Source of the DNA: Pelagibacterales bacterium SAG-MED37
GTDB taxonomy: Bacteria; Pseudomonadota; Alphaproteobacteria; Pelagibacterales; Pelagibacteraceae
Direction: 5' to 3'
Assembly (NCBI GenBank): GCA_014653605.1
Contig: JACWEG010000001.1
Coordinates: 1 to 64,000 of the forward strand
DNA: 64,000 nucleotides
Shown: positions 1 through 64,000 of the stretch, piece by piece
Layout: each line of letters starts with the position of its first letter
How positions within the stretch are numbered: the first letter of the stretch is position 1
Program-made: the position numbers and the translations under genes
The notes under the pieces: generated by a model
What the model was told of the DNA's origin: nothing
The model's input: only the letters and a program-made list of their open reading frames with translations
Database searches by the model: none

Positions 1-415
1 TATTAAAGAAGGAAAAAAATTAGCTATCTTAAATTTTGGAGCAAGATTAAATGAAACTTTAAAAGCAGCTGAAAATTTAAAAAAAAAGGGAATAGACATA
101 ACAATTGTTGATGCAAGATTTGCAAAACCTTTAGATGAAAATTTAATTTGGCAACTTGCAACCACACATGAAGCTATTATGACTATTGAGGAAGGTTCCA
201 TAGGTGGATTTGGTTCTCATGTTGTTAATTTTTTAACCAAAAAAGGTTTAATGGATAATAATATAAAATTCAGATCAATGAATTTACCAGATATTTTTAT
301 TGATCAAGATACACCTGAAAATATGTATAAAAAAGCTAATCTAGACTCTAATTCAATTGAAGAAAAAGTTCTCGATCTATTGAATTCTAATATTGTATTA
401 CAAAAACAAAAATAA
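1..415 (+). CDS. dxs: 1-deoxy-D-xylulose-5-phosphate synthase, C-terminal part
   Basis: Only the last ~137 codons are present, read from base 2; the gene begins before the window. The visible part is the C-terminal transketolase-like domain, with the typical stretch GARLNETLKAAENL followed by the MTIEEGSIGGFGSHV motif, where the glutamates of this family lie. Dxs condenses pyruvate and glyceraldehyde 3-phosphate with thiamine diphosphate in the first step of the non-mevalonate isoprenoid pathway. The polyprenyl diphosphate synthase at 2161-3174 uses products of the same pathway. Other transketolase-like E1 enzymes share this fold, but the motif context fits Dxs well. Confidence 0.85.
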   Translation, partial: IKEGKKLAILNFGARLNETLKAAENLKKKGIDITIVDARFAKPLDENLIWQLATTHEAIMTIEEGSIGGFGSHVVNFLTKKGLMDNNIKFRSMNLPDIFIDQDTPENMYKKANLDSNSIEEKVLDLLNSNIVLQKQK

Positions 416-421
416 TTTATA

Positions 422-1504
422 TTAACTGCACTGAGCTTTGTGCATTAGGTAATGATCTAATAAAACACATGAAAGCATAGCCTCACCTACTGGGACAGCT
501 CTTATGCCCACACAAGGGTCATGCCTTCCTTTTACAGATATGGTAGTATTTTTTCCAAGTTTATTAACTGTTTTCCTACTCTTTAAAATTGAAGAAGTAG
601 GTTTCACCGCAAATGAAACAATTATTTCTTGTCCGGAAGATATACCTCCAAGTATTCCCCCTGCATTATTGGAATTAAATTTTAACTTCTTTTTGGTTTG
701 TGAAATTTCATCAGAATTTTCTTCCCCAGATAATTGAGCAGAGTTCATTCCTGAACCAATATTTACTCCTTTAACAGCATTAATACTCATCATAGCAGAA
801 GCAATATCAGAATCTAATTTCGAGTAAATTGGTGCACCTAAACCAGCTGGAACTCCATTAGCCCTTACTTCGATTATTGCTCCACATGAAGACCCTGCTT
901 TCCTAACACTTAAAAGATATTTCTCCCATATTTTTAACATTGACTTATCGGGACAAAAAAATGGATTTTTATAGATTATCTTATTATCCCATTTTGTTGT
1001 ATCACAGCCAAGAATTCCAAGTTGCGTTACCGCAGCAGAAATCTTGAATTTTCTACCTAATTTATTTCCTAAAACTTTTTTGGCAATAGCACCTGCAGCA
1101 ACCCTTGCTGCTGTTTCTCTGGCAGATGATCTTCCTCCTCCTCTGTAATCTCTAATTCCATATTTTTTAAAATATGTAAAATCTGCATGCCCAGGTCTAA
1201 ACTTATCTTTGATATCCTTATAATCTTTTGAACGCATATCTTCGTTATAAATTATCAGTGATATAGGAGTTCCAGTCGTTTTGCCTTCAAAGACCCCAGA
1301 AAGAATTTGAACTTTATCTCCCTCTTTTCTTTGGGTGGTAAATTTAGACTGTCCTGGTTTCCTTTTATCTAATTCTTTTTGAATATCTTGTTCTTTTAGT
1401 TGAATTAAAGGAGGACAACCGTCAATAATACAGCCAATAGCTGGACCATGGGACTCTCCCCAGGTAGTGAAACGAAAAAACTTTCCAAATGTATTAAATG
1501 ACAT
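422..1504 (-). CDS. aroC: Chorismate synthase
   Basis: 360 residues, normal for the family. It converts 5-enolpyruvylshikimate 3-phosphate to chorismate with reduced FMN, the last common step of aromatic amino acid synthesis. Signatures are visible: GESHGPAIG (residues 16-24), RPGHADFTY (103-111) and the glycine/arginine-rich [20 protein letters not shown] segment (119-138). The C-terminal [18 protein letters not shown] motif is present. The gene is convergent with the dxs end (7-base gap) and divergent from pdxH across 33 bases. Confidence 0.97.
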
Positions 1505-1537
1505 TATTTATATTATATAGATTATTTTGTTAAAATT

Positions 1538-2164
1538 ATGAATCAAAAAAACTCATTAGGCCTAAATAAATGCTTTCTTGATCTTGATGACCCATTTGAA
1601 CTATTTGAGGAATGGTTTGAAGTGGCAAAAAAGAAAGAAATAAATGATCCAAATGCTTTGGCTTTAGGGACTGCCAGCAAAGATGGAGTTCCATCAGTTA
1701 GAATGGTTTTGCTTAAAGGTTTTGACAAAGATGGGTTCATTTTCTATACAAATTTAAAAAGCCAAAAAAGTAAAGAATTAAAAGAAAACCCAAATGCAAC
1801 AATGTGCTTTCATTGGAAAAGCTTATTAAGACAAATTAGGATTGTTGGAAAACTAAATCAAGTAGATGATAAAATAGCAGATGATTATTATAGCACTAGG
1901 GCTTATGAAAGCAGAATAGGAGCATGGGCCTCTAAACAAAGCAGTATTTTAAAAAGTAGGGATGAACTTTTAAATAATTTAGAAAATTTCAAAAAAAAAT
2001 ATAGTAATAAAAATAATGTACCGAGACCAGATTACTGGTCTGGCTGGAATTTAAAACCATCAAGTATCGAATTTTGGTTAGATGGAGATAATAGAATACA
2101 TGAAAGGCTGAAGTATACTTTAGACAATAATAATAATTGGGAAAAAAGCCTTTTAAGTCCTTAA
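1538..2164 (+). CDS. pdxH: Pyridoxamine/pyridoxine 5'-phosphate oxidase
   Basis: 208 residues. It oxidises pyridoxamine or pyridoxine phosphate to pyridoxal 5'-phosphate with FMN and oxygen. FMN-binding segments RMVLLKGFD and GFIFYTN (residues 55-72) and the C-terminal substrate-binding region FWLDGDNRIHERLKY are intact. A short N-terminal arm precedes DDPFELFEEWF. Its stop codon overlaps the stop of the convergent polyprenyl synthase gene by four bases, so the two mRNAs must be complementary at their 3' ends. Confidence 0.95.
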   Translation: MNQKNSLGLNKCFLDLDDPFELFEEWFEVAKKKEINDPNALALGTASKDGVPSVRMVLLKGFDKDGFIFYTNLKSQKSKELKENPNATMCFHWKSLLRQIRIVGKLNQVDDKIADDYYSTRAYESRIGAWASKQSSILKSRDELLNNLENFKKKYSNKNNVPRPDYWSGWNLKPSSIEFWLDGDNRIHERLKYTLDNNNNWEKSLLSP

Positions 2165-3174
2165 AAATTTCTTGATAAACTAAAAGACGTTAAATTTTCA
2201 AGAATATTTTTTTCGTTAGAGTCTTTAAATACTGATAAAGAATTTGAGGCTAAATTAATATAGTGCTGGGCTTTTTGATAGCATGCTTTAATTATATCAT
2301 ATTTTTTTATTAAGGATAAAGTGTAATCTAAATCATTCTCATTTCTTAAACTTTTAGAAAAAATATCTTTCAGTTTTTCTCTCTCTTGATTATCAGCTTT
2401 TTGAAATAATAAGATTATAGGAAGAGTTATTTTACCTTCGTAAAAATCTTGTCCAATTTTTTTTCCAAACAATTTAATTTCTGAATTATAATCCAAAGTG
2501 TCGTCAGCTATTTGAAATGTTAAGCCCAGATTTCTTCCATAAAATTCTAAAGCTTCCTTTTCTTTAGTTTGCATATCAGATAATATAGCTCCAACCTTAG
2601 TAGCTGCAGCAAATAACTCTGCAGTTTTTGCTGATATAATTTTTAAATATGTTTCTTCTAACATATCAACTTCTCCCTGATGTTGAAGTTGTAATACTTC
2701 TCCTTGAGCAATTTTTGAGGAGGTTGAAGATAGTAATTTTAAAACTTCTATATTTCCATCTTCCACCATCATTTCAAAACATCTACTAAGAAGATAATCC
2801 CCAACCAATACAGAGGAGTGATTATCCCAAACTTCATTCAAAGTTTTCTTACCTCTTCTTAAGGTACCATTATCTATCACGTCATCATGCATCAAAGTTG
2901 CAGCATGAATTAGCTCAACACAGGCAGCAAGATTTATGTCTCTTGTACCTTTAGAGTAACCACACATTTTAGCCGAACCTAAAGTTAATAAAGCTCGTAA
3001 TTTTTTACCACCAGTATCAAGATGGTAGTCAGTCATTTTTTGTACCAAATCAACTTTACTTACAAGTTTTGACTTTATCTTATCTTCTACGAGCAGTAAT
3101 TTATCTTCAACCGATTCTTTAAGTTGAAAATAAGAATTATTAATTTGATTTTTGAGCTGAATTACAGTTCCCAT
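2161..3174 (-). CDS. ispB: Polyprenyl (octa/decaprenyl) diphosphate synthase
   Basis: 337 residues, all-trans polyprenyl synthase family. It elongates farnesyl diphosphate with isopentenyl diphosphate to make the side chain of ubiquinone. Both aspartate-rich motifs are present: DDVID (97-101) and DDTLD (224-228). The GGKKLR substrate-binding segment is at 55-60. Lack of a bulky aromatic just before the first aspartate motif (sequence LMHDDVID) fits a long-chain rather than a geranyl or farnesyl synthase. Chain length cannot be read exactly; alphaproteobacteria usually make Q-10. Confidence 0.9.
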   Translation of the reverse strand: MGTVIQLKNQINNSYFQLKESVEDKLLLVEDKIKSKLVSKVDLVQKMTDYHLDTGGKKLRALLTLGSAKMCGYSKGTRDINLAACVELIHAATLMHDDVIDNGTLRRGKKTLNEVWDNHSSVLVGDYLLSRCFEMMVEDGNIEVLKLLSSTSSKIAQGEVLQLQHQGEVDMLEETYLKIISAKTAELFAAATKVGAILSDMQTKEKEALEFYGRNLGLTFQIADDTLDYNSEIKLFGKKIGQDFYEGKITLPIILLFQKADNQEREKLKDIFSKSLRNENDLDYTLSLIKKYDIIKACYQKAQHYINLASNSLSVFKDSNEKNILENLTSFSLSRNF

Positions 3175-3289
3175 TTATGTGAACAAACTAGTATAATAAG
3201 TTTGTATTTATTACTTATCAATTGACGCACCTGAATCTTCAATTATAAGGTGTCTTTATATTCAATTAAAAATTCTATAAAGGTTAAAA

Positions 3290-4096
3290 ATGTTCTCTTT
3301 TTTAAAAAAGAAAAAAATCATCCCACATATTAAATTAAGTGGAGTAATAGGAAATGTTGGAAAGTTTAAACAAGGTATCGATTTTTCAGGTCAAGAAGAG
3401 ATTATTTCAAAAGCTTTTTCTTTAAAAAAAGCACCATGTGTTGCAATTACTATCAATTCACCAGGAGGTTCTCCTGTACAATCTCATTTAATTTATAACT
3501 TTATAAGACAAAAGGCTAAAAAAAATAAAAAAAAGGTTATTGTTTTTGCTGAAGATGTTGCTGCTTCAGGAGGTTACTTAATTGCATGTGCTGGAGATGA
3601 GATATATGCAAACTCAAGTTCTATTATTGGTTCTATAGGAGTGATTTATTCTTCTTTTGGTTTTACAGAACTTATAAAGAAAATTGGAGTTGAAAGAAGA
3701 GTTCATACTGCAGGTAAAAACAAAAGTACTCTAGATCCTTTCCTTGATGAAAAAAAAGAAGATATAGATAGACTTAAAAATATTCAGTTAGATTTACATA
3801 AAGATTTTATTGAAGTTGTTGAAAAAAGTAGAGGCCCAAAATTAAAAAAATCAGAGGTAGAGTTATTTTCAGGAGAATTTTGGTCAGGACGTAAAGCCAA
3901 GTCTCTTGGTTTAATAGATGAAATTGGAGATGCCAATCAAGTATTAAGAGAAAAATTTGGAGAAGATGTAGTAATTAAAAAATTTGAAAAATCTAAAGGC
4001 TGGTTAAGTAAAAAATTATCATCATCGAATGATCAGGTAGATCAATTCGCAAATATATTAGATGAAAAATCTGTATGGCAAAGATATGGTCTCTAA
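3290..4096 (+). CDS. S49 family serine peptidase (SohB/SppA-like)
   Basis: 268 residues. Half-length signal-peptide-peptidase family, with NSPGGSP (56-62), the nucleophile motif AASGGY (Ser93) and a downstream GKNKS segment (142-146) that supplies the likely lysine base. Known members degrade leftover signal peptides or membrane proteins. There is no clear transmembrane segment: the N-terminus is [16 protein letters not shown], so this copy may be peripheral or cytoplasmic. The coding sequence overlaps the start of glyQ, suggesting translational coupling. Confidence 0.85.
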
Positions 4097-4967
4097 AAAT
4101 AGTAAAAAAAAAGTAAAGTTTCAAACTTTTCAGGATACAATTTTAAATTTACAAAAGTTTTGGAGCAAACAAGGTTGTATAATTTTACAGCCTTATGATA
4201 TGGAGGTTGGAGCTGGAACATTTCATCCTGCAACCACCTTAAGATCTCTTGGACCTAAACCATGGAAAGCTGCTTATGTTCAGCCTTCAAGAAGACCGAC
4301 AGATGGAAGATATGGAGATAATCCAAATAGACTTCAGCATTATTATCAATTTCAAGTAATTATAAAACCATCTCCGTCCAATATAAAAAAACTATACTTA
4401 AATAGTTTATCATTAATTGGTATTGATCATAAAAATCATGATATCAGATTCGTTGAAGACGATTGGGAGAGTCCAACATTAGGGGCTGCTGGTCTGGGTT
4501 GGGAGGTATGGTGTGATGGTATGGAAATTACCCAATTTACATATTTCCAACAAATGGCTGGTTTTGAATGTAAACCAGTTTCAGTTGAAATAACATATGG
4601 CTTAGAAAGAATTTGTATGTTCACTCAAGAAAAAAAGGATGTATATGATTTAATTTGGAACAATGAGAATGTTGAATATCGGGAAGTTTTTCATCAATCA
4701 GAAAAAGAATTTTCTGCCTATAATTTTGACCATGCGAACACAGAAAATCTTTTTAAAATGTTTGATATGTTTGAGGGTGAGGCTAAATCATTAGTAGAAA
4801 AAAAAATTTCTTTACCAGCTTATGATCAATGTTTAAAAGCAAGTCATATATTTAATATATTAGATGCCAGAAAAGCAATTAGTGTTGCTCAAAGAGCAGA
4901 ATATATTGGAAGGATAAGAGAAATTACAAAGTCTGCTGCTGCAATATGGATTGATACTCAAGTTTGA
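4086..4967 (+). CDS. glyQ: Glycyl-tRNA synthetase alpha subunit
   Basis: 293 residues from the ATG at 4086; an in-frame ATG at 4062 is also possible, but 4086 places the conserved TFQ motif at residue 14, closer to known GlyQ proteins. GlyQ is the catalytic subunit of the bacterial alpha2beta2 enzyme. The [19 protein letters not shown] signature and [15 protein letters not shown] are intact. The gene overlaps the S49 peptidase gene by 11 bases and ends one base before the glyS start, so the two subunits are probably coupled. Confidence 0.97.
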
Positions 4968-4968
4968 G

Positions 4969-7041
4969 ATGGCAGAATTTTTTTTAGAGTTATTTAGTGA
5001 GGAAATTCCAGCAGGACTTCAAAAAGACTTGCGAAATAAACTTTTAGAGGAATTTCAAAATTTTTTTTTAGAAAAATCAATTAAATCAAAAAAATGTTTT
5101 TCATTATCTACACCTAATAGATTAATAATAGTTTTTGAAAATTTAGATAAACAAATAAAAATAGCTTCTGAAAAAATAAGAGGTCCAAAGACCAGTGCTC
5201 CCGAAGAAGCATTAGAAGGTTTTATAAGATCAAACAATATAGAAAAAAAAGATTTATTTAAAAATGAAACTGAAAAAGGTGAGTTTTATTTTTATAAAAC
5301 AAAATCTAAATCATTAAAAACAAGTGATTTATTGATTGAGTTTATTCCAAAATTACTTGAAAATTACCAATGGAAAAAATCAATGAAATGGGGAGAATTT
5401 GATCTCAATTGGGGAAGACCTTTAAAATCAATATTGGCTGTATTTGATAGAAGAACACTTAATTTTGAATTCCATCATTTATCATCTTCAAGTTCAACTT
5501 ATATAGATAAAGATTTTGAGGAAAAAAAAAAGAGTTTTGCAGACTTTAGATCTTATGAAAAATATTTCAAAAAACAAGGATCACTTGTAGATCAAGATAA
5601 AAGGAAAGAGTTCATAAAAAGAGAATTTTCAAAAATACTTAATAAAAGAAAACTAACCATTAAAGATAACCCAAGATTATTTGATGAAGTAATAAATATT
5701 ATAGATAATCCAAATATTTTATTGTGTAGCTTTAATAAAAGATTTTTATCTATTCCAAAAGAGATTTTAACTTTAACTATGCAATCTCATCAAAAATACT
5801 TTCCAACTTTTGATAATAATGGTGTGATTACAAATGAATTTTTAATTGTCTCAAACAAAAAAGATCAAAAAGGATTAATAAAGATTGGAAATGAAAGAGT
5901 TATTGAGGCAAGGCTAAGCGATGCAGAATTTTTTTGGAATAAAGATAAAACTCAAAATTTAGTAAAAAAAATATCTGAATTAAAATTAATGAATTTTTTT
6001 AAGGGATTGGGAACATATTTCGACAAAGTTCAACGATTGAGAAAATTGGGTGGAATTATCTCTGATGAATTGTTGATTAGTAAAGAAAAAGTAGAGTTGT
6101 CAGCTTCAATTTGTAAAACAGATTTAACCTCCAATTTAGTTGGAGAATTTCCTGAGCTCCAAGGAATTATGGGTGGATATTTTGCACTACATCAAGGTTT
6201 TGATAAAGATGTTTCATTAGCAATAACTGAACAATATTTACCAATTGGTTTGGATACTCAAACTCCCAAAAAACCATTTAGCGTTGCTTTATCTGTTTCA
6301 GATAAAATAGATACTTTAGTTGGTTTCTTTGGAATTGATGAAAAACCTACAAGTTCAAAAGATCCATTTGCATTAAGACGAACAGCGCTTGGTATTATTA
6401 GAATGATAATTGAAAATAAAAAAAATTTTAAAGTAAATGATCTATTGAGTTATTCTATAACCTTATATCAAGATCAAGAATATAATTTAAATAATCAAGA
6501 TTTACAAAAAGAATTACATAATTTTTTAAAAGATAGATTCAGATATTACATGAAAGAAAAAAAAATCCGCTTTGACATAATTGAGGCTACTATTTCCTCT
6601 TTTTCGCTAAACAATTTATTTTCATCTTTTGAAAAAGCAAACTGGCTAAATAAGATTATTAATAATCAACAAGGAATAGATATTATTTCAAGTTATAAAA
6701 GAGCATCAAATATATTAGATAATGAATTGAAAAATAGTGAAATAGAAATGACCAATACAACTGATCCTGGTATTTTTAAAACAGATATTGAGAAAAATTT
6801 ATATAAAAAGATAAATGAGATTAAAAAATACTATTCAAATATTAATAACGATGAAAACTATGAACAATCATTATCGATTTTGGCAGGTGCAAAGAAAGAT
6901 ATTTTTGAATTTTTTGACAATGTCAAAGTTAATGAAGAAAATGAAACTTTACGAAAAAACAGATTGGAACTTATTAATATGTTATGTAAAACATTTCAAA
7001 ATTTTATAAACTTTCAATTATTGAAAATAAATAATGAATAA
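4969..7041 (+). CDS. glyS: Glycyl-tRNA synthetase beta subunit
   Basis: 690 residues, like the Escherichia coli subunit. It carries tRNA recognition and the anticodon-binding C-terminus. The ATG at 4969 is chosen because MAEFFLELFSEEIPAGLQ matches the family N-terminus; a TTG six codons upstream would lie inside glyQ. Conserved blocks KSMKWGEF, LTMQSHQKYFPTFD, ARLSDAEFFW and SDKIDTLVGFF are visible. It ends inside the first codons of ppdK (8-base overlap). Confidence 0.97.
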   Translation: MAEFFLELFSEEIPAGLQKDLRNKLLEEFQNFFLEKSIKSKKCFSLSTPNRLIIVFENLDKQIKIASEKIRGPKTSAPEEALEGFIRSNNIEKKDLFKNETEKGEFYFYKTKSKSLKTSDLLIEFIPKLLENYQWKKSMKWGEFDLNWGRPLKSILAVFDRRTLNFEFHHLSSSSSTYIDKDFEEKKKSFADFRSYEKYFKKQGSLVDQDKRKEFIKREFSKILNKRKLTIKDNPRLFDEVINIIDNPNILLCSFNKRFLSIPKEILTLTMQSHQKYFPTFDNNGVITNEFLIVSNKKDQKGLIKIGNERVIEARLSDAEFFWNKDKTQNLVKKISELKLMNFFKGLGTYFDKVQRLRKLGGIISDELLISKEKVELSASICKTDLTSNLVGEFPELQGIMGGYFALHQGFDKDVSLAITEQYLPIGLDTQTPKKPFSVALSVSDKIDTLVGFFGIDEKPTSSKDPFALRRTALGIIRMIIENKKNFKVNDLLSYSITLYQDQEYNLNNQDLQKELHNFLKDRFRYYMKEKKIRFDIIEATISSFSLNNLFSSFEKANWLNKIINNQQGIDIISSYKRASNILDNELKNSEIEMTNTTDPGIFKTDIEKNLYKKINEIKKYYSNINNDENYEQSLSILAGAKKDIFEFFDNVKVNEENETLRKNRLELINMLCKTFQNFINFQLLKINNE

Positions 7042-9691
7042 ACTAATTTTAAATTTTAAGTCGAAAGATACACAAAAAATTAAAAATCCTAAAAATTTTT
7101 TGGGTGGAAAAGGAGCTAATCTTTCAGAAATGGGAAGAATGGGACTTCCAGTACCACCAGGATTTACAATTTCTACTAAGGTTTGTGAAGTTTTTTATAA
7201 AGATAATAAGAAACTGAATTCCAAATTAATTGACCAAATTAAAAAAGAGTTAAAAGTTATTGAAAAGGATGTATCAAAAAAATTTGGAGACTTAAAAAAT
7301 CCACTTTTATTATCTGTAAGATCTGGGGCTAGAGTTTCAATGCCTGGTATGATGGATACAATTCTTAATCTTGGTTTAAATGATAAAACTGTAATTGCTT
7401 TAGCAAATAAGACTTCAAATGGTAGATTTGCCAAAGATAGCTATAGAAGATTTATACAAATGTATGGTAACGTTGTAATGGGTGTTGAAGGTTATCATTT
7501 TGAAGAATTAATAGAAAATTATAAGTTAACAAAAGGAGTGTTACTAGATACTGATTTAGAAGAAGATGATTGGGATGGCCTAATAAAAGATTTTAAAAAT
7601 GTTGTTCAAGAAAAAACAAATAAAGAATTTCCCCAAGATGTTAATCAACAATTACTAGGTGCGATAAGTGCAGTATTTCTTTCTTGGGAAAGTAAAAGAG
7701 CAAAAGTCTACAGAAAATTAAATCAGATACCTTCTGAATGGGGAACTGCTGTGAACGTACAGTCAATGGTATTCGGAAATATGGGAAATGATTGTGCTAC
7801 TGGTGTAGTTTTTACGAGAAATCCCTCTAATGGATTAAATGATATTTATGGAGAATATTTGATTAATGCTCAAGGTGAAGATGTTGTTGCTGGGACAAGA
7901 ACACCACAGTACATAACAAAAAAAGCAAAAAAGGAAGCTAAAGTTAAGGAAGCATCCATGGAAGAGTCGATGCCTAAAGTTTATTCAGAATTATTTAAGA
8001 TCTTAAAAAAATTAGAAAAGCATTATAAAGATATGCAGGATGTAGAATTTACAGTTGAAAATAATAAACTTTGGATTTTACAAACTCGTTCGGGGAAAAG
8101 AACATCTAAATCAGCTGTTAAGATAGCAGTAGATATGGTTAAAGAAAAATTAATTTCAAAAAATCAAGCTATATTAAGAATTGACCCAAACTCTTTGGAC
8201 ACATTACTTCATCCAACTTTAGATGAAAAAAGTTCTATTCAAGTAATTGCGAATGGTTTACCGGCATCACCTGGTGCTGCAAGTGGTAAGGTGGTCTTTT
8301 CTTCAGAAGAGGCTCAAAGACTAAATGACATGATGCAAGATACTATTTTAGTAAGAGTAGAAACATCTCCAGAAGATATTCAAGGAATGCATGCAGCTAA
8401 AGGAATTTTAACAGCTAGAGGAGGGATGACTAGTCATGCAGCTGTTGTTGCAAGAGGAATGGGTAGGCCTTGTGTTTCTGGCTCTAGTGAAATTGATATC
8501 AATTATGAGCAAAAAATTTTTAAAACTTTGTCTACTGAAGTTAAAGAAGGCGATATAATTACTATAGATGGTTCTACAGGAAGAATTATTATAGGAGATG
8601 TTCCAACTGTAAAACCTGAAATTTCAGGAGATTTTTCAAAACTAATGAGTTGGGCTGACAATGTTAGAAAATTAAAGGTAAGAACAAATTCTGAAACACC
8701 ATTAGATACTAAAACAGCAAGAGATTTTGGAGCAGAGGGGATTGGACTTTGTAGGACTGAGCATATGTTTTTTGATGAAGAAAGAATTTTATCTGTAAGA
8801 GAAATGATATTATCTAATACTCAAGAAGATAGAGCCAGAGCTCTTAAAAAACTTTTACCACATCAAAAAGAAGATTTTATTAAAATATTTAAGATCATGC
8901 ATGGACTTCCAGTAACAGTTCGATTACTTGATCCACCTTTGCACGAATTTTTGCCAAAATCTAATAAAGAGATTTCAGAAGTTGCAAATGTTGTTGGAAT
9001 AAATGTGAAAGAACTAGAGTCTAGAATTGAGGAATTGCATGAACAAAATCCAATGCTTGGTCACAGAGGTTGTAGATTAGGTATTTCATATCCAGAGATT
9101 TATGAAATGCAATGTAGGGCAATTTTTGAGGCCTTGTCAGAACTTCAAAAGAAAAAACAAAAATTTGCATTTCCAGAAATAATGATACCACTAGTATCAA
9201 CAGAAGCTGAAATAAAAATCATGAAAGATCTTGTAATTAATACTGCAAAAAAGGTTCAAAAGGAAAAAAATGTTAGAATAGAATTTTTAGTTGGGACTAT
9301 GATAGAGTTACCTAGAGCAGCAATAAAAGCAAAAGATATAGCAAAACATGCTGAGTTTTTTAGTTTTGGAACTAACGACTTAACTCAAACTACATTTGGA
9401 ATTAGTAGGGATGATAGTGGTAAGTTTTTAAATGATTATATTGACAATAAAATTTTTTCGATAGATCCATTTATTTCAATAGATGAGGGAGTTAAGGATT
9501 TAGTTAAAATAGCAGTTGAAAAAGGGAAAAAACAAAATAAAAAAATTAAATTAGGTATTTGTGGTGAGCATGGAGGGGATCCAGAAAGTATTTATTTTTG
9601 CTCTAAAGTTGGACTTAATTATGTTTCTTGCTCTCCATATAGAGTTCCAATAGCTAGACTAGCTGCTGCTCAGGCTGAAATAAAAAAATAA
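7034..9691 (+). CDS. ppdK: Pyruvate, phosphate dikinase
   Basis: 885 residues, full length. It interconverts pyruvate, ATP and phosphate with phosphoenolpyruvate, AMP and pyrophosphate, serving gluconeogenesis or, in reverse, pyrophosphate-saving glycolysis. The N-terminal ATP-grasp region (GGKGANLSEM), the swivelling phosphohistidine motif GGMTSHAAVVARG (His near residue 468) and the C-terminal barrel with GTNDLTQTTFG and GICGEHGGDP (near 842) are all intact. Its 3' end overlaps the convergent FkbM gene by 38 bases. Confidence 0.97.
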   Translation: MNKLILNFKSKDTQKIKNPKNFLGGKGANLSEMGRMGLPVPPGFTISTKVCEVFYKDNKKLNSKLIDQIKKELKVIEKDVSKKFGDLKNPLLLSVRSGARVSMPGMMDTILNLGLNDKTVIALANKTSNGRFAKDSYRRFIQMYGNVVMGVEGYHFEELIENYKLTKGVLLDTDLEEDDWDGLIKDFKNVVQEKTNKEFPQDVNQQLLGAISAVFLSWESKRAKVYRKLNQIPSEWGTAVNVQSMVFGNMGNDCATGVVFTRNPSNGLNDIYGEYLINAQGEDVVAGTRTPQYITKKAKKEAKVKEASMEESMPKVYSELFKILKKLEKHYKDMQDVEFTVENNKLWILQTRSGKRTSKSAVKIAVDMVKEKLISKNQAILRIDPNSLDTLLHPTLDEKSSIQVIANGLPASPGAASGKVVFSSEEAQRLNDMMQDTILVRVETSPEDIQGMHAAKGILTARGGMTSHAAVVARGMGRPCVSGSSEIDINYEQKIFKTLSTEVKEGDIITIDGSTGRIIIGDVPTVKPEISGDFSKLMSWADNVRKLKVRTNSETPLDTKTARDFGAEGIGLCRTEHMFFDEERILSVREMILSNTQEDRARALKKLLPHQKEDFIKIFKIMHGLPVTVRLLDPPLHEFLPKSNKEISEVANVVGINVKELESRIEELHEQNPMLGHRGCRLGISYPEIYEMQCRAIFEALSELQKKKQKFAFPEIMIPLVSTEAEIKIMKDLVINTAKKVQKEKNVRIEFLVGTMIELPRAAIKAKDIAKHAEFFSFGTNDLTQTTFGISRDDSGKFLNDYIDNKIFSIDPFISIDEGVKDLVKIAVEKGKKQNKKIKLGICGEHGGDPESIYFCSKVGLNYVSCSPYRVPIARLAAAQAEIKK

Positions 9692-10385
9692 ATGAGTTTG
9701 AACCTTTCCAAGTTAATTTATAATTATTTTGTAAAAGATATTTAAATATTTTTGTGTCCTTATAATTTTCATTTTTTTTATCTACCAAAGGTGAAATCTC
9801 TATACAAATAGCTCTAGGACAATATTTTTTAATATCTAGGCCTAATAAAACTTGATAATCATAACCCTCTGCATCAATATTTAAAAAATCAATTTTTTTT
9901 TCACTAAATTTAGTATTATCAATTATTTTAGTTAAAGGTTTGCATTCTATAGTAAATTTTTTTTTAAAAGGTTCTTTTTGAATATCGGACTCTGCCAATG
10001 ATTTTGACAAAGTATTATGAAAGGACAAATTTTTTTTTGAAAAGAAGATTTTTTTTTCAAATTTATCAGTTGCACCAACATTTAAATTTACATCATCAGG
10101 TCTTGCAAAATTAAAAAAATCTATAGATGTTGCACTGATATCTATATTAATACCTCTGAAGCCTTTTTTGTATAATGCATATGTATTACTAATTCTAAAA
10201 GGGTGAAATGCTCCAACATCAACATAAAAACCCGATTTCTTATCTTTGAAAAAGTCAATTAAAAATACATCTTCTCCCTCTTGGGAAAAGTTTTTATTTT
10301 TTTTGATAGAATTGTAATTTTTGATAAAATAAAAGTAATATTTAAAAAAACTGTTTATTATTCTTATATATCTATTTATTTCCAA
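9654..10385 (-). CDS. FkbM family methyltransferase
   Basis: 243 residues. SAM-dependent O-methyltransferase of the FkbM type: motif I is GFYVDVGAFHP, then GINIDIS, and a second acidic block DFLNIDAEGYDYQVLLGLD. Members methylate sugars or polyketides, often for surface polysaccharides; the substrate here is unknown. The start appears to be TTG at 10385, as no ATG lies before the conserved domain. That TTG sits 4 bases after the stop of the sugar dehydrogenase homologue, with AAAAGGA in the preceding coding end as a possible ribosome site. Confidence 0.8.
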   Translation of the reverse strand: MEINRYIRIINSFFKYYFYFIKNYNSIKKNKNFSQEGEDVFLIDFFKDKKSGFYVDVGAFHPFRISNTYALYKKGFRGINIDISATSIDFFNFARPDDVNLNVGATDKFEKKIFFSKKNLSFHNTLSKSLAESDIQKEPFKKKFTIECKPLTKIIDNTKFSEKKIDFLNIDAEGYDYQVLLGLDIKKYCPRAICIEISPLVDKKNENYKDTKIFKYLLQNNYKLTWKGSNSFIFLFQPEQQLV

Positions 10386-10389
10386 GAAT

Positions 10390-11751
10390 TTACATCCTTT
10401 TTAAAACCAGTAATGAACTTGTACTTTCCAAGAATATAATAACTGTTTTTCTATCATTAGAAGTAATCATATCTCTAACCCTTTCATTAAGAAGAGTATA
10501 TTTATGATTAATAACTTTTTGACGTTTTTCATTTAGTAAAATTAAGTGAAGGCCTAAATCCTGATCTTGGATTTCATTTCCCATTGCACCAATTAAAAAT
10601 GCAGTATCATTATCATCAAAAGGGATTATCTGACTAATTCCAATAGAAGGAACAAAATATTTAATAGGTTCTTCAAATCCATATTTTTTATGAGATTTAT
10701 TGAGTGGTGCCTCTTGTAAAATTTTTTTGGAATAATTTTTATAATAATGTTCCCCATAAGAAGATATAGGCCAACCAAAATTTTTTATCTTTTTTAAAGG
10801 ATCAAGATTTATATTTATCTCATCTCCTCCCTTAGGACCATGCTCAGTTGATATAATAAAATTAAATTTTTTGCTGTAATAAAGTCCTTGAGCATTTCTA
10901 TGACCAAATGAAATAACTTTGGCTTTTCTGTTTTTAGTATTAATTTTTAATATTTTGCCAAAGTCACTTTTGAGATTTTGAGCTAATGGTCTATTTCTAA
11001 AGTCTCCAGTTGTGAATAAAATATTAGAATTATCCAATTTAACAATTCTTCCACCTGCACCTTGAGCTGGATAAAATCCATGACTGTTTTCAACATTTAC
11101 ACAATTTGAAGTTTCATAAAATATTTGAAAATTCAAATATTCTTTATTTAGTTCTGTAGAAATAATTTTAAGATCATAACAATTATCTTCCCTTTTTCCT
11201 ATGTAAGAAACGTAGAGAGTATTTTCATCAATTAAAATATCTTTAATTCCATACTGATCATGCAAATAAAATTTTTCATATTGAACTAATGAATTAATAT
11301 TTGAGTCAATTTTATTAAATTTTTGTAAGTTATTTAATTCCGCAAATGCAAAAATACCATCATATGTAGCCAAAAATACACTCTTATCTTTATTGTAAAA
11401 ATCAATAAACCCTGTCCCAATAGCTCCACGATTTCCATTAAACAAAATTTCATTAGTTGTATATTTAGAAAAAGAGTAATCTTTAAAATCATCAAGTTCT
11501 TTATTTTCAAAAACTATTTTAAAATTGATTTCTTTTGAGTTAATTAAATTATTAATATTTTTATCAGTTTTGAGTAAATTTTTTTGTATTTTGCCTATTT
11601 GTATATTTCTTGTCTTTAACTGTTGAAGAATATTTGAAATTTCATTTTTTTTTGATGCTGAACTTTTTTTATTAAGAAGATAACCAAAGATTAATAAAGA
11701 AATTAAAAAAGTAATTATAATTAGATAAATATAATTTAATTTGATTTTCAT
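10390..11751 (-). CDS. Membrane-anchored PQQ-dependent sugar dehydrogenase homologue
   Basis: 453 residues. One N-terminal hydrophobic segment (YIYLIIITFLISLLIFGYLL, about 7-26) would anchor it facing the periplasm. The body resembles glucose/sorbosone dehydrogenases: GAGGRIVKLD, ILFTTGDFRNRP, FGHRNAQGLYY, STEHGPKGGDEINI and NFGWPISSYGEHY, which in known enzymes form the PQQ and catalytic sites. A short region near 30-70 may be coiled. No PQQ synthesis genes lie in this window, so cofactor supply is open. Probably cotranscribed with the FkbM gene. Confidence 0.7.
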   Translation of the reverse strand: MKIKLNYIYLIIITFLISLLIFGYLLNKKSSASKKNEISNILQQLKTRNIQIGKIQKNLLKTDKNINNLINSKEINFKIVFENKELDDFKDYSFSKYTTNEILFNGNRGAIGTGFIDFYNKDKSVFLATYDGIFAFAELNNLQKFNKIDSNINSLVQYEKFYLHDQYGIKDILIDENTLYVSYIGKREDNCYDLKIISTELNKEYLNFQIFYETSNCVNVENSHGFYPAQGAGGRIVKLDNSNILFTTGDFRNRPLAQNLKSDFGKILKINTKNRKAKVISFGHRNAQGLYYSKKFNFIISTEHGPKGGDEININLDPLKKIKNFGWPISSYGEHYYKNYSKKILQEAPLNKSHKKYGFEEPIKYFVPSIGISQIIPFDDNDTAFLIGAMGNEIQDQDLGLHLILLNEKRQKVINHKYTLLNERVRDMITSNDRKTVIIFLESTSSLLVLKRM

Positions 11752-11831
11752 TGAAGATTTCCTATACCTTAAAGTAAAGTTTTTCTAAATAAATTTTTAA
11801 AATCATCAGCGACAAAAAATACTTTTTTTTA

Positions 11832-12090
11832 GGGGCGTTCTGTTGCCAGGTGCCCCGGACCCCGTTTACTTAATTAACTAAGTTAATTAAGCAGCAATTG
11901 CGTAACTTTCGTTAGCAGTTATAAATTAGCCCTTTACGGAGGAGCAATTCCGAACAAAAGAATAGCCTTTAGTCACCCGTCGATTCTGGTTCACCCCCAT
12001 AAGTTGTAAATGGTGGAGGTGGTGGGTACTGCCCCCACGTCCGCGATGGTTATTACGAAATTCGTTTATCGTCATAGTTGGAAAACCAAC
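11832..12090 (-). ncRNA. ssrA: Circularly permuted two-piece tmRNA
   Basis: Transfer-messenger RNA that frees stalled ribosomes. On the minus strand the acceptor piece comes first (about 12090-12011): it carries a T-arm GGACGTGGGGGCAGTACCCAC and ends CTCCACCA. A 12-base spacer (12010-11999) follows. The coding piece starts GGGGGTGAACCAGAATCGAC (from 11998), whose first seven bases pair with CACCTCC of the acceptor piece. The tag frame at 11916-11887 encodes ANESYAIAA then TAA. A 10-bp helix at 11869-11891 spans the stop, and a GC-rich pseudoknot-like region closes the gene near 11832. This explains most of the 381 bases between 11751 and 12133. Confidence 0.93.
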
Positions 12091-12096
12091 CTTATT

Positions 12097-12124
12097 AATA
12101 TAAAAGGAATTACAAGAGATTCAA
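12097..12124 (-). promoter_or_regulatory. Likely ssrA promoter
   Basis: Reading the minus strand: TTGAAT (12124-12119), 16 bases, then TATATT (12102-12097). Transcription would start near 12090, just ahead of the GTTGG-TTTT-CCAAC hairpin at the front of the acceptor piece. The promoter overlaps the 5' leader of thyX on the other strand. Confidence 0.55.
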
Positions 12125-12132
12125 TAACAATC

Positions 12133-13080
12133 ATGAAATTAACTAAAGAACAATCCGCAGAAATTAAGAATCAACAATCTCAAAGCAATTCGACCAAAAG
12201 AGTTACAGTTCAAGAGCTAGAAAAGATACTTTATGAAGCTCTTCCAGCATTAGATCATGGATTTGTAAGAGTTGTTGATTACATGGGTGACGATACTTCA
12301 ATAGTTCAATCCGCTCGAGTTTCTTATGGTAAAGGAACAAAACAAGTTTCTACGGACAAAGGTTTGATAAAATATTTGATGCGTCATTGGCATAGTACTC
12401 CATTTGAAATGTGTGAAATAAAATATCATATTAAATTACCAATATTTATTGCTCGTCAATGGATAAGACATAGAACTGCTAATGTTAACGAATATTCTGC
12501 AAGATATTCTATTTTAGATAAAGAATTTTATTTACCAACTTCTGATAATCTTGCTGCTCAATCTACAAATAATAGACAAGGTAGAGGAGATGTACTTGAG
12601 GGACAACAAGCTAAAGAAGTTTTAGAACTTTTGAAAAATGATGCTGAAAGAACTTATAATAATTATGAGACAATGCTTAATGAGAAATATGATGGATCAA
12701 CCATTGATGAAAATAAAAAAGGTTTAGCTAGAGAATTAGCAAGGATGAATTTGACTTTAAATACATATACCCAATGGTATTGGAAAACAGATTTATTAAA
12801 TTTGATGAATTTTTTAAGGTTAAGGGCTGACAGTCACGCTCAGTATGAAATAAGAGTTTATGCTGATATAATGTTAGATACTGTAAAAAAATGGGTTCCT
12901 ATTACTTATGATGCTTTTATGGATTATAGAGTTGGTGGAACAGAAGTTTCTGCAAAAGGAAAAGTTATTATCCAAAAATTAATCAAAGGAGAGTCTATTT
13001 TGATGGAAGACTCTGGTTTATCAAAACGAGAATGGAATGAATTAATGGAAGCTTTTGATCTTAAAGATAAATTAATTTAA
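12133..13080 (+). CDS. thyX: FAD-dependent thymidylate synthase ThyX
   Basis: 315 residues from the ATG at 12133. It methylates dUMP to dTMP with methylenetetrahydrofolate, FAD and NADPH. The ThyX motif appears as [15 protein letters not shown] (112-126). An open frame continues upstream to 12010, but those 41 codons run antisense to the tmRNA acceptor piece and its promoter and do not look like ThyX, so I reject them. The 3' end overlaps the convergent mrp gene by 20 bases. No thyA is seen here. Confidence 0.95.
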
Positions 13081-13885
13081 TCTTATTAGCAAAATTTAAG
13101 TATATCTTAGAAACTTCACTGGTAGGATCAGATTCTACAATAGGCATACCTTCGTCTCCAGTTTTTCCAACCTTAGGATCTATTGGTATTTCTCCCAAGA
13201 ACTCTTTTTTAAATTCATCAGCAGTTTTTTTGACACCGCCTTCACCAAAAATTTTATACTTTTTTCCATCGTCACCAGTAAAAAAGCTCATGTTATCTAT
13301 TAAACCTAAAATTTTAACTCCTAATTTATCAAACATTCTAATCCCTCTTTTGACATCAAGTAAAGCAACTTCCTGGGGAGTAGAAACTATAATAGCACCA
13401 TCCATTTTAATATCTTGTGCAAAAGTGAGCTGTGTGTCTCCTGTACCAGGAGGCATATCCACAATTATAAAATCTAAATCTTGCCAATTTACTTTTTGAG
13501 TAAAAGTTTTAATTGCACTTGTTACCATAGGTCCGCGCCATATCATTGGAGTCTCTTGATCTGTTAGGAAACCAATAGACATACACTGAATATCATATTT
13601 TCTTATTGGTTCTAATTTTTCACCATCACTTTTAGGTTTTTCGTTAATACCAAACATCTTAGGAATAGACGGTCCATAAATATCCGCATCTAGCAAACCT
13701 ACTTTGCAGCCAATATTTTTAAGTGCTAATGCTAAGTTTGTCGCAAAGGTGGATTTTCCCACACCTCCTTTTGCACTTGAAATTGCTATCGTAAACTTTG
13801 TTCCTTTAATGGGGTTTTTCTCAGCCTTTTTACCACTCATTTTTTTTCGCATTGCGTCACTTAATTCGGGTTTTTCCTTTGGCAT
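13061..13885 (-). CDS. mrp: Mrp/NBP35 family iron-sulphur carrier ATPase
   Basis: 274 residues. P-loop ATPase of the Mrp/ApbC family, which delivers Fe-S clusters to apoproteins. The deviant Walker A KGGVGKST is at 39-46; [14 protein letters not shown] and [13 protein letters not shown] follow. The N-terminal DUF59 (MIP18-like) domain of longer Mrp proteins is absent. The usual cysteine pair after ENMS is replaced by [16 protein letters not shown], without cysteines. Some alphaproteobacterial relatives also lack it, as far as I recall. Confidence 0.9.
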
Positions 13886-13916
13886 GTTTAGATCTTAACT
13901 TGTTTTTCTATATAAA

Positions 13917-13934
13917 GACACTATATAGAGTGTC
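13917..13934 (+). promoter_or_regulatory. Small stem-loop before hflK
   Basis: GACACT-ATATAG-AGTGTC is a perfect 6-bp inverted repeat ending two bases before the hflK ATG, in the 51-base space shared with the divergent mrp gene. TATATA at 13909-13914 may be a -10 box. The repeat could be an mRNA hairpin over the start or a protein site; neither is proven. Confidence 0.35.
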
Positions 13935-13936
13935 AT

Positions 13937-15046
13937 ATGTCAGATGATTTTCAACAAAGAGGCGGTAGTCCTTGGGGAACTCCTCCAGGAGGAGGTGGAA
14001 GTGGAAATGGATCAGGAAGAGGCCCGACACCTCCAGATATAGATAAAATTATTAGAGAGTTTCAAGAAAAAATAAAAAAATTTTTACCAGGTGGAAGTTC
14101 TTCTGGTGGCAAACAGACAATTTTAGTTTTAATTATTTTAGGTTTTGTGTGGCTTGCAAGTGGCCTTTATAGAGTTTTACCTGATGAACAAGGTGTAGTT
14201 TTAAGATTTGGAAAATTTGTAAAAACAACTCAACCTGGATTAAATTATCATATACCTTTTCCAGTTGAGTCAGTGCTTACGCCAAAAGTCACAAAAGTTA
14301 ATAGAATTGATATTGGTTTTAGGTCTGAAAGAGATAGTGGATTTTCTTCTTCAGGTGGAGTTGCTGATGTTCCTCAAGAAAGTTTAATGTTAACAGGAGA
14401 TGAAAATATTGTTAACATTGATTTTTCTGTTTTCTGGGTAATAAAAGATGCTGGAAATTTTTTATTTAAAATTCAAGATCCTGAAGGAACTGTAAAAGCA
14501 GCAGCTGAGACAGCAATGAGAGAAGTAATTGCTAGATCAGATATTCAGCCAATTTTAACAGAGGGAAGATCCCTTATAGAGACAGACACTCAAGAAATTA
14601 TTCAAAAAATTTTAGATGAATACACTAGTGGTATTCAAATAACTCAAGTTCAAACCCAAAAAGCTGATCCACCTGACCAAGTAATTGATGCATTTAGAGA
14701 TGTTCAAGCAGCAAGAGCAGATATGGAAAGATCTAAAAACGAAGCTGAAGCGTATGCGAATGATGTAATACCAAGAGCTCGTGGGGAAGCGCAAAAAATT
14801 CTTCAAGCAGCAGAAGCATATAAAAAAGAGGTTGTTGCAAAAGCAGAAGGTGAAGCAAGCAGATTTTTAGCAATTTATAATGAATATAAAATGGCAAAAT
14901 CTGTAACTCAAGAAAGAATGTATCTAGAGACAATGGAAAAAGTTTTAGCAGACATTGATAAAGTTATCATAGAAAAAAACGCAGGATCAGGAGTAGTTCC
15001 TTATCTTCCGTTACCAGAATTAAGTAAAAAGAAAGCGACTAATTAA
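13937..15046 (+). CDS. hflK: HflK, stomatin-family membrane protease regulator
   Basis: 369 residues. The glycine-rich N-terminus (1-36) is followed by one membrane segment (61-77) and a prohibitin/SPFH domain, then an alanine/glutamate-rich helical region (about 245-330). HflK forms a large periplasmic cage with HflC around the FtsH protease and limits its action on membrane proteins. It is followed one base later by hflC, the standard operon order. Confidence 0.95.
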   Translation: MSDDFQQRGGSPWGTPPGGGGSGNGSGRGPTPPDIDKIIREFQEKIKKFLPGGSSSGGKQTILVLIILGFVWLASGLYRVLPDEQGVVLRFGKFVKTTQPGLNYHIPFPVESVLTPKVTKVNRIDIGFRSERDSGFSSSGGVADVPQESLMLTGDENIVNIDFSVFWVIKDAGNFLFKIQDPEGTVKAAAETAMREVIARSDIQPILTEGRSLIETDTQEIIQKILDEYTSGIQITQVQTQKADPPDQVIDAFRDVQAARADMERSKNEAEAYANDVIPRARGEAQKILQAAEAYKKEVVAKAEGEASRFLAIYNEYKMAKSVTQERMYLETMEKVLADIDKVIIEKNAGSGVVPYLPLPELSKKKATN

Positions 15047-15047
15047 A

Positions 15048-15917
15048 ATGAATATGGGAAAAGTTATTGCCGGGATAATTGCTTTGCTTGTTGCAACAGC
15101 ATATTTTTCAATCTTTATAGTTAAAGAAGTAAACCAAGCTATTGTTCTTCAATTTGGTGATCCTAAAAGAATAATTTCAAAACCAGGATTAAATTTTAAA
15201 ATTCCATTTATTCAAAATGTTGTTTTTTTAGATAAGAGAATTTTAAATTTAGATACCCCACCAGAAGAAGTAATTGCATCAGATCAAAAGAGATTAATTG
15301 TTGATGCTTTTGCAAGATTTCAAATTGTAGATCCTCTTAAATTTTATATTTCAGTTGGAAATGAAAGAGTTGCAAGATCAAGATTAGCAACAATTATAAA
15401 TTCAAGAATAAGAAACGTTTTAGGTCAACAAGAATTACAAACGCTTTTATCAGAAGATAGAACCAAACAAATGGCATTAATACAAGAAGGTGTAAATAAT
15501 GAAGCTGAAAATTTTGGAATTAAAATTAACGATGTAAGAATTAAAAGAGCTGACCTTCCTCAAGCAAACAGTGATGCAATTTTTAGAAGAATGCAAACTG
15601 AAAGGGAAAGAGAAGCAAAAGAATTTAGAGCAAGAGGAGCAGAGATGGCTGTTACTATTACTTCAACTGCAGATAAAGAGGTTACGGTAATACTCGCAGA
15701 TGCTCAAAAAAAATCAGAGATAATGAAGGGTGAAGGAGATGGTAAAAGAAATAATATCTTTGCTGGTGCTTTTGGCCAAGACCCTGAATTTTTTGCATTT
15801 TACAGAGCTATGCAAGCTTATGAAAAAGCTTTAATTGGAGGAGAGACATCACTGATTTTATCTCCTGATAGTGAGTTTTTTAAATTCTTTGGAAATATAA
15901 AACCTAAATCAAATTAA
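15048..15917 (+). CDS. hflC: HflC, partner of HflK
   Basis: 289 residues with an N-terminal membrane anchor (about 4-24) and an SPFH domain starting at VNQAIVLQFGDPKRI. The C-terminal helical part contains REREAKEFRARGAEMA, typical of HflC. Works with HflK and FtsH in membrane protein quality control. Confidence 0.95.
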   Translation: MNMGKVIAGIIALLVATAYFSIFIVKEVNQAIVLQFGDPKRIISKPGLNFKIPFIQNVVFLDKRILNLDTPPEEVIASDQKRLIVDAFARFQIVDPLKFYISVGNERVARSRLATIINSRIRNVLGQQELQTLLSEDRTKQMALIQEGVNNEAENFGIKINDVRIKRADLPQANSDAIFRRMQTEREREAKEFRARGAEMAVTITSTADKEVTVILADAQKKSEIMKGEGDGKRNNIFAGAFGQDPEFFAFYRAMQAYEKALIGGETSLILSPDSEFFKFFGNIKPKSN

Positions 15918-15925
15918 ATTTTCAA

Positions 15926-16111
15926 ATGAAGGAATTGATCATTGCATTTGGTCTATTCTTATTCATTGAGGGTATTTTATATGCCATATTTCCATCAAAA
16001 ATGAAAAATATGTTAAAGAAGTTAGAACTAGTAAAGGTCAGTCAATTAAGAACTGGTGGATTAATCTTTGCTATAATAGGTTTTATTATTATTTATTATA
16101 CAAAAAACTAA
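15926..16111 (+). CDS. DUF2065 small membrane protein (YjeT-like)
   Basis: 61 residues with two predicted membrane helices (about 1-20 and 41-58) joined by a basic loop. Sequence and place, directly after hflC, match DUF2065 proteins, of unknown function, that follow hflC in many proteobacteria. It stops one base before the degP start, so translation is probably coupled. Confidence 0.8.
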   Translation: MKELIIAFGLFLFIEGILYAIFPSKMKNMLKKLELVKVSQLRTGGLIFAIIGFIIIYYTKN

Positions 16112-17518
16112 ATGAAAAAAATTAAAACATTCCTATTAACAATAGTATTAATCTTAAATTTTCAATCCATTTCTTTTTCAAAAGATTATCCAGGCTCATT
16201 TGCAGATTTAGCAGAGAAGTTGATGCCATCAGTAGTTAATATTTCAACAACAACAATCGTTAAAACTCAACCAAATCAATTTCCTTTTCAATTTCCTCCA
16301 GGATCACCATTTGAGGATATGTTTAAAGAATTTGGAACACCACAAGAAAGACCATCCGCAGCTTTAGGCTCTGGTTTTATCATTGATGAAAAAGGGATAG
16401 TTGTAACTAATAACCATGTAATTCAAGATGCCAAAGACATTATTATTAGAGTTAATGGAGACAAGGAATTTAAAGCAAAGGTGTTAGGGTCAGACCCCTT
16501 ATCTGATATTGCTGTGTTACAATTAGAAACTGATGAAAAATTTATTCCAGTTAAATTTGGTAATTCGGATAAAGCAAGAATTGGTGATTGGGTAATTGCA
16601 ATTGGAAACCCCTTTGGATTAGGTGGAACAGTAACCTCTGGGATAATTTCAGCAAGAAATCGTTCTATCGGTTTAAGTAGATATGAAGATTATATTCAAA
16701 CAGATGCTTCTATTAACCAAGGTAATTCTGGTGGTCCACTTTTTGATATGAATGGAGATGTAATTGGAATTAACACAGCTATCTTAGGAAGAAATGGATC
16801 AATTGGAATTGGTTTTTCTATACCATCAAATAGTGCAAAAATTGTAATTGATCAATTGATTAAATTTGGTGAAACAAAAAGAGGATGGCTGGGAGTAAGA
16901 ATTCAAGACGTTACAAAAGAAATTGCAGAAGTCGAAAAGTTAGATAAACCAAGAGGAGCATTGGTTGCTAGTGTGGCTGCTAACAGTCCATCTGATAAAG
17001 GAGGTGTAAAAGCTGGTGATATAATTTTAGAATTTGACGGACAAAGAATTCAAGAAATGAAACAACTTCCGATGATTGTTGCAAGAACAGAAGTAGGTAA
17101 GAAAGTTGAAGTAAAAATTTGGAGAAATAAAAAAGAAATTACAAAAATAATTACTTTAGGAAGACTAGAAACTTCAGAAGATTTTAAGGTCGCTGAACAA
17201 AACTCAGAACCAAAAGATTTAAGAATTGAAAAATTAAAAATAAATGTAAGAGAAGTTTCAAAAGAAGATATAAAATCAAGAAATTTACCAAATCAAACTC
17301 GTGGATTGGTTGTCACAAAAATTGATAGTAATAGTCCATTATTAAACTCTATAGAATTAAATAGTATAATTTTAGAAGCTCAAAAGAAAAAAATAAGAAA
17401 TGCGAATGATTTAAATCAAGCAGTAGAAGAAGTTTTAAATACTAATCAAAAAACTATATTATTAGTTATTTACAATAATCAAAATCAAAGAAGATATATA
17501 GGTGTTAAATTAAACTAA
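16112..17518 (+). CDS. degP: Do/DegP family periplasmic serine protease
   Basis: 468 residues. Signal peptide at 1-23, then a trypsin-like domain with the triad His102 (TNNHVI), Asp132 (DPLSDIAVL) and Ser206 (GNSGGP). A PDZ domain begins near 265 (GWLGVRIQDV) and a divergent second PDZ lies near 385-465. It degrades or refolds misfolded envelope proteins. Placed after hflKC and DUF2065, it makes this an envelope quality-control operon. DegP, DegQ and MucD cannot be told apart here. Confidence 0.93.
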   Translation: MKKIKTFLLTIVLILNFQSISFSKDYPGSFADLAEKLMPSVVNISTTTIVKTQPNQFPFQFPPGSPFEDMFKEFGTPQERPSAALGSGFIIDEKGIVVTNNHVIQDAKDIIIRVNGDKEFKAKVLGSDPLSDIAVLQLETDEKFIPVKFGNSDKARIGDWVIAIGNPFGLGGTVTSGIISARNRSIGLSRYEDYIQTDASINQGNSGGPLFDMNGDVIGINTAILGRNGSIGIGFSIPSNSAKIVIDQLIKFGETKRGWLGVRIQDVTKEIAEVEKLDKPRGALVASVAANSPSDKGGVKAGDIILEFDGQRIQEMKQLPMIVARTEVGKKVEVKIWRNKKEITKIITLGRLETSEDFKVAEQNSEPKDLRIEKLKINVREVSKEDIKSRNLPNQTRGLVVTKIDSNSPLLNSIELNSIILEAQKKKIRNANDLNQAVEEVLNTNQKTILLVIYNNQNQRRYIGVKLN

Positions 17519-17521
17519 TTT

Positions 17522-18430
17522 ATGGATTTAAAATCCAAAATTATTTTAATTTATGGACCTACGGCATCTGGCAAATCTAATTTTGCAGTTAAACTAGCAA
17601 AAAAAATTGATGGTGAAATAATAAATGCAGATAGCATGCAGGTATACAAAGAACTTAAAGTTTTGACTGCAAGACCCTTTAAAAAAGATTATCAAAAAAT
17701 TAAACATCATTTGTATGGTTTCCAAAGTGTAACAAAAAATTTTTCCACAGGGGATTGGTTAAAATTAATTGATCAAAAAATTTTAAATTTAAAAAAAAGG
17801 AAAAAAGCCCCAATTATAGTTGGAGGCACAGGTTTGTATTTTAAGGCATTGACTGATGGTTTAGTTAATATTCCAAACATTCCAATAAAATTTAGAGAAA
17901 AGATTAGATCGTTACATAAAAAGATTGGACCTAAAAGATTTTTTTCAAGGTTAATAAAGTTAGATCCTTTAGCCAAGCATAATCTCAATTACTCAGATAC
18001 TCAAAGATGTATAAGAGCTTATGAGGTTAAGTCATTTACTAAAAGTTCCATTTATGATTGGTTTAAAAAAACTAAATCTAACTATGAACAGAAAGATTTT
18101 TATAAGATTTATATAGATTTTCCTAGAAATCATCTTTTAGATAGAATTAATTTAAGAGCTAAAGAAATGATCAAAAAAGGAGCCGTATTGGAAGTTAAAA
18201 GATTTATTAAAATAAAAGTTCGTAAAGACAAGACAGCTCACAAAGCCATTGGGATTAATGAGATTGCTCAATATATCCAAAAAAAAATTGAAATTAATCA
18301 AGTTATTGAGAAAATATCAATAAAGACTAGGCAATATGCTAAAAGGCAAAGCACTTGGGCTAGAGGCAACATGCAAAATTGGATCAAAATGAATCCCACT
18401 GTCCTAAAGAAGTTCTTAAAAAAAATTTAG
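17522..18430 (+). CDS. miaA: tRNA dimethylallyltransferase
   Basis: 302 residues. Adds a dimethylallyl group to A37 of tRNAs that read UNN codons. The P-loop YGPTASGKSN (11-20), INADSMQVYKEL, IVGGTGLYFKAL and the C-terminal RQYAKRQSTWARG motif are intact. It follows degP after 3 bases. Confidence 0.96.
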   Translation: MDLKSKIILIYGPTASGKSNFAVKLAKKIDGEIINADSMQVYKELKVLTARPFKKDYQKIKHHLYGFQSVTKNFSTGDWLKLIDQKILNLKKRKKAPIIVGGTGLYFKALTDGLVNIPNIPIKFREKIRSLHKKIGPKRFFSRLIKLDPLAKHNLNYSDTQRCIRAYEVKSFTKSSIYDWFKKTKSNYEQKDFYKIYIDFPRNHLLDRINLRAKEMIKKGAVLEVKRFIKIKVRKDKTAHKAIGINEIAQYIQKKIEINQVIEKISIKTRQYAKRQSTWARGNMQNWIKMNPTVLKKFLKKI

Positions 18431-18443
18431 ATATCTCTTACTT

Positions 18444-18483
18444 AGCCTTGACCAATCAGCACAACTTCAGCTAGATTGGCTGA
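18444..18483 (+). promoter_or_regulatory. Possible leader hairpin of ilvB
   Basis: CCAATC (18452-18457) can pair with GATTGG (18474-18479), while TCAGC (18456-18460) can instead pair with GCTGA (18479-18483) touching the ilvB ATG. These pairings exclude each other. No clear ribosome site lies between them and the start codon. A translational switch is possible but unproven. Confidence 0.3.
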
Positions 18484-20250
18484 ATGTCCAAATTATATTC
18501 AGGTGCTGAAATAGTATTTAAATGTCTTGAAGATCAAGATGTTAAGTTTATTTTTGGATATCCAGGTGGAGCTGTACTACCAATTTATGATGAACTTAAA
18601 AATCATTCAACTATTAAACATATCTTAGTCAGACATGAACAGGGTGCAGGACATGCAGCAGAAGGCTATGCAAGATCTTCAGGTAAACCTGGAGTAGTTT
18701 TAGTAACATCTGGTCCAGGTGCAACTAATGTTGTCACAGCTTTAACTGATGCATATATGGACTCTGTTCCTTTAGTATGTATATCAGGACAAGTACCAAC
18801 CCACTTAATTGGAACTGATGCCTTTCAAGAATGTGATACAACAGGAATTACTAGACCATGTACAAAACATAATTGGTTAGTTAAAGACATTAAAGATTTA
18901 CCTAAAATTATGCATGAAGCCTTTCGAGTTGCAACCACAGGAAGACCAGGCCCAGTACTAGTTGATATACCTAAAGATATTCAATTTGCTAAAACAAATT
19001 ATTCAAAACCAAAAATAGAAAAAAAAATTAATGAAAAATTACATAATAAATTTTCACAAGATGAAATTAATGAATTAATTAATTTAATTTCAAAAGCAAA
19101 AAAACCAGTAATTTATACTGGTGGTGGCGTTATTAATTCTGGTCCAAAAGCAAGTGAGTCTCTGAGAGAGTTTGTTAGATTAATTGGCTTTCCAATTACA
19201 TCTACATTGCAAGGACTTGGCGCGTTTCCTGGCGATGACAATCAATTTATAGGAATGCTAGGAATGCATGGAACCTATGAAGCAAATAATGCAATGCATG
19301 ATTGTGATTTATTAATCAATATTGGAGCAAGATTTGATGATAGGATAACAGGAAAGATAGATGAATTTTCACCAAGATCAAAAAAGGTACATATTGATAT
19401 TGATCCATCATCAATTAATAAAATTATAAAAGTAGATTTAGCAATAGTTGGTGACGTTAATGAAGTTCTTAAAACTACAATTAAAAATATCAATAAAAAA
19501 CAAAATGGTGCTAAGATATCAAATAAGCAAAATATTTCTAAATGGTGGGAACAGATACAAAAATGGAGAACAAAAAATTCTTTAGGTTTTATTAATAGTG
19601 AAAAAACTATTAAACCTCAACATGCTGTTCAAAGATTATATGAATTAACAAAAAACCAAGATACTTTTGTAACTACAGAAGTTGGGCAACATCAAATGTG
19701 GGCTGCACAACATTACAAATTTAACAAGCCAAATAGATGGATGACATCTGGGGGACTTGGAACTATGGGATATGGTCTTCCTGCAGCTGTAGGTGTTCAA
19801 ATCGCACATCCAGATAAACTTGTTATTGATATAGCTGGAGAGGCTTCAGTTTTAATGACTATGCAAGAAATGTCTACAGCAGTTCAATACAATTTACCTA
19901 TCAAAATTTTTGTTTTAAATAATCAATATATGGGAATGGTTAGACAATGGCAGGAGCTATTACATGAAAAAAACTATTCTGAAAGTTATTCAGAAGCCTT
20001 ACCTGATTTTGTAAAATTAGCTGAGGCTTATGGATGTAAAGGAATTAAAGTTGATAATCCAGATGAACTTGATTCAAAGATTAAAGAAATGATTGATCAC
20101 AATGGCCCTGTAATATTTGACTGTCAGGTTGATCCAAATGAAAACTGCTTTCCAATGATACCTTCTGGAAAGCCTCACAATCAAATGATTTTAGGACCTA
20201 ATGATAAAGAGGAAAATAAGATTACAGGAAAAGGCAAAGCATTAGTTTAA
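18484..20250 (+). CDS. ilvB: Acetolactate synthase large subunit
   Basis: 588 residues. Thiamine-diphosphate enzyme making acetolactate or acetohydroxybutyrate, the first shared step of valine, leucine and isoleucine synthesis. The N-terminal ThDP glutamate lies in [15 protein letters not shown]; the C-terminal ThDP region reads [14 protein letters not shown] ... [12 protein letters not shown]. Its stop codon shares one base with the start of ilvH, the small subunit gene. Confidence 0.96.
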
Positions 20251-20798
20251 TGGCAAAAGCAAAATCAGCATATAGTATACCAACTAAGATAGGTAAATTA
20301 GACACACATATTTTTGTTGTTTGGGTTGATAATGAATCTGGAGTATTAGCTCGAGTGGTGGGCTTGTTTTCTGGTAGAGGTTATAATATTGAGTCTTTGG
20401 CCGTGGCGGAAGTTGACGCAACAAAAAACATTTCTAGGATTACCATTGTAACTACAGGAACTCCTCAAGTAATAGATCAAATTAAGTTACAATTGAAAAA
20501 ATTAGTCCCTGTTCATAAAGTAGCTGATTTTAAAAGAGAAGATAAAAAAGTAATATTTAAAGAAATGGCTCTACTTAAAGTTGTTGGAAATAAAAAAAAG
20601 ATAGAAAAAACACTTAAAGCCTGTAAAAGCTTTAATCCAGTTATATTGGATAAAACTAAACAATCCGTTGTTATCCAAATAACTGCTTTAAGGAGAGAAA
20701 TAGACAAAATGAGTAAAAAATTAAAACCTTTTGGCTTAACTAGTACATCTAGAACTGGAGCTATAGCTATGACGAGAGGGGCAGAAGTTTTTAAATAA
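20250..20798 (+). CDS. ilvH: Acetolactate synthase small (regulatory) subunit
   Basis: 182 residues, with an N-terminal ACT domain (HIFVVWVDNESGVLARVVGLFSGRGYNIESL) and a second C-terminal ACT-like half. It binds valine for feedback inhibition and raises the activity of the large subunit. Its ATG overlaps the ilvB stop by one base. Confidence 0.95.
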   Translation: MAKAKSAYSIPTKIGKLDTHIFVVWVDNESGVLARVVGLFSGRGYNIESLAVAEVDATKNISRITIVTTGTPQVIDQIKLQLKKLVPVHKVADFKREDKKVIFKEMALLKVVGNKKKIEKTLKACKSFNPVILDKTKQSVVIQITALRREIDKMSKKLKPFGLTSTSRTGAIAMTRGAEVFK

Positions 20799-20802
20799 AT
20801 AA

Positions 20803-21840
<1,038 letters not shown>

Positions 21841-21846
21841 ACTTTA

Positions 21847-21904
21847 GCTCCATATTGGGGCAAAATTATTATTTTATTTTGCAATCTATACGAGAGGTTG
21901 TATA
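21847..21904 (+). promoter_or_regulatory. Candidate structured leader of leuA
   Basis: Three small hairpins fill the 85 bases before leuA: GCTCC/GGGGC (21847-21851 with 21857-21861), GCAAAAT/ATTTTGC (21860-21866 with 21876-21882) and TATAC/GTATA (21887-21891 with 21900-21904). The first two share bases 21860-21861 and so exclude each other, as in attenuators. No leader peptide with runs of leucine codons is seen. Confidence 0.3.
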
Positions 21905-21925
21905 TTTCTTAAATAAAATTTTTAT

Positions 21926-24537
<2,612 letters not shown>

Positions 24538-24542
24538 GAAAG

Positions 24543-25778
24543 ATGGCATCAAGTAGAGATGATTTTATAATAGCAATCAGATCTGCTTTTTTAAAAAAAA
24601 GTACCCAGCAAAAATTTTCTTTACTTAGTTTAGTATTTACGTCCATTTTTATAATTGTATTATCTAATCTAGATTTTAAAGCTGTAAGATATCTTAAAAT
24701 AGGAATTAATGAATTAGTTTACAGATCTTCTTTTGTAGTATCAATTCCAGAAAACTTTATTAAGGATACATTTATAGAAGTAACTGACTATACAACTTTC
24801 TTTAATGATTATAAAAAAAAAAGATTAGAATTAAGTAAATTAAAATCAAACTTCGTATCTAGTGAGATAATTCAAAATGAAAATAGAGAATTAAAAGAGT
24901 TAATCAATGACTATGTTTCAACTTCAGATAAAATTTTGGCAAAAATTATTGTCGATCATGAAAGCCCTTTTTTAAAAAGTATAATTATTAACAAAGGTAG
25001 TAAAGATAATATCAAAATTGGCACGAACATATACGATCAGTCATATTTAGTAGGTAGGGTAATTGAGGTTAATTTTAAGACCTCAAGAGTATTATTATTA
25101 TCTGACCTAAATTCTAATGTTCCAGTTACAGTTGCCCCTCAAAATATTCAGGCAATAGTTACAGGCACAGGAGATAATTATGGTCAAATTAAATACATTA
25201 AAGATGGCCTTTCTAAAGAAATTGAAGAAGAAAGTATAATTTATACCTCTGGAACAGGGGCAATTTTTAAAAGTGGAATTCCAATAGGAACACTGGAAAT
25301 TATAAGAGAAAATTCATCGAATGTATTTAGCGTAGATTTTTATAGTGATTTTTCTCAACTTAAATATGTTTTTGCTGAAATAACAAGTACATCTGAGATT
25401 CCAGATCAAAATGTGTCTGAACCTGACAATGAAACTAACAATAGTATAAATGCAAAACTAAAAATTTTAGAAGATGAACTTGAAATTATTGAGGAGACTA
25501 ATTCTAAATTTTTAGAAGAAAATATAGATTTAAAAAGTGAAATAAATAATCTTAACAATAAGCTATTAATATTAAATAATGAATTATCATCTAAAAATAT
25601 TACAATTAGTCAGTTTAATATCGATAAAACAGAATTAGAATTTTTAAGACTTAATTTGGAATTTGGGCATAAGTGTCGCAAATCCAATAAACTTTTTCAA
25701 AAATCTCTAGGTTTTGAACCTGGAAGTGATGAATATAAAAAGTGTGTTTTAAACAGGGGAGTAATAATTAATGACTAG
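24543..25778 (+). CDS. mreC: Rod-shape protein MreC with an extended C-terminus
   Basis: 411 residues, longer than common MreC (roughly 270-370). The family core is clear: cytoplasmic start, one membrane helix (about 27-46), a coiled segment (80-120) and the beta domain with LIVGRVIEVN-type residues and SGIPIGTLEII. After about residue 290 comes an additional long coiled coil (about 300-370). It ends with a compact motif: Cys378, then LGFEPGSDEYKKC with Cys401. That tail is not part of the MreC I know. MreC scaffolds the periplasmic side of the elongasome. Confidence 0.9.
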   Translation: MASSRDDFIIAIRSAFLKKSTQQKFSLLSLVFTSIFIIVLSNLDFKAVRYLKIGINELVYRSSFVVSIPENFIKDTFIEVTDYTTFFNDYKKKRLELSKLKSNFVSSEIIQNENRELKELINDYVSTSDKILAKIIVDHESPFLKSIIINKGSKDNIKIGTNIYDQSYLVGRVIEVNFKTSRVLLLSDLNSNVPVTVAPQNIQAIVTGTGDNYGQIKYIKDGLSKEIEEESIIYTSGTGAIFKSGIPIGTLEIIRENSSNVFSVDFYSDFSQLKYVFAEITSTSEIPDQNVSEPDNETNNSINAKLKILEDELEIIEETNSKFLEENIDLKSEINNLNNKLLILNNELSSKNITISQFNIDKTELEFLRLNLEFGHKCRKSNKLFQKSLGFEPGSDEYKKCVLNRGVIIND

Positions 25779-26277
25779 TTTAAAATCTAAAGGTTTTTTC
25801 TCAAAATTTTACTCTTGGTTGCCAATAGTTGTTTTATATGTGTCTGTATTAAATGAATTTGATGTTAATTATTTAGACCTTGACTTTTTCTCTTTCAATT
25901 TTCCTTTTATTTTAATCTTTTTTTTCACATTAAAAGATTTTAAAAACTTTGATTATCTTTTAGTTTTTTTGGCAGGATTGATTAATGATACTGTTGTAGG
26001 TTTACCTCTTGGTTTAAGCAGTTTATCTTTCATGATAATTTGTATAGCAACATCATATTTTCGAAATATTACAATTAGACCAAATCAAGCAAAAGATTGG
26101 TTTTATTTTTTATTTATTATAATTTTAGTTAACTCTTTAAATTACTCAATCTTAACATTATTTTTTTCATATAATTTAATATTATGGGGTTATGTAGTTA
26201 ATACTTTTTTTACTTTCTTATTTTATCTTATTTTTCTGACAATATTTAAATTCTATCTAAAAGGTATAAATGATTAA
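25771..26277 (+). CDS. mreD: Rod-shape protein MreD
   Basis: 168 residues, almost wholly hydrophobic with about five membrane helices. Weakly conserved family; recognised by its hydrophobic profile, the segment GLINDTVVGLPLGLSSLSF and its place between mreC and the PBP2 gene. Overlaps mreC by 8 bases and mrdA by 8 bases. Confidence 0.85.
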   Translation: MTSLKSKGFFSKFYSWLPIVVLYVSVLNEFDVNYLDLDFFSFNFPFILIFFFTLKDFKNFDYLLVFLAGLINDTVVGLPLGLSSLSFMIICIATSYFRNITIRPNQAKDWFYFLFIIILVNSLNYSILTLFFSYNLILWGYVVNTFFTFLFYLIFLTIFKFYLKGIND

Positions 26278-28153
26278 TTCATCAAGCGATAACGTAAAAA
26301 AACTTAATTCTATAAATAGAAGAATGTTTATTACTGGCTCAGTAAAGTTTTTTATAATGATTGGATTAGTAAGTAGGTTATTTTTTTTACAGGTTAAAGA
26401 AAATAAAAAATATTTAACTCTTTCAGATAAAAATAGAATAAGAGAATGGAAGTTAGCTCCTGTAAGGGGAGAATTTCATGATTATTTTGGAAATGTTATT
26501 GCGGGTAATTTTGAGGCATATCAATTACATATTATTCCAGAACAAGTAGAAGATTTTAGATATGTAATTTATAGAATAAAAGATTTACTAGAGTTGAGTG
26601 ATAAAGAATTTAAAAGAATAATTAAAAAGAAAAATGAGATTAAGTCATGGGAAACTTTAATTGTATCAGATAATCTAAGTTGGAAAAAATTCTCAAAAAT
26701 TAACAATCATCTTTATGATCTAAATGGTGTTAAGCCAGTTATTTCTATTTCTAGAAATTATCCTTTTGGATCTAATTTTACGCATGTTATCGGATATGTA
26801 AGTCAGGCTAATGAGCAAGATATTGAAAATAATGAAGCGATAAAGAAAAATTTTGTACCTGGTCTTAAAATTGGAAAAGTAGGTTTAGAAAAATCTTTTG
26901 AAAAACAACTTATTGGTTCTAATGATATTGAGAGATATGAAGTAAATGCTTATGGAAGAAGAATTAGTCAGTTAGAATTTCAAAAAGGAGAGAAAGGTAA
27001 ATCTCTTAGGTTAACAGTAGATACTAAAGTCCAACAATTATCCAATGAATTACTGAAGGATCAGGCTGGATCTATCTGTGTCATGGATATTTATACAGGT
27101 GAGGTAATTGCAATGCATTCTTCTCCTTCATTTGATCCCAACCTATTTGTTTTTGGCATAAGCCAAGATGATTGGCAAATTATTCGTAATGATCCAATGA
27201 AACCATTAGTTAATAAAACGTTACAAGGAAATTACTCTCCTGGGTCAACTATTAAACCTATTGTTGCTTTATCAGCTTTAGAGAATGGAATTATTAATAC
27301 TAATTTTACTGTTAATTGTAGGGGCCATAAGCATCCATTAGAACTCTATGGTCAAACTTATCATTGTTGGAAAAAACAGGGGCATGGATTTATGAATTTA
27401 AGAAATGCAATGAAACAATCCTGTGATACCTATTTTTATGAGATAGCTCGAAAACTTGGAGTAGATCGATTAAGTGAAACTGCTAAAAAATTTGGATTAG
27501 GAAAAGAAGTTTTTGGTAATCTATTTAACATTGAAAAAAAAGGTTTAATTCCAAGCACTCAATGGAAGAAAAATGCTTTAGGACAAAGTTGGGTATTAGG
27601 AGAAACTTTAATTACTGGAATTGGTCAAGGCTATATTCAAACAACTCCAATTCAATTATGTTTAATGACTGCTCAAATTGCAAATGGAGGCTATAAGATT
27701 TATCCAAAAATAGTGATGGATGATGAAAATAAGGTATCCCCAATTGATAAATTTACGCCATTGTATAAAAATTCTAAAAATATTAAGATTGTTCAAGATG
27801 CAATGTTTGCTTCAACCAATGAAGTAAGAGGAACTTCTTATAGATCTAGAATTGATGATCCAAAATATCAATTTGCAGGAAAAACTGGAACTGCTCAGGT
27901 TAAAAAAATTACTGAGAGAGATCGTGAATTAGATTTAAAAACTTTTCAAATTCCTTATGAAGAAAGAGATCACGCTCTTTATATAGCATATGGTCCGTAT
28001 AAAAACCCACGTTATGCAGTTAGTATTTTAGTTGAGCATGGAGGAAATGGAAGTACTACAGCAGCTCCAATGGCAAAAAAATTATTTAAAACAATTATTG
28101 ATAGACATCAATTAAGAGAGTCAATTAATAATAAAAAATATTTGGATATATAG
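26270..28153 (+). CDS. mrdA: Penicillin-binding protein 2 (elongation transpeptidase)
   Basis: 627 residues. One N-terminal membrane helix (about 22-42), a dimerisation domain, and a transpeptidase domain with SxxK in SPGSTIKP (Ser326), SCD near 385 and KTGTAQV (Lys538). It crosslinks peptidoglycan during side-wall growth and works with RodA, whose gene starts immediately after the stop. Confidence 0.95.
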   Translation: MINSSSDNVKKLNSINRRMFITGSVKFFIMIGLVSRLFFLQVKENKKYLTLSDKNRIREWKLAPVRGEFHDYFGNVIAGNFEAYQLHIIPEQVEDFRYVIYRIKDLLELSDKEFKRIIKKKNEIKSWETLIVSDNLSWKKFSKINNHLYDLNGVKPVISISRNYPFGSNFTHVIGYVSQANEQDIENNEAIKKNFVPGLKIGKVGLEKSFEKQLIGSNDIERYEVNAYGRRISQLEFQKGEKGKSLRLTVDTKVQQLSNELLKDQAGSICVMDIYTGEVIAMHSSPSFDPNLFVFGISQDDWQIIRNDPMKPLVNKTLQGNYSPGSTIKPIVALSALENGIINTNFTVNCRGHKHPLELYGQTYHCWKKQGHGFMNLRNAMKQSCDTYFYEIARKLGVDRLSETAKKFGLGKEVFGNLFNIEKKGLIPSTQWKKNALGQSWVLGETLITGIGQGYIQTTPIQLCLMTAQIANGGYKIYPKIVMDDENKVSPIDKFTPLYKNSKNIKIVQDAMFASTNEVRGTSYRSRIDDPKYQFAGKTGTAQVKKITERDRELDLKTFQIPYEERDHALYIAYGPYKNPRYAVSILVEHGGNGSTTAAPMAKKLFKTIIDRHQLRESINNKKYLDI

Positions 28154-29281
28154 ATGTACCAACATAATAGATTAACAACAAATAATTTTAATTTTTTTTC
28201 AAAATTAGCAAATTTTGACTATGTTTTAATGGCATGTATTTTGTTGTTGGGTGCTATTAGTCTCGCTACGATGTACTCAACTGATGGAGGAAAAATTTTA
28301 TTTCATACTAAGAGTCATTTTACTAAGTTGATTGTTTTTACAATTATGATGTTGATATTTTCATTTATTAACATCAAATTTTGGTTTTCTATTGGTTATT
28401 TTTTTTATATTATAATAATTGGACTTTTAATTTGGACATATTTATTTGGAATTAAATCTTCAGGATCTCAAAGATGGATAGATTTATATTTTATAAATTT
28501 ACAGCCCTCAGAATTAATGAAGATATGTATCATTTTATGTTTGGCTAAATATTTTCATAGAATGAAATTAGAAAACGTAAATTCACTTTATGCAATTTTA
28601 TCATCTTTAATTATTATTTTGTTACCAATGGGTTTAGTAATTGTTCAACCCGACTTAGGAACTTCACTTTTAATATCTATTAGTGGACTGGCTGTATTAT
28701 GGTTTGCTGGAATAAATCATAAATATTTTATCTATACTATGATAGGATTTTTAATCTCTTTACCTTTTATAATCTCTTTTTTAAAGCCTTATCAAAAATT
28801 AAGAGTTTTAACTTTCTTAAATCCAGATAGAGATCCTCTAGGTGCAGGATATCAAATAATTCAATCTAAAATTGCTGTTGGTTCAGGAGGAATTTTCGGT
28901 AAAGGTTTTTTAAAAGGTACTCAAAGCTATTTAGAGTTTTTACCAGAAAAACATACAGATTTTATTTTCACATTATTTTCTGAGGAATTTGGATTTATTG
29001 GTTCAGTATTTCTTCTTTTAATATATGCAATCATTATTTATAGGATAGTTGCAATTGGTGCTCAATCTAGAAGTTATTTTGCAAAATTATTTTGTTACAG
29101 TTTTGCAGCATCAATTTTTGTTTACATCACAATTAATATGAGCATGGTACTTGGTTTGCTTCCAATAGTTGGATCACCTTTGCCAATTATGTCTTATGGT
29201 GGGTCATCAATGTTAGCTACAATGATTGGCTTTGGAATAGTAATGAGTGCCAAAGTCCACAACCAACAATCAATTGCCTAA
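28154..29281 (+). CDS. rodA: RodA, SEDS peptidoglycan glycosyltransferase
   Basis: 375 residues with about ten membrane helices. SEDS polymerase that builds glycan strands with PBP2. The conserved GSQRWIDLYFINLQPSE loop, VQPDLGTSLL, AVGSGGIFGKGFLKGTQ, LPEKHTDFIF and the C-terminal GLLPIVGSPLPIMSYGGSS motifs are all present. Last gene of the elongasome set. Confidence 0.96.
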   Translation: MYQHNRLTTNNFNFFSKLANFDYVLMACILLLGAISLATMYSTDGGKILFHTKSHFTKLIVFTIMMLIFSFINIKFWFSIGYFFYIIIIGLLIWTYLFGIKSSGSQRWIDLYFINLQPSELMKICIILCLAKYFHRMKLENVNSLYAILSSLIIILLPMGLVIVQPDLGTSLLISISGLAVLWFAGINHKYFIYTMIGFLISLPFIISFLKPYQKLRVLTFLNPDRDPLGAGYQIIQSKIAVGSGGIFGKGFLKGTQSYLEFLPEKHTDFIFTLFSEEFGFIGSVFLLLIYAIIIYRIVAIGAQSRSYFAKLFCYSFAASIFVYITINMSMVLGLLPIVGSPLPIMSYGGSSMLATMIGFGIVMSAKVHNQQSIA

Positions 29282-29330
29282 GTATAATTTGTCACCTAAT
29301 TTATTTTAAAAATTATTGTATAAGTTTAAT

Positions 29331-30572
29331 ATGAGTAATCCTTTAAAAGTTGGAATAATTGGTGCTGGTATTCAAGGAATATCCAATGCTTTATTTCTCC
29401 AAAAAAAAGGTTTTGATGTAACAGTTTTTGATAGAGAAGAGCCCGGCAGCCCGGCAGCATCGTATGGAAATGCAGGACACTTTTCCCCATATGCTTCATT
29501 ATCTTTAAATAGAACCGATGTATTAGCTGATGTCCCAGCAATGTTAATGAGCTCTACCGGACCATTGGCACTTAAATGGAATTATGTTCCAAAAATGATT
29601 CCGTGGTTTATTAAATTTATTTTAAATACATCAAAAAATAAAATGATGCATACAGCAAGAAATATGCATCAAATTTTAGATTTAGCTTTGCCAGCATATG
29701 ACGAATTATTTGATGAAATAGACTTAGACGGATTAGTTGAAAATAAAGGAATACTATACATATGGAATGATAAAGATTTAAAAAGTAGGGAATTAGAAAT
29801 TAAAGTTAGAGAAGAATTAGGCGTCAAACAACAACTTGTAAGCAAAGATGAAATTCATGATTTAGAGCCTAATATAAAACCATTTTATCATGCTGGCGTT
29901 TACTATCCTTATGCAAGACACGCAAGAAACCCAAAAAAGATTTTATTAAAACTTTTTGAACTTTTTTTAAAAAAAGGTGGAAAATTTAATAAAATGAATA
30001 TTCAAGATATAAGTTTTGATGAAGAGAATCCTGTATTTGTGACTGATGACAACAGACATACTTTTGATAAAGTAGTTATTGCTTGTGGAGCATTTTCTAA
30101 AAAATTAACAGATAAGTTAGATGAAAAAATTCCTTTAGATACAGAACGGGGATACCATGTGCATTTTAAAAATTGTGATCATCTTTTAAGTAGACCAGTA
30201 ATATTTTCTAATCGAGGCTTTGGGATCACACCAATGGAGCAAGGATTAAGAGTTGTTGGAACAGTTGAGTTTGGTGGATTAGATAATCCTCTTTCAAAAT
30301 CAAGAATTAAAAATTTAATTGATAATGCAAAATATATGTTGGGAGATTTACCTGATCATGAAGATGAATGGTTAGGATTTAGACCAACTTTACCAGACTT
30401 TTTACCGGTTATGGGACCATCAAAAAATCATAAAAATGTTTTCTATTGTTTTGGACATCATCATTTAGGATGGACATTAGGCCCAATTTCTGGAAAGATT
30501 GTTTCTGGAATGATAGCTAAAGAAAATACCAATTTAAATTTAGACCCTTATAGCTCAGCAAGATTCAATTAA
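29331..30572 (+). CDS. FAD-dependent amino acid oxidoreductase (DadA-like)
   Basis: 413 residues from the ATG at 29331; an upstream TTG in frame is less likely. DAO-family fold with the dinucleotide motif GIIGAGIQGISNALFL (8-23) and the DadA-like YGNAGHFSPYA. The C-terminal part reads GFRPTLPDFLPVMG ... FYCFGHHHLGWTLGP, as in D-amino acid dehydrogenases. Known members oxidise D-amino acids to 2-oxo acids and pass electrons to the respiratory chain; hydroxyproline-type substrates are also possible. It is followed after 3 bases by a DMT permease, which suggests a small catabolic operon. Confidence 0.8.
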   Translation: MSNPLKVGIIGAGIQGISNALFLQKKGFDVTVFDREEPGSPAASYGNAGHFSPYASLSLNRTDVLADVPAMLMSSTGPLALKWNYVPKMIPWFIKFILNTSKNKMMHTARNMHQILDLALPAYDELFDEIDLDGLVENKGILYIWNDKDLKSRELEIKVREELGVKQQLVSKDEIHDLEPNIKPFYHAGVYYPYARHARNPKKILLKLFELFLKKGGKFNKMNIQDISFDEENPVFVTDDNRHTFDKVVIACGAFSKKLTDKLDEKIPLDTERGYHVHFKNCDHLLSRPVIFSNRGFGITPMEQGLRVVGTVEFGGLDNPLSKSRIKNLIDNAKYMLGDLPDHEDEWLGFRPTLPDFLPVMGPSKNHKNVFYCFGHHHLGWTLGPISGKIVSGMIAKENTNLNLDPYSSARFN

Positions 30573-30575
30573 TTC

Positions 30576-31469
30576 ATGCAAAATACCAAAGCATATGTAA
30601 TGCTGGTATGTGCTACATTATTCTGGGCAGGTAACTTTACATTAGGAAAGTTTGCTTATTTAGAAAATATACCTCCAAACTCACTTGCATTTTTAAGGTG
30701 GTGCCTAGTATGGATAATTTTACTTCCATTCACTTATAAAGAGATATTAAAATTAAAAAATCAAATTAAAAGAAACGTATCATTATTTCTTATTTTAGGC
30801 TCTACCAGTGTGTGCATATTCACTTCACTTACTTATAATGCCTTAAATCATACTCAAGTGATCAATGCATCACTTTTTAATACCGCAATACCTGTAACAA
30901 TAATTTTAGTTTGCTTTTTGTTAAAAATTGAAAAAACAAATATTTTTCAAATATCTGGATTACTAATTTCTATCTTAGGAATTTTAGCTATTATTACTAG
31001 ACTTGATCTTAATATTTTACTTACCTTAAATTTTAATAGGGGAGATCTATTTATGATTGGAGCAATAATTGCATGGGGAATATATTCTGCGTATTTAAGA
31101 AAAAGAACCTTTGAAGTATCTTTACTTACTCTGGTCCACATAATTTGTACATTTGGATTAATTTTTCTTCTGCCACTTTTTATTTTAGATATAACTCAGG
31201 GAAAAGTTATTGAGATAAGTGAAAATCTTTTTTATATTTTAATCTATGTTGCAATATTTCCAAGTATCGGATCTTATTATTGCTGGGCTGGAGCAGTTTC
31301 TATCATTGGGGCAAATAGAGCCGGCATATTCTTATCTCTAATTCCATTATTCAGCACAATAATGGCAATATTCTTTTATAATGAACAATTTCAATTTTTT
31401 CACTTGATTGGAGCAATTTTAATTATATTAGGTTTATTCTTATCAAATAAGGAAATAAAAAATGCTTAA
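30576..31469 (+). CDS. EamA/DMT family permease
   Basis: 297 residues with ten predicted membrane helices in two EamA repeats (first from AYVMLVCATLFWAGNFTLGKFA, second from GDLFMIGAIIAWGIYSAYLRKR). DMT proteins export or import amino acids, sugars or other metabolites; the substrate cannot be read. It lies between the DadA-like gene and the hydroxyacid dehydrogenase gene, overlapping the latter by 8 bases. Confidence 0.8.
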   Translation: MQNTKAYVMLVCATLFWAGNFTLGKFAYLENIPPNSLAFLRWCLVWIILLPFTYKEILKLKNQIKRNVSLFLILGSTSVCIFTSLTYNALNHTQVINASLFNTAIPVTIILVCFLLKIEKTNIFQISGLLISILGILAIITRLDLNILLTLNFNRGDLFMIGAIIAWGIYSAYLRKRTFEVSLLTLVHIICTFGLIFLLPLFILDITQGKVIEISENLFYILIYVAIFPSIGSYYCWAGAVSIIGANRAGIFLSLIPLFSTIMAIFFYNEQFQFFHLIGAILIILGLFLSNKEIKNA

Positions 31470-32412
31470 AGTTGCAATTTTAGATGATTATCAAAATGTT
31501 TCTCAACAATTTATTGATTTAGAAAAACTATCAGGGAAATATGAAATTAAAATTTTCAGTGAACCTTTTGTTGATGAAGCGGATGTAATTGAGCAATTAT
31601 CAGATTTTGAAGCATTATTGGTAATGCGAGAAAGAACTCCAATTACCAAAAAAATTATTGAAAATTTAACTAAATTAAAATTTATTATTACAAGTGGATT
31701 AAGAAATAAATCTATTGATCTTGAGGCCGCCAAAAAAAGAAAAATTATAGTTTGTGGAACAGAAACGAATACTAATCCGACTCCCGAATTGACATGGGGT
31801 TTAATACTTGGATTAGCTAGAAATTTTAAAGAGGAAATTGATAATATGTATCAAGGATACTGGCAGACAACAGTAGGGGTGGAGCTTAAAGGAAAAATTT
31901 TGGGTTTAATTGGTCTAGGTAAAGTTGGATCACAAGTAGCTAAAATTGGAAAAGCTTTTGGTATGCAGGTCATGGCTTGGAGTGAAAATTTAAACTTAGA
32001 TACCTGTAAGGAACTAGACGTTCTGCCGTGTAGCAAAGAAGATTTAATAAAGAATTCAGACTTTTTATCAATTCACGTTCAAGGTGGAGAGAGATACAAA
32101 GATTGCATTACTTTAAAAGAGATGGATAAAATGAAAAAAACTTCTTTCTTAATAAACACCTCAAGAGGTCCAATTATAAATGAAGATGATTTAATTATAG
32201 CTTTATCAACTAATGAAATTGCAGGAGCTGGAATTGATGTTTATGATAAAGAACCTTTACCTGAAAATAATAAATTGAGATTTTTACCAAATGCTTTGCT
32301 TACCCCACACATTGGCTATGTGACAGCTGAAAATTACACTACTTATTATAGTCAAATGATCGAGTCTTTAGAGTCTTGTGTAAATGGAAAACCTATTCGT
32401 ATTATAGAATAA
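31462..32412 (+). CDS. D-isomer-specific 2-hydroxyacid dehydrogenase
   Basis: 316 residues. NAD-binding motif GLIGLGKVGSQVAKIGKAFG near 150. Catalytic positions are seen in NTSRGPIINEDDL (Arg), DKEPLP (Glu) and LTPHIGYVT (His). It would interconvert 2-oxo acids and D-2-hydroxy acids. Close to phosphoglycerate-dehydrogenase-like enzymes but without an ACT domain. Next to the DadA-like oxidase it could reduce the 2-oxo product; this is inference. Confidence 0.85.
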   Translation: MLKVAILDDYQNVSQQFIDLEKLSGKYEIKIFSEPFVDEADVIEQLSDFEALLVMRERTPITKKIIENLTKLKFIITSGLRNKSIDLEAAKKRKIIVCGTETNTNPTPELTWGLILGLARNFKEEIDNMYQGYWQTTVGVELKGKILGLIGLGKVGSQVAKIGKAFGMQVMAWSENLNLDTCKELDVLPCSKEDLIKNSDFLSIHVQGGERYKDCITLKEMDKMKKTSFLINTSRGPIINEDDLIIALSTNEIAGAGIDVYDKEPLPENNKLRFLPNALLTPHIGYVTAENYTTYYSQMIESLESCVNGKPIRIIE

Positions 32413-32414
32413 AA

Positions 32415-33308
32415 ATGGATTTGCCAGTTATTAATCATGAAGATTATTTTGCTAAAATTGGTGATGATCATAAGTTTCCAATTAACAAATTTAGTGAACT
32501 TGCAAAATATCTAATAGATCAAAAGATAGTAAAAGAATTTCACAAACCATATCCATGTTCTGATGAGACCTTAAAAAGGGCCCATTCGGAAAAATATATT
32601 AATGATATTAAGAATAAAACTTTAGATAAAAATGGAGTAAAAAAAATTGGTTTCCCTTTAGTCGATAGTGTTGTTCAAAGATCCTTAGTGGCAACTGGGG
32701 GAACTGTTTTAGCATCAAAGCTTGCAATTAATTATGGTCTTGCTTGCAATACTGCTGGAGGTAGTCACCATGCAAATTTTGAGGGTGGTGCTGGTTATTG
32801 TGTTTTTAATGATGTAGCAGTAGCTGCATATTATCTACTTGATAGAGGACTAGCAGGTAGAATTTTAATTGTTGATTTAGATGTACATCAAGGAAATGGA
32901 AATTCAGATATATTTAAAGATAATACAAATGTATTTACTTTTAGCATGCATTCAAAATCAAACTATCCTGCTAAAAAATCAATAAGTGATCTAGATGTTG
33001 AGCTTGAGGATAATTTAGAGGACAAAGAATACCTTAAAACTCTCAAGTTTTATTTAAATGAGCTTAATGAAGAAAATTTTGATTATGTTTTTTATATAGC
33101 TGGTGTTGATATTCATCATAACGACCGTTTAGGTAAATTAAAAATTTCTGATGAAGGAATTAAAGAAAGAGATGAACTTGTTACAGAAAACTTTTTTTCA
33201 AAGGGTATTCCTCTTTGTGGTGTTTTAGGTGGCGGTTATAACAAAAACTTCGATAAATTAGTCGAATTGCACTCATTTTTACATCAATCTTGTGTTAAAT
33301 TATTATAA
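32415..33308 (+). CDS. Histone deacetylase superfamily amidohydrolase
   Basis: 297 residues from ATG 32415, three bases after the previous stop. Zn-dependent deacetylase fold: paired histidines in GGSHHANFEGGAGYCVFND, zinc ligands in DLDVHQGNG, and GVLGGGYN near the end. Bacterial members remove acetyl groups from acetylpolyamines, acetoin-related or other amide substrates. The short 297-residue form is common in marine bacteria. With its neighbours it may release an amine or amino acid; the substrate is not known. Confidence 0.82.
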   Translation: MDLPVINHEDYFAKIGDDHKFPINKFSELAKYLIDQKIVKEFHKPYPCSDETLKRAHSEKYINDIKNKTLDKNGVKKIGFPLVDSVVQRSLVATGGTVLASKLAINYGLACNTAGGSHHANFEGGAGYCVFNDVAVAAYYLLDRGLAGRILIVDLDVHQGNGNSDIFKDNTNVFTFSMHSKSNYPAKKSISDLDVELEDNLEDKEYLKTLKFYLNELNEENFDYVFYIAGVDIHHNDRLGKLKISDEGIKERDELVTENFFSKGIPLCGVLGGGYNKNFDKLVELHSFLHQSCVKLL

Positions 33309-33312
33309 TTTT

Positions 33313-33681
33313 ATGGTCAAAAAAAATCCCAATCTAACTGCAGAACAAAAATTAGTTATGTTCGAGGATGGAACTGAACCACCTGGTACTAGTGAATTAA
33401 ACAATGAAAAACGAGAAGGAAGTTATCATTGTGCAAATTGTGGAATAAAATTATTTAATTCAAATAGTAAATATGAAAGTGGTTCTGGTTGGCCTTCTTT
33501 TTTCGAATCTTTACCTGAAGTTTTTGAAACTAAAACTGATCATTTAATAGGATATGCAAGAACAGAGTATCATTGTAAAAATTGTGGTGGTCACCACGGT
33601 CACATCTTTGAAGATGGACCACAACCTACAGGAAAAAGATATTGTAATAATGGTGTTTGTTTAGTTTTTAAAGCTAAATAA
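33313..33681 (+). CDS. msrB: Peptide methionine-R-sulfoxide reductase
   Basis: 122 residues from ATG 33313; an upstream in-frame GTG would overlap the previous gene. Two CxxC zinc motifs (CANC and CKNC) and GSGWPSF, HLIGYARTEYHC and GHIFEDGPQPTGKRYC are intact; the last cysteine is catalytic. After it the sequence is NNGVC rather than the usual NSASL, giving one extra cysteine. It repairs oxidised methionine, using thioredoxin. Confidence 0.93.
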   Translation: MVKKNPNLTAEQKLVMFEDGTEPPGTSELNNEKREGSYHCANCGIKLFNSNSKYESGSGWPSFFESLPEVFETKTDHLIGYARTEYHCKNCGGHHGHIFEDGPQPTGKRYCNNGVCLVFKAK

Positions 33682-33683
33682 CT

Positions 33684-33938
33684 TTATTTTAATAAATCTT
33701 GCAGCTTATTTTCTTTTTCTAAAGCTCTGACTTCATCGTAGCCACCAATGTGTTCTTCATTAAAAAAAATCTGAGGAATTGTTCTTTTTCCATTAGCTTT
33801 TTTAATCATTTCATCCATAGCACCATCTACTTTTCCAATGTCAATTTCATTATAAGTAGCGTTGTTTCTAGTTAATAATCTTTTAGCTGCATCACAATAA
33901 TTACAAAATGGACCTGTATAAATTGTTATTTTTTTCAT
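33684..33938 (-). CDS. grxC: Glutaredoxin (GrxC type)
   Basis: 84 residues, one glutaredoxin domain. The redox motif is CNYC (residues 12-15), where CPYC is standard. The glutathione-binding TIPQIFFNEEHIGGYDEVRALE block is intact. Uses glutathione to reduce disulfides. Convergent with msrB across two bases and followed on its upstream side by the DUF2805 gene. Confidence 0.92.
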   Translation of the reverse strand: MKKITIYTGPFCNYCDAAKRLLTRNNATYNEIDIGKVDGAMDEMIKKANGKRTIPQIFFNEEHIGGYDEVRALEKENKLQDLLK

Positions 33939-33941
33939 TGT

Positions 33942-34238
33942 TTAAAGATAGTCACCTTTTTTTATTTTACTAGTAATTTGTTTTCTAGAGTATTCAAACT
34001 TTTTTCTATGCTTTATACTTTTTTGATTTACTCTTTTTCTCCATAATCTAAATGATGATGGTTTGAGAGATCGTCTCATTATTTTAATTACATCAGATTC
34101 TTTGTAGCCAGTTTTTTTTTCAATTTCCTCAAAAGTGATTCTATCTGCCCAAGCAGCCCAGATGACCCAATCTGGACTTTCAACATTTGGCTCAGGATTT
34201 TTGACTCGGGTAATTGGGGTGTGACCTTTTTTTTTCAT
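33942..34238 (-). CDS. DUF2805 / TIGR03643 family small protein
   Basis: 98 residues, basic. The segment WVIWAAWADRITFEEIEKKTGY followed by VIKIMRRSLKPSSFRLWRKRV is the conserved core of this uncharacterised family. The helical pattern suggests a helix-turn-helix-like or nucleic-acid-binding fold, but no function is established that I know of. Three bases separate it from the glutaredoxin gene, so they form a two-gene unit. Confidence 0.75.
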   Translation of the reverse strand: MKKKGHTPITRVKNPEPNVESPDWVIWAAWADRITFEEIEKKTGYKESDVIKIMRRSLKPSSFRLWRKRVNQKSIKHRKKFEYSRKQITSKIKKGDYL

Positions 34239-34289
34239 AAATTCCTTATATTTGAAAAAAATCGATAATGCATTTTTTTTCAGATCTGA

Positions 34290-34355
34290 TATATTATTAT
34301 AGATAGTCCTTCTTAGCCATCTTTAGCTCCCGGTTTTTAAGGGCTATCTTTTTTT
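34290..34355 (+). ncRNA. Terminator-like leader or small RNA before the LysE gene
   Basis: A -10-like TATATT (34290-34295) precedes a transcript start expected near 34302. An 11-bp stem, AGATAGTCCTT (34301-34311) with AAGGGCTATCT (34339-34349), encloses a 27-base loop containing AGCTCCC and is followed by seven T. The LysE start codon comes three bases later. This may be an attenuating leader or a short independent RNA. Confidence 0.45.
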
Positions 34356-34357
34356 AA

Positions 34358-34972
34358 ATGCTCCCCTTAAATTATTTTCTTTTTTTACAGATTATAATTT
34401 TTCTTTTTATCACACCTGGTACTCCTAGAATTGTTATTATCTCATATTCGATGAATTACGGAGTTCAAAAATGTATTTGGACTGCATTAGGAGATATTAC
34501 TGCAAACTTAATTCAAGCTACTTTAGTTATATTTGTTTTGGGTAGTTTTTTTTCAGATAACCCAAATTTTTTAAATATATTAAAATGGATAGGTGTAATT
34601 TATTTACTTTATTTAGCTTATGATGTTTATAAAACAGCACCAAAGAATATTAATTCAGATGTAATTTCTTCAAAAAGTTTTTTTTCTTTTTTTAAAGATG
34701 GTTTTTTAGTTGCAGGTACAAGTCCAAAGGCTTGGTTGTTTTTTCCATTAATATTCCCTCAGTTTATAGACTTTAATTCAAATTATGTTGTTCAGTTTTT
34801 TATTTTAATAACAACTTATATAGTTTTAGATTTTTTATCTTTGATTGGTTACGCTTTGCTCGCACAAAAACTTATTACTTGGATAAAAACAAATCCAAAA
34901 ACAATTAATACAATCTCAGCGAGTGTTTTAGTTCTAATTGCACTAATAATTATTATTTCACAACAATATTAA
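34358..34972 (+). CDS. LysE/RhtB family amino acid exporter
   Basis: 204 residues with about six membrane helices. The family signature appears as FITPGTPRIVIISYSMNYG. LysE-type proteins export amino acids such as lysine, arginine or homoserine. There is no room for a ribosome site: the start follows the T-run of the hairpin at 34301-34355, so expression probably depends on that element. Downstream is the first HAAT binding-protein gene. Confidence 0.82.
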   Translation: MLPLNYFLFLQIIIFLFITPGTPRIVIISYSMNYGVQKCIWTALGDITANLIQATLVIFVLGSFFSDNPNFLNILKWIGVIYLLYLAYDVYKTAPKNINSDVISSKSFFSFFKDGFLVAGTSPKAWLFFPLIFPQFIDFNSNYVVQFFILITTYIVLDFLSLIGYALLAQKLITWIKTNPKTINTISASVLVLIALIIIISQQY

Positions 34973-34997
34973 AAAAACTTATTGCACCTTTTGTCTC

Positions 34998-35026
34998 TTG
35001 CAAAACAACTGTTTTCTTTATTTAAT
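34998..35026 (+). promoter_or_regulatory. Likely promoter of the first HAAT binding protein
   Basis: TTGCAA (34998-35003), 17 bases, TTTAAT (35021-35026). An inverted repeat TTGCA...TGCAA (34982-35003) overlaps the -35 box and might be an operator. A short ATTA repeat run (35031-35049) and the ribosome site AAGGGA follow before the ATG at 35062. Confidence 0.45.
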
Positions 35027-35061
35027 CGGTTATTAATTAATTAATTAACAAGGGAAATAAA

Positions 35062-36303
35062 ATGAAAATAAATAAAATAATCTTAAGTTTTATTTCTGCA
35101 ATAGCATTATTATTATCTACTTCAGTAACATCTTTTGCAAAAGTTGTTGGTGATAAGATAGTTTTAGGTTCTGCTATTTCATTAACTGGAAAATATTCCT
35201 CAAATGGTGTTCACACTCAAAACGGTTATAATATGGCCGTTGACAGAATCAACAGCATGGGTGGAGTTAAAGTTGGTGGAAAAACTTATAAGTTTGAAAT
35301 CATTTATTATGATGATGAGTCAAACCCAAAAAGAGCAGCACAACTTGCAGAAAGATTAATCTCACAAGATGGTGTTGAGTTTATGCTTGGCCCATACAGT
35401 TCTGGATTAACAAAAGCAATCGCTCCAGTAACAGAAAAATATGGTGTACCAATGGTAGAAGCTAATGGTGCATCTAGATCATTATTTACAAAAGGATATA
35501 AATATTTATTTGCAGTGCTTGCACCAGCAAACTTATATCTAGATGTAGCGATTGATTTAGCTGTTGAAAAGAACGGTGGCAAACCTGTAAAAATAGCACA
35601 AGCTTTTGAACAAGATGCTTTCTCACAAGATGTGAGATTAGGTATTTTAGAAGCTGCTGAAAGAACAGGTTCAAAAATCATTATTGATGACAAGTTACCA
35701 AAAGAACTAAATGATATGGCTGCAACTTTAGCTAAAGTTAAAGCTGTAAAACCAGATGTTCTTGTAGTTTCAGGTCATACAAAAGGTGCATTAACTGCAA
35801 TCAGACAAATAGCTGAAATGAAAGTTGATGTTCCAATGTTAGCAATGACTCACTGTGATGCTGCGAAATTATCAAAGCAACATGGTAAAAACTCTGAGTA
35901 TGCATTATGTGCATCTCAATGGCATAAAACTCTATCTTACAAAGATAAGTTCTTTGGAAATGGAATGAAATATGCTGCTGACTTTGAAAAAGAGTTCAAA
36001 TATGATCCACCATATCAAGCGGCTGAGTCATCTGCAGCTTTATTAGTTTTTAAAGATGCATTTGAAAGAGCAAATTCTTTTGATAAGAAAAAAGTAAGAG
36101 ATGCTCTAGCAGCTACTAATATGCAAACTTTTTATGGAAACATAAAATTTGCACCTGGTGGTCAAAATGTTGACAAGCCAATGGTATTATTCCAAGTTAT
36201 GTGTAATGCTGATGGAAGTAAGTGTGAAAATAAAGTTGTAGCTCCAACTAAATGGGCTTCAGCTAAATTGATCCACCCAATTCCAAGCTGGTCAGAAAGA
36301 TAA
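35062..36303 (+). CDS. HAAT-type ABC transporter substrate-binding protein 1
   Basis: 413 residues with a signal peptide (1-26, cleavage after SFA). Periplasmic binding protein of the LivK/amide type: VLGSAISLTGKYSSNG, AVDRINSMGG and DDESNPKRAAQLAERLI are typical. Four cysteines lie in the C-terminal half. Substrate could be branched-chain amino acids, other hydrophobic amino acids or small amides; sequence alone does not decide. It is separated from its permease genes by a strong terminator. Confidence 0.88.
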   Translation: MKINKIILSFISAIALLLSTSVTSFAKVVGDKIVLGSAISLTGKYSSNGVHTQNGYNMAVDRINSMGGVKVGGKTYKFEIIYYDDESNPKRAAQLAERLISQDGVEFMLGPYSSGLTKAIAPVTEKYGVPMVEANGASRSLFTKGYKYLFAVLAPANLYLDVAIDLAVEKNGGKPVKIAQAFEQDAFSQDVRLGILEAAERTGSKIIIDDKLPKELNDMAATLAKVKAVKPDVLVVSGHTKGALTAIRQIAEMKVDVPMLAMTHCDAAKLSKQHGKNSEYALCASQWHKTLSYKDKFFGNGMKYAADFEKEFKYDPPYQAAESSAALLVFKDAFERANSFDKKKVRDALAATNMQTFYGNIKFAPGGQNVDKPMVLFQVMCNADGSKCENKVVAPTKWASAKLIHPIPSWSER

Positions 36304-36315
36304 TATCTAATATGT

Positions 36316-36348
36316 AAAATGCCCCCTAGTTCTAGGGGGCATTTTTTT
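36316..36348 (+). terminator. Strong intrinsic terminator after binding protein 1
   Basis: ATGCCCCCTAG-TT-CTAGGGGGCAT is a perfect 11-bp stem (36319-36329 with 36332-36342) with a two-base loop, extended by flanking A/T pairs and followed by T7. It lies inside the operon, 18 bases before the permease gene, and would limit readthrough so that binding protein is made in excess. Confidence 0.9.
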
Positions 36349-36365
36349 ATAACAGTTTCTAAATT

Positions 36366-37259
36366 ATGGATTTTTTAATATTCCAAGTTCCAATGTTAAC
36401 TCTACAAGCAACGCTTGATGGGGTTCTACTAGGAATATTATTTGCATTAATTGCTTACGGTATGGCTCTTCAATGGGGAGTAATGAATATTATCAATATT
36501 GCTCAAGGGGATTTAGTTATCTTAGGTGGATACATTGCTTACTTTATGTACCTGTGGGGAATTCATCCTGCATGGGGAGTGATTGTTTCACCGTTTATTA
36601 TGTATTTTGTTGGAGTAGGTATTTATAAGTTGGTTATTAATAAAGTGGTGGATAGAGATCTATTTATCTCAATTCTAGCAACATTTGGAATAAGTATTTT
36701 ATTTATGCAATTAATGAACTTTGCATTTGGTGCTGATGTTGTTCTTGCAAACTCTGGCTATGGAACAACAATGTTATTTGATAATTCCGTAACACTGCCA
36801 AATTCTAAAATATTTTCAGCATTCATTAGTATTGTTTTTGCAATTGGTTTAGTTGTTTATATGAAAAAATCTAAACTTGGCAGAGCAATTAGAGCTACAG
36901 CTCAAAATGCCCGTGCAGCAAAGATTTTAGGTGTTGATACAGAAAAAGTTTATGCTGCTACATTTGGTATTAATGCTGCTTTATGTGGTGTTGCTGGAGC
37001 TTTAATATCAATTACTTTTACAATTCATCCTTATATGGGATTACCCTATACAATTAGATCTTTTATGATTGTTATTGTTGCTGGATTAGGAAATCTTCCT
37101 GGTGTAGCAATGTCAGGAATGGGACTTGGAGTTTTTGAAGAATTTGCTGATTATATTTTAGGTACAGAATTTAGAATTGGTTCAGTATTTTTATTACTAG
37201 TTTTGATTTTAGTTTATAGAAGATTTAAATTATCAAGAAAAAGAGAGTATTTAAAATAA
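36366..37259 (+). CDS. livH: HAAT ABC transporter permease (LivH-like) 1
   Basis: 297 residues, about eight membrane helices. LivH-type features: GVLLGILFALIAYGMALQWGVMNIINIAQGD and, near the end, GLGNLPGVAMSGMGLGVFEE, the contact loop to the ATPases. The stop shares its last base with the start of the LivM gene. Confidence 0.9.
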   Translation: MDFLIFQVPMLTLQATLDGVLLGILFALIAYGMALQWGVMNIINIAQGDLVILGGYIAYFMYLWGIHPAWGVIVSPFIMYFVGVGIYKLVINKVVDRDLFISILATFGISILFMQLMNFAFGADVVLANSGYGTTMLFDNSVTLPNSKIFSAFISIVFAIGLVVYMKKSKLGRAIRATAQNARAAKILGVDTEKVYAATFGINAALCGVAGALISITFTIHPYMGLPYTIRSFMIVIVAGLGNLPGVAMSGMGLGVFEEFADYILGTEFRIGSVFLLLVLILVYRRFKLSRKREYLK

Positions 37260-38308
37260 TGAATAAGAATATTATTTTATATGCAGCATTGTTAATTTTT
37301 GGATTAGCTGCTCCATTTATATTTCCAGCTTTTAAAGTTCAACTATCAATACTATGTGTTTTAATTGTTTTAGCTCTTACTTGGAATATTCAAGGTGGGG
37401 AAATGGGTTACAACACCTTTGGAAATATACTATTTTATGGACTTGGAATGTACCTTTGTGCATCAGTTCAAGTGGGAATGTTTTTTCCACTAGCTGAATG
37501 GACTGAAAGTGGTGGGGAGAAAACATTTGTACATACTCCAACTCAATTTTTTCAAGGAATGGCTATGGGTCTTGTTGTTGCTGCAGTAATCCCAACAATT
37601 GTTGCTGGATTAATTGGTTACTCAATTTTAGGATTAAGAGGCCATTACTTTGCAATTTGCACTTTAGGTTTAGGAGTTGCAGCTGGTGAGATTTCAGGTG
37701 GTATAGAAATTATTGGAGCTGGACAAGGTTTTACAACTCCACCTTTCCCAGATGTAGGAAGCTTAGAAGCAAGAGGTGAATTCTTTTACTTCTTGAGTTT
37801 CATGGCAGTTGTTTTGACTTTTATTACAGTCAAATCAATTTATTCAACAAGATTTAAATTAATACTAAATGCAATAAGAGATAATGAAGACAAAGCTGAG
37901 GCAATGGGAATTCAAACAATGAAATATAAAATTATTGGTTGGATGATATCTGCTTTCTTTTGTGGATTAGCCGGAGGAATTATGGGTGGTCTAGTTGGTT
38001 ATATAGACTCAACTGATGTTGCATTTGATGGAAGAGAGATGGGAGTGTTCATGGTCTTGATGGCTATCTTAGGTGGAAAAGGAACTTTATGGGGACCTGT
38101 TATTGGAGCAACTGTATTTCATATCTTCAAAGAAGGTTTTTGGACATTCTTCTTAGGTTGGCAATACGTTGCACTAGGAGTTCTTATAGTTGTAATTGTA
38201 ATTTATTTCCCGGAAGGAATAATGGGATGGTTAAGAGAGAAATATCCAGAGAGATTTGGGGAAGTAGTTGATGAAGCAGATCGAAAAGCACAGGTAGAAT
38301 TAAAATGA
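37259..38308 (+). CDS. livM: HAAT ABC transporter permease (LivM-like) 1
   Basis: 349 residues, about nine to ten membrane helices. LivM-type motifs LALTWNIQGGEMGYNTFGNILFYGLG, LRGHYFAICTLGLG and ILGGKGTLWGPVIGA are present. Second half of the translocation pore. Overlaps the ATPase gene by 4 bases (ATGA). Confidence 0.9.
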   Translation: MNKNIILYAALLIFGLAAPFIFPAFKVQLSILCVLIVLALTWNIQGGEMGYNTFGNILFYGLGMYLCASVQVGMFFPLAEWTESGGEKTFVHTPTQFFQGMAMGLVVAAVIPTIVAGLIGYSILGLRGHYFAICTLGLGVAAGEISGGIEIIGAGQGFTTPPFPDVGSLEARGEFFYFLSFMAVVLTFITVKSIYSTRFKLILNAIRDNEDKAEAMGIQTMKYKIIGWMISAFFCGLAGGIMGGLVGYIDSTDVAFDGREMGVFMVLMAILGGKGTLWGPVIGATVFHIFKEGFWTFFLGWQYVALGVLIVVIVIYFPEGIMGWLREKYPERFGEVVDEADRKAQVELK

Positions 38309-39045
38309 GTATTTTAGAAGTTAGTAATGTCAGTAAATCATTTGGTGGTGTAAAAGCCAATGTTGACATTTCAATGAAAGTTGAGAAAGGAAAAATTGTT
38401 GGTCTAATAGGACCAAATGGTTCAGGTAAAACAACTTTATTTAATTCTATTGTTGGCACTTATCCAATCGATAACGGATCAATTAAATTTAATGAGAAAG
38501 AAGTATCAGAATTACCTGTTCCAGTAATAGCAAAACTTGGTTTATTAAGAACATTTCAACAAACTAGAATTTATGGCAAATTAAATTGTGTAGAGAATAT
38601 GCTTATTAGTCATAAAGGAAGTGACGCAAGCTTATTCACAATTTTTTCAAAAATTCCAAAAGACTTAACAGAAAAGGCAGAAAATTTATTAAATTTTGTT
38701 GGATTGTATCAAAAAAGAAACTTAAGAGCTGGCGATTTATCTTTTGGACAACAAAAATTATTAGAATTAGCAATGGCACTTATGAATGAACCTGAGATGT
38801 TGCTATTAGATGAACCAACTGCTGGTATCAATCCTACTTTAATAAATGGAATTATAGATAGATTAATTAAAGTTAATCAAGATTTTGGTATTACACTTTT
38901 AGTTATCGAACATAATATGAAAGTAATTATGCAATTAGCTGAAGATATTTTTTGTTTAGCACATGGCAAGATGCTTGCAAATGGATCACCAGATGAAATT
39001 AAAAATGATAAGCGTGTTATCGATGCTTATTTGGGAGCACAATAA
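38305..39045 (+). CDS. livG: HAAT ABC transporter ATPase (LivG-like) 1
   Basis: 246 residues. Walker A GPNGSGKTT near 36, signature LSFGQQKLLELA, Walker B MLLLDEPTAGI, switch histidine in VIEHNMKV. The C-terminus DAYLGAQ is the usual LivG tail. Drives uptake with the LivF partner encoded next. Confidence 0.93.
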   Translation: MSILEVSNVSKSFGGVKANVDISMKVEKGKIVGLIGPNGSGKTTLFNSIVGTYPIDNGSIKFNEKEVSELPVPVIAKLGLLRTFQQTRIYGKLNCVENMLISHKGSDASLFTIFSKIPKDLTEKAENLLNFVGLYQKRNLRAGDLSFGQQKLLELAMALMNEPEMLLLDEPTAGINPTLINGIIDRLIKVNQDFGITLLVIEHNMKVIMQLAEDIFCLAHGKMLANGSPDEIKNDKRVIDAYLGAQ

Positions 39046-39830
39046 TGTCAAATCAATATGAAGTTTTGGGTAAAGCTCCTGTTGCCGAGGATTTAAAGAA
39101 CCTATCTCCTAATGATGTTCATTTAACAATAAAGAATCTCAATGCTGGTTATGGTAAAATGGAAATACTTCATAATTTTGAACTTTTTGTAAGTAAGGCA
39201 CAATCACTTTGTTTAATAGGTCCTAACGGAGCGGGAAAATCCACAATACTCCACTCAATTTATGGATTTACAAATATTTTTTCTGGAAAAATAGAAATAG
39301 ATGGAAAAGAAATTACAAATCTTTCTCCTGCTGAAAAACTTAAATCAGTTGGAATAGCCTATATTCTTCAGGATAATTCAGTTTTTCCAGATATGACAGT
39401 AGAAGAAAATTTATTAATGGGCGGGTTTATTAAAGATAAAACAGAAGAGTCTTATGAAGAAGCAGAAAAAATTCTTCAAAAATATGAAAGATTAGGAAAT
39501 AGAAGATATCAACCAGCAAAAGTATTATCTGGGGGAGAAAGAAGATTATTGGAAATTTCTAGAGCATTAGTGATGAAACCATCAGTTTTATTAGTTGATG
39601 AACCATCAATTGGTTTAGAGCCTAGATATATAGATATGGTATTTGAAATTTTGAGAGATCTACAACAGAATGAAAAAAAAACTATTATTCTTGTAGAGCA
39701 GAATGCAAAAAAAGGTCTTGAGTTTGCAGATATTGGTTATGTTTTGGTTTCTGGACAAACTGCAATAGCTGGTAAAGGAGACGATCTTTTAAATAATCCT
39801 GATGTCGGTCGCTTATTTTTAGGCGGTTAA
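39045..39830 (+). CDS. livF: HAAT ABC transporter ATPase (LivF-like) 1
   Basis: 261 residues, with about 25 extra residues before the ATPase domain. Walker A GPNGAGKST, signature LSGGERRLLEIS (E in place of Q), Walker B LLVDEPSIGLEP and the LivF tail RLFLGG. One-base overlaps with the genes on each side show a tightly coupled operon. Confidence 0.93.
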   Translation: MSNQYEVLGKAPVAEDLKNLSPNDVHLTIKNLNAGYGKMEILHNFELFVSKAQSLCLIGPNGAGKSTILHSIYGFTNIFSGKIEIDGKEITNLSPAEKLKSVGIAYILQDNSVFPDMTVEENLLMGGFIKDKTEESYEEAEKILQKYERLGNRRYQPAKVLSGGERRLLEISRALVMKPSVLLVDEPSIGLEPRYIDMVFEILRDLQQNEKKTIILVEQNAKKGLEFADIGYVLVSGQTAIAGKGDDLLNNPDVGRLFLGG

Positions 39831-40534
39831 TGATTAAAAAAGAATTATTTTTTAGAGGATTTAAATCAATTTTAAAACCTGATAGTCCCGCAATAGCACT
39901 AGGATGTTGTTTCATCGCTATTGGTGCGCTTCTTAAAAATATAGGTTTTAATATTCAAGAAAGCATTTTTTCTACAATGTTAATTTATGCTTTACCAGGC
40001 TCACTTGTCATGGCTGAGTCAATTTTAGTAGGTGCTTCGTTGCTAAGTATTTTTATTGCAGTTTGGTTTGTTAATGCAAGACTTTATCCAATGGCAGTTT
40101 CTTTATTCCCTTTGATGATGGATGAAAAACAACCAAAATGGAAATATTATTTATCTTGTCATTTCATTGCTGTCTCAGCTTGGTTAATTATGAAAAGTAA
40201 CTATGAGACGATTGAAAAAAAAGATCGAGTTGATTTCTGGATAGGCATAGGCTCTGCAACATGGAGTGTTGCAGTTGTATCAACAATTCTTGGTTTTTAT
40301 TTATCTGATTATCTAAATAAAGATATGTTAATGGGTTTAGCTATTTTAAATCCAATCTATTTTACATGTATGTTGGTAGGAGCGATGAAAACAATTCAAG
40401 TTAGTTTATCAGTTATACTTGGAGGAATATTAGGTCCATTTTTTTATTTTTTTTCGCCTGAATGGTCAATTTTACTCGGTGGATTAATTGCAGGATCAAT
40501 ATCTTATTTAATTGGAGAAAAAAATGTCAATTAA
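39830..40534 (+). CDS. azlC: AzlC family amino acid exporter subunit
   Basis: 234 residues, strongly hydrophobic. AzlC-type large subunit: SPAIALGCCFIAIGALLKNIGF, MLIYALPGSLVMAES and the paired hydrophobic segments at the end. With AzlD it exports branched-chain amino acids. It lies directly behind a Liv-type importer, so import and overflow export of similar molecules are encoded together. Its start shares a base with the livF stop. Confidence 0.85.
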   Translation: MIKKELFFRGFKSILKPDSPAIALGCCFIAIGALLKNIGFNIQESIFSTMLIYALPGSLVMAESILVGASLLSIFIAVWFVNARLYPMAVSLFPLMMDEKQPKWKYYLSCHFIAVSAWLIMKSNYETIEKKDRVDFWIGIGSATWSVAVVSTILGFYLSDYLNKDMLMGLAILNPIYFTCMLVGAMKTIQVSLSVILGGILGPFFYFFSPEWSILLGGLIAGSISYLIGEKNVN

Positions 40535-40847
40535 TATCCTATTATCGATAATTGTAACTTCGTTGGCAACTTATATATCAAGATTCTTAGGAGTTTTGTC
40601 ATCGGTTAGAATCAAAGAAACTTCAAAAATATTTCGTTGGTTCAATTGTTTGGCTTATGCAACATTAGCAGCACTTATTGCACGAACTATAATATTTCCT
40701 GTTGGGGCGTTATCTGACGCAAGTTATTTGAGTAGAATTTTAGTTGTCATGTTGAGTTTAGGGATTTTTTTTGTTACAAAAAAAAACTTTGTTTACCCTA
40801 CAGTATTCTCAGCAGTTGCAATGAGCTTAATTAATAATTATTTTTAA
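40524..40847 (+). CDS. azlD: AzlD family amino acid exporter subunit
   Basis: 107 residues from the ATG at 40524; a TTG four codons upstream (40512) is possible. Four hydrophobic segments with the conserved ATYISRFLGVL near the start and PVGALSDAS in the middle. Overlaps azlC by 11 bases, as usual for this two-part exporter. Confidence 0.82.
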   Translation: MSINILLSIIVTSLATYISRFLGVLSSVRIKETSKIFRWFNCLAYATLAALIARTIIFPVGALSDASYLSRILVVMLSLGIFFVTKKNFVYPTVFSAVAMSLINNYF

Positions 40848-40888
40848 GACTTTAAAAACTCGTTATAATTGGATAAATTATTGTAATT

Positions 40889-41800
40889 ATGAATGACATA
40901 CCAGGATTTGAAATTTTACCTAATAAAGTTTCCCCTAGAATAATCGATATTAAGATAAAAAACGAAACAATTGAAAAATTAATTTTTCCTTTTAAAAAAT
41001 TTGATCTGACAGCAATTGAGTACAAACCATTTACAAGATTCACAATTGCAAAAAGTTTAGATGACTTAACTCAAAATAAACTTAGTATTTTATTAAATAA
41101 AATTATCAGAGATAGAAAATTAGGGTGTTTTATAATTGGTCCAGAAGATAAAAATTCTAATATTGATGATATCTTTTTGGTTAAGTTGTCTACTGCGATA
41201 TCTCATTTAATTGGTAACCCCAATCATGACTCTATGGCAGGAAAGTACTATGCAAGATTTCACGTAAAACATGTGGATAAGAGTGACTCATATTTAAGGA
41301 AAGCTTATACCAACATGGATCTTCATACTGATGGAACATATGTAAAAGAAGTAACTGACTGGCTTTTGATGACAAAGATTGAAGAAAAAAATGTTGAAGG
41401 TGGTGAAACAGCAATGCTACACTTAGATGATTGGGAATACTGTGAGGAATTATTTAACGATCCAGTGGGTAAAGAAAATTTTGTTTGGTCTTCACCAAAA
41501 AGTAAAAATATAGATTATAAAGTTGAACATCCAGTATTTTCAAAAGATGAAAATGGAAAAGCACAAATTTCATATATCGATCAATTTCCTGAACCAAAAA
41601 ATATGTCTCAAGGAAATTTTTTGCAAAAACTATCTGATTGTCTGGAAGAGAGTAAAAATAAAGTCATAACAAAATTACCAGTTGGCTCAGCTATTGTAGC
41701 AAACAATTATTTTTGGTTACATGGCAGACGTCCATTCAAAGAAAACAAAGATTTGAGCAGAGAACTCTTGAGAATTAGGGGTTCATTTTTCCAAATTTAA
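40889..41800 (+). CDS. glaH: Glutarate 2-hydroxylase (CsiD/GlaH family)
   Basis: 303 residues. Fe(II)/2-oxoglutarate dioxygenase of the CsiD family, which hydroxylates glutarate to L-2-hydroxyglutarate in lysine breakdown. Family sequence is strongly recognisable: AIEYKPFTRFTIAKSLDDL, AISHLIGNPNHDSMAGKYYARF and the iron ligands His146, Asp148 (LHTDGTY) and His278 (WLHGRRPF), with arginines RELLRIRG near 291 for 2-oxoglutarate. The usual partner genes lhgO and gabDT are not in this window; it stands between two HAAT importers. Confidence 0.88.
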   Translation: MNDIPGFEILPNKVSPRIIDIKIKNETIEKLIFPFKKFDLTAIEYKPFTRFTIAKSLDDLTQNKLSILLNKIIRDRKLGCFIIGPEDKNSNIDDIFLVKLSTAISHLIGNPNHDSMAGKYYARFHVKHVDKSDSYLRKAYTNMDLHTDGTYVKEVTDWLLMTKIEEKNVEGGETAMLHLDDWEYCEELFNDPVGKENFVWSSPKSKNIDYKVEHPVFSKDENGKAQISYIDQFPEPKNMSQGNFLQKLSDCLEESKNKVITKLPVGSAIVANNYFWLHGRRPFKENKDLSRELLRIRGSFFQI

Positions 41801-41834
41801 ACTATCATCCCTTAAATAAGAAATTTATAAATTT

Positions 41835-42602
41835 ATGAAATTAGGATTTATTGGAACAGGAAAAATAGCTTCTTCAGTTATTTTAGGGGTATGTAGATCT
41901 AAGATAAAGTTTAGACAAATAATAGTATCACCAAGGAATAAGAGAATAGCAAAAAATTTAAAGAAAAAATTTAAAAAAGTAAATATTGCGAAAAACAATC
42001 AAGATGTAATTAACAAATCAAACTGGATATTTCTATCTGTCACTCCAAAAGTAGGAGATAAAATTATTAAAGACTTAAAATTTAAATCTAATCAAACAAT
42101 TATAAGTTTTATTTCAACAATAAATCTTTCTGAACTTAAAAAAATGATCAAAGTAAAATCTAAAATTATCAGAGCAATACCACTGCCTCCAATTTCTATC
42201 AAGAAAGGCCCAGTTCCTATTTGTCCACCTAATAGACAAGTAAAAAGTTTTTTTGATAAAATTGGATCTACCATAGAAATTAAAAATGAAAAATTGTCTA
42301 TCAATTTTTGGTCGACATCTGGGATGATGGCATCTTATTACGAAATGTTAAGAGTAATGAGTAATTGGCTTGTAAAAAAAGGCATAAAGAAACAAGATGC
42401 TCAAAAATATATAACTTCATTATTTTTAGCTTTGTCAGAGGATGCAGTAGTAAATTCTAACAAGGATTTAAAACATTTAGTGAAAGAGTCTCAAACACCG
42501 AAAGGACTTAACCAACAAGGTCTTAATACGATGTCAAAAAAAGGTGTTTATAAATCTGTTGTTAATACTTTAAATAGTATTCACAAAAGATTGAATAAAT
42601 AA
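41835..42602 (+). CDS. Pyrroline-5-carboxylate reductase-like protein
   Basis: 255 residues. N-terminal Rossmann motif LGFIGTGKIASSVILGV (3-19), then IRAIPLPP. A C-terminal ProC-type dimerisation region ends with KESQTPKGLNQQGLNTM in place of the SPGGTTIAGL-like motif. Proline synthesis is one option; reduction of another cyclic imine made by the neighbouring pathways is another. Shorter and more basic than housekeeping ProC, so I leave the substrate open. Confidence 0.7.
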   Translation: MKLGFIGTGKIASSVILGVCRSKIKFRQIIVSPRNKRIAKNLKKKFKKVNIAKNNQDVINKSNWIFLSVTPKVGDKIIKDLKFKSNQTIISFISTINLSELKKMIKVKSKIIRAIPLPPISIKKGPVPICPPNRQVKSFFDKIGSTIEIKNEKLSINFWSTSGMMASYYEMLRVMSNWLVKKGIKKQDAQKYITSLFLALSEDAVVNSNKDLKHLVKESQTPKGLNQQGLNTMSKKGVYKSVVNTLNSIHKRLNK

Positions 42603-42605
42603 TTA

Positions 42606-43394
42606 ATGTCTCAAAATATTTTAGAAATTAATAATCTTTCAAAATTTTTTGGAGGTTTGGCTGCTGTATCGGATTGTTCATTAAAAGTGAAAAAGGGAAC
42701 TATCACAGGGATCATAGGTCCGAATGGATCGGGTAAAACAACTTTATTTAATTTAATAGCTGGAAATTTAAAATCATCTAAAGGAAATGTTAAATTTAAT
42801 AATGAAGATATTACTGATACTCCATCATATGAATTATTCTCTAAAGGTTTATTGAGAACTTTTCAAATTGCACATGAATTTACGAATTTATCTGTCCTAG
42901 AAAATCTAATGATGGTACCTGGAAATCAATCTGGTGAAAAATTAACGAATGTTTTGTTAAAACCATCTCTTGTTGCGAAAGAAGAAAATCTAATTAAAGA
43001 AAAAGCAAAAGAGGTAGTAGAATTTTTAAATTTAAGTCACCTTTCAAATGAACTTGCTGGAAATCTATCTGGAGGTCAAAAAAAACTCTTAGAGCTGGGT
43101 AGAACAATGATGGTTGATGCAAAATTAGTATTATTAGACGAGGTTGGTGCTGGAGTTAATAGAACATTGCTTAAAGATTTAGGCACGGCAATTCAAAAAT
43201 TAAATCAAGAAAAAGGTTATACTTTTTGTATGATTGAACATGATATGGATTTTATAGGGAGACTTTGTGATCCAGTTATTGTTATGGCGGAAGGTTCAGT
43301 TTTATTCGAAGGTACTGTAGAAAATGCAAAAAAAGACCAAAAGGTTATAGAAAGCTATTTAGGTAGAGGATCAAAATTAAAGGATAAAAACTGA
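42606..43394 (+). CDS. livG: HAAT ABC transporter ATPase (LivG-like) 2
   Basis: 262 residues. Walker A GPNGSGKTT, signature LSGGQKKLLELG, Walker B LVLLDEVGAGV (V replaces the usual PT of DEPTAG), switch histidine IEHDMDFI. The tail ESYLGRG is LivG-like. First of four genes of a second complete importer; four bases after the ProC-like gene. Confidence 0.92.
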   Translation: MSQNILEINNLSKFFGGLAAVSDCSLKVKKGTITGIIGPNGSGKTTLFNLIAGNLKSSKGNVKFNNEDITDTPSYELFSKGLLRTFQIAHEFTNLSVLENLMMVPGNQSGEKLTNVLLKPSLVAKEENLIKEKAKEVVEFLNLSHLSNELAGNLSGGQKKLLELGRTMMVDAKLVLLDEVGAGVNRTLLKDLGTAIQKLNQEKGYTFCMIEHDMDFIGRLCDPVIVMAEGSVLFEGTVENAKKDQKVIESYLGRGSKLKDKN

Positions 43395-44101
43395 TGGCTT
43401 TCTTTGAGGGAAATAAAATGACTGGTGGTTATGGAAATGGTCCTGATATTATTCACTCATGTTCTGTTACCGTTGATAGGGGGGAAATTGTATCTATTCT
43501 TGGACCCAACGGTGCAGGAAAATCTACAGCCATGAAGGCTATGTTAGGACTTCTTAATTTAAAGTCAGGTACAATAACTATTGATGGAAAAGATATTTCA
43601 AACTTGTCGCCACAAGATCGAGTGAAACAAGGAATTTCATTTGTACCTCAAACTAAAAATGTATTTGCAGGTATGACTGTTGAGGAAAATTTGGAGATGG
43701 GAGCATTTTTATTAGATAAAGATTTAAGAAAATTGATAGATGATATTTTTGATTTATTTCCAATTTTAAAAGAAAAAAGAAATCAATTAGTTGGGGAGCT
43801 ATCAGGAGGACAAAGACAACAAGTTGCTTTAGGAAGAGCATTGATGATTAAGCCTTCAGTATTAATGTTAGATGAACCTACAGCTGGAGTTTCTCCGATA
43901 GTAATGGATGAGTTATTTGATCATATAATAAAAGTAAAAAAAACTAATGTTGCCATACTTATGGTTGAACAAAATGCCAAACAAGCATTAAACATTTCTG
44001 ATAGAGGATACGTATTAGTTACAGGAGAGAATCGTTATTCTGGTACGGGAAAGGAATTGTTGAATGACTCAAGAGTAAGAAGCTCATTCTTAGGTGGTTA
44101 A
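43394..44101 (+). CDS. livF: HAAT ABC transporter ATPase (LivF-like) 2
   Basis: 235 residues. Walker A GPNGAGKST, signature LSGGQRQQVALG, Walker B LMLDEPTAGVSP, tail SSFLGG. Paired with the LivG-like protein just upstream (one-base overlap). Confidence 0.93.
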   Translation: MAFFEGNKMTGGYGNGPDIIHSCSVTVDRGEIVSILGPNGAGKSTAMKAMLGLLNLKSGTITIDGKDISNLSPQDRVKQGISFVPQTKNVFAGMTVEENLEMGAFLLDKDLRKLIDDIFDLFPILKEKRNQLVGELSGGQRQQVALGRALMIKPSVLMLDEPTAGVSPIVMDELFDHIIKVKKTNVAILMVEQNAKQALNISDRGYVLVTGENRYSGTGKELLNDSRVRSSFLGG

Positions 44102-45112
44102 ATGGATTTTATAAACGCAATTATTCTTTTACTAAACTATATATTTATTCCAGCTTTAACTTATGGTTCACAGTTAGCACTAGGCGCAATATTCGTGACA
44201 TTGATTTATGGTATTTTAAGATTTGCCAATTTTGCCACCGGGGACATGATGTCATTTGGAACTATGGCGGCAATTTTGTTTACTTGGTATTTTCAATCCT
44301 TGGGTGTTTCGTTGGGTGTTTTGCCAACAGCACTTATAGCTATTCCATTTGCAATCATTTTTATGATTTTTTATATGCTATTGATTGATAAATTTGTTTT
44401 CAAATACTATAGAAATCAAAAAAGCCCACCTGTTCAACTTGCTATGGTTAGTATAGGTGTGATGTTTGTTACTCAAGCAGTAGTAAGAATTATTATAGGG
44501 CCTTCAGATAGAAGATTTTTTGATGGTGAGAAATTCATAATTAAAGCAGGTGAATTTAAAGAAATTACAGGATTAAATGAAGGTCTTGCAATTAAATCAA
44601 CTCAAATATTAACTATACTGGTAACACTAATTTTAGTTTCAACTCTTTTTTGGTTTTTGAACAAAACTAAGACTGGAAAAAGTATGAAAGCTTATTCGGA
44701 TAATGAAGATCTAGCTTTACTCTCAGGAATAGATCCCAAAAAAATAGTTATGATTACTTGGATAATTGCTGGAATATTAGCAACTATTGGCGGAACTCTT
44801 TATGGTTTAGACAAAAGCTTTAAACCATTCACATACTTTAACAATATGCTACCCATATTCGCTGCGGCAATAGTTGGGGGAATTGGCAATCCTTTTGGAG
44901 CATTTCTAGGAGGATATGTAATTGCTTTCTCCGAAATATTTTTAACATATGCTTATAAGAAATTTTTTATGTATGTTTTACCAGAAAGTATGGAGCCTGA
45001 TGGTTTAGTTCAATTACTTTCAACTGATTACAAATTTGCAGTTTCTTTTTCAATATTAGTAATTGTGTTGTTATACCGACCGTCTGGAATATTTAAAGGC
45101 AAGGTGCTATGA
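44102..45112 (+). CDS. livH: HAAT ABC transporter permease (LivH-like) 2
   Basis: 336 residues. LivH motif GAIFVTLIYGILRFANFATGDMMSFG and the cytoplasmic loop AAAIVGGIGNPFGAFLGGYVIAFSE. About 35 residues longer than the first LivH, mostly from a loop around 125-165. Immediately follows livF and overlaps the LivM gene by 4 bases. Confidence 0.9.
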   Translation: MDFINAIILLLNYIFIPALTYGSQLALGAIFVTLIYGILRFANFATGDMMSFGTMAAILFTWYFQSLGVSLGVLPTALIAIPFAIIFMIFYMLLIDKFVFKYYRNQKSPPVQLAMVSIGVMFVTQAVVRIIIGPSDRRFFDGEKFIIKAGEFKEITGLNEGLAIKSTQILTILVTLILVSTLFWFLNKTKTGKSMKAYSDNEDLALLSGIDPKKIVMITWIIAGILATIGGTLYGLDKSFKPFTYFNNMLPIFAAAIVGGIGNPFGAFLGGYVIAFSEIFLTYAYKKFFMYVLPESMEPDGLVQLLSTDYKFAVSFSILVIVLLYRPSGIFKGKVL

Positions 45113-46479
45113 GAAAAAACTTAAACGTAATTGCTGCTTACAGTATTATGATGGGATTAATCATACTTGTCGGAATATTTCAGTCATGGAATATCGCTTT
45201 ATCAATATTTAATCTCTGTTTAATCTCAGCTGTCATGACAATGGGTGCTAATATCCAATGGGGTTATGCTGGTCTAATTAATTTTGGAATAATGGGTTAT
45301 ACAGCTTTAGGTGGTTTAGCAGCAGTTTTAATTTCAGTTAATCCAGTTCAGGAAGCTTGGAGTGCAGGAGGTTCTAATATTTTATTTAGCCTATTATTAA
45401 TTATAGGAATGGTATTAGCTGTTAGATATGTTTTAAAAAAATACGATAAATCTAAACTTAGAACTTATATAATTGCAACAATTATCATTTCAGGAATTAT
45501 TCTAGTTAGATTTATTTCTGAGCCTGGTATTGAAGCAATAGAAGAAGTAAATCCTGCTAAAACAGGTTTTCTTGGTGGCTTTGGATTGCCAATTATTTTT
45601 TCATGGATAGTAGGGGCAATATTTGCAGGTGGTTTAGCCTTTATTATTGGAAAAGTAGCTTTAGGCCTAAGAGCTGATTACTTAGCAATAGCAACTCTAC
45701 TTATTTCAGAAATCGTAATAGCAATTATTAAACATGAAGACTGGTTAACAAGAGGTGTTAAAAATGTAATAGGCCTGAAGCGCCCAGCACCATATGAAGT
45801 AGATCTTCAGCAAACAGATTGGTTCATAAATTTAGTTGAAAAATTTAATTTCAGTAAATTAAATTTGATACAAGATTTTTCAGAAAGACAAAGTGCACTT
45901 AACCAGTTGGTTATTGAAGGTTCTTCAATTTTTGTAAAACTTTGTTATTCAGGATTATTTTTAGTTGTAGTAATTATTCTTCTAATATTAACACAGAAAG
46001 CTCTTTATTCTCCATGGGGACGAATGATGAGAGCGATAAGAGACAATGAAGAGGCAGCAAATGCTATGGGTAAAAATGTTGTTAAGCAACATCTTCTAAT
46101 ATTTGTTTTAGGCTCAGCTATAGTAGGAATTGCTGGAGCAATGTTAGTAACTCAAGATGGGCTATTTACCCCTGGTAGCTACAGACCAATGCGATATACT
46201 TTTTTAATTTGGGTAATGGTAATTGTTGGAGGAAGTGGAAATAATTTTGGTGCAATTTTAGGTGGTTTCGCAGTTTGGTTTTTATGGATTGAAGCTGCAC
46301 CAATTGCACTCTTTGTAATTAATCTAACTACATCTGGATTAGCTGATACTCATTTTTTAAAACAGCATTTAATTGAAAGTGTACCTTATTTTAGATTTTT
46401 AATGATGGGAATAGGGTTATTATTAATTATGAGATACAGACCAAAAGGTATACTTCCTGAAAAAATAGAAATAAAATGA
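45109..46479 (+). CDS. livM: HAAT ABC transporter permease (LivM-like) 2
   Basis: 456 residues, against 349 for the first copy. Core motifs: ANIQWGYAGLINFGIMGYTALGG, GLRADYLAIATLLISEI and the coupling loop VGGSGNNFGAILGG. Extra length comes from additional helices near 95-130 and a hydrophilic stretch near 220-275. Long LivM forms exist (the E. coli one has about 425 residues), so this is not by itself abnormal. Confidence 0.9.
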   Translation: MRKNLNVIAAYSIMMGLIILVGIFQSWNIALSIFNLCLISAVMTMGANIQWGYAGLINFGIMGYTALGGLAAVLISVNPVQEAWSAGGSNILFSLLLIIGMVLAVRYVLKKYDKSKLRTYIIATIIISGIILVRFISEPGIEAIEEVNPAKTGFLGGFGLPIIFSWIVGAIFAGGLAFIIGKVALGLRADYLAIATLLISEIVIAIIKHEDWLTRGVKNVIGLKRPAPYEVDLQQTDWFINLVEKFNFSKLNLIQDFSERQSALNQLVIEGSSIFVKLCYSGLFLVVVIILLILTQKALYSPWGRMMRAIRDNEEAANAMGKNVVKQHLLIFVLGSAIVGIAGAMLVTQDGLFTPGSYRPMRYTFLIWVMVIVGGSGNNFGAILGGFAVWFLWIEAAPIALFVINLTTSGLADTHFLKQHLIESVPYFRFLMMGIGLLLIMRYRPKGILPEKIEIK

Positions 46480-46483
46480 AATT

Positions 46484-46555
46484 ATGAAATATATTATAAC
46501 AGGTGCTGCAATAGCTTGGGCTTTGTATATAGCAGATAAATATATTTTTTTTTAA
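46484..46555 (+). CDS. Possible 23-residue membrane micropeptide
   Basis: An open frame of 23 codons, MKYIITGAAIAWALYIADKYIFF, begins 4 bases after the livM stop. It has one hydrophobic segment and ends at the edge of the terminator. It may be a small accessory peptide of the importer or a chance frame; I cannot separate these from one sequence. Confidence 0.3.
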   Translation: MKYIITGAAIAWALYIADKYIFF

Positions 46556-46588
46556 AAAAAACCCCCAACAAGCTAATGCTGGGGGTTT
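46553..46588 (-). terminator. Intrinsic terminator between convergent livM and binding protein 2
   Basis: CCCCC (46562-46566) pairs with GGGGG (46581-46585), with inner AGC/GCT. On the minus strand GGGGG is followed by eight T, ideal for ending the binding-protein transcript. On the plus strand only TTTAAATTTT follows, so it works less well for livM. Confidence 0.88.
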
Positions 46589-46603
46589 AAATTTTAAGAT
46601 AAA

Positions 46604-47785
46604 TTATCTTTGTTTTTTAGTTTTGAATTTTCCGCCTTTAATTTCTTGTTCTAAGAAAGAACCTTCAGCTTCACCGACGCTAGTAAAATTAACTCCAGTT
46701 GCACCCTCGTAGTCAACTTTTTTACCTTTTGCTAGTAAATCCAAACCTTTTTTTAGTTCACCTGGATAAATTTTTGTTCCAGGACCATTAGCAACATCCA
46801 TTACATTTTTTGCAATTGATGCTCTATCAGCTGATCCACCTGCTTGCATTGCTAAAATAATTAAAGCAGCAGCATCATAAGATTCACCAGTGTAAGGACC
46901 TGAGCTATCGATACCAGCAGCTTTTGCTACATTACCGAATACACCTGCACCTTTACCAGTTGAACCTGGCATTGAACCAAAAGATTTTTTCAAGTCTTTT
47001 CCAAATGCATCAACTAACGACTGACCGATCATACCATCAGATAAAATGAATTTATCAAACGCACCAGAGTCTAGAGAGGCTTGGATAATTCCTTTACCAC
47101 CTTGGTCTAGGTAACCAATTACAGCTACTGCATCACCACCTGCTGAAGCAAGAGTTGCTACTTCAGAGGAGTAATCTGCTTTACCATCTTCATGAGCAGT
47201 TACAGTAGTTACTTTGATACCATGAGCTTCAACAGCTGCTTTGTAAACATCTGCTAAACCTTTTCCATAGTCATTGTTAGTATAAGTGATTGCAACACTT
47301 TTAACTTTTCTATCTTTCGTAATATCAGCTAAAATTTGACCACCTCTAGCATCAGACGGAGCAGTTCTGAAGAAATACCCTTTGTCATCTAAAGTAGTTA
47401 ATCCTGGTGATGTAGCTGATGGTGAAATCATTACTACACCGTTTGGTACAGCAACATTTGAAGCTATTGCTCCAGTTACACCTGAACAGTCTGCGCCCAT
47501 AATAGCCGCTACACCTTGCGCAATAACACCTTCAGCTGCTGCGGTTGCCGCTGCTGAGTCCACACAAGTAGAATCTGCTCTTACTACTGAAATAGTTTCC
47601 CCACCTAATAGCGATCCTGAGTCTGAAGCTTCTTTGAAAGCAAGCTCAGCAGAGGCAGCCATTGCTGGTGTTAGAGATTCAATAGGACCAGTAAATCCTA
47701 ATATAATTCCCATTTTAACATCTGCAAATGCATTCGTTGTAAAAGTTGAAACGAATATAAAAGCAGCAATAAATAGTTTTTTCAT
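46604..47785 (-). CDS. HAAT-type ABC transporter substrate-binding protein 2
   Basis: 393 residues from the ATG at 47785, which has the ribosome site AAAAGGAAGATA; the longer TTG start is rejected. Signal peptide 1-21 (cleavage after AFA). LivK-type fold: MGIILGFTGPIESLTPAMAASAELA, DSTCVDSAAATAAAEGVIAQGV, GADCSGVTGA, with a cysteine pair. It faces the livGFHM genes from the opposite strand, so binding protein and pore are separately controlled. Confidence 0.88.
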   Translation of the reverse strand: MKKLFIAAFIFVSTFTTNAFADVKMGIILGFTGPIESLTPAMAASAELAFKEASDSGSLLGGETISVVRADSTCVDSAAATAAAEGVIAQGVAAIMGADCSGVTGAIASNVAVPNGVVMISPSATSPGLTTLDDKGYFFRTAPSDARGGQILADITKDRKVKSVAITYTNNDYGKGLADVYKAAVEAHGIKVTTVTAHEDGKADYSSEVATLASAGGDAVAVIGYLDQGGKGIIQASLDSGAFDKFILSDGMIGQSLVDAFGKDLKKSFGSMPGSTGKGAGVFGNVAKAAGIDSSGPYTGESYDAAALIILAMQAGGSADRASIAKNVMDVANGPGTKIYPGELKKGLDLLAKGKKVDYEGATGVNFTSVGEAEGSFLEQEIKGGKFKTKKQR

Positions 47786-47797
47786 TATCTTCCTTTT

Positions 47798-47811
47798 AAT
47801 TGTTAACAATT
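47798..47811 (-). promoter_or_regulatory. 14-bp palindrome in leader of binding protein 2
   Basis: AATTGTTAACAATT is a perfect palindrome between the likely transcription start (near 47817) and the ribosome site. Its place fits an operator or a short mRNA hairpin. No regulator gene is nearby. Confidence 0.4.
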
Positions 47812-47823
47812 TATAAAAGATAA

Positions 47824-47852
47824 ATTAAATCTAATTTTCTAAAAATTTTCAA
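47824..47852 (-). promoter_or_regulatory. Likely promoter of binding protein 2
   Basis: On the minus strand TTGAAA (47852-47847), 17 bases, TTTAAT (47829-47824). The spacing and boxes resemble those proposed for binding protein 1 (TTGCAA-17-TTTAAT). Confidence 0.5.
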
Positions 47853-47860
47853 TAACCAAT

Positions 47861-48718
47861 TTAACTTATTTTATGCAGAAAGATTACAGAACTAATCACA
47901 ATAATGCCGCCTATTACAAATAAGAATGACGGAACCTCTCCAAATATAAGAAAACTTAGCAAAATACCAAAGATTGGAAATAAGGAATAGAAGGGAAAAA
48001 TTTTACCTACTGTATAAAATTTATACAAATAGAACATTAATAGATGTGCACATAAAGAAACAATAATTGCTTGGTATGAGATTAATATCCAAGACTCCAT
48101 TTCAATTAGTCTGATATTTTTAATTACCTCACCCTCTAATATTGACGAAATAAAAATTAAAATAACAAAACCAAAAAGACCTGTGCTTGCATTAATTAGA
48201 CTGATACTTAAATCTTTTAATTGTCTAGAGTAAACTTGTGCTAACCCAAAAAATAATGCCATTAAACTCGCAAATAATAAACCAAGAAAATTGTCAGTTA
48301 GTTTTGGATCAAAAAATATTATTAGAATCCCTAAAAAAGAAGTAAAAATTAATATCCACTTTTTTCTACTGATGTTTTCATCAAGTATAAAAGCACTTGC
48401 AATAATACCAAATGGAATTGCCAATTGTGATCCTAGTATTATTGGAGAAATTATAGAAGAATGGAATAATGATAAGTTCATAAATACGTAAACCATTACT
48501 CCCATAGATAATGAAAAGAATATTAAGGACTTGTAATATTTTTTTTCTGGTAATTTGAAATTCCAAAATGGAATTAAAATCAATAACACTAATGCCATAC
48601 GTAAGGACGCCATTAGTATTGGTGGTACCGAATTGTTTAAAGCCAATTTAGCTACAGGAAAAGCACTACCATGTGCAGCCATTATAAAGAGTAAAATTAA
48701 TAAATGTTTGATTGGCAA
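47861..48718 (-). CDS. EamA/DMT family permease
   Basis: 285 residues with about ten membrane helices. I choose the TTG at 48718, which starts LPIKHLLILLFIMAAHGSAFPVAKLAL, four bases after the aldehyde dehydrogenase stop. A longer frame runs 45 codons into that gene but encodes no recognisable part. Last gene of the minus-strand catabolic operon, so it may export a by-product or take up a related compound; this is inference. Confidence 0.78.
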   Translation of the reverse strand: MPIKHLLILLFIMAAHGSAFPVAKLALNNSVPPILMASLRMALVLLILIPFWNFKLPEKKYYKSLIFFSLSMGVMVYVFMNLSLFHSSIISPIILGSQLAIPFGIIASAFILDENISRKKWILIFTSFLGILIIFFDPKLTDNFLGLLFASLMALFFGLAQVYSRQLKDLSISLINASTGLFGFVILIFISSILEGEVIKNIRLIEMESWILISYQAIIVSLCAHLLMFYLYKFYTVGKIFPFYSLFPIFGILLSFLIFGEVPSFLFVIGGIIVISSVIFLHKIS

Positions 48719-48722
48719 ATCA

Positions 48723-50204
48723 TTAACCCATTGTGAAAGGATCAGACATTGGCTTATCAGAGGAGTTATACCAAGTTGTTTTAATTCTCGTATACTCTTT
48801 AATTGACTCGATACCTGCTTCTTTTCCATAGCCACTATCTTTAATTCCACCAAAAGGTGCCATTGGAGATATTAATCGATAAGTATTTATAAATACTATC
48901 CCAGCTCTTATTGCTTTTGAAACCCTGAGGCCTCTTGCAAAGTTAGATGTATAAACTCCAGATGATAATCCATATTTGTTATCATTCATTTTTTTTATAA
49001 CTTCTTCTTCTTTATCAAATTTCATAACGGATAATATTGGTCCAAACAATTCATTCTCTGCTACTGGAAGGTTATGATTTTCACATTCAATAATTGTTGC
49101 AGGAAAATAATAACCTTTATTTGAAACAGAGGATCTCTCACCACCACATCTTATTTTTCCACCTTGTTCAGTAGTTGCCTTAATATTTTTTTCTATATTT
49201 TCTAATTGTTTAAAACTATTTAAAGGTCCCATCTGAGTATCTTCTTCCATAGGTCCACCTAATTTTATTTTTTTTGCTTTAGTTATCAATTTGTCTAAAA
49301 ATTCATTATAGATTTTAGATTGTAAATAGAGTCTTGATCCAGCAATACAACTTTGCCCACTAGCACCAAATATTCCTGCAGTAATTCCATTTAAAGCATT
49401 TTCTTGATCAGCATCATCAAACACTACGACAGGACTTTTTCCACCAAGTTCTAAACTTACTTGTGATAAATTTTCAGCAGAATTTTTTACAATATGTTTG
49501 GCTGTTTCAGGGCCACCAGTGAATGCAATTCTTTCCACAAGATTATGTGTAGTTAGTGCTTTACCACATGGTTCTCCTAATCCGGTTATTATATTAATTA
49601 CTCCTTTGGGTATTCCAGTTTTTTCTATTAATTTTGCAAATTCTAAAAGTGTTACTGGGGCAAGTTCTGATGCTTTTATTACTACTGTATTTCCCATAGC
49701 AAGTGCAGGAGCAAGCTTTACAGCAGTCAATAGCATTTGAGAATTCCAAGGAATAATTGCTGCTACAACACCAATCGGTATCCTTGTTGTAGTAACTTGC
49801 ATGTCAGGTTTATCAATTGGAACTACAGTTCCTTCAACTTTGTCAGCCAGTCCAGCAAAATAATCATAATATTCTGCAATATAATTAGCCTGGGTTTTTG
49901 TTTCTCTATAAATTTTTCCAGTATCTATAGTTTCTATTTTTCCTAGATGCTCTGCATTTTCTCTTAGTTGATCTGCAATTAATCTTAAGTATTTTGCTCT
50001 ATCTCTCGGGTGAAGTATTGACCAACTATTTTCAAAAGCATTTTGTGCTGATTGAACAGCTTTATCTACATCTTTCTCATTAGCTTCAGGAACTGTTGCC
50101 CACACCTCATTATTTTCTGGGTTAAGAGTTTGTATTTTTTTACCCGATGAGGAGTCTACCCACTCACCGTTTATATACATTTTAAAATTTTGAATTTTTG
50201 GCAT
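48723..50204 (-). CDS. NAD(P)-dependent aldehyde dehydrogenase
   Basis: 493 residues. Catalytic Cys286 in GQSCIAGSR and general base Glu252 in SLELGGKSP; the cofactor region IPWNSQMLLTAVKLAPALAMGNTVVIK is intact. Closest in feel to betaine-aldehyde or semialdehyde dehydrogenases of the class 9/10 type. In this operon it probably oxidises a semialdehyde released after ring opening and hydrolysis. Its start follows the hydrolase stop directly. Confidence 0.92.
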   Translation of the reverse strand: MPKIQNFKMYINGEWVDSSSGKKIQTLNPENNEVWATVPEANEKDVDKAVQSAQNAFENSWSILHPRDRAKYLRLIADQLRENAEHLGKIETIDTGKIYRETKTQANYIAEYYDYFAGLADKVEGTVVPIDKPDMQVTTTRIPIGVVAAIIPWNSQMLLTAVKLAPALAMGNTVVIKASELAPVTLLEFAKLIEKTGIPKGVINIITGLGEPCGKALTTHNLVERIAFTGGPETAKHIVKNSAENLSQVSLELGGKSPVVVFDDADQENALNGITAGIFGASGQSCIAGSRLYLQSKIYNEFLDKLITKAKKIKLGGPMEEDTQMGPLNSFKQLENIEKNIKATTEQGGKIRCGGERSSVSNKGYYFPATIIECENHNLPVAENELFGPILSVMKFDKEEEVIKKMNDNKYGLSSGVYTSNFARGLRVSKAIRAGIVFINTYRLISPMAPFGGIKDSGYGKEAGIESIKEYTRIKTTWYNSSDKPMSDPFTMG

Positions 50205-50987
50205 TTAATTATTAATAAAATTCTTGATGTTCATATTAACATCATCTGCACACTCTATACTACAAAGATGTTTTCCATTTTTAATTTCAATAAAAATTGA
50301 ATTAGGTATATCTTTAGCTAATTCTTGAGACATTTTTGAAGTCGATCCAGGGTCATTAGATCCAGTCATAATTAAAGTCTTTGAAGTAATATTTTTGATT
50401 ATTAATGAATTATCGTTGTGATTAGCAAATAATTCGTAAGCTTTAAGAAAGTTTATATGATCCTCGGGTTCTTTAGTTAGTATTTTCATAAACAAATCGT
50501 AAGTCGAAGGATTGTTTTCTAGATAATTATCGCTAAACCATCTTTTTAGTGCTTGTTTTGATATTGGTTTATTTAGTTTAGCTTGGTTATATCTATCTAA
50601 AACTAGTGCTCTTTCAGCTTCAGATCTTTTATAAGTTGTCCCGATTAATATAAGCTTATTAACTTTATCTTGGTAATTTGAGGTAAAGTCTAAGGCTATT
50701 AGAGATCCAAGAGAAAACCCAATAAGATTAATCTTATCTACTTGAAGATTATTTAGTATTTCATCAAGTTGTTTGGAAAAATCATTGAGGGTTAACTTTT
50801 CTTTTTTGCAAGGTGTTTTTCCATGACCCAACAAATCATATGTAATTATAGAGAATTCATTTAATTTACTAATTTGTGATTGCCACATTTGATGATCGAG
50901 GCCAACTCCATGAATAAAAACCAACGGAGTAGTATTTTTTTTTAAATAAAAATAGTGATTTTGATTTGAATCAAAATTATCAGACAT
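50205..50987 (-). CDS. Alpha/beta hydrolase
   Basis: 260 residues. The oxyanion segment FIHGVGLDHQMW (25-36), nucleophile elbow GFSLGS (Ser92), the acid in MTGSNDPGS and His240 in NGKHLC form a full triad. Resembles 3-oxoadipate enol-lactonase and RutD-like enzymes. It could hydrolyse a lactone, ester or N-acyl enamine formed by the flavin oxygenase encoded two genes upstream. Confidence 0.88.
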   Translation of the reverse strand: MSDNFDSNQNHYFYLKKNTTPLVFIHGVGLDHQMWQSQISKLNEFSIITYDLLGHGKTPCKKEKLTLNDFSKQLDEILNNLQVDKINLIGFSLGSLIALDFTSNYQDKVNKLILIGTTYKRSEAERALVLDRYNQAKLNKPISKQALKRWFSDNYLENNPSTYDLFMKILTKEPEDHINFLKAYELFANHNDNSLIIKNITSKTLIMTGSNDPGSTSKMSQELAKDIPNSIFIEIKNGKHLCSIECADDVNMNIKNFINN

Positions 50988-50991
50988 TGAA

Positions 50992-51579
50992 CTATTTTGG
51001 GTCTAAACCCATTTCTTTCATATCTTGATAACGATCTCCAGTTCTAGCATGTGCTCTACCACTTGAAGCACCTCCAATTGAAATTACTATTTCATCATCA
51101 AATGGTGCATCGTGAATTGTAAACTCATGAGTTAAATAATAAGGTCTTAAACCTGAGTCAGTTTTATGCATCATTGGTATAGATATTTTAGAGCCTGCAG
51201 GACCTCTGGTGTTTGTAAAACTTAAATAAGATGTTCCACCAACAGCATCTCTAAATTTATTTCCAAATCTTAAGGTATGAATGAATGCTGATGCATGTTC
51301 AATTTCACCGTTTAAGCCAACAGTTCCTGCTTTACCATAAGCTAAAATTTTTTCTGGTGATCCAATTTCTTTTATTAATTCCGGAACTAAAATATCACCA
51401 AGTTTTGGAGCCAAATCTAAAATGATTGGTTTTAAATCTTCGACAAAACCTTTTCCAGCCCAAGGATTTTTGAACACAGCAGCTACTGATACTAATAAGA
51501 CTGGTTCTTTAGCTTTCTTTCCACCCTCAATGAAAGTTTTATCAACAAACTTTGTAAACTTTCTAAGTTCTAAATCCAT
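50992..51579 (-). CDS. DUF1185 (amino acid synthesis family) protein
   Basis: 195 residues. Matches the PF06684-type family in feel: VSVAAVFKNPWAGKGFVEDL, AYGKAGTVGLNGEIEHASAFIHTLRFGN, and a C-terminal EIVISIGGASSGRAHARTGDRYQDM. The function of this family is not settled; the name comes from a weak early link to amino acid synthesis. Its position between a luciferase-like oxygenase and a hydrolase points to a catabolic, perhaps ring-processing, role. Confidence 0.8.
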   Translation of the reverse strand: MDLELRKFTKFVDKTFIEGGKKAKEPVLLVSVAAVFKNPWAGKGFVEDLKPIILDLAPKLGDILVPELIKEIGSPEKILAYGKAGTVGLNGEIEHASAFIHTLRFGNKFRDAVGGTSYLSFTNTRGPAGSKISIPMMHKTDSGLRPYYLTHEFTIHDAPFDDEIVISIGGASSGRAHARTGDRYQDMKEMGLDPK

Positions 51580-52745
51580 TAACTTGCTTTTTCTATATTA
51601 GAAGAATCTAAATTAATTTTTGGAATTACCTCGTCATTAAATAATTTAATGCTTCTCATGCAAGCTTTATGATCTATACCGGGGAAGTTTGACCAAACTT
51701 GTAGATTTTGTAAATTTAATTCAGATTTTAATTCGTTAATTTTATTAACAACATAATCAGGAGTACCAAATAATAAATTTCTTTTATGAAGAAAATCATA
51801 GTTTAGTAAATCCAATTTATGTTTTGTCTCAGGAAGTTCTTCGCCAGGATCCATGTGATTTCCTAAGCCTCTCCAATGACAAACCCATTTCATATAATTA
51901 ATGATGTGTTCACCAGCCATTTTTTCTGCTTCTTCCATAGTTTCAGCAACAAACATATCTCTTACTAAAGATATACCTTCTCCTAATGGAACATCTCTAT
52001 TTTCAGCCTTTGATTTTGCATCTCTATAAATTTCAAATCTTTTCTTTAAGGCTTTAACAGTTGGTATCCACATAATTGTATTTAAACCATTTTGTGCAGC
52101 CCACTCAATTGATCTAGCACCATCAACAACTTGCCAAATAGGAGGATGCGGTGATTGTTTTGGTTTTGGAACGATACTTATTTTTTTTATTTCATTTGTT
52201 TTTGTATCTAAAAACTTTTCACTTGGCGGACTCATATCATGTTGCCAAACAAAATTTGGTGAGGGATAATTATAAAATTCACCTTGGTGATTAAAAAACT
52301 CTTCTGTCCAAGCTTTTTTCATAATTGTTAAAGATTCTTCGAATAGTCTGAAATTTTTAGCCTGGTCTTTAAGATCAGCTTCTTTATTCATATTTATTGC
52401 TTCTCTTCCATAGATTCCTCTACCAATACCAACATCAACTCTGCCATCTGATAATTGATCTAACAAGGCTATGTCTTCTGCTAATCTGATTGGATTATGA
52501 AATGTAATGACATTGCATGCTTGCCCAATTCTTATTTGTTTAGTTCTAGCTGCTGCATCAACACCCATCATTAAAGGATTTGTGCAAGACTCCATTCCTT
52601 CATGATTAAAATGATGCTCAGTATACCAAATTGAGTCCCAATTATTCTCATCACAAAAAGTTGTGATCTCTTTTGTTTCATCAAGTAGTTGATTATATGG
52701 CTTGTGATTCCAATTCGTGGTGTTGCAAAAATATCCAAATTTCAT
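51579..52745 (-). CDS. Luciferase-like flavin-dependent monooxygenase
   Basis: 388 residues, bacterial-luciferase (LLM) fold. Typical parts: FCNTTNWNHKPYN, WYTEHHFNHEG, RIGQACNVITFHNPIRLAEDIALLDQLSDGRVDVGIGRG and the C-terminal FGTPDYVVNKINEL. Uses reduced FMN, usually from a separate reductase, none of which is seen nearby. Relatives open N-heterocyclic rings (for example RutA and the trigonelline oxygenase). First gene of the operon, with an unusually strong ribosome site. Confidence 0.9.
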   Translation of the reverse strand: MKFGYFCNTTNWNHKPYNQLLDETKEITTFCDENNWDSIWYTEHHFNHEGMESCTNPLMMGVDAAARTKQIRIGQACNVITFHNPIRLAEDIALLDQLSDGRVDVGIGRGIYGREAINMNKEADLKDQAKNFRLFEESLTIMKKAWTEEFFNHQGEFYNYPSPNFVWQHDMSPPSEKFLDTKTNEIKKISIVPKPKQSPHPPIWQVVDGARSIEWAAQNGLNTIMWIPTVKALKKRFEIYRDAKSKAENRDVPLGEGISLVRDMFVAETMEEAEKMAGEHIINYMKWVCHWRGLGNHMDPGEELPETKHKLDLLNYDFLHKRNLLFGTPDYVVNKINELKSELNLQNLQVWSNFPGIDHKACMRSIKLFNDEVIPKINLDSSNIEKAS

Positions 52746-52750
52746 TCGAA

Positions 52751-52757
52751 CCTCCTT
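52751..52757 (-). promoter_or_regulatory. Perfect Shine-Dalgarno of the flavin monooxygenase gene
   Basis: The minus strand reads AAGGAGG five bases before the ATG, one of the fullest matches to the 16S rRNA tail in this window, where most genes have weak or no site. It supports the chosen start and suggests high translation when the operon is on. Confidence 0.7.
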
Positions 52758-52854
52758 AAATAATTAAATCTAAGACGATCGATCCCACTTTCGTATTTTG
52801 TAAATATCGACGAGTTATGTATCGCTCAATCAAGACTGTAATTTAACTAGACTA

Positions 52855-52877
52855 TTTAATCAATATATATTTAATCA
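52855..52877 (+). repeat. Direct repeat TTTAATCA before the EutA-like gene
   Basis: TTTAATCA occurs at 52855-52862 and 52870-52877, 15 bases apart, close to the ATG at 52886 in the 140-base divergent control region. It may be a tandem protein site or part of a promoter; AT-richness makes chance possible. Confidence 0.3.
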
Positions 52878-52885
52878 GCAATTAA

Positions 52886-53629
52886 ATGAAACTAACTAAA
52901 ATAGAACCAAAATTTATTGAAAAACATAACCCAAGGATAGGATTAATTACTTTAGCAAGTGACTTTAGGATTGAAAAAGATTTTAACAATATAATTTATG
53001 GTAAAGACATAGACTTATTTTGTAATAGAATTAAAAGTTATAATCCCTTAACAAATGAAACATTAAAAAAAATGGCAGATGATATTCCTAAAGTTGTTAA
53101 GAATATCTTACCTGATCAAAAAATTGATTGTATAGCTTATGGATGTACTTCAGGAACAATTGCTGCAGGATATGCATCTATTTATGAAAAAATTAATTCA
53201 ACAAAACCAAATACAAAAGTTACAACACCAATTACATCTGCAATTAATGCATTAAAGGCACTTAAGATAAATAAATTATCTGTATTCACACCTTATACAG
53301 ATGAAATAAATCAGTCAGTAATTAATTATTTTAAAAAAGAAAATATAGAAATCACTGGACTAACTTATTTTGATATAGCCTCAGATTTAGATATAGGAAA
53401 AGTTAATCCAGATCATTTATTTGATGTTTTAAGTAAAATAGATTTGTTAAATAGTGATGCATTGTTTGTTTCTTGTACAGCGTTACCCGTGTTATCAATT
53501 ATTAAAGATCTAGAAAAAAAAATGAGTAAAATTATTTTATCTAGCAATCAAACTTTAATATGGGACACACTCAAACAGATTGATTTTAAAAGTAAAGTTG
53601 AAGGCTATGGTGAATTATTTAATAATTAG
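52886..53629 (+). CDS. Asp/Glu racemase superfamily protein (EutA / maleate isomerase-like)
   Basis: 247 residues. Two cysteines sit at the expected catalytic places: Cys87 in AYGCTSGT and Cys197 in FVSCTALP. This pattern is shared by maleate isomerase, arylmalonate decarboxylase and the ectoine-utilisation protein EutA. Its neighbour is an ectoine-hydrolase-type gene, which favours EutA-like function, for instance isomerising an intermediate. Substrate is not proven. Confidence 0.75.
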   Translation: MKLTKIEPKFIEKHNPRIGLITLASDFRIEKDFNNIIYGKDIDLFCNRIKSYNPLTNETLKKMADDIPKVVKNILPDQKIDCIAYGCTSGTIAAGYASIYEKINSTKPNTKVTTPITSAINALKALKINKLSVFTPYTDEINQSVINYFKKENIEITGLTYFDIASDLDIGKVNPDHLFDVLSKIDLLNSDALFVSCTALPVLSIIKDLEKKMSKIILSSNQTLIWDTLKQIDFKSKVEGYGELFNN

Positions 53630-53632
53630 ATT

Positions 53633-54802
53633 ATGAATTTTACTAGAGAAGAATACAAATCAAGATTAAAAAAAGTCCAAGCTTCAATGCAGAAAAAAGG
53701 TATTGAACTTTTAATCTCACAAGATCCATCTAATATGAATTATTTAACAGGTTATGACGCTTGGTCATTTTATTATGCTCAATGCGTAATAGTACATATA
53801 AACGCTGATGAGCCAATTTGTTTTGTTAGAAATCAAGATGCAGGAGGCGCATATATAAAAACCTATCTAAAAGATGAAAATATAATTAAGTATCATGAAA
53901 AATATATTCATACATGGCCGTTACACCCTTACGATGCTTTAGTAGATCTTATTAAAGAAAGAAAGTGGGACAAACTCTTAGTAGGACTAGAAATGGATAG
54001 TCATTATTTCACCGCTTATTGTTACGAGAAAATTAAACAAGGTTTACCAAATGCAAAAATTTTGGATTGTGAGCGCTTAGTAAACTGGGTTAGAGTTGTA
54101 AAATCTGATGCAGAAATAAAATTTATGAAAGCTGCATCTGAAATTTCTCAACTAGGAATGAAAAAGGCTTTTGAAGTTATTAGTCCAGGTGTAAGACAAT
54201 GTGATGCAGTTTCAGAAATCTATACTACATTAATAAAAGGAACTCCTGATTTTGGAGGAGATTATTCATCAATAGTTCCAATGATACCAACTGGAAAAGG
54301 TACATCTGCTTCACATTTAACGTGGTCAGAAGATAAATTTGTTGAAGGAGAAGCTACAATTATTGAATTATCAGGTGTTAATAAAAAATATCACTGTCCT
54401 ATGGCTCGTACAGTTCTACTAGGAAAACCAGAACAAAAAAAAATTGATACTATGAAGAAGACTAATGAGGCGCTTCAAGCAGGAATAGATCTAGTTAAAG
54501 CAGGAAATACTGCTGATGATGTTGCTCAAGCTTTTTGGAAAGTGTTAGATAAATATGGAATAGAAAAAACTTCAAGAACCGGATATTCCATTGGTATAGG
54601 ATATCCACCTGATTGGGGCGAGCATACTTTAAATATTTCTAAAGGTGATATGACAGTTTTACAACCTAATGTTACTTTTCATATGATTGCAGTGATGCAA
54701 TTTGGAAATTGGGGAGTCGAAGCATCTGAAGCAATTAGAGTTACAGATAAGGGTTATGAATTATTTTGTAACTTTTCTAAAGAACTTCATGTTAAAAGCT
54801 AG
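53633..54802 (+). CDS. M24 family hydrolase, ectoine hydrolase type (DoeA/EutD-like)
   Basis: 389 residues, creatinase N-terminal plus pita-bread C-terminal domains. GYPPDWGEHT and TVLQPNVTFHMI are close to ectoine hydrolases. The two aspartates that bind metal in aminopeptidase P are replaced (IIELSGVNKKYHCPMART), as in creatinase and EutD, which work without metal. It would hydrolyse a cyclic amidine or amide such as ectoine. The later ectoine genes (eutB, eutC, eutE/doeB) are not in this window, so another substrate is possible. Three bases after the EutA-like gene. Confidence 0.78.
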   Translation: MNFTREEYKSRLKKVQASMQKKGIELLISQDPSNMNYLTGYDAWSFYYAQCVIVHINADEPICFVRNQDAGGAYIKTYLKDENIIKYHEKYIHTWPLHPYDALVDLIKERKWDKLLVGLEMDSHYFTAYCYEKIKQGLPNAKILDCERLVNWVRVVKSDAEIKFMKAASEISQLGMKKAFEVISPGVRQCDAVSEIYTTLIKGTPDFGGDYSSIVPMIPTGKGTSASHLTWSEDKFVEGEATIIELSGVNKKYHCPMARTVLLGKPEQKKIDTMKKTNEALQAGIDLVKAGNTADDVAQAFWKVLDKYGIEKTSRTGYSIGIGYPPDWGEHTLNISKGDMTVLQPNVTFHMIAVMQFGNWGVEASEAIRVTDKGYELFCNFSKELHVKS

Positions 54803-54858
54803 TTATTAGGGGTTGATATTTACACTTACAAATGTTTTAAATTCATAATTTTATTTCA

Positions 54859-55938
54859 ATGAATAAAGAATTCGTAAAATTTGATAAAGTAGACAAAAGT
54901 TATGACGGTAAAATACTTGTCGTAAAAGATCTTCAATTAGATATTGAAGAAGGAGAGTTCGTTACTATGTTAGGACCCTCTGGTTCTGGTAAGACTACTT
55001 GTTTAATGATGTTGGCTGGATTTGAAACACCAACCCATGGTGAAATTTATTTAGACGGAAAAGCAATTTCAAGTATTCCACCCCATAAAAGAGGTATCGG
55101 AATGGTATTTCAAAATTACGCTTTGTTTCCACATATGACAGTTTATGAAAATTTAGCGTTTCCTTTAAGAGTTAGAAAAATTCCTAAAGATGAAGCGGAT
55201 AAAAAAATTGATAAAGCACTATCAATGGTTTCATTACAAGGATTTGCTCAAAGAATGCCAGGTCAATTGTCTGGGGGACAGCAACAAAGAGTTGCAGTAG
55301 CGAGGTCACTAGTATTTGATCCACAACTAGTTTTAATGGATGAACCTCTGGGTGCTTTAGATAAAAATTTGAGAGAGAGTATGCAGTATGAAATTAAACA
55401 TATTCATGAAAGTATTGGGGTAACTGTTGTTTATGTAACCCATGACCAAAGTGAAGCGCTTACAATGTCAAATCGTATTGCGGTTTTCAATGATGGCAAA
55501 GTTCAACAGCTCTCAAGTCCTGATGAACTGTATGAAAAACCAGTTAATTCATTTGTTGCAGAATTTATTGGAGAAAATAATACTTTTGCTGGAGAAGTGT
55601 CAGATATTTCTGGTGGAAAATGTAAAGTGAAGTTAGCTAATGCAGAAATATTAGCAAATCCTATTTCTGTTAAAGGAAAAGGGGAGAAAACAACCGTATC
55701 TTTAAGACCTGAGAGAGCTTTAATTAATCCAAGTGATAAAATGGATAATGTTCATAACGGAAAAATTGAAGAAGTTATTTACCATGGTGACCATACTAGA
55801 GTCAGAATTAATTTATTAGGAAATTCTGAATTTATTCTCAAAGTACCAAATAGTTCATCTAATCTTGATATTAAATTAGGTAATGAAATCAAGATTGGTT
55901 GGAATAGTGAAGATGCTAGAGCATTAGACCCAAAATAA
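54859..55938 (+). CDS. PotA-like ABC transporter ATPase
   Basis: 359 residues. Walker A GPSGSGKTT, signature LSGGQQQRVAVARS, Walker B VLMDEPLGALD, switch histidine VTHDQSEA, and a C-terminal TOBE regulatory domain (about 275-355). Belongs to the spermidine/putrescine group. It powers the importer whose binding protein and permeases follow. Confidence 0.93.
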   Translation: MNKEFVKFDKVDKSYDGKILVVKDLQLDIEEGEFVTMLGPSGSGKTTCLMMLAGFETPTHGEIYLDGKAISSIPPHKRGIGMVFQNYALFPHMTVYENLAFPLRVRKIPKDEADKKIDKALSMVSLQGFAQRMPGQLSGGQQQRVAVARSLVFDPQLVLMDEPLGALDKNLRESMQYEIKHIHESIGVTVVYVTHDQSEALTMSNRIAVFNDGKVQQLSSPDELYEKPVNSFVAEFIGENNTFAGEVSDISGGKCKVKLANAEILANPISVKGKGEKTTVSLRPERALINPSDKMDNVHNGKIEEVIYHGDHTRVRINLLGNSEFILKVPNSSSNLDIKLGNEIKIGWNSEDARALDPK

Positions 55939-55976
55939 ACACCAATTACATCTTGTATAACTTACAAAAAGGGCTG

Positions 55977-56005
55977 TTGACTCTCATTATCGATCTTGTT
56001 GTAAT
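55977..56005 (+). promoter_or_regulatory. Likely promoter of the PotD-like binding protein
   Basis: TTGACT (55977-55982), 17 bases, TGTAAT (56000-56005). This would allow the binding-protein gene to be transcribed on its own, apart from the ATPase gene upstream. Confidence 0.5.
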
Positions 56006-56022
56006 CTGTTTTTATAAAAAAA

Positions 56023-56032
56023 CGTTTAAACG
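56023..56032 (+). promoter_or_regulatory. Palindrome CGTTTAAACG before the binding-protein gene
   Basis: A perfect 10-bp palindrome lies between the promoter and the ribosome site (GGAGG at 56032-56036). It may be an operator or a small hairpin near the ribosome site, comparable in place to the palindrome ahead of HAAT binding protein 2. Confidence 0.4.
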
Positions 56033-56040
56033 GAGGAAAA

Positions 56041-57162
56041 ATGAAAACACTTAGTAAATTATTACTAGCCATTTCTTTTGCTATCTCTGTAACTACTTCA
56101 GCATTTGCAGTAACTGCAGTGTCTTGGGGTGGAGCTTACACAGAGTCTCAAAAGTTAGGTTATGGTGATCCTACTGGTAAAGCCCTTGGTATAACTATCA
56201 ATTGGGTTGATTATTCGGGTGGATTATCTGAGATCAAAGCACAAAAAGAAGCTGGCAAAATTACGTGGGATATAATCGACGTATTTGCAATGGATACTAT
56301 CAATGGATGTGATGAAGGATTATTTGTTGAATTTGATTTTGACAAAGATTTCCCACCTGCACCAGATGGAACTCCTGCAAGTAAAGATTTCTTTACTGCA
56401 ATGCCAAGTAAATGTGCTGTAGGAAACATTTTATATTCTTGGAACTACGCTTATAACAAAAACAATGTTAAAGGCACTCCAAAGACTATCAAAGATTTCT
56501 TTAACACTAAAAAATTCCCAGGAAAAAGAGCTATCTACAAAGGCGCTCTAACAAACTTAGAAATCGCTTTAGCTGCAGATGGAATTAAACCAGGAAAAGG
56601 TGGAGCAAAAATCTACAAAGCTTTAAATACTGAAAAAGGTGTTGATAGAGCTATGAACAAGATCAAAGAATTATGTACAGATCCAAAAGGTGGATGTGTA
56701 TTTTGGTCTGCAGGTGCTCAACCACCAGAACTATTAGTTTCAGGTGAAGTTGTAATGGCTACAGGTTGGAATGGTAGATTCTTCAATGCAGAAATTGGAG
56801 AAGGTGCACCAATCGTACAAGTATGGGATGGACAAGGTCTTGACTACGAGTATTTCGTACAAGTTAAGGGTGGACCAAACGATGCTAATGGTATGGCTAA
56901 GAAAGCTTTAGCTATGATGACTAGTACAGAGATGTTAGCAGGAAGTGCAAAATACATTGCATACGCTCCTTGGAGAAAATCTTCTATAGCGATTATGGAA
57001 GCAGGGGAGCCATGGTATAAAGATGGTAAAACTAATATGGTACCACAAATGCCAACTGCACCACAAAACACTAAAAACTATTTCTTAGTTGACCCAATTT
57101 TCTGGGCTGACAACGGAACAGAGCTAGGTGAGAAGTGGGAAGCTATGAAAGCTGGTCTATAA
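56041..57162 (+). CDS. PotD/PotF-like ABC transporter substrate-binding protein
   Basis: 373 residues with a signal peptide (1-23, ending SAFA). Class of spermidine/putrescine-type binding proteins: AVSWGGAYTESQ at the start, WDIIDVFAMDTINGCDEG, and KFPGKRAIYKGALTNLEIAL. Substrates of this class include polyamines, but also other cationic or zwitterionic amines. The ring-opening operon nearby makes a small cyclic amine plausible. Confidence 0.88.
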   Translation: MKTLSKLLLAISFAISVTTSAFAVTAVSWGGAYTESQKLGYGDPTGKALGITINWVDYSGGLSEIKAQKEAGKITWDIIDVFAMDTINGCDEGLFVEFDFDKDFPPAPDGTPASKDFFTAMPSKCAVGNILYSWNYAYNKNNVKGTPKTIKDFFNTKKFPGKRAIYKGALTNLEIALAADGIKPGKGGAKIYKALNTEKGVDRAMNKIKELCTDPKGGCVFWSAGAQPPELLVSGEVVMATGWNGRFFNAEIGEGAPIVQVWDGQGLDYEYFVQVKGGPNDANGMAKKALAMMTSTEMLAGSAKYIAYAPWRKSSIAIMEAGEPWYKDGKTNMVPQMPTAPQNTKNYFLVDPIFWADNGTELGEKWEAMKAGL

Positions 57163-57201
57163 TTTAAGTTTTATTAAACTTAATTATATATTATAATTTG
57201 A

Positions 57202-57229
57202 GGGCGGTTATTTGATAACCGCCCTTTTT
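57202..57229 (+). terminator. Strong intrinsic terminator after the PotD-like gene
   Basis: GGGCGGTTAT (57202-57211) pairs perfectly with ATAACCGCCC (57215-57224) around a TTG loop, followed by T5. It lies between the binding-protein gene and the first permease gene (start 57234), inside the operon. Confidence 0.9.
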
Positions 57230-57233
57230 ATTT

Positions 57234-58487
57234 ATGAGCTCAGAAACACAAAAAATTTTAACAACAGACGGCATACCTTTAGAAGTAAGTCTTAAAAAAG
57301 CTGAGAGAAGAAACAAGATAAAAGCTTTTTTACTTGTAGCTCCACTATTATTATTTTTGATTATTACTTACGTGTTTCCAATTGGTGATATGCTTATGAG
57401 AAGTGTTGATGATAAAATGGTAACTGAAATGCTTCCTAAAACATTTAAAGCAATGGAAAAGTGGGATGGTAAAGAATTACCAGAAGAAGAGGTTTTTGAA
57501 GCATTCTATTTAGACTTTAGACAATTAGTTGATGAAAAGCGTGAAGGTAAATTATCAACTCAACTTAATTATACAAAAAATGGATTTAAAAGTATTATTA
57601 AAAAACTTAGAAGAAAATCAAAAAACTTTGAAGAAGGAAATTATAAAGAACAAATAATGGCAGTCCATAAAAGATGGGCAGATGTTGAATATTGGAAGGC
57701 AATTAAACGAAGAGCACCAGCATATACAAGTCAAAAATATCTAAAAGGTATGGATATGTTTAAAAATGAAAATGGGGAAATTGTTAGTGTTTCTGAGGAT
57801 AGAAGAATTCACAGAATTTTATGGCTTAGAACTTTAGAAATTGCATTTTTTGTAACGCTATTTTGTTTTTTGATGGCTTACCCAATAGCTCATTTGTTAG
57901 CTACTTTACCCATGAAGTATAGTAACTTACTAATGATCTGCGTGTTGCTTCCGTTTTGGACGTCTCTTCTTGTAAGAACTGCTAGCTGGATGATTTTGTT
58001 ACAACAGCAAGGGGTCGTAAATGATTTCTTTGTAGGAATAGGTTTAGTTGCTGACGATGCAAGGCCTGAGATGATGTATAATAAAACAGGGACATATGTT
58101 GCAATGACACAGATTCTGTTGCCATTTATGGTTTTACCACTTTACAGTGTTATGAAAACTATTTCACCAAGCTTAATGAGGGCTGGAAAATCATTAGGTG
58201 GAACACCAATTGTTGCGTTTTGGAAAGTTTATTTTCCTTTAACAATTCCTGGAATTGGTGCTGGTTGTTTACTATGCTTTATATTAGCAATTGGTTATTA
58301 CATTACACCCGCCTTAGTTGGAGGAGCTTCAGGAACATTGATTAGTAACCAAATTGCATTTCACATGAAAAGTACACTTGATTGGAGTTTTGCATCTGCC
58401 ATGGGTCTAATGTTGCTTGCTGGAGTTTTGGCAATTTACTGGGTTTATAATAAATTAGTTGGAATTGATAATATAAAGTTAGGATAA
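57234..58487 (+). CDS. PotB-like ABC transporter permease with large insert
   Basis: 417 residues. One helix near 30-52, then a hydrophilic, charged segment of about 140 residues (about 55-195), then five more helices with the EAA-type loop AGKSLGGTPIVAFWKVYFPLTIPG. Standard PotB has about 275-285 residues and only a short loop there. The insert would lie in the periplasm and may touch the binding protein. The start follows the terminator without an obvious ribosome site. Confidence 0.88.
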   Translation: MSSETQKILTTDGIPLEVSLKKAERRNKIKAFLLVAPLLLFLIITYVFPIGDMLMRSVDDKMVTEMLPKTFKAMEKWDGKELPEEEVFEAFYLDFRQLVDEKREGKLSTQLNYTKNGFKSIIKKLRRKSKNFEEGNYKEQIMAVHKRWADVEYWKAIKRRAPAYTSQKYLKGMDMFKNENGEIVSVSEDRRIHRILWLRTLEIAFFVTLFCFLMAYPIAHLLATLPMKYSNLLMICVLLPFWTSLLVRTASWMILLQQQGVVNDFFVGIGLVADDARPEMMYNKTGTYVAMTQILLPFMVLPLYSVMKTISPSLMRAGKSLGGTPIVAFWKVYFPLTIPGIGAGCLLCFILAIGYYITPALVGGASGTLISNQIAFHMKSTLDWSFASAMGLMLLAGVLAIYWVYNKLVGIDNIKLG

Positions 58488-58492
58488 ATAGA

Positions 58493-59347
58493 ATGGCTTT
58501 ACCAAAACATACAGAACTACACTATAGGATTTGGCATTATTTTTATTTAACAATCTGTGGTCTTGTCTTCTTTTTCTTAATTGCACCACTGTTTGTAATA
58601 TTTCCACTATCTTTTAATGCTGAAGAATTTTTAAGTTTTTCAGACGGAATGAAAAGTTTAGACCCAGATGCTTTCTCATTAAGATGGTACAAAGATATGG
58701 TTTATGGAACAAAAAATCCTTGGGGCTTAGCTGCCAAAAATAGTTTTATCATTGCAATTTTTGCAACAATTGGTTCAGTTTTATTGGGAACAGTCGCTGC
58801 TCTTGGGTTAAGTAGTAGGCATATGCCCTACAAAGGTATAATCATGGCAGTTTTAATATCTCCAATGATTGTTCCATTAATTATTTCTGGTGTAGCAATA
58901 TTTTTCTTTATGGCTAAAGCTGGTTTAGCAGCAACTCATACAGGTATAGTTCTAGCACATATTATTCTAGGTACACCATTTGTAGTTATTACTGTTACTG
59001 CTACTTTATCAGGATTTGATCATAGTGTTACGAGAGCCGCAGCAAGTCTTGGCAGTAATCCAGTTAATACTTTTATGAAAATTACTTTACCTTTAATTTT
59101 ACCTGGTGTGATATCTGGAGGACTTTTTGCTTTTGTAACTTCTTTTGATGAAGTTGTGGTAGTTTTATTTTTAGCAGGTTTAGAAAATACAACTATACCA
59201 ATTCAAATGTGGACAGGTCTAAGAGAACAGTTAAGCCCAACTATTCTTGCTGTTGCAACTTGTCTAATTATTTTATCAACATTAATATTAGTAACCGCTG
59301 AACTTTTAAGAAGAAGATCTGAGAGACTCAGAGGAATAAACCGATAG
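58493..59347 (+). CDS. PotC-like ABC transporter permease
   Basis: 284 residues, six helices. EAA-type loop RAAASLGSNPVNTFMKITLPLILPG and the FVTSFDEVVVVLFLAG segment are typical of PotC. Completes the ATPase, binding protein and two-permease set. Confidence 0.92.
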   Translation: MALPKHTELHYRIWHYFYLTICGLVFFFLIAPLFVIFPLSFNAEEFLSFSDGMKSLDPDAFSLRWYKDMVYGTKNPWGLAAKNSFIIAIFATIGSVLLGTVAALGLSSRHMPYKGIIMAVLISPMIVPLIISGVAIFFFMAKAGLAATHTGIVLAHIILGTPFVVITVTATLSGFDHSVTRAAASLGSNPVNTFMKITLPLILPGVISGGLFAFVTSFDEVVVVLFLAGLENTTIPIQMWTGLREQLSPTILAVATCLIILSTLILVTAELLRRRSERLRGINR

Positions 59348-59360
59348 TAAAAATCATCTA

Positions 59361-61583
59361 ATGAAGATTAAGAATGTAGTGGTGATTGGCTCAGGAACAA
59401 TGGGAAGTGGTATTGCTGCTCATTTATGTAATGCAAATGTGCCTGTAACTTTACTTGATTTAAAAACAGAAATTAGTGAAAAAGCAAGAGAGAAAATCCA
59501 TAAGTCTAGACCTCCATTATTAATTGATAAATCAAAAATTAATAACATTAAAGTTGGAAATATTTCTGACGACTTTGATGTAGTCAAAGAGGCTGATTGG
59601 ATCGTTGAGGCGGTAGTTGAAAGAATTGATATTAAACATCAAATTTATGAAAAGATATTTAAAGTAAGAAAAGAGGGGGCTATTGTTTCTTCCAATACAT
59701 CGTCAATTCCAATTAAAGTATTATCTGAACATTTAACAGATAATGAGAAAAAAGATTTTTGTATCACACATTTTTTTAACCCAGTTAGATACATGGGCTT
59801 ATTAGAAATAGTAAAAAATGAAAATAATGATCTTGAAAAAATTAATCAGTTAAAGGAATTCTGTGAAATTGAATTAGGTAAAGGAGCTATTATTTGTAAT
59901 GATACCCCAGGATTTTTAGGAAATAGAGTTGGTGTTTATGCCATGCAAATAGCAATGACTGAGGCTTTTAAGATGAAACTTTCAGTCGAAGAAGCGGATG
60001 CAATTTTTGGAAGACCAATGGGAATTCCAAAAACAGGAGTATTTGGTTTATATGATTTAATCGGAATTGATTTGATGGCCGATGTATTAAAAAGTTTTAT
60101 CAAAGAATTACCAGAGACCGATGAATTTCACGAAGTTGCAAAAGAAATTCCATTAGTGAAAAAATTAATTGAGACAGGCTACACAGGAAGAAAAGGAAAA
60201 GGTGGATTTTATAGAATGAACAAAACTGGAGCTATAAAAGTTATGGAAGCTATCAATCTAGAGTCTGGTGATTATTCACCTAGTAAAAAGATTGATGTTA
60301 AATCAGACAAGGTAGATCTTAAAGGATTGATCAATAGAAAAGACAAATATGGTGAATATGCTTGGTCTGTAATATCAAAAATAATTAAATATGCATCTTC
60401 ATTAGTTCCAGGAATTACAAAAGAATTTAATGATATTGATGAAGCAATGAGGCTTGGATTTAACTGGGCCAAAGGACCTTTTGAAATGCTTGAAGAAATA
60501 GGGGTTAAAAATTTCTTTGATAAAGTTGATGATTTTTCAGGAAATAGTTTCTTGGAAAAATTATCTAAATCTAAGAATGAAAATTTTTATGGTGAAAGAC
60601 AAAAATATACAAATATTGAAACTTTAGGTAAAGTTAAGAAAACAGCATCAAGTTCTGATGGAAATGATTCTGCTAAAATTTATAGGTTTAATGATTATAA
60701 TATCGTTGAGTTTACCACTAAAGCTAATGCTTTAGATTATGATTCCATGGATGCCCTGAAAAAAGCAACTGATAAACCTTTAATTATAATTAATGAAAGT
60801 ATGCAATTTTCAGCGGGTGTAAACTTAACTTACACAATGCAATTTGCTGACAAAAATGATTTTAAATCTATTGAAAAATTTATTAAATACTTCCAAGAAA
60901 CATGTAAGCATTTAAAATATTCAAAATACCCAGTAATTTCTGCTCCTTCTGGATTAACATTGGGGGGTGGATTCGAAGTAATGGTGCAAAGTAATTTTGT
61001 AGCTTCGCATACAAATATTGTAGTTGGACTAGTTGAAACTATTGTCGGTTTAATTCCTGCAGGTGGCGGATGTAAGGAGATGTTAGCAAGATGGCTTGAT
61101 ACTGATGAAGCAAAATTAAATCCTAATTTTGCTCCCCTAAAAGTTTTTGATATCATTGGATATGGTAAGACAGCCACGTCACCAGTTGAAGCAGAACCTT
61201 TGAAATACTTAAGGCCAAGTGATAAAAAAATAATGAATAGAAATAGTTTATTAGAAGTTTCTAAAGAAATTCTGAATGAAAATAAAAATTTTAAACCACC
61301 TGAAGAACTAAGATTTAAATTACCTGGAAAAGCTGTAAGAGGTGAAATGGATAAAATTTTAGAAAAACTTTATAATGATAAAGTGATATTAGATCATGGA
61401 GTTGAGGTTGCTAAGGAACTTGCACATGTTTTGAGTGGTGGTGATACTACAATTGATAAAACTTTATCTGAAGATGATTTGTTTAAATTAGAGCTTGATG
61501 CTTTTATGAAACTGATTGAAACTCAAAAAACACAAGATAGAATTAAACATACTCTCTCAACTGGTAAGCCTTTAGTTAACTAA
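59361..61583 (+). CDS. 3-hydroxyacyl-CoA dehydrogenase / enoyl-CoA hydratase fusion (FadN-like)
   Basis: 740 residues. The dehydrogenase comes first: NAD motif VVIGSGTMGSGIAAHLCNA (7-25), then SNTSSIPI and THFFNPVRYM, with the C-terminal 3HCDH domain to about 400. The hydratase domain follows (about 440-640): SAGVNLTY, GLTLGGGFEVM and LVETIVGLIPAGGG. This order is that of Bacillus FadN and opposite to FadB/FadJ. It would run two beta-oxidation steps on an acyl-CoA. Starts 13 bases after the PotC-like gene, so probably part of the same operon. Confidence 0.87.
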   Translation: MKIKNVVVIGSGTMGSGIAAHLCNANVPVTLLDLKTEISEKAREKIHKSRPPLLIDKSKINNIKVGNISDDFDVVKEADWIVEAVVERIDIKHQIYEKIFKVRKEGAIVSSNTSSIPIKVLSEHLTDNEKKDFCITHFFNPVRYMGLLEIVKNENNDLEKINQLKEFCEIELGKGAIICNDTPGFLGNRVGVYAMQIAMTEAFKMKLSVEEADAIFGRPMGIPKTGVFGLYDLIGIDLMADVLKSFIKELPETDEFHEVAKEIPLVKKLIETGYTGRKGKGGFYRMNKTGAIKVMEAINLESGDYSPSKKIDVKSDKVDLKGLINRKDKYGEYAWSVISKIIKYASSLVPGITKEFNDIDEAMRLGFNWAKGPFEMLEEIGVKNFFDKVDDFSGNSFLEKLSKSKNENFYGERQKYTNIETLGKVKKTASSSDGNDSAKIYRFNDYNIVEFTTKANALDYDSMDALKKATDKPLIIINESMQFSAGVNLTYTMQFADKNDFKSIEKFIKYFQETCKHLKYSKYPVISAPSGLTLGGGFEVMVQSNFVASHTNIVVGLVETIVGLIPAGGGCKEMLARWLDTDEAKLNPNFAPLKVFDIIGYGKTATSPVEAEPLKYLRPSDKKIMNRNSLLEVSKEILNENKNFKPPEELRFKLPGKAVRGEMDKILEKLYNDKVILDHGVEVAKELAHVLSGGDTTIDKTLSEDDLFKLELDAFMKLIETQKTQDRIKHTLSTGKPLVN

Positions 61584-62219
61584 CATTCTTAGAGAATTAA
61601 TAAAGTCAGGCCTTAGTACATATTGAGATTTATCTAAGTATTTTATTGTCCCTAAAGCTTCTAATCCGTAAATTACTTTTCCAATAGGGGTATACTCAGT
61701 CTCATATAATGGTTCATCTTTAAGAATTATAAAGAATTGACTATCTTCAGTATTATATTTTTGTGTTCTAGCAAAACCAACACTACCTTTATCAAAACTA
61801 AATGGAGAGTCTACTTCTGAGTTAATCGTTCCTAATCCAGATTTTCCAGTTCCAATTTTTCCATAGTCAATATTTCCTTTTTTACCAAACTCTAAGTCTC
61901 CTGCTTGAACAAGTGTATCTTTAATTACTCTATGAAAAGCAATATCATCATATGCTTTAGATCTAACTAATTCTTTAAATCTTTTTACAGCCTCAGGTGA
62001 AATTTCAGGGTAAAGCTCAATAATAACATTTCCACATGTAACATTTAAAATGGCAATATTTTTTGGATTATCAAAATTAATCTTTTGAGGATCATAACTT
62101 TTTATAAATAAACATTTGTCTTTTATCAAAAAGAAAGAACCAAAAAAAAATATCGCTAAAATAACAATAAAAGTAAAAATTATTTTTTCTAAATTTGATG
62201 CTCTTATTTTTTTGATCAT
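61572..62219 (-). CDS. Membrane-anchored cyclophilin-type peptidyl-prolyl isomerase
   Basis: 215 residues. One N-terminal helix (about 13-31) anchors a periplasmic cyclophilin domain starting LNVTCGNVIIELYPEISPEAV. AFHRVIKDTLVQAGD and GSVGFARTQKYNTEDSQFFIIL carry the active-site region. It speeds proline isomerisation in envelope proteins. Overlaps the convergent FadN-like gene by 12 bases and the upstream HExxH gene by 4. Confidence 0.88.
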   Translation of the reverse strand: MIKKIRASNLEKIIFTFIVILAIFFFGSFFLIKDKCLFIKSYDPQKINFDNPKNIAILNVTCGNVIIELYPEISPEAVKRFKELVRSKAYDDIAFHRVIKDTLVQAGDLEFGKKGNIDYGKIGTGKSGLGTINSEVDSPFSFDKGSVGFARTQKYNTEDSQFFIILKDEPLYETEYTPIGKVIYGLEALGTIKYLDKSQYVLRPDFINSLRMLVN

Positions 62220-62950
62220 AAAATAAAATTTTGATCAATTTTGAGTAGATTACTTTTAATATACTGTATTTTTCTTTTTAAAATTGGATCAAGATTATTT
62301 AAATTTACTCCAATCATTAAATGGGAAAAAACCTCTGCCATATCCTCAGAAGCGGTAGATTGAGAATATTCAGAAAAAAAACCTTCAGTTCTAATATAAG
62401 TACTTAGCCCTAATTTATCTGTACAGGTGGAGCATTCAGCATATTCGAATTCTTTGACATTAAATTTAGACCAAACATCTTCATCAAATAATTGTTTAAA
62501 ACTATCATTTATAATATGGAACACTTCATGGTGGATTACACGTTCAAAATAATCTTCGTTAAATTTGATATCTAAGATTAATGTTTTCATTACATGATCA
62601 GGGATTCCAGCAGTATTAATATTTGATATGGATAAATCCTCACACAGGACTATGTATTTAAGATTAATTTTTTTAAGAAATTCTTGACTATATCTATTTA
62701 AATTTTTTTTAATCATTTTGTATTTTTGATCGAGAATTTTCTTTTCAGAATTATAACAATTTATATTTTTTTCAACACCGAGTGTAAAAGGTTGTTTAGC
62801 ATATAAGTATCTCAGTTTGTTTGGAGTTTTAATGTCATAAATTTCTAAATTTGGAATTTTTATAAGATTATAAATAGTATCAGCTTGAGTTTGAGTGAAA
62901 ATAAATAAAGATAGTATAATTAATCTAATTAAGCTCATAAATTTACACAT
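62216..62950 (-). CDS. Putative zinc metallopeptidase, secreted
   Basis: 244 residues (ATG at 62950; a second ATG at 62938 is equally possible). A signal peptide covers about residues 5-23. The zinc motif HEVFH (141-145) is followed by ASEDMAEVFSHLMI, where a glutamate may be the third ligand. A CxxC-like pair lies in YAECSTCTDKLG. I do not recognise a named family with certainty. It overlaps the cyclophilin gene, so both may act on envelope proteins. Confidence 0.7.
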   Translation of the reverse strand: MCKFMSLIRLIILSLFIFTQTQADTIYNLIKIPNLEIYDIKTPNKLRYLYAKQPFTLGVEKNINCYNSEKKILDQKYKMIKKNLNRYSQEFLKKINLKYIVLCEDLSISNINTAGIPDHVMKTLILDIKFNEDYFERVIHHEVFHIINDSFKQLFDEDVWSKFNVKEFEYAECSTCTDKLGLSTYIRTEGFFSEYSQSTASEDMAEVFSHLMIGVNLNNLDPILKRKIQYIKSNLLKIDQNFIL

Positions 62951-62991
62951 AGAAGATATTCCAATTTAGATGAATGTGATACAATTTTACT

Positions 62992-63951
62992 GTGAAAAAA
63001 AAAAGAAATAAAGATCCAATCCAACCAGTAAGTGGAACTAAAGTGCCACGGTTTGCTGGACCTTCAACATTTGCAAGATTACCTGAGCTAAGAGATGTGG
63101 AGAGTTGTGATGTTGCAATTGTCGGGATTCCATTTGATGCTGGAACCAGTTACAGACCAGGTGCAAGATTTGGACCCCAAAGTATTAGACAAGCTTCCAG
63201 ACACTTAAGAACAAATTACCATCCAAGCTATGATGTTGAACCTTTTAAAGTACAACAGGTAGCTGATGCAGGAGATATTACTTGCAACCCATTCAACATT
63301 GAAGAAGCAATTAAACAAATAGAGGTGGGAGCTGAAGAATTATTAAATAAAGTTGGGGGAATTATAAGTCTTGGTGGTGACCACACAATTGCATTTCCAT
63401 TGTTAAAAGCTGTTAATAAAATTAACAATGGTCCAGTAGCTTTAGTGCATTTTGATGCTCACCTAGATACTTGGGACACTTATTTTGGTGCACCTTACAC
63501 TCACGGTACGCCCTTTAGAAGAGCAAGGGAAGAAAATTTATTTTTAGATGATGCTTCAATGCATGTAGGTATAAGAGGACCTTTGTACAGTAGAGATGAT
63601 ATCAAAAATGATGAAAGTTTTGGATTTAAGATCATTCACTGTGATGAGTTTCAAACTCAAGGAACTGATAAAATTGCTGAAAGAATTAAAAAAAGAGTTG
63701 GAGATAACCCTCTATATTTATCTATTGATATAGATGTATTAGATCCTGCTTTTGCCCCCGGAACTGGTACACCAGAAATTGCTGGAATGACCTCAAGAGA
63801 AATGGTTAACACTATAAGAGGTTTATCAGGTTTAAATTTAATTTCAGCTGATGTTGTTGAGGTTTCACCAGCTTATGATCATGCTGAAGTAACCTCTCTT
63901 GCTGCAGCAACAATAGTTTATGAATTAACTAATTTGTTTGCAAAAAAATAA
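62992..63951 (+). CDS. speB: Agmatinase-family ureohydrolase
   Basis: 319 residues with a GTG start; no in-frame ATG precedes it. Manganese ligands are seen in GGDHTIAFP (His131), HFDAHLD (Asp155, His157, Asp159) and SIDIDVLDPAFAPGTG. Agmatinase splits agmatine into putrescine and urea. Guanidinobutyrase or guanidinopropionase activity is equally compatible, since the specificity loop cannot be read with confidence. It lies near a polyamine-type importer but is separated from it by two minus-strand genes. Confidence 0.82.
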   Translation: MKKKRNKDPIQPVSGTKVPRFAGPSTFARLPELRDVESCDVAIVGIPFDAGTSYRPGARFGPQSIRQASRHLRTNYHPSYDVEPFKVQQVADAGDITCNPFNIEEAIKQIEVGAEELLNKVGGIISLGGDHTIAFPLLKAVNKINNGPVALVHFDAHLDTWDTYFGAPYTHGTPFRRAREENLFLDDASMHVGIRGPLYSRDDIKNDESFGFKIIHCDEFQTQGTDKIAERIKKRVGDNPLYLSIDIDVLDPAFAPGTGTPEIAGMTSREMVNTIRGLSGLNLISADVVEVSPAYDHAEVTSLAAATIVYELTNLFAKK

Positions 63952-63971
63952 GGAAAGGTTAGGAGTCTGCT

Positions 63972-64000
63972 ATGGAAAATAAAAAAAATTTTTATATAGA
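63972..64000 (+). CDS. Start of an unknown gene, cut by the window end
   Basis: An ATG at 63972, 20 bases after the ureohydrolase stop and preceded by a purine-rich AGGAAAGGTTAGGAG, opens a frame that begins MENKKNFYI and runs out of the window. Nothing can be said about its product. It is probably cotranscribed with the ureohydrolase gene. Confidence 0.4.

Follow-up and report, generated by a model that had tools for sequence, protein, structure and literature searches.

The trigonelline (tgn) operon of Acinetobacter, represented here by that of A. junii plasmid CP077416, unites genes for a DUF1185 protein (TgnF-like), a PcaD-like hydrolase, an aldehyde dehydrogenase (ALDH) and an LLM (luciferase-like) flavin monooxygenase. 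The same four kinds of gene lie together at the SAR11 locus described here. The Rut uracil pathway also shares an LLM superfamily oxygenase and an alpha/beta hydrolase with this locus. However, counterparts of RutB, RutC, RutE and RutF are absent from these four SAR11 genes, and E. coli RutA does not group with the SAR11 LLM. An operon for homarine (N-methylpicolinate), named homABCDER, is reportedly present in SAR11. A homarine catabolic pathway is in print (Ferrer-Gonzalez et al. 2026, Nat Microbiol, doi 10.1038/s41564-026-02313-7) and likely concerns the same substrate class. With that pathway published, 'uncharacterised pathway', the term used in an initial annotation of this locus, is not supported. 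N-methylglutamate dehydrogenase (Mgd) is said to act in homarine catabolism (PMC13390433).

A conserved four-gene cassette

The window is the whole 64,000-nucleotide stretch of SAR11 DNA analysed. ORF calls and Pfam matches confirmed the annotated gene positions. On the minus strand, a SAR11-type LLM flavin monooxygenase (51579..52745; PF00296), the proposed ring-opening oxygenase, precedes a DUF1185 protein (50992..51579; PF06684, AA_synth, 8e-64) of a clade common with tgn-type operons. These two genes overlap by one base. Next on this strand is a PcaD-like alpha/beta hydrolase (50205..50987; PF00561), proposed to act as a deformylating or enamide hydrolase and TgnD-like in position. The ALDH (48723..50204; PF00171) is the proposed semialdehyde (hydroxylactone) dehydrogenase, in a TgnC-like position. 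An EamA/DMT permease gene (47861..48853, minus strand; PF00892), separable from the cassette, was called from a TTG start that overlaps the ALDH gene; an in-frame ATG near 48682 is the likelier start. A LivJ-type branched-chain amino-acid binding protein (46604..47809, minus strand) flanks the insertion site. On the plus strand, and outside the cassette, are an EutA-like protein of the arylmalonate-decarboxylase family (52886..53629; PF17645), an M24 ectoine-hydrolase-like protein (53633..54802; PF00557/PF01321) and a Pot-type ABC transporter (PotA, PotD, PotB, PotC; 54859..59347), a possible uptake route. Rfam gave no matches at gathering score in 43000-62000.

The gene order was compared across 93 SAR11 loci. 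Of these, 80 are the closest relatives of the window DUF1185 (the best 80 of 501), so the sample is weighted toward near kin. A PcaD-like hydrolase came next after DUF1185 in all 84 testable loci and the ALDH followed in 80 of 80. The LLM was directly upstream of DUF1185 in 65/83. It was present in the remaining 18 too, with a ThDP-enzyme gene intervening and, in four, a methyltransferase-like gene besides. A TPP enzyme near the operon of genome G226 was considered as kin of this ThDP enzyme and rejected, that locus having no match at 1e-20. The conserved unit is thus LLM oxygenase, DUF1185, hydrolase and ALDH, in an order kept beyond chance. The initial annotation had drawn a five-gene operon. 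Its four catabolic genes stand and the permease does not, being present in 40/77 testable loci and found, as a 57% relative, in genome G303, which has no cassette.

The cassette is an accessory, optional feature of SAR11. PF06684 occurs in 46 of 197 sampled SAR11-family genomes (25 of the 77 of high quality); 13 of the 46 were viewed at region level. Isolate HTCC9565 (locus L043) has the DUF1185, hydrolase and ALDH genes, and at a contig end at least part of the LLM gene. Among cassette-free genomes, EutA adjoined the permease or LivJ gene in four of the five opened, leaving an empty site. The EutA-M24-Pot block also occurs in genomes without the cassette. We found no transporter tied to the cassette.

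Lineages of the cassette enzymes

Plasmids of A. junii, S. meliloti, Chimaeribacter and Thioclava carry the arrangement DUF1185-hydrolase-flavin reductase-LLM-ALDH. So do plasmids of Leisingera, Gemmobacter, Marivivens and Pantoea. Several such operons have BCCT transporter or Pot-type ABC genes beside them. A related gene set lies amid carnitine-type genes in Parasedimentitalea and Aminobacter. The A. junii operon has an added ALDH that scores above the succinic semialdehyde dehydrogenase (SSADH) subfamily cut-off (694.7 vs 646.35); that of S. meliloti falls under it (607.9). Unlike the Acinetobacter tgn operon, the SAR11 cassette has another gene order and lacks a flavin reductase and an SSADH. 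No second ALDH or TgnE-like SSADH was found among the cassette genes.

The SAR11 ALDH is kin to the operon ALDHs. It is 50% identical to those of Thioclava and Chimaeribacter, 41% to that of R. leguminosarum and 53-55% to those of Aminobacter and Parasedimentitalea. Seven of its 25 listed plasmid matches had their neighbourhoods opened, and all seven were DUF1185 clusters. The hydrolase is more distant, at 25-30% identity to three operon hydrolases and 32% to that of Parasedimentitalea. The best NCBIfam matches of the SAR11, Chimaeribacter and Agrobacterium hydrolases are PcaD-type models, all below cut-off.

DUF1185 had been singled out as the least explained member. It has a described relative in the trigonelline pathway; PMC7913881 presents TgnF as a homologue of HcdD, a protein of DUF1185 type. 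The same source reports that TgnF stimulates TgnE-dependent succinic semialdehyde oxidation, and that for HcdD a stimulating effect could not be demonstrated. A DUF1185 structure was solved in 2010, its reaction unassigned there (PMC2954203). BB2672 and SPO0826 (PDB 3byq, 2qtp) are of the same family as the SAR11 protein. Their context, as given in that source, is one of branched-chain amino-acid transporters, as for several clade-2 genes here. In our tree, which took in 8 of 67 clade-2 rows, clade 1 joined SAR11 with the named operons (A. junii, S. meliloti) and was separated from clade 2 with SH-aLRT 99. The window protein is 51-63% identical to non-SAR11 clade-1 rows vs at most 37.5% for clade-2 rows. 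Hence, the cassette contains a DUF1185 of the TgnF-like clade, in which we infer that TgnF itself lies.

Partner genes also distinguish the two clades. Before counting, we removed the PF06684 matches in G079 and G056, which were weak or partial. In the class sample, a hydrolase lay within 6 kb of 12/15 non-SAR11 clade-1 genes vs 1/67 of clade 2, and an LLM within 6 kb of 9/15 vs 1/67. Neighbours were detected at 60 bits with reference proteins from these clusters, by which unlike LLMs could be missed. For three of the 15, the 6-kb search detected no partner; one of these three lies on a contig of 4.5 kb.

The oxygenase differs. Identity between the SAR11 LLM and its counterparts in tgn-type operons reaches only 24-27%. 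We built an LLM tree of 60 rows, leaving out rows of less than 250 residues and two SAR11 rows cut by contig ends (L043, L081); its bootstrap is rough and long branches were flagged. All 18 LLMs from operons either named or drawn from the class sample, of both forms, made one clade (100/100, branch 2.21). SAR11 and the alphaproteobacterium G211 made a separate one (99/93), outside this TgnB-like group. E. coli RutA and SsuD were long branches outside all other rows. By its placement in this tree, the SAR11 oxygenase is of an LLM lineage other than that of the named operons. The nearest solved folds to a structural model of it (mean pLDDT 64) are RslO1, the Enhygromyxa luciferase and 3,6-diketocamphane monooxygenase, a type II Baeyer-Villiger enzyme. 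Outside the class, no LLM match was found at 1e-75 in 397 other genomes of the phylum draw; this is a sampling result, since G211 would have matched and was evidently outside the draw.

The G211 operon (L107) shares the SAR11 layout. It reads reductase-LLM-DUF1185-hydrolase-ALDH, with the last four in SAR11 order and at 55%, 63%, 31% and 52% identity, respectively. Unlike SAR11, G211 encodes a PF01613 flavin reductase immediately upstream, and then come genes for a Rieske oxygenase, a LysR regulator and a DAO-type oxidase. PF01613 was not found in the genome studied here, which is 78.7% complete, nor in any of six near-complete PF06684-bearing relatives. The LLM was present in all five of those six that were opened. 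A PF03358 protein, found in 10/10 genomes, could supply FMNH2 to the LLM. As a cassette-specific reductase it was rejected, being also in three genomes without the cassette. Neither the LLM lineage difference nor the missing usual flavin reductase had been foreseen in the initial annotation.

Proposed pathway and alternatives

Judged from these sequences, the cassette appears to be a remodelled relation of the operon known to open methylated pyridine rings such as trigonelline, in which another enzyme opens the ring. It is best read as encoding oxidative cleavage of a nitrogen-containing ring, then semialdehyde oxidation and hydrolysis, because DUF1185, ALDH and hydrolase have kin in tgn-type operons and the order is conserved. 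This much of the annotated ring-opening pathway survives. Its extra members, the permease, EutA and M24 proteins, do not, since each occurs without the cassette. Against the best reading stand the divergent LLM, the lack of a PF01613 reductase, the hydrolase identity of 25-32% and the lack of a cassette-tied transporter.

We favour, by a somewhat better than even judgement, an accessory SAR11 catabolism of an N-methylated pyridinium carboxylate. Homarine would be the likeliest such substrate; the evidence fits trigonelline or another ring compound alike. Briefly, the LLM, with FMNH2 from a reductase encoded elsewhere, would insert oxygen and cleave the ring. The product would be an N-formyl-N-methyl enamine whose terminal aldehyde allows closure to a hydroxylactone. 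Succinic semialdehyde also cyclises to a hydroxylactone. DUF1185 would assist in TgnF-like manner, perhaps by hydroxylactone ring-chain opening that frees the aldehyde. The ALDH would convert the semialdehyde to a dicarboxylate, and the hydrolase would take off formate and liberate the amine. From homarine, the end products would be 2-oxoglutarate and methylamine, or N-methylglutamate. All four steps are modelled on the tgn pathway. Homarine is reported to be abundant in marine particles, where it made up as much as 3% of the particulate carbon (PMC8269262); these values were later corrected as overstated (PMC10134881). Steric hindrance, it has been argued, would keep TgnA/TgnB from acting on homarine (PMC8269262), which allows for a different LLM acting on it.

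Kinship of DUF1185, ALDH and hydrolase with the Acinetobacter and S. meliloti operons would also suit a SAR11 version of the trigonelline pathway, the tgn substrate being retained and the oxygenase swapped for an LLM of another lineage. R. pomeroyi grows less effectively on homarine than on trigonelline (PMC8269262). We consider this version unlikely, given the LLM difference, the absence of an SSADH such as the A. junii operon has, and the far greater scarcity of trigonelline than of homarine in seawater particles (PMC8269262; homarine values later corrected downward). Tgn-like parts may instead have been recruited to a different first step, the substrate being a lactam or some other small compound with a nitrogen-containing ring. 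LLMs of at least three groups accompany clade-1 DUF1185; in G114, G034 and G122 it lies with a hydrolase, and no LLM was detected nearby. Some SAR11 lineages have the ThDP enzyme, for which we know of no tgn-pathway counterpart. Conservation of the full LLM, DUF1185, hydrolase and ALDH set, and the betaine-type transporters beside related operons, speak against such recruitment and make it rather doubtful.

An ectoine or hydroxyectoine pathway, in which the divergently transcribed EutA and M24 genes would also take part, is very improbable. These two genes are adjacent in the window and adjoin the cassette in 48/78 and 47/73 testable loci, respectively. However, the M24 gene is in six of six same-genus genomes without PF06684; this and the four empty sites led us to discard the link. 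The EutA-like and M24 proteins belong to the annotated Pfam families and neither reaches the cut-off of its NCBIfam model (EutA, 184.8 bits vs 318; DoeA, 471.7 vs 613), although M24 matches DoeA structure 6twk at 1.3e-107. Hence, the genes do not qualify as ectoine utilisation (eut/doe) enzymes and are not tied to the operon. There is likewise little chance that the LLM opens no ring and instead demethylates an acyclic betaine or sulfonium osmolyte, or cuts it at some other bond, with the other enzymes handling the aldehyde. The adjacent PotD is near a solved protein (PDB 8jv1-8jv4, 1.8e-180), the SAR11 transporter SAR11_1336 reportedly takes up DMSP and further betaines (PMC13310141), and the Parasedimentitalea and Aminobacter sets lie amid carnitine-type genes. 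Yet elsewhere the same downstream genes reportedly go with ring opening (trigonelline; PMC7913881).

Returning to N-methylated pyridinium carboxylates, we tentatively offer a more specific scheme, possible rather than probable. A tgn-type downstream module of DUF1185, hydrolase and ALDH would be joined to an other-lineage LLM without a dedicated PF01613 reductase. It would open a substrate closed to the tgn oxygenase, such as homarine or a related 2-carboxylated ring. Clade-1 DUF1185 would be a hydroxylactone/aldehyde ring-chain tautomerase, and the ThDP enzyme found in other SAR11 lineages would act on a 2-oxo acid released from the 2-carboxylated ring.

SAR11 cells are among the ocean's most numerous. 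With PF06684 in 46/197 genomes of the family, possession of the cassette could determine which populations of SAR11 consume betaines of this kind. Since the SAR11 oxygenase is divergent, SAR11 could go unnoticed in surveys that rely on the LLM of the named operons. What DUF1185 does becomes open to direct tests. If the scheme is true, several ring-opening pathways would share a new enzyme activity, the clade-1 tautomerase.

A four-gene cassette in SAR11 genomes

Gene calls and Pfam searches recovered the genes of the initial annotation in place and in the families it named. On the minus strand are genes for a luciferase-like flavin monooxygenase (LLM, 51579-52745), a DUF1185 protein (PF06684, 50992-51579), an alpha/beta hydrolase (50205-50987) and an aldehyde dehydrogenase (ALDH, 48723-50204). 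PF06684 is present in 46/197 genomes of the SAR11 family (25/77 of the high-quality ones). The best 80 of 501 DUF1185 relatives all carry Pelagibacterales (SAR11) names. We compared 93 SAR11 loci; these 80 and 13 picked among PF06684-bearing genomes of the family. The hydrolase gene follows DUF1185 in 84/84 testable loci and the ALDH gene in 80/80. LLM is immediately upstream of DUF1185 in 65/83 testable loci. In the remaining 18 it is also there, with one or two additional genes in between. The claimed five-gene order thus stands for LLM-DUF1185-hydrolase-ALDH but not for its fifth member, an EamA (DMT) permease gene found in only 40/77 testable loci. LivJ occurs in 49/73, the divergent EutA-like and M24 genes in 48/78 and 47/73, and PotD in 39/62.

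We inspected the EutA-M24 region in five PF06684-free genomes (G303, G399, G379, G337 and G207). EutA, EamA and LivJ are consecutive in G303. A LivJ-like gene (94%, 46% and 44% identical, respectively) adjoins EutA in G399, G379 and G337. Hence, four of the five have an empty site, with EutA beside EamA or LivJ; within the stretch inspected in G207, neither lies next to EutA. M24 was found in 6/6 same-genus genomes without PF06684 and 7/7 with it, and was not found in the single other-genus genome searched. In genomes G329 and G349 the cassette adjoins LivJ, and the EutA-M24-Pot block is ~20 kb away. From the neighbour counts, the PF06684-free sites and this layout, we conclude that the four genes LLM-DUF1185-hydrolase-ALDH make up an accessory cassette, separate from the EutA-M24-Pot unit. 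The GC content of the cassette (0.318) is no outlier against its flanks (0.327 and 0.340). At two loci (L057:4065-5036 and L181:827-1798) a 2OG-Fe(II) oxygenase gene is upstream of LLM, and EutA does not adjoin.

Relationship to trigonelline-type operons

PF06684 proteins fall in two sharp groups by identity to the SAR11 protein, clade 1 from 51% upwards and clade 2 no higher than 37.5%. Clade 1 takes in SAR11 and the operons of trigonelline (tgn) type. In a tree of 40 clade-1 proteins and 8 of the 67 clade-2 proteins, the clades are apart (SH-aLRT 99). The class sample contains 15 clade-1 places outside SAR11; a search within 6 kb found a hydrolase gene at 12 of them and an LLM gene at 9. For 67 clade-2 genes, an LLM match (weak), a hydrolase and a flavin reductase were each found once. 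One E-H motif, another H and an R are common to the 8 clade-1 and 4 clade-2 proteins aligned; they may correspond to the Glu, His and Arg residues for which a passage of PMC2954203 reports high conservation. Clade-2 genes (loci L188, L190, L191, L192, L200, L201, L202 and others) are frequently tandem pairs, several close to branched-chain amino-acid type transporter genes. In genome G114 (L155:1145-5963), clade-1 DUF1185 and hydrolase genes have an amidohydrolase gene nearby and another gene whose product shows three RidA-type stretches; LLM was not detected in this neighbourhood.

The fullest annotated tgn-type form is a divergent GntR gene, then DUF1185-hydrolase-flavin reductase-LLM-ALDH (Chimaeribacter, Thioclava, two Leisingera, Gemmobacter, Marivivens and Pantoea). 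S. meliloti has all five genes with no GntR annotated, the Falsirhodobacter operon has no annotated reductase gene, and Acidiphilium has an IS110 gene between reductase and ALDH and no annotated LLM. In the A. junii record, which is without annotation, BLAST matched the set DUF1185-hydrolase-flavin reductase-LLM-ALDH. Next come a permease gene, whose NCS1 scores are weak, and a further ALDH gene. The latter scores 694.7, above the SSADH subfamily cut-off of 646.35; its S. meliloti counterpart scores 607.9, under the cut-off. An SSADH in the Acinetobacter operon fits trigonelline as substrate, but the name of the homarine operon, hom, which we take to denote five genes and a regulator, would suit the GntR-headed form just as well. 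R. leguminosarum and Agrobacterium have a second operon form, with a different LLM group. On Parasedimentitalea and Aminobacter plasmids (L221, L222) the second form has DUF1185, hydrolase, LLM and ALDH genes with RidA, an ABC transporter and carnitine-type genes (dehydratase, 3-hydroxyacyl-CoA dehydrogenase, 3-keto-5-aminohexanoate cleavage family).

Pot-type ABC genes are downstream of the operon in S. meliloti (one small gene between) and Gemmobacter, and were found by BLAST at operons of Paraburkholderia, Azospirillum and genome G159. The ABC transporter at the Falsirhodobacter operon shares their layout. PotD of the window matches solved proteins 8jv1-8jv4 at 1.8e-180 and is only ~30% identical to the S. 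meliloti operon binding protein. Judged by gene order, it may be SAR11_1336. A passage of PMC13310141 describes SAR11_1336 as an importer of DMSP and other betaines.

The SAR11 ALDH is 41-55% identical to the operon ALDHs. We conclude that the SAR11 cassette and the tgn-type operon are related and that, by analogy, the cassette in all likelihood works in the same way. It is not classed as tgn-type because it departs in oxygenase lineage, flavin reductase and SSADH. The cassette may be related to the published homarine genes. In the titles and passages covered, no paper has the SAR11 cassette as its topic, a result for that coverage and no claim of absence from print.

Oxygenase lineage and flavin supply

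Against three operon LLMs, the SAR11 LLM shows 24-27% identity. In alignments it has a ~26-residue insertion and the motif EHHF, against EHH in other LLMs. In the LLM tree, for which the program gives rough bootstraps and long branches were flagged, SAR11 groups with genome G211 (99/93), and 18 LLMs of other operons, of both forms, make one clade (100/100, branch 2.21). The LLMs of genomes G226 and G122, 43-45% identical to the SAR11 protein, are placed between the clades without firm branching. At 1e-40, relatives were found in 12/288 other genomes of the class. G211 keeps the SAR11 order LLM-DUF1185-hydrolase-ALDH, with a flavin reductase gene ahead of LLM, and G226 has a scattered version of the gene set. 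Neighbours of the G211 operon (L107:11774-15519) encode a LysR regulator and two enzymes, a Rieske ring-hydroxylating oxygenase and a DAO-type FAD oxidase, which suggests a fuller pathway there. Sulfitobacter and Peribacillus LLMs (L084:7911-11884 and L085:7926-11615) have a distant likeness to the SAR11 LLM (29-33%). Each has a 3,4-dihydroxy-2-butanone-4-phosphate synthase gene beside it, along with a gene for an MBL-fold hydrolase or one of the lactonase family; Peribacillus has a riboflavin kinase in addition.

The TgnA-like flavin reductase (PF01613) was not found in the window's genome (78.7% complete; 977,632 bases, 56 contigs), in six near-complete PF06684-bearing relatives or in two same-genus genomes without PF06684. 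It was found in the single other-genus genome searched. PF03358 proteins are present in 10/10 genomes searched and could therefore be the FMNH2 source for the SAR11 LLM.

Proposed chemistry and substrate

In the tgn pathway, an N-formyl hydroxylactone reportedly gives a dicarboxylate, which is then hydrolysed. Since a lactone or hydroxylactone form is common to these substrates, we propose that DUF1185 may open it. Homarine taken through the same steps would give 2-oxoglutarate and methylamine, or N-methylglutamate. According to passages of PMC7913881, TgnF is homologous to HcdD, a DUF1185-type protein, and stimulates TgnE-dependent succinic semialdehyde oxidation; no such stimulation was demonstrable for HcdD. 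Passages of PMC8269262 describe homarine as abundant, argue that TgnA/TgnB would be hindered on it and report poorer growth of R. pomeroyi on homarine than on trigonelline. Passages elsewhere report rapid homarine drawdown by R. pomeroyi (PMC12817926) and the participation of Mgd in homarine catabolism (PMC13390433).

A ThDP enzyme of ~566 residues is encoded between LLM and DUF1185 in 18/83 testable SAR11 loci (L057 at 6304-8004, L174, L179, L181 and 14 more). The L057 gene has a 4-base overlap at each end; in L024, the enzyme is broken across two frames. Loci with the ThDP gene come from a single subgroup within the window's genus and from at least one further genus (L179, genome G306). The top models are acetolactate synthase and sulfoacetaldehyde acetyltransferase, with scores under both cut-offs. 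In L046, L067, L080 and L181, a 209-residue methyltransferase-like protein follows. The two best plasmid relatives of the enzyme are in Ruegeria (39-40%). The R. pomeroyi relative is preceded by genes for a trimethylamine-methyltransferase-family protein, an aminotransferase and two FAD oxidoreductases. A ThDP enzyme acting on a 2-oxo acid would fit a ring with a carboxylate adjoining the nitrogen, such as homarine.
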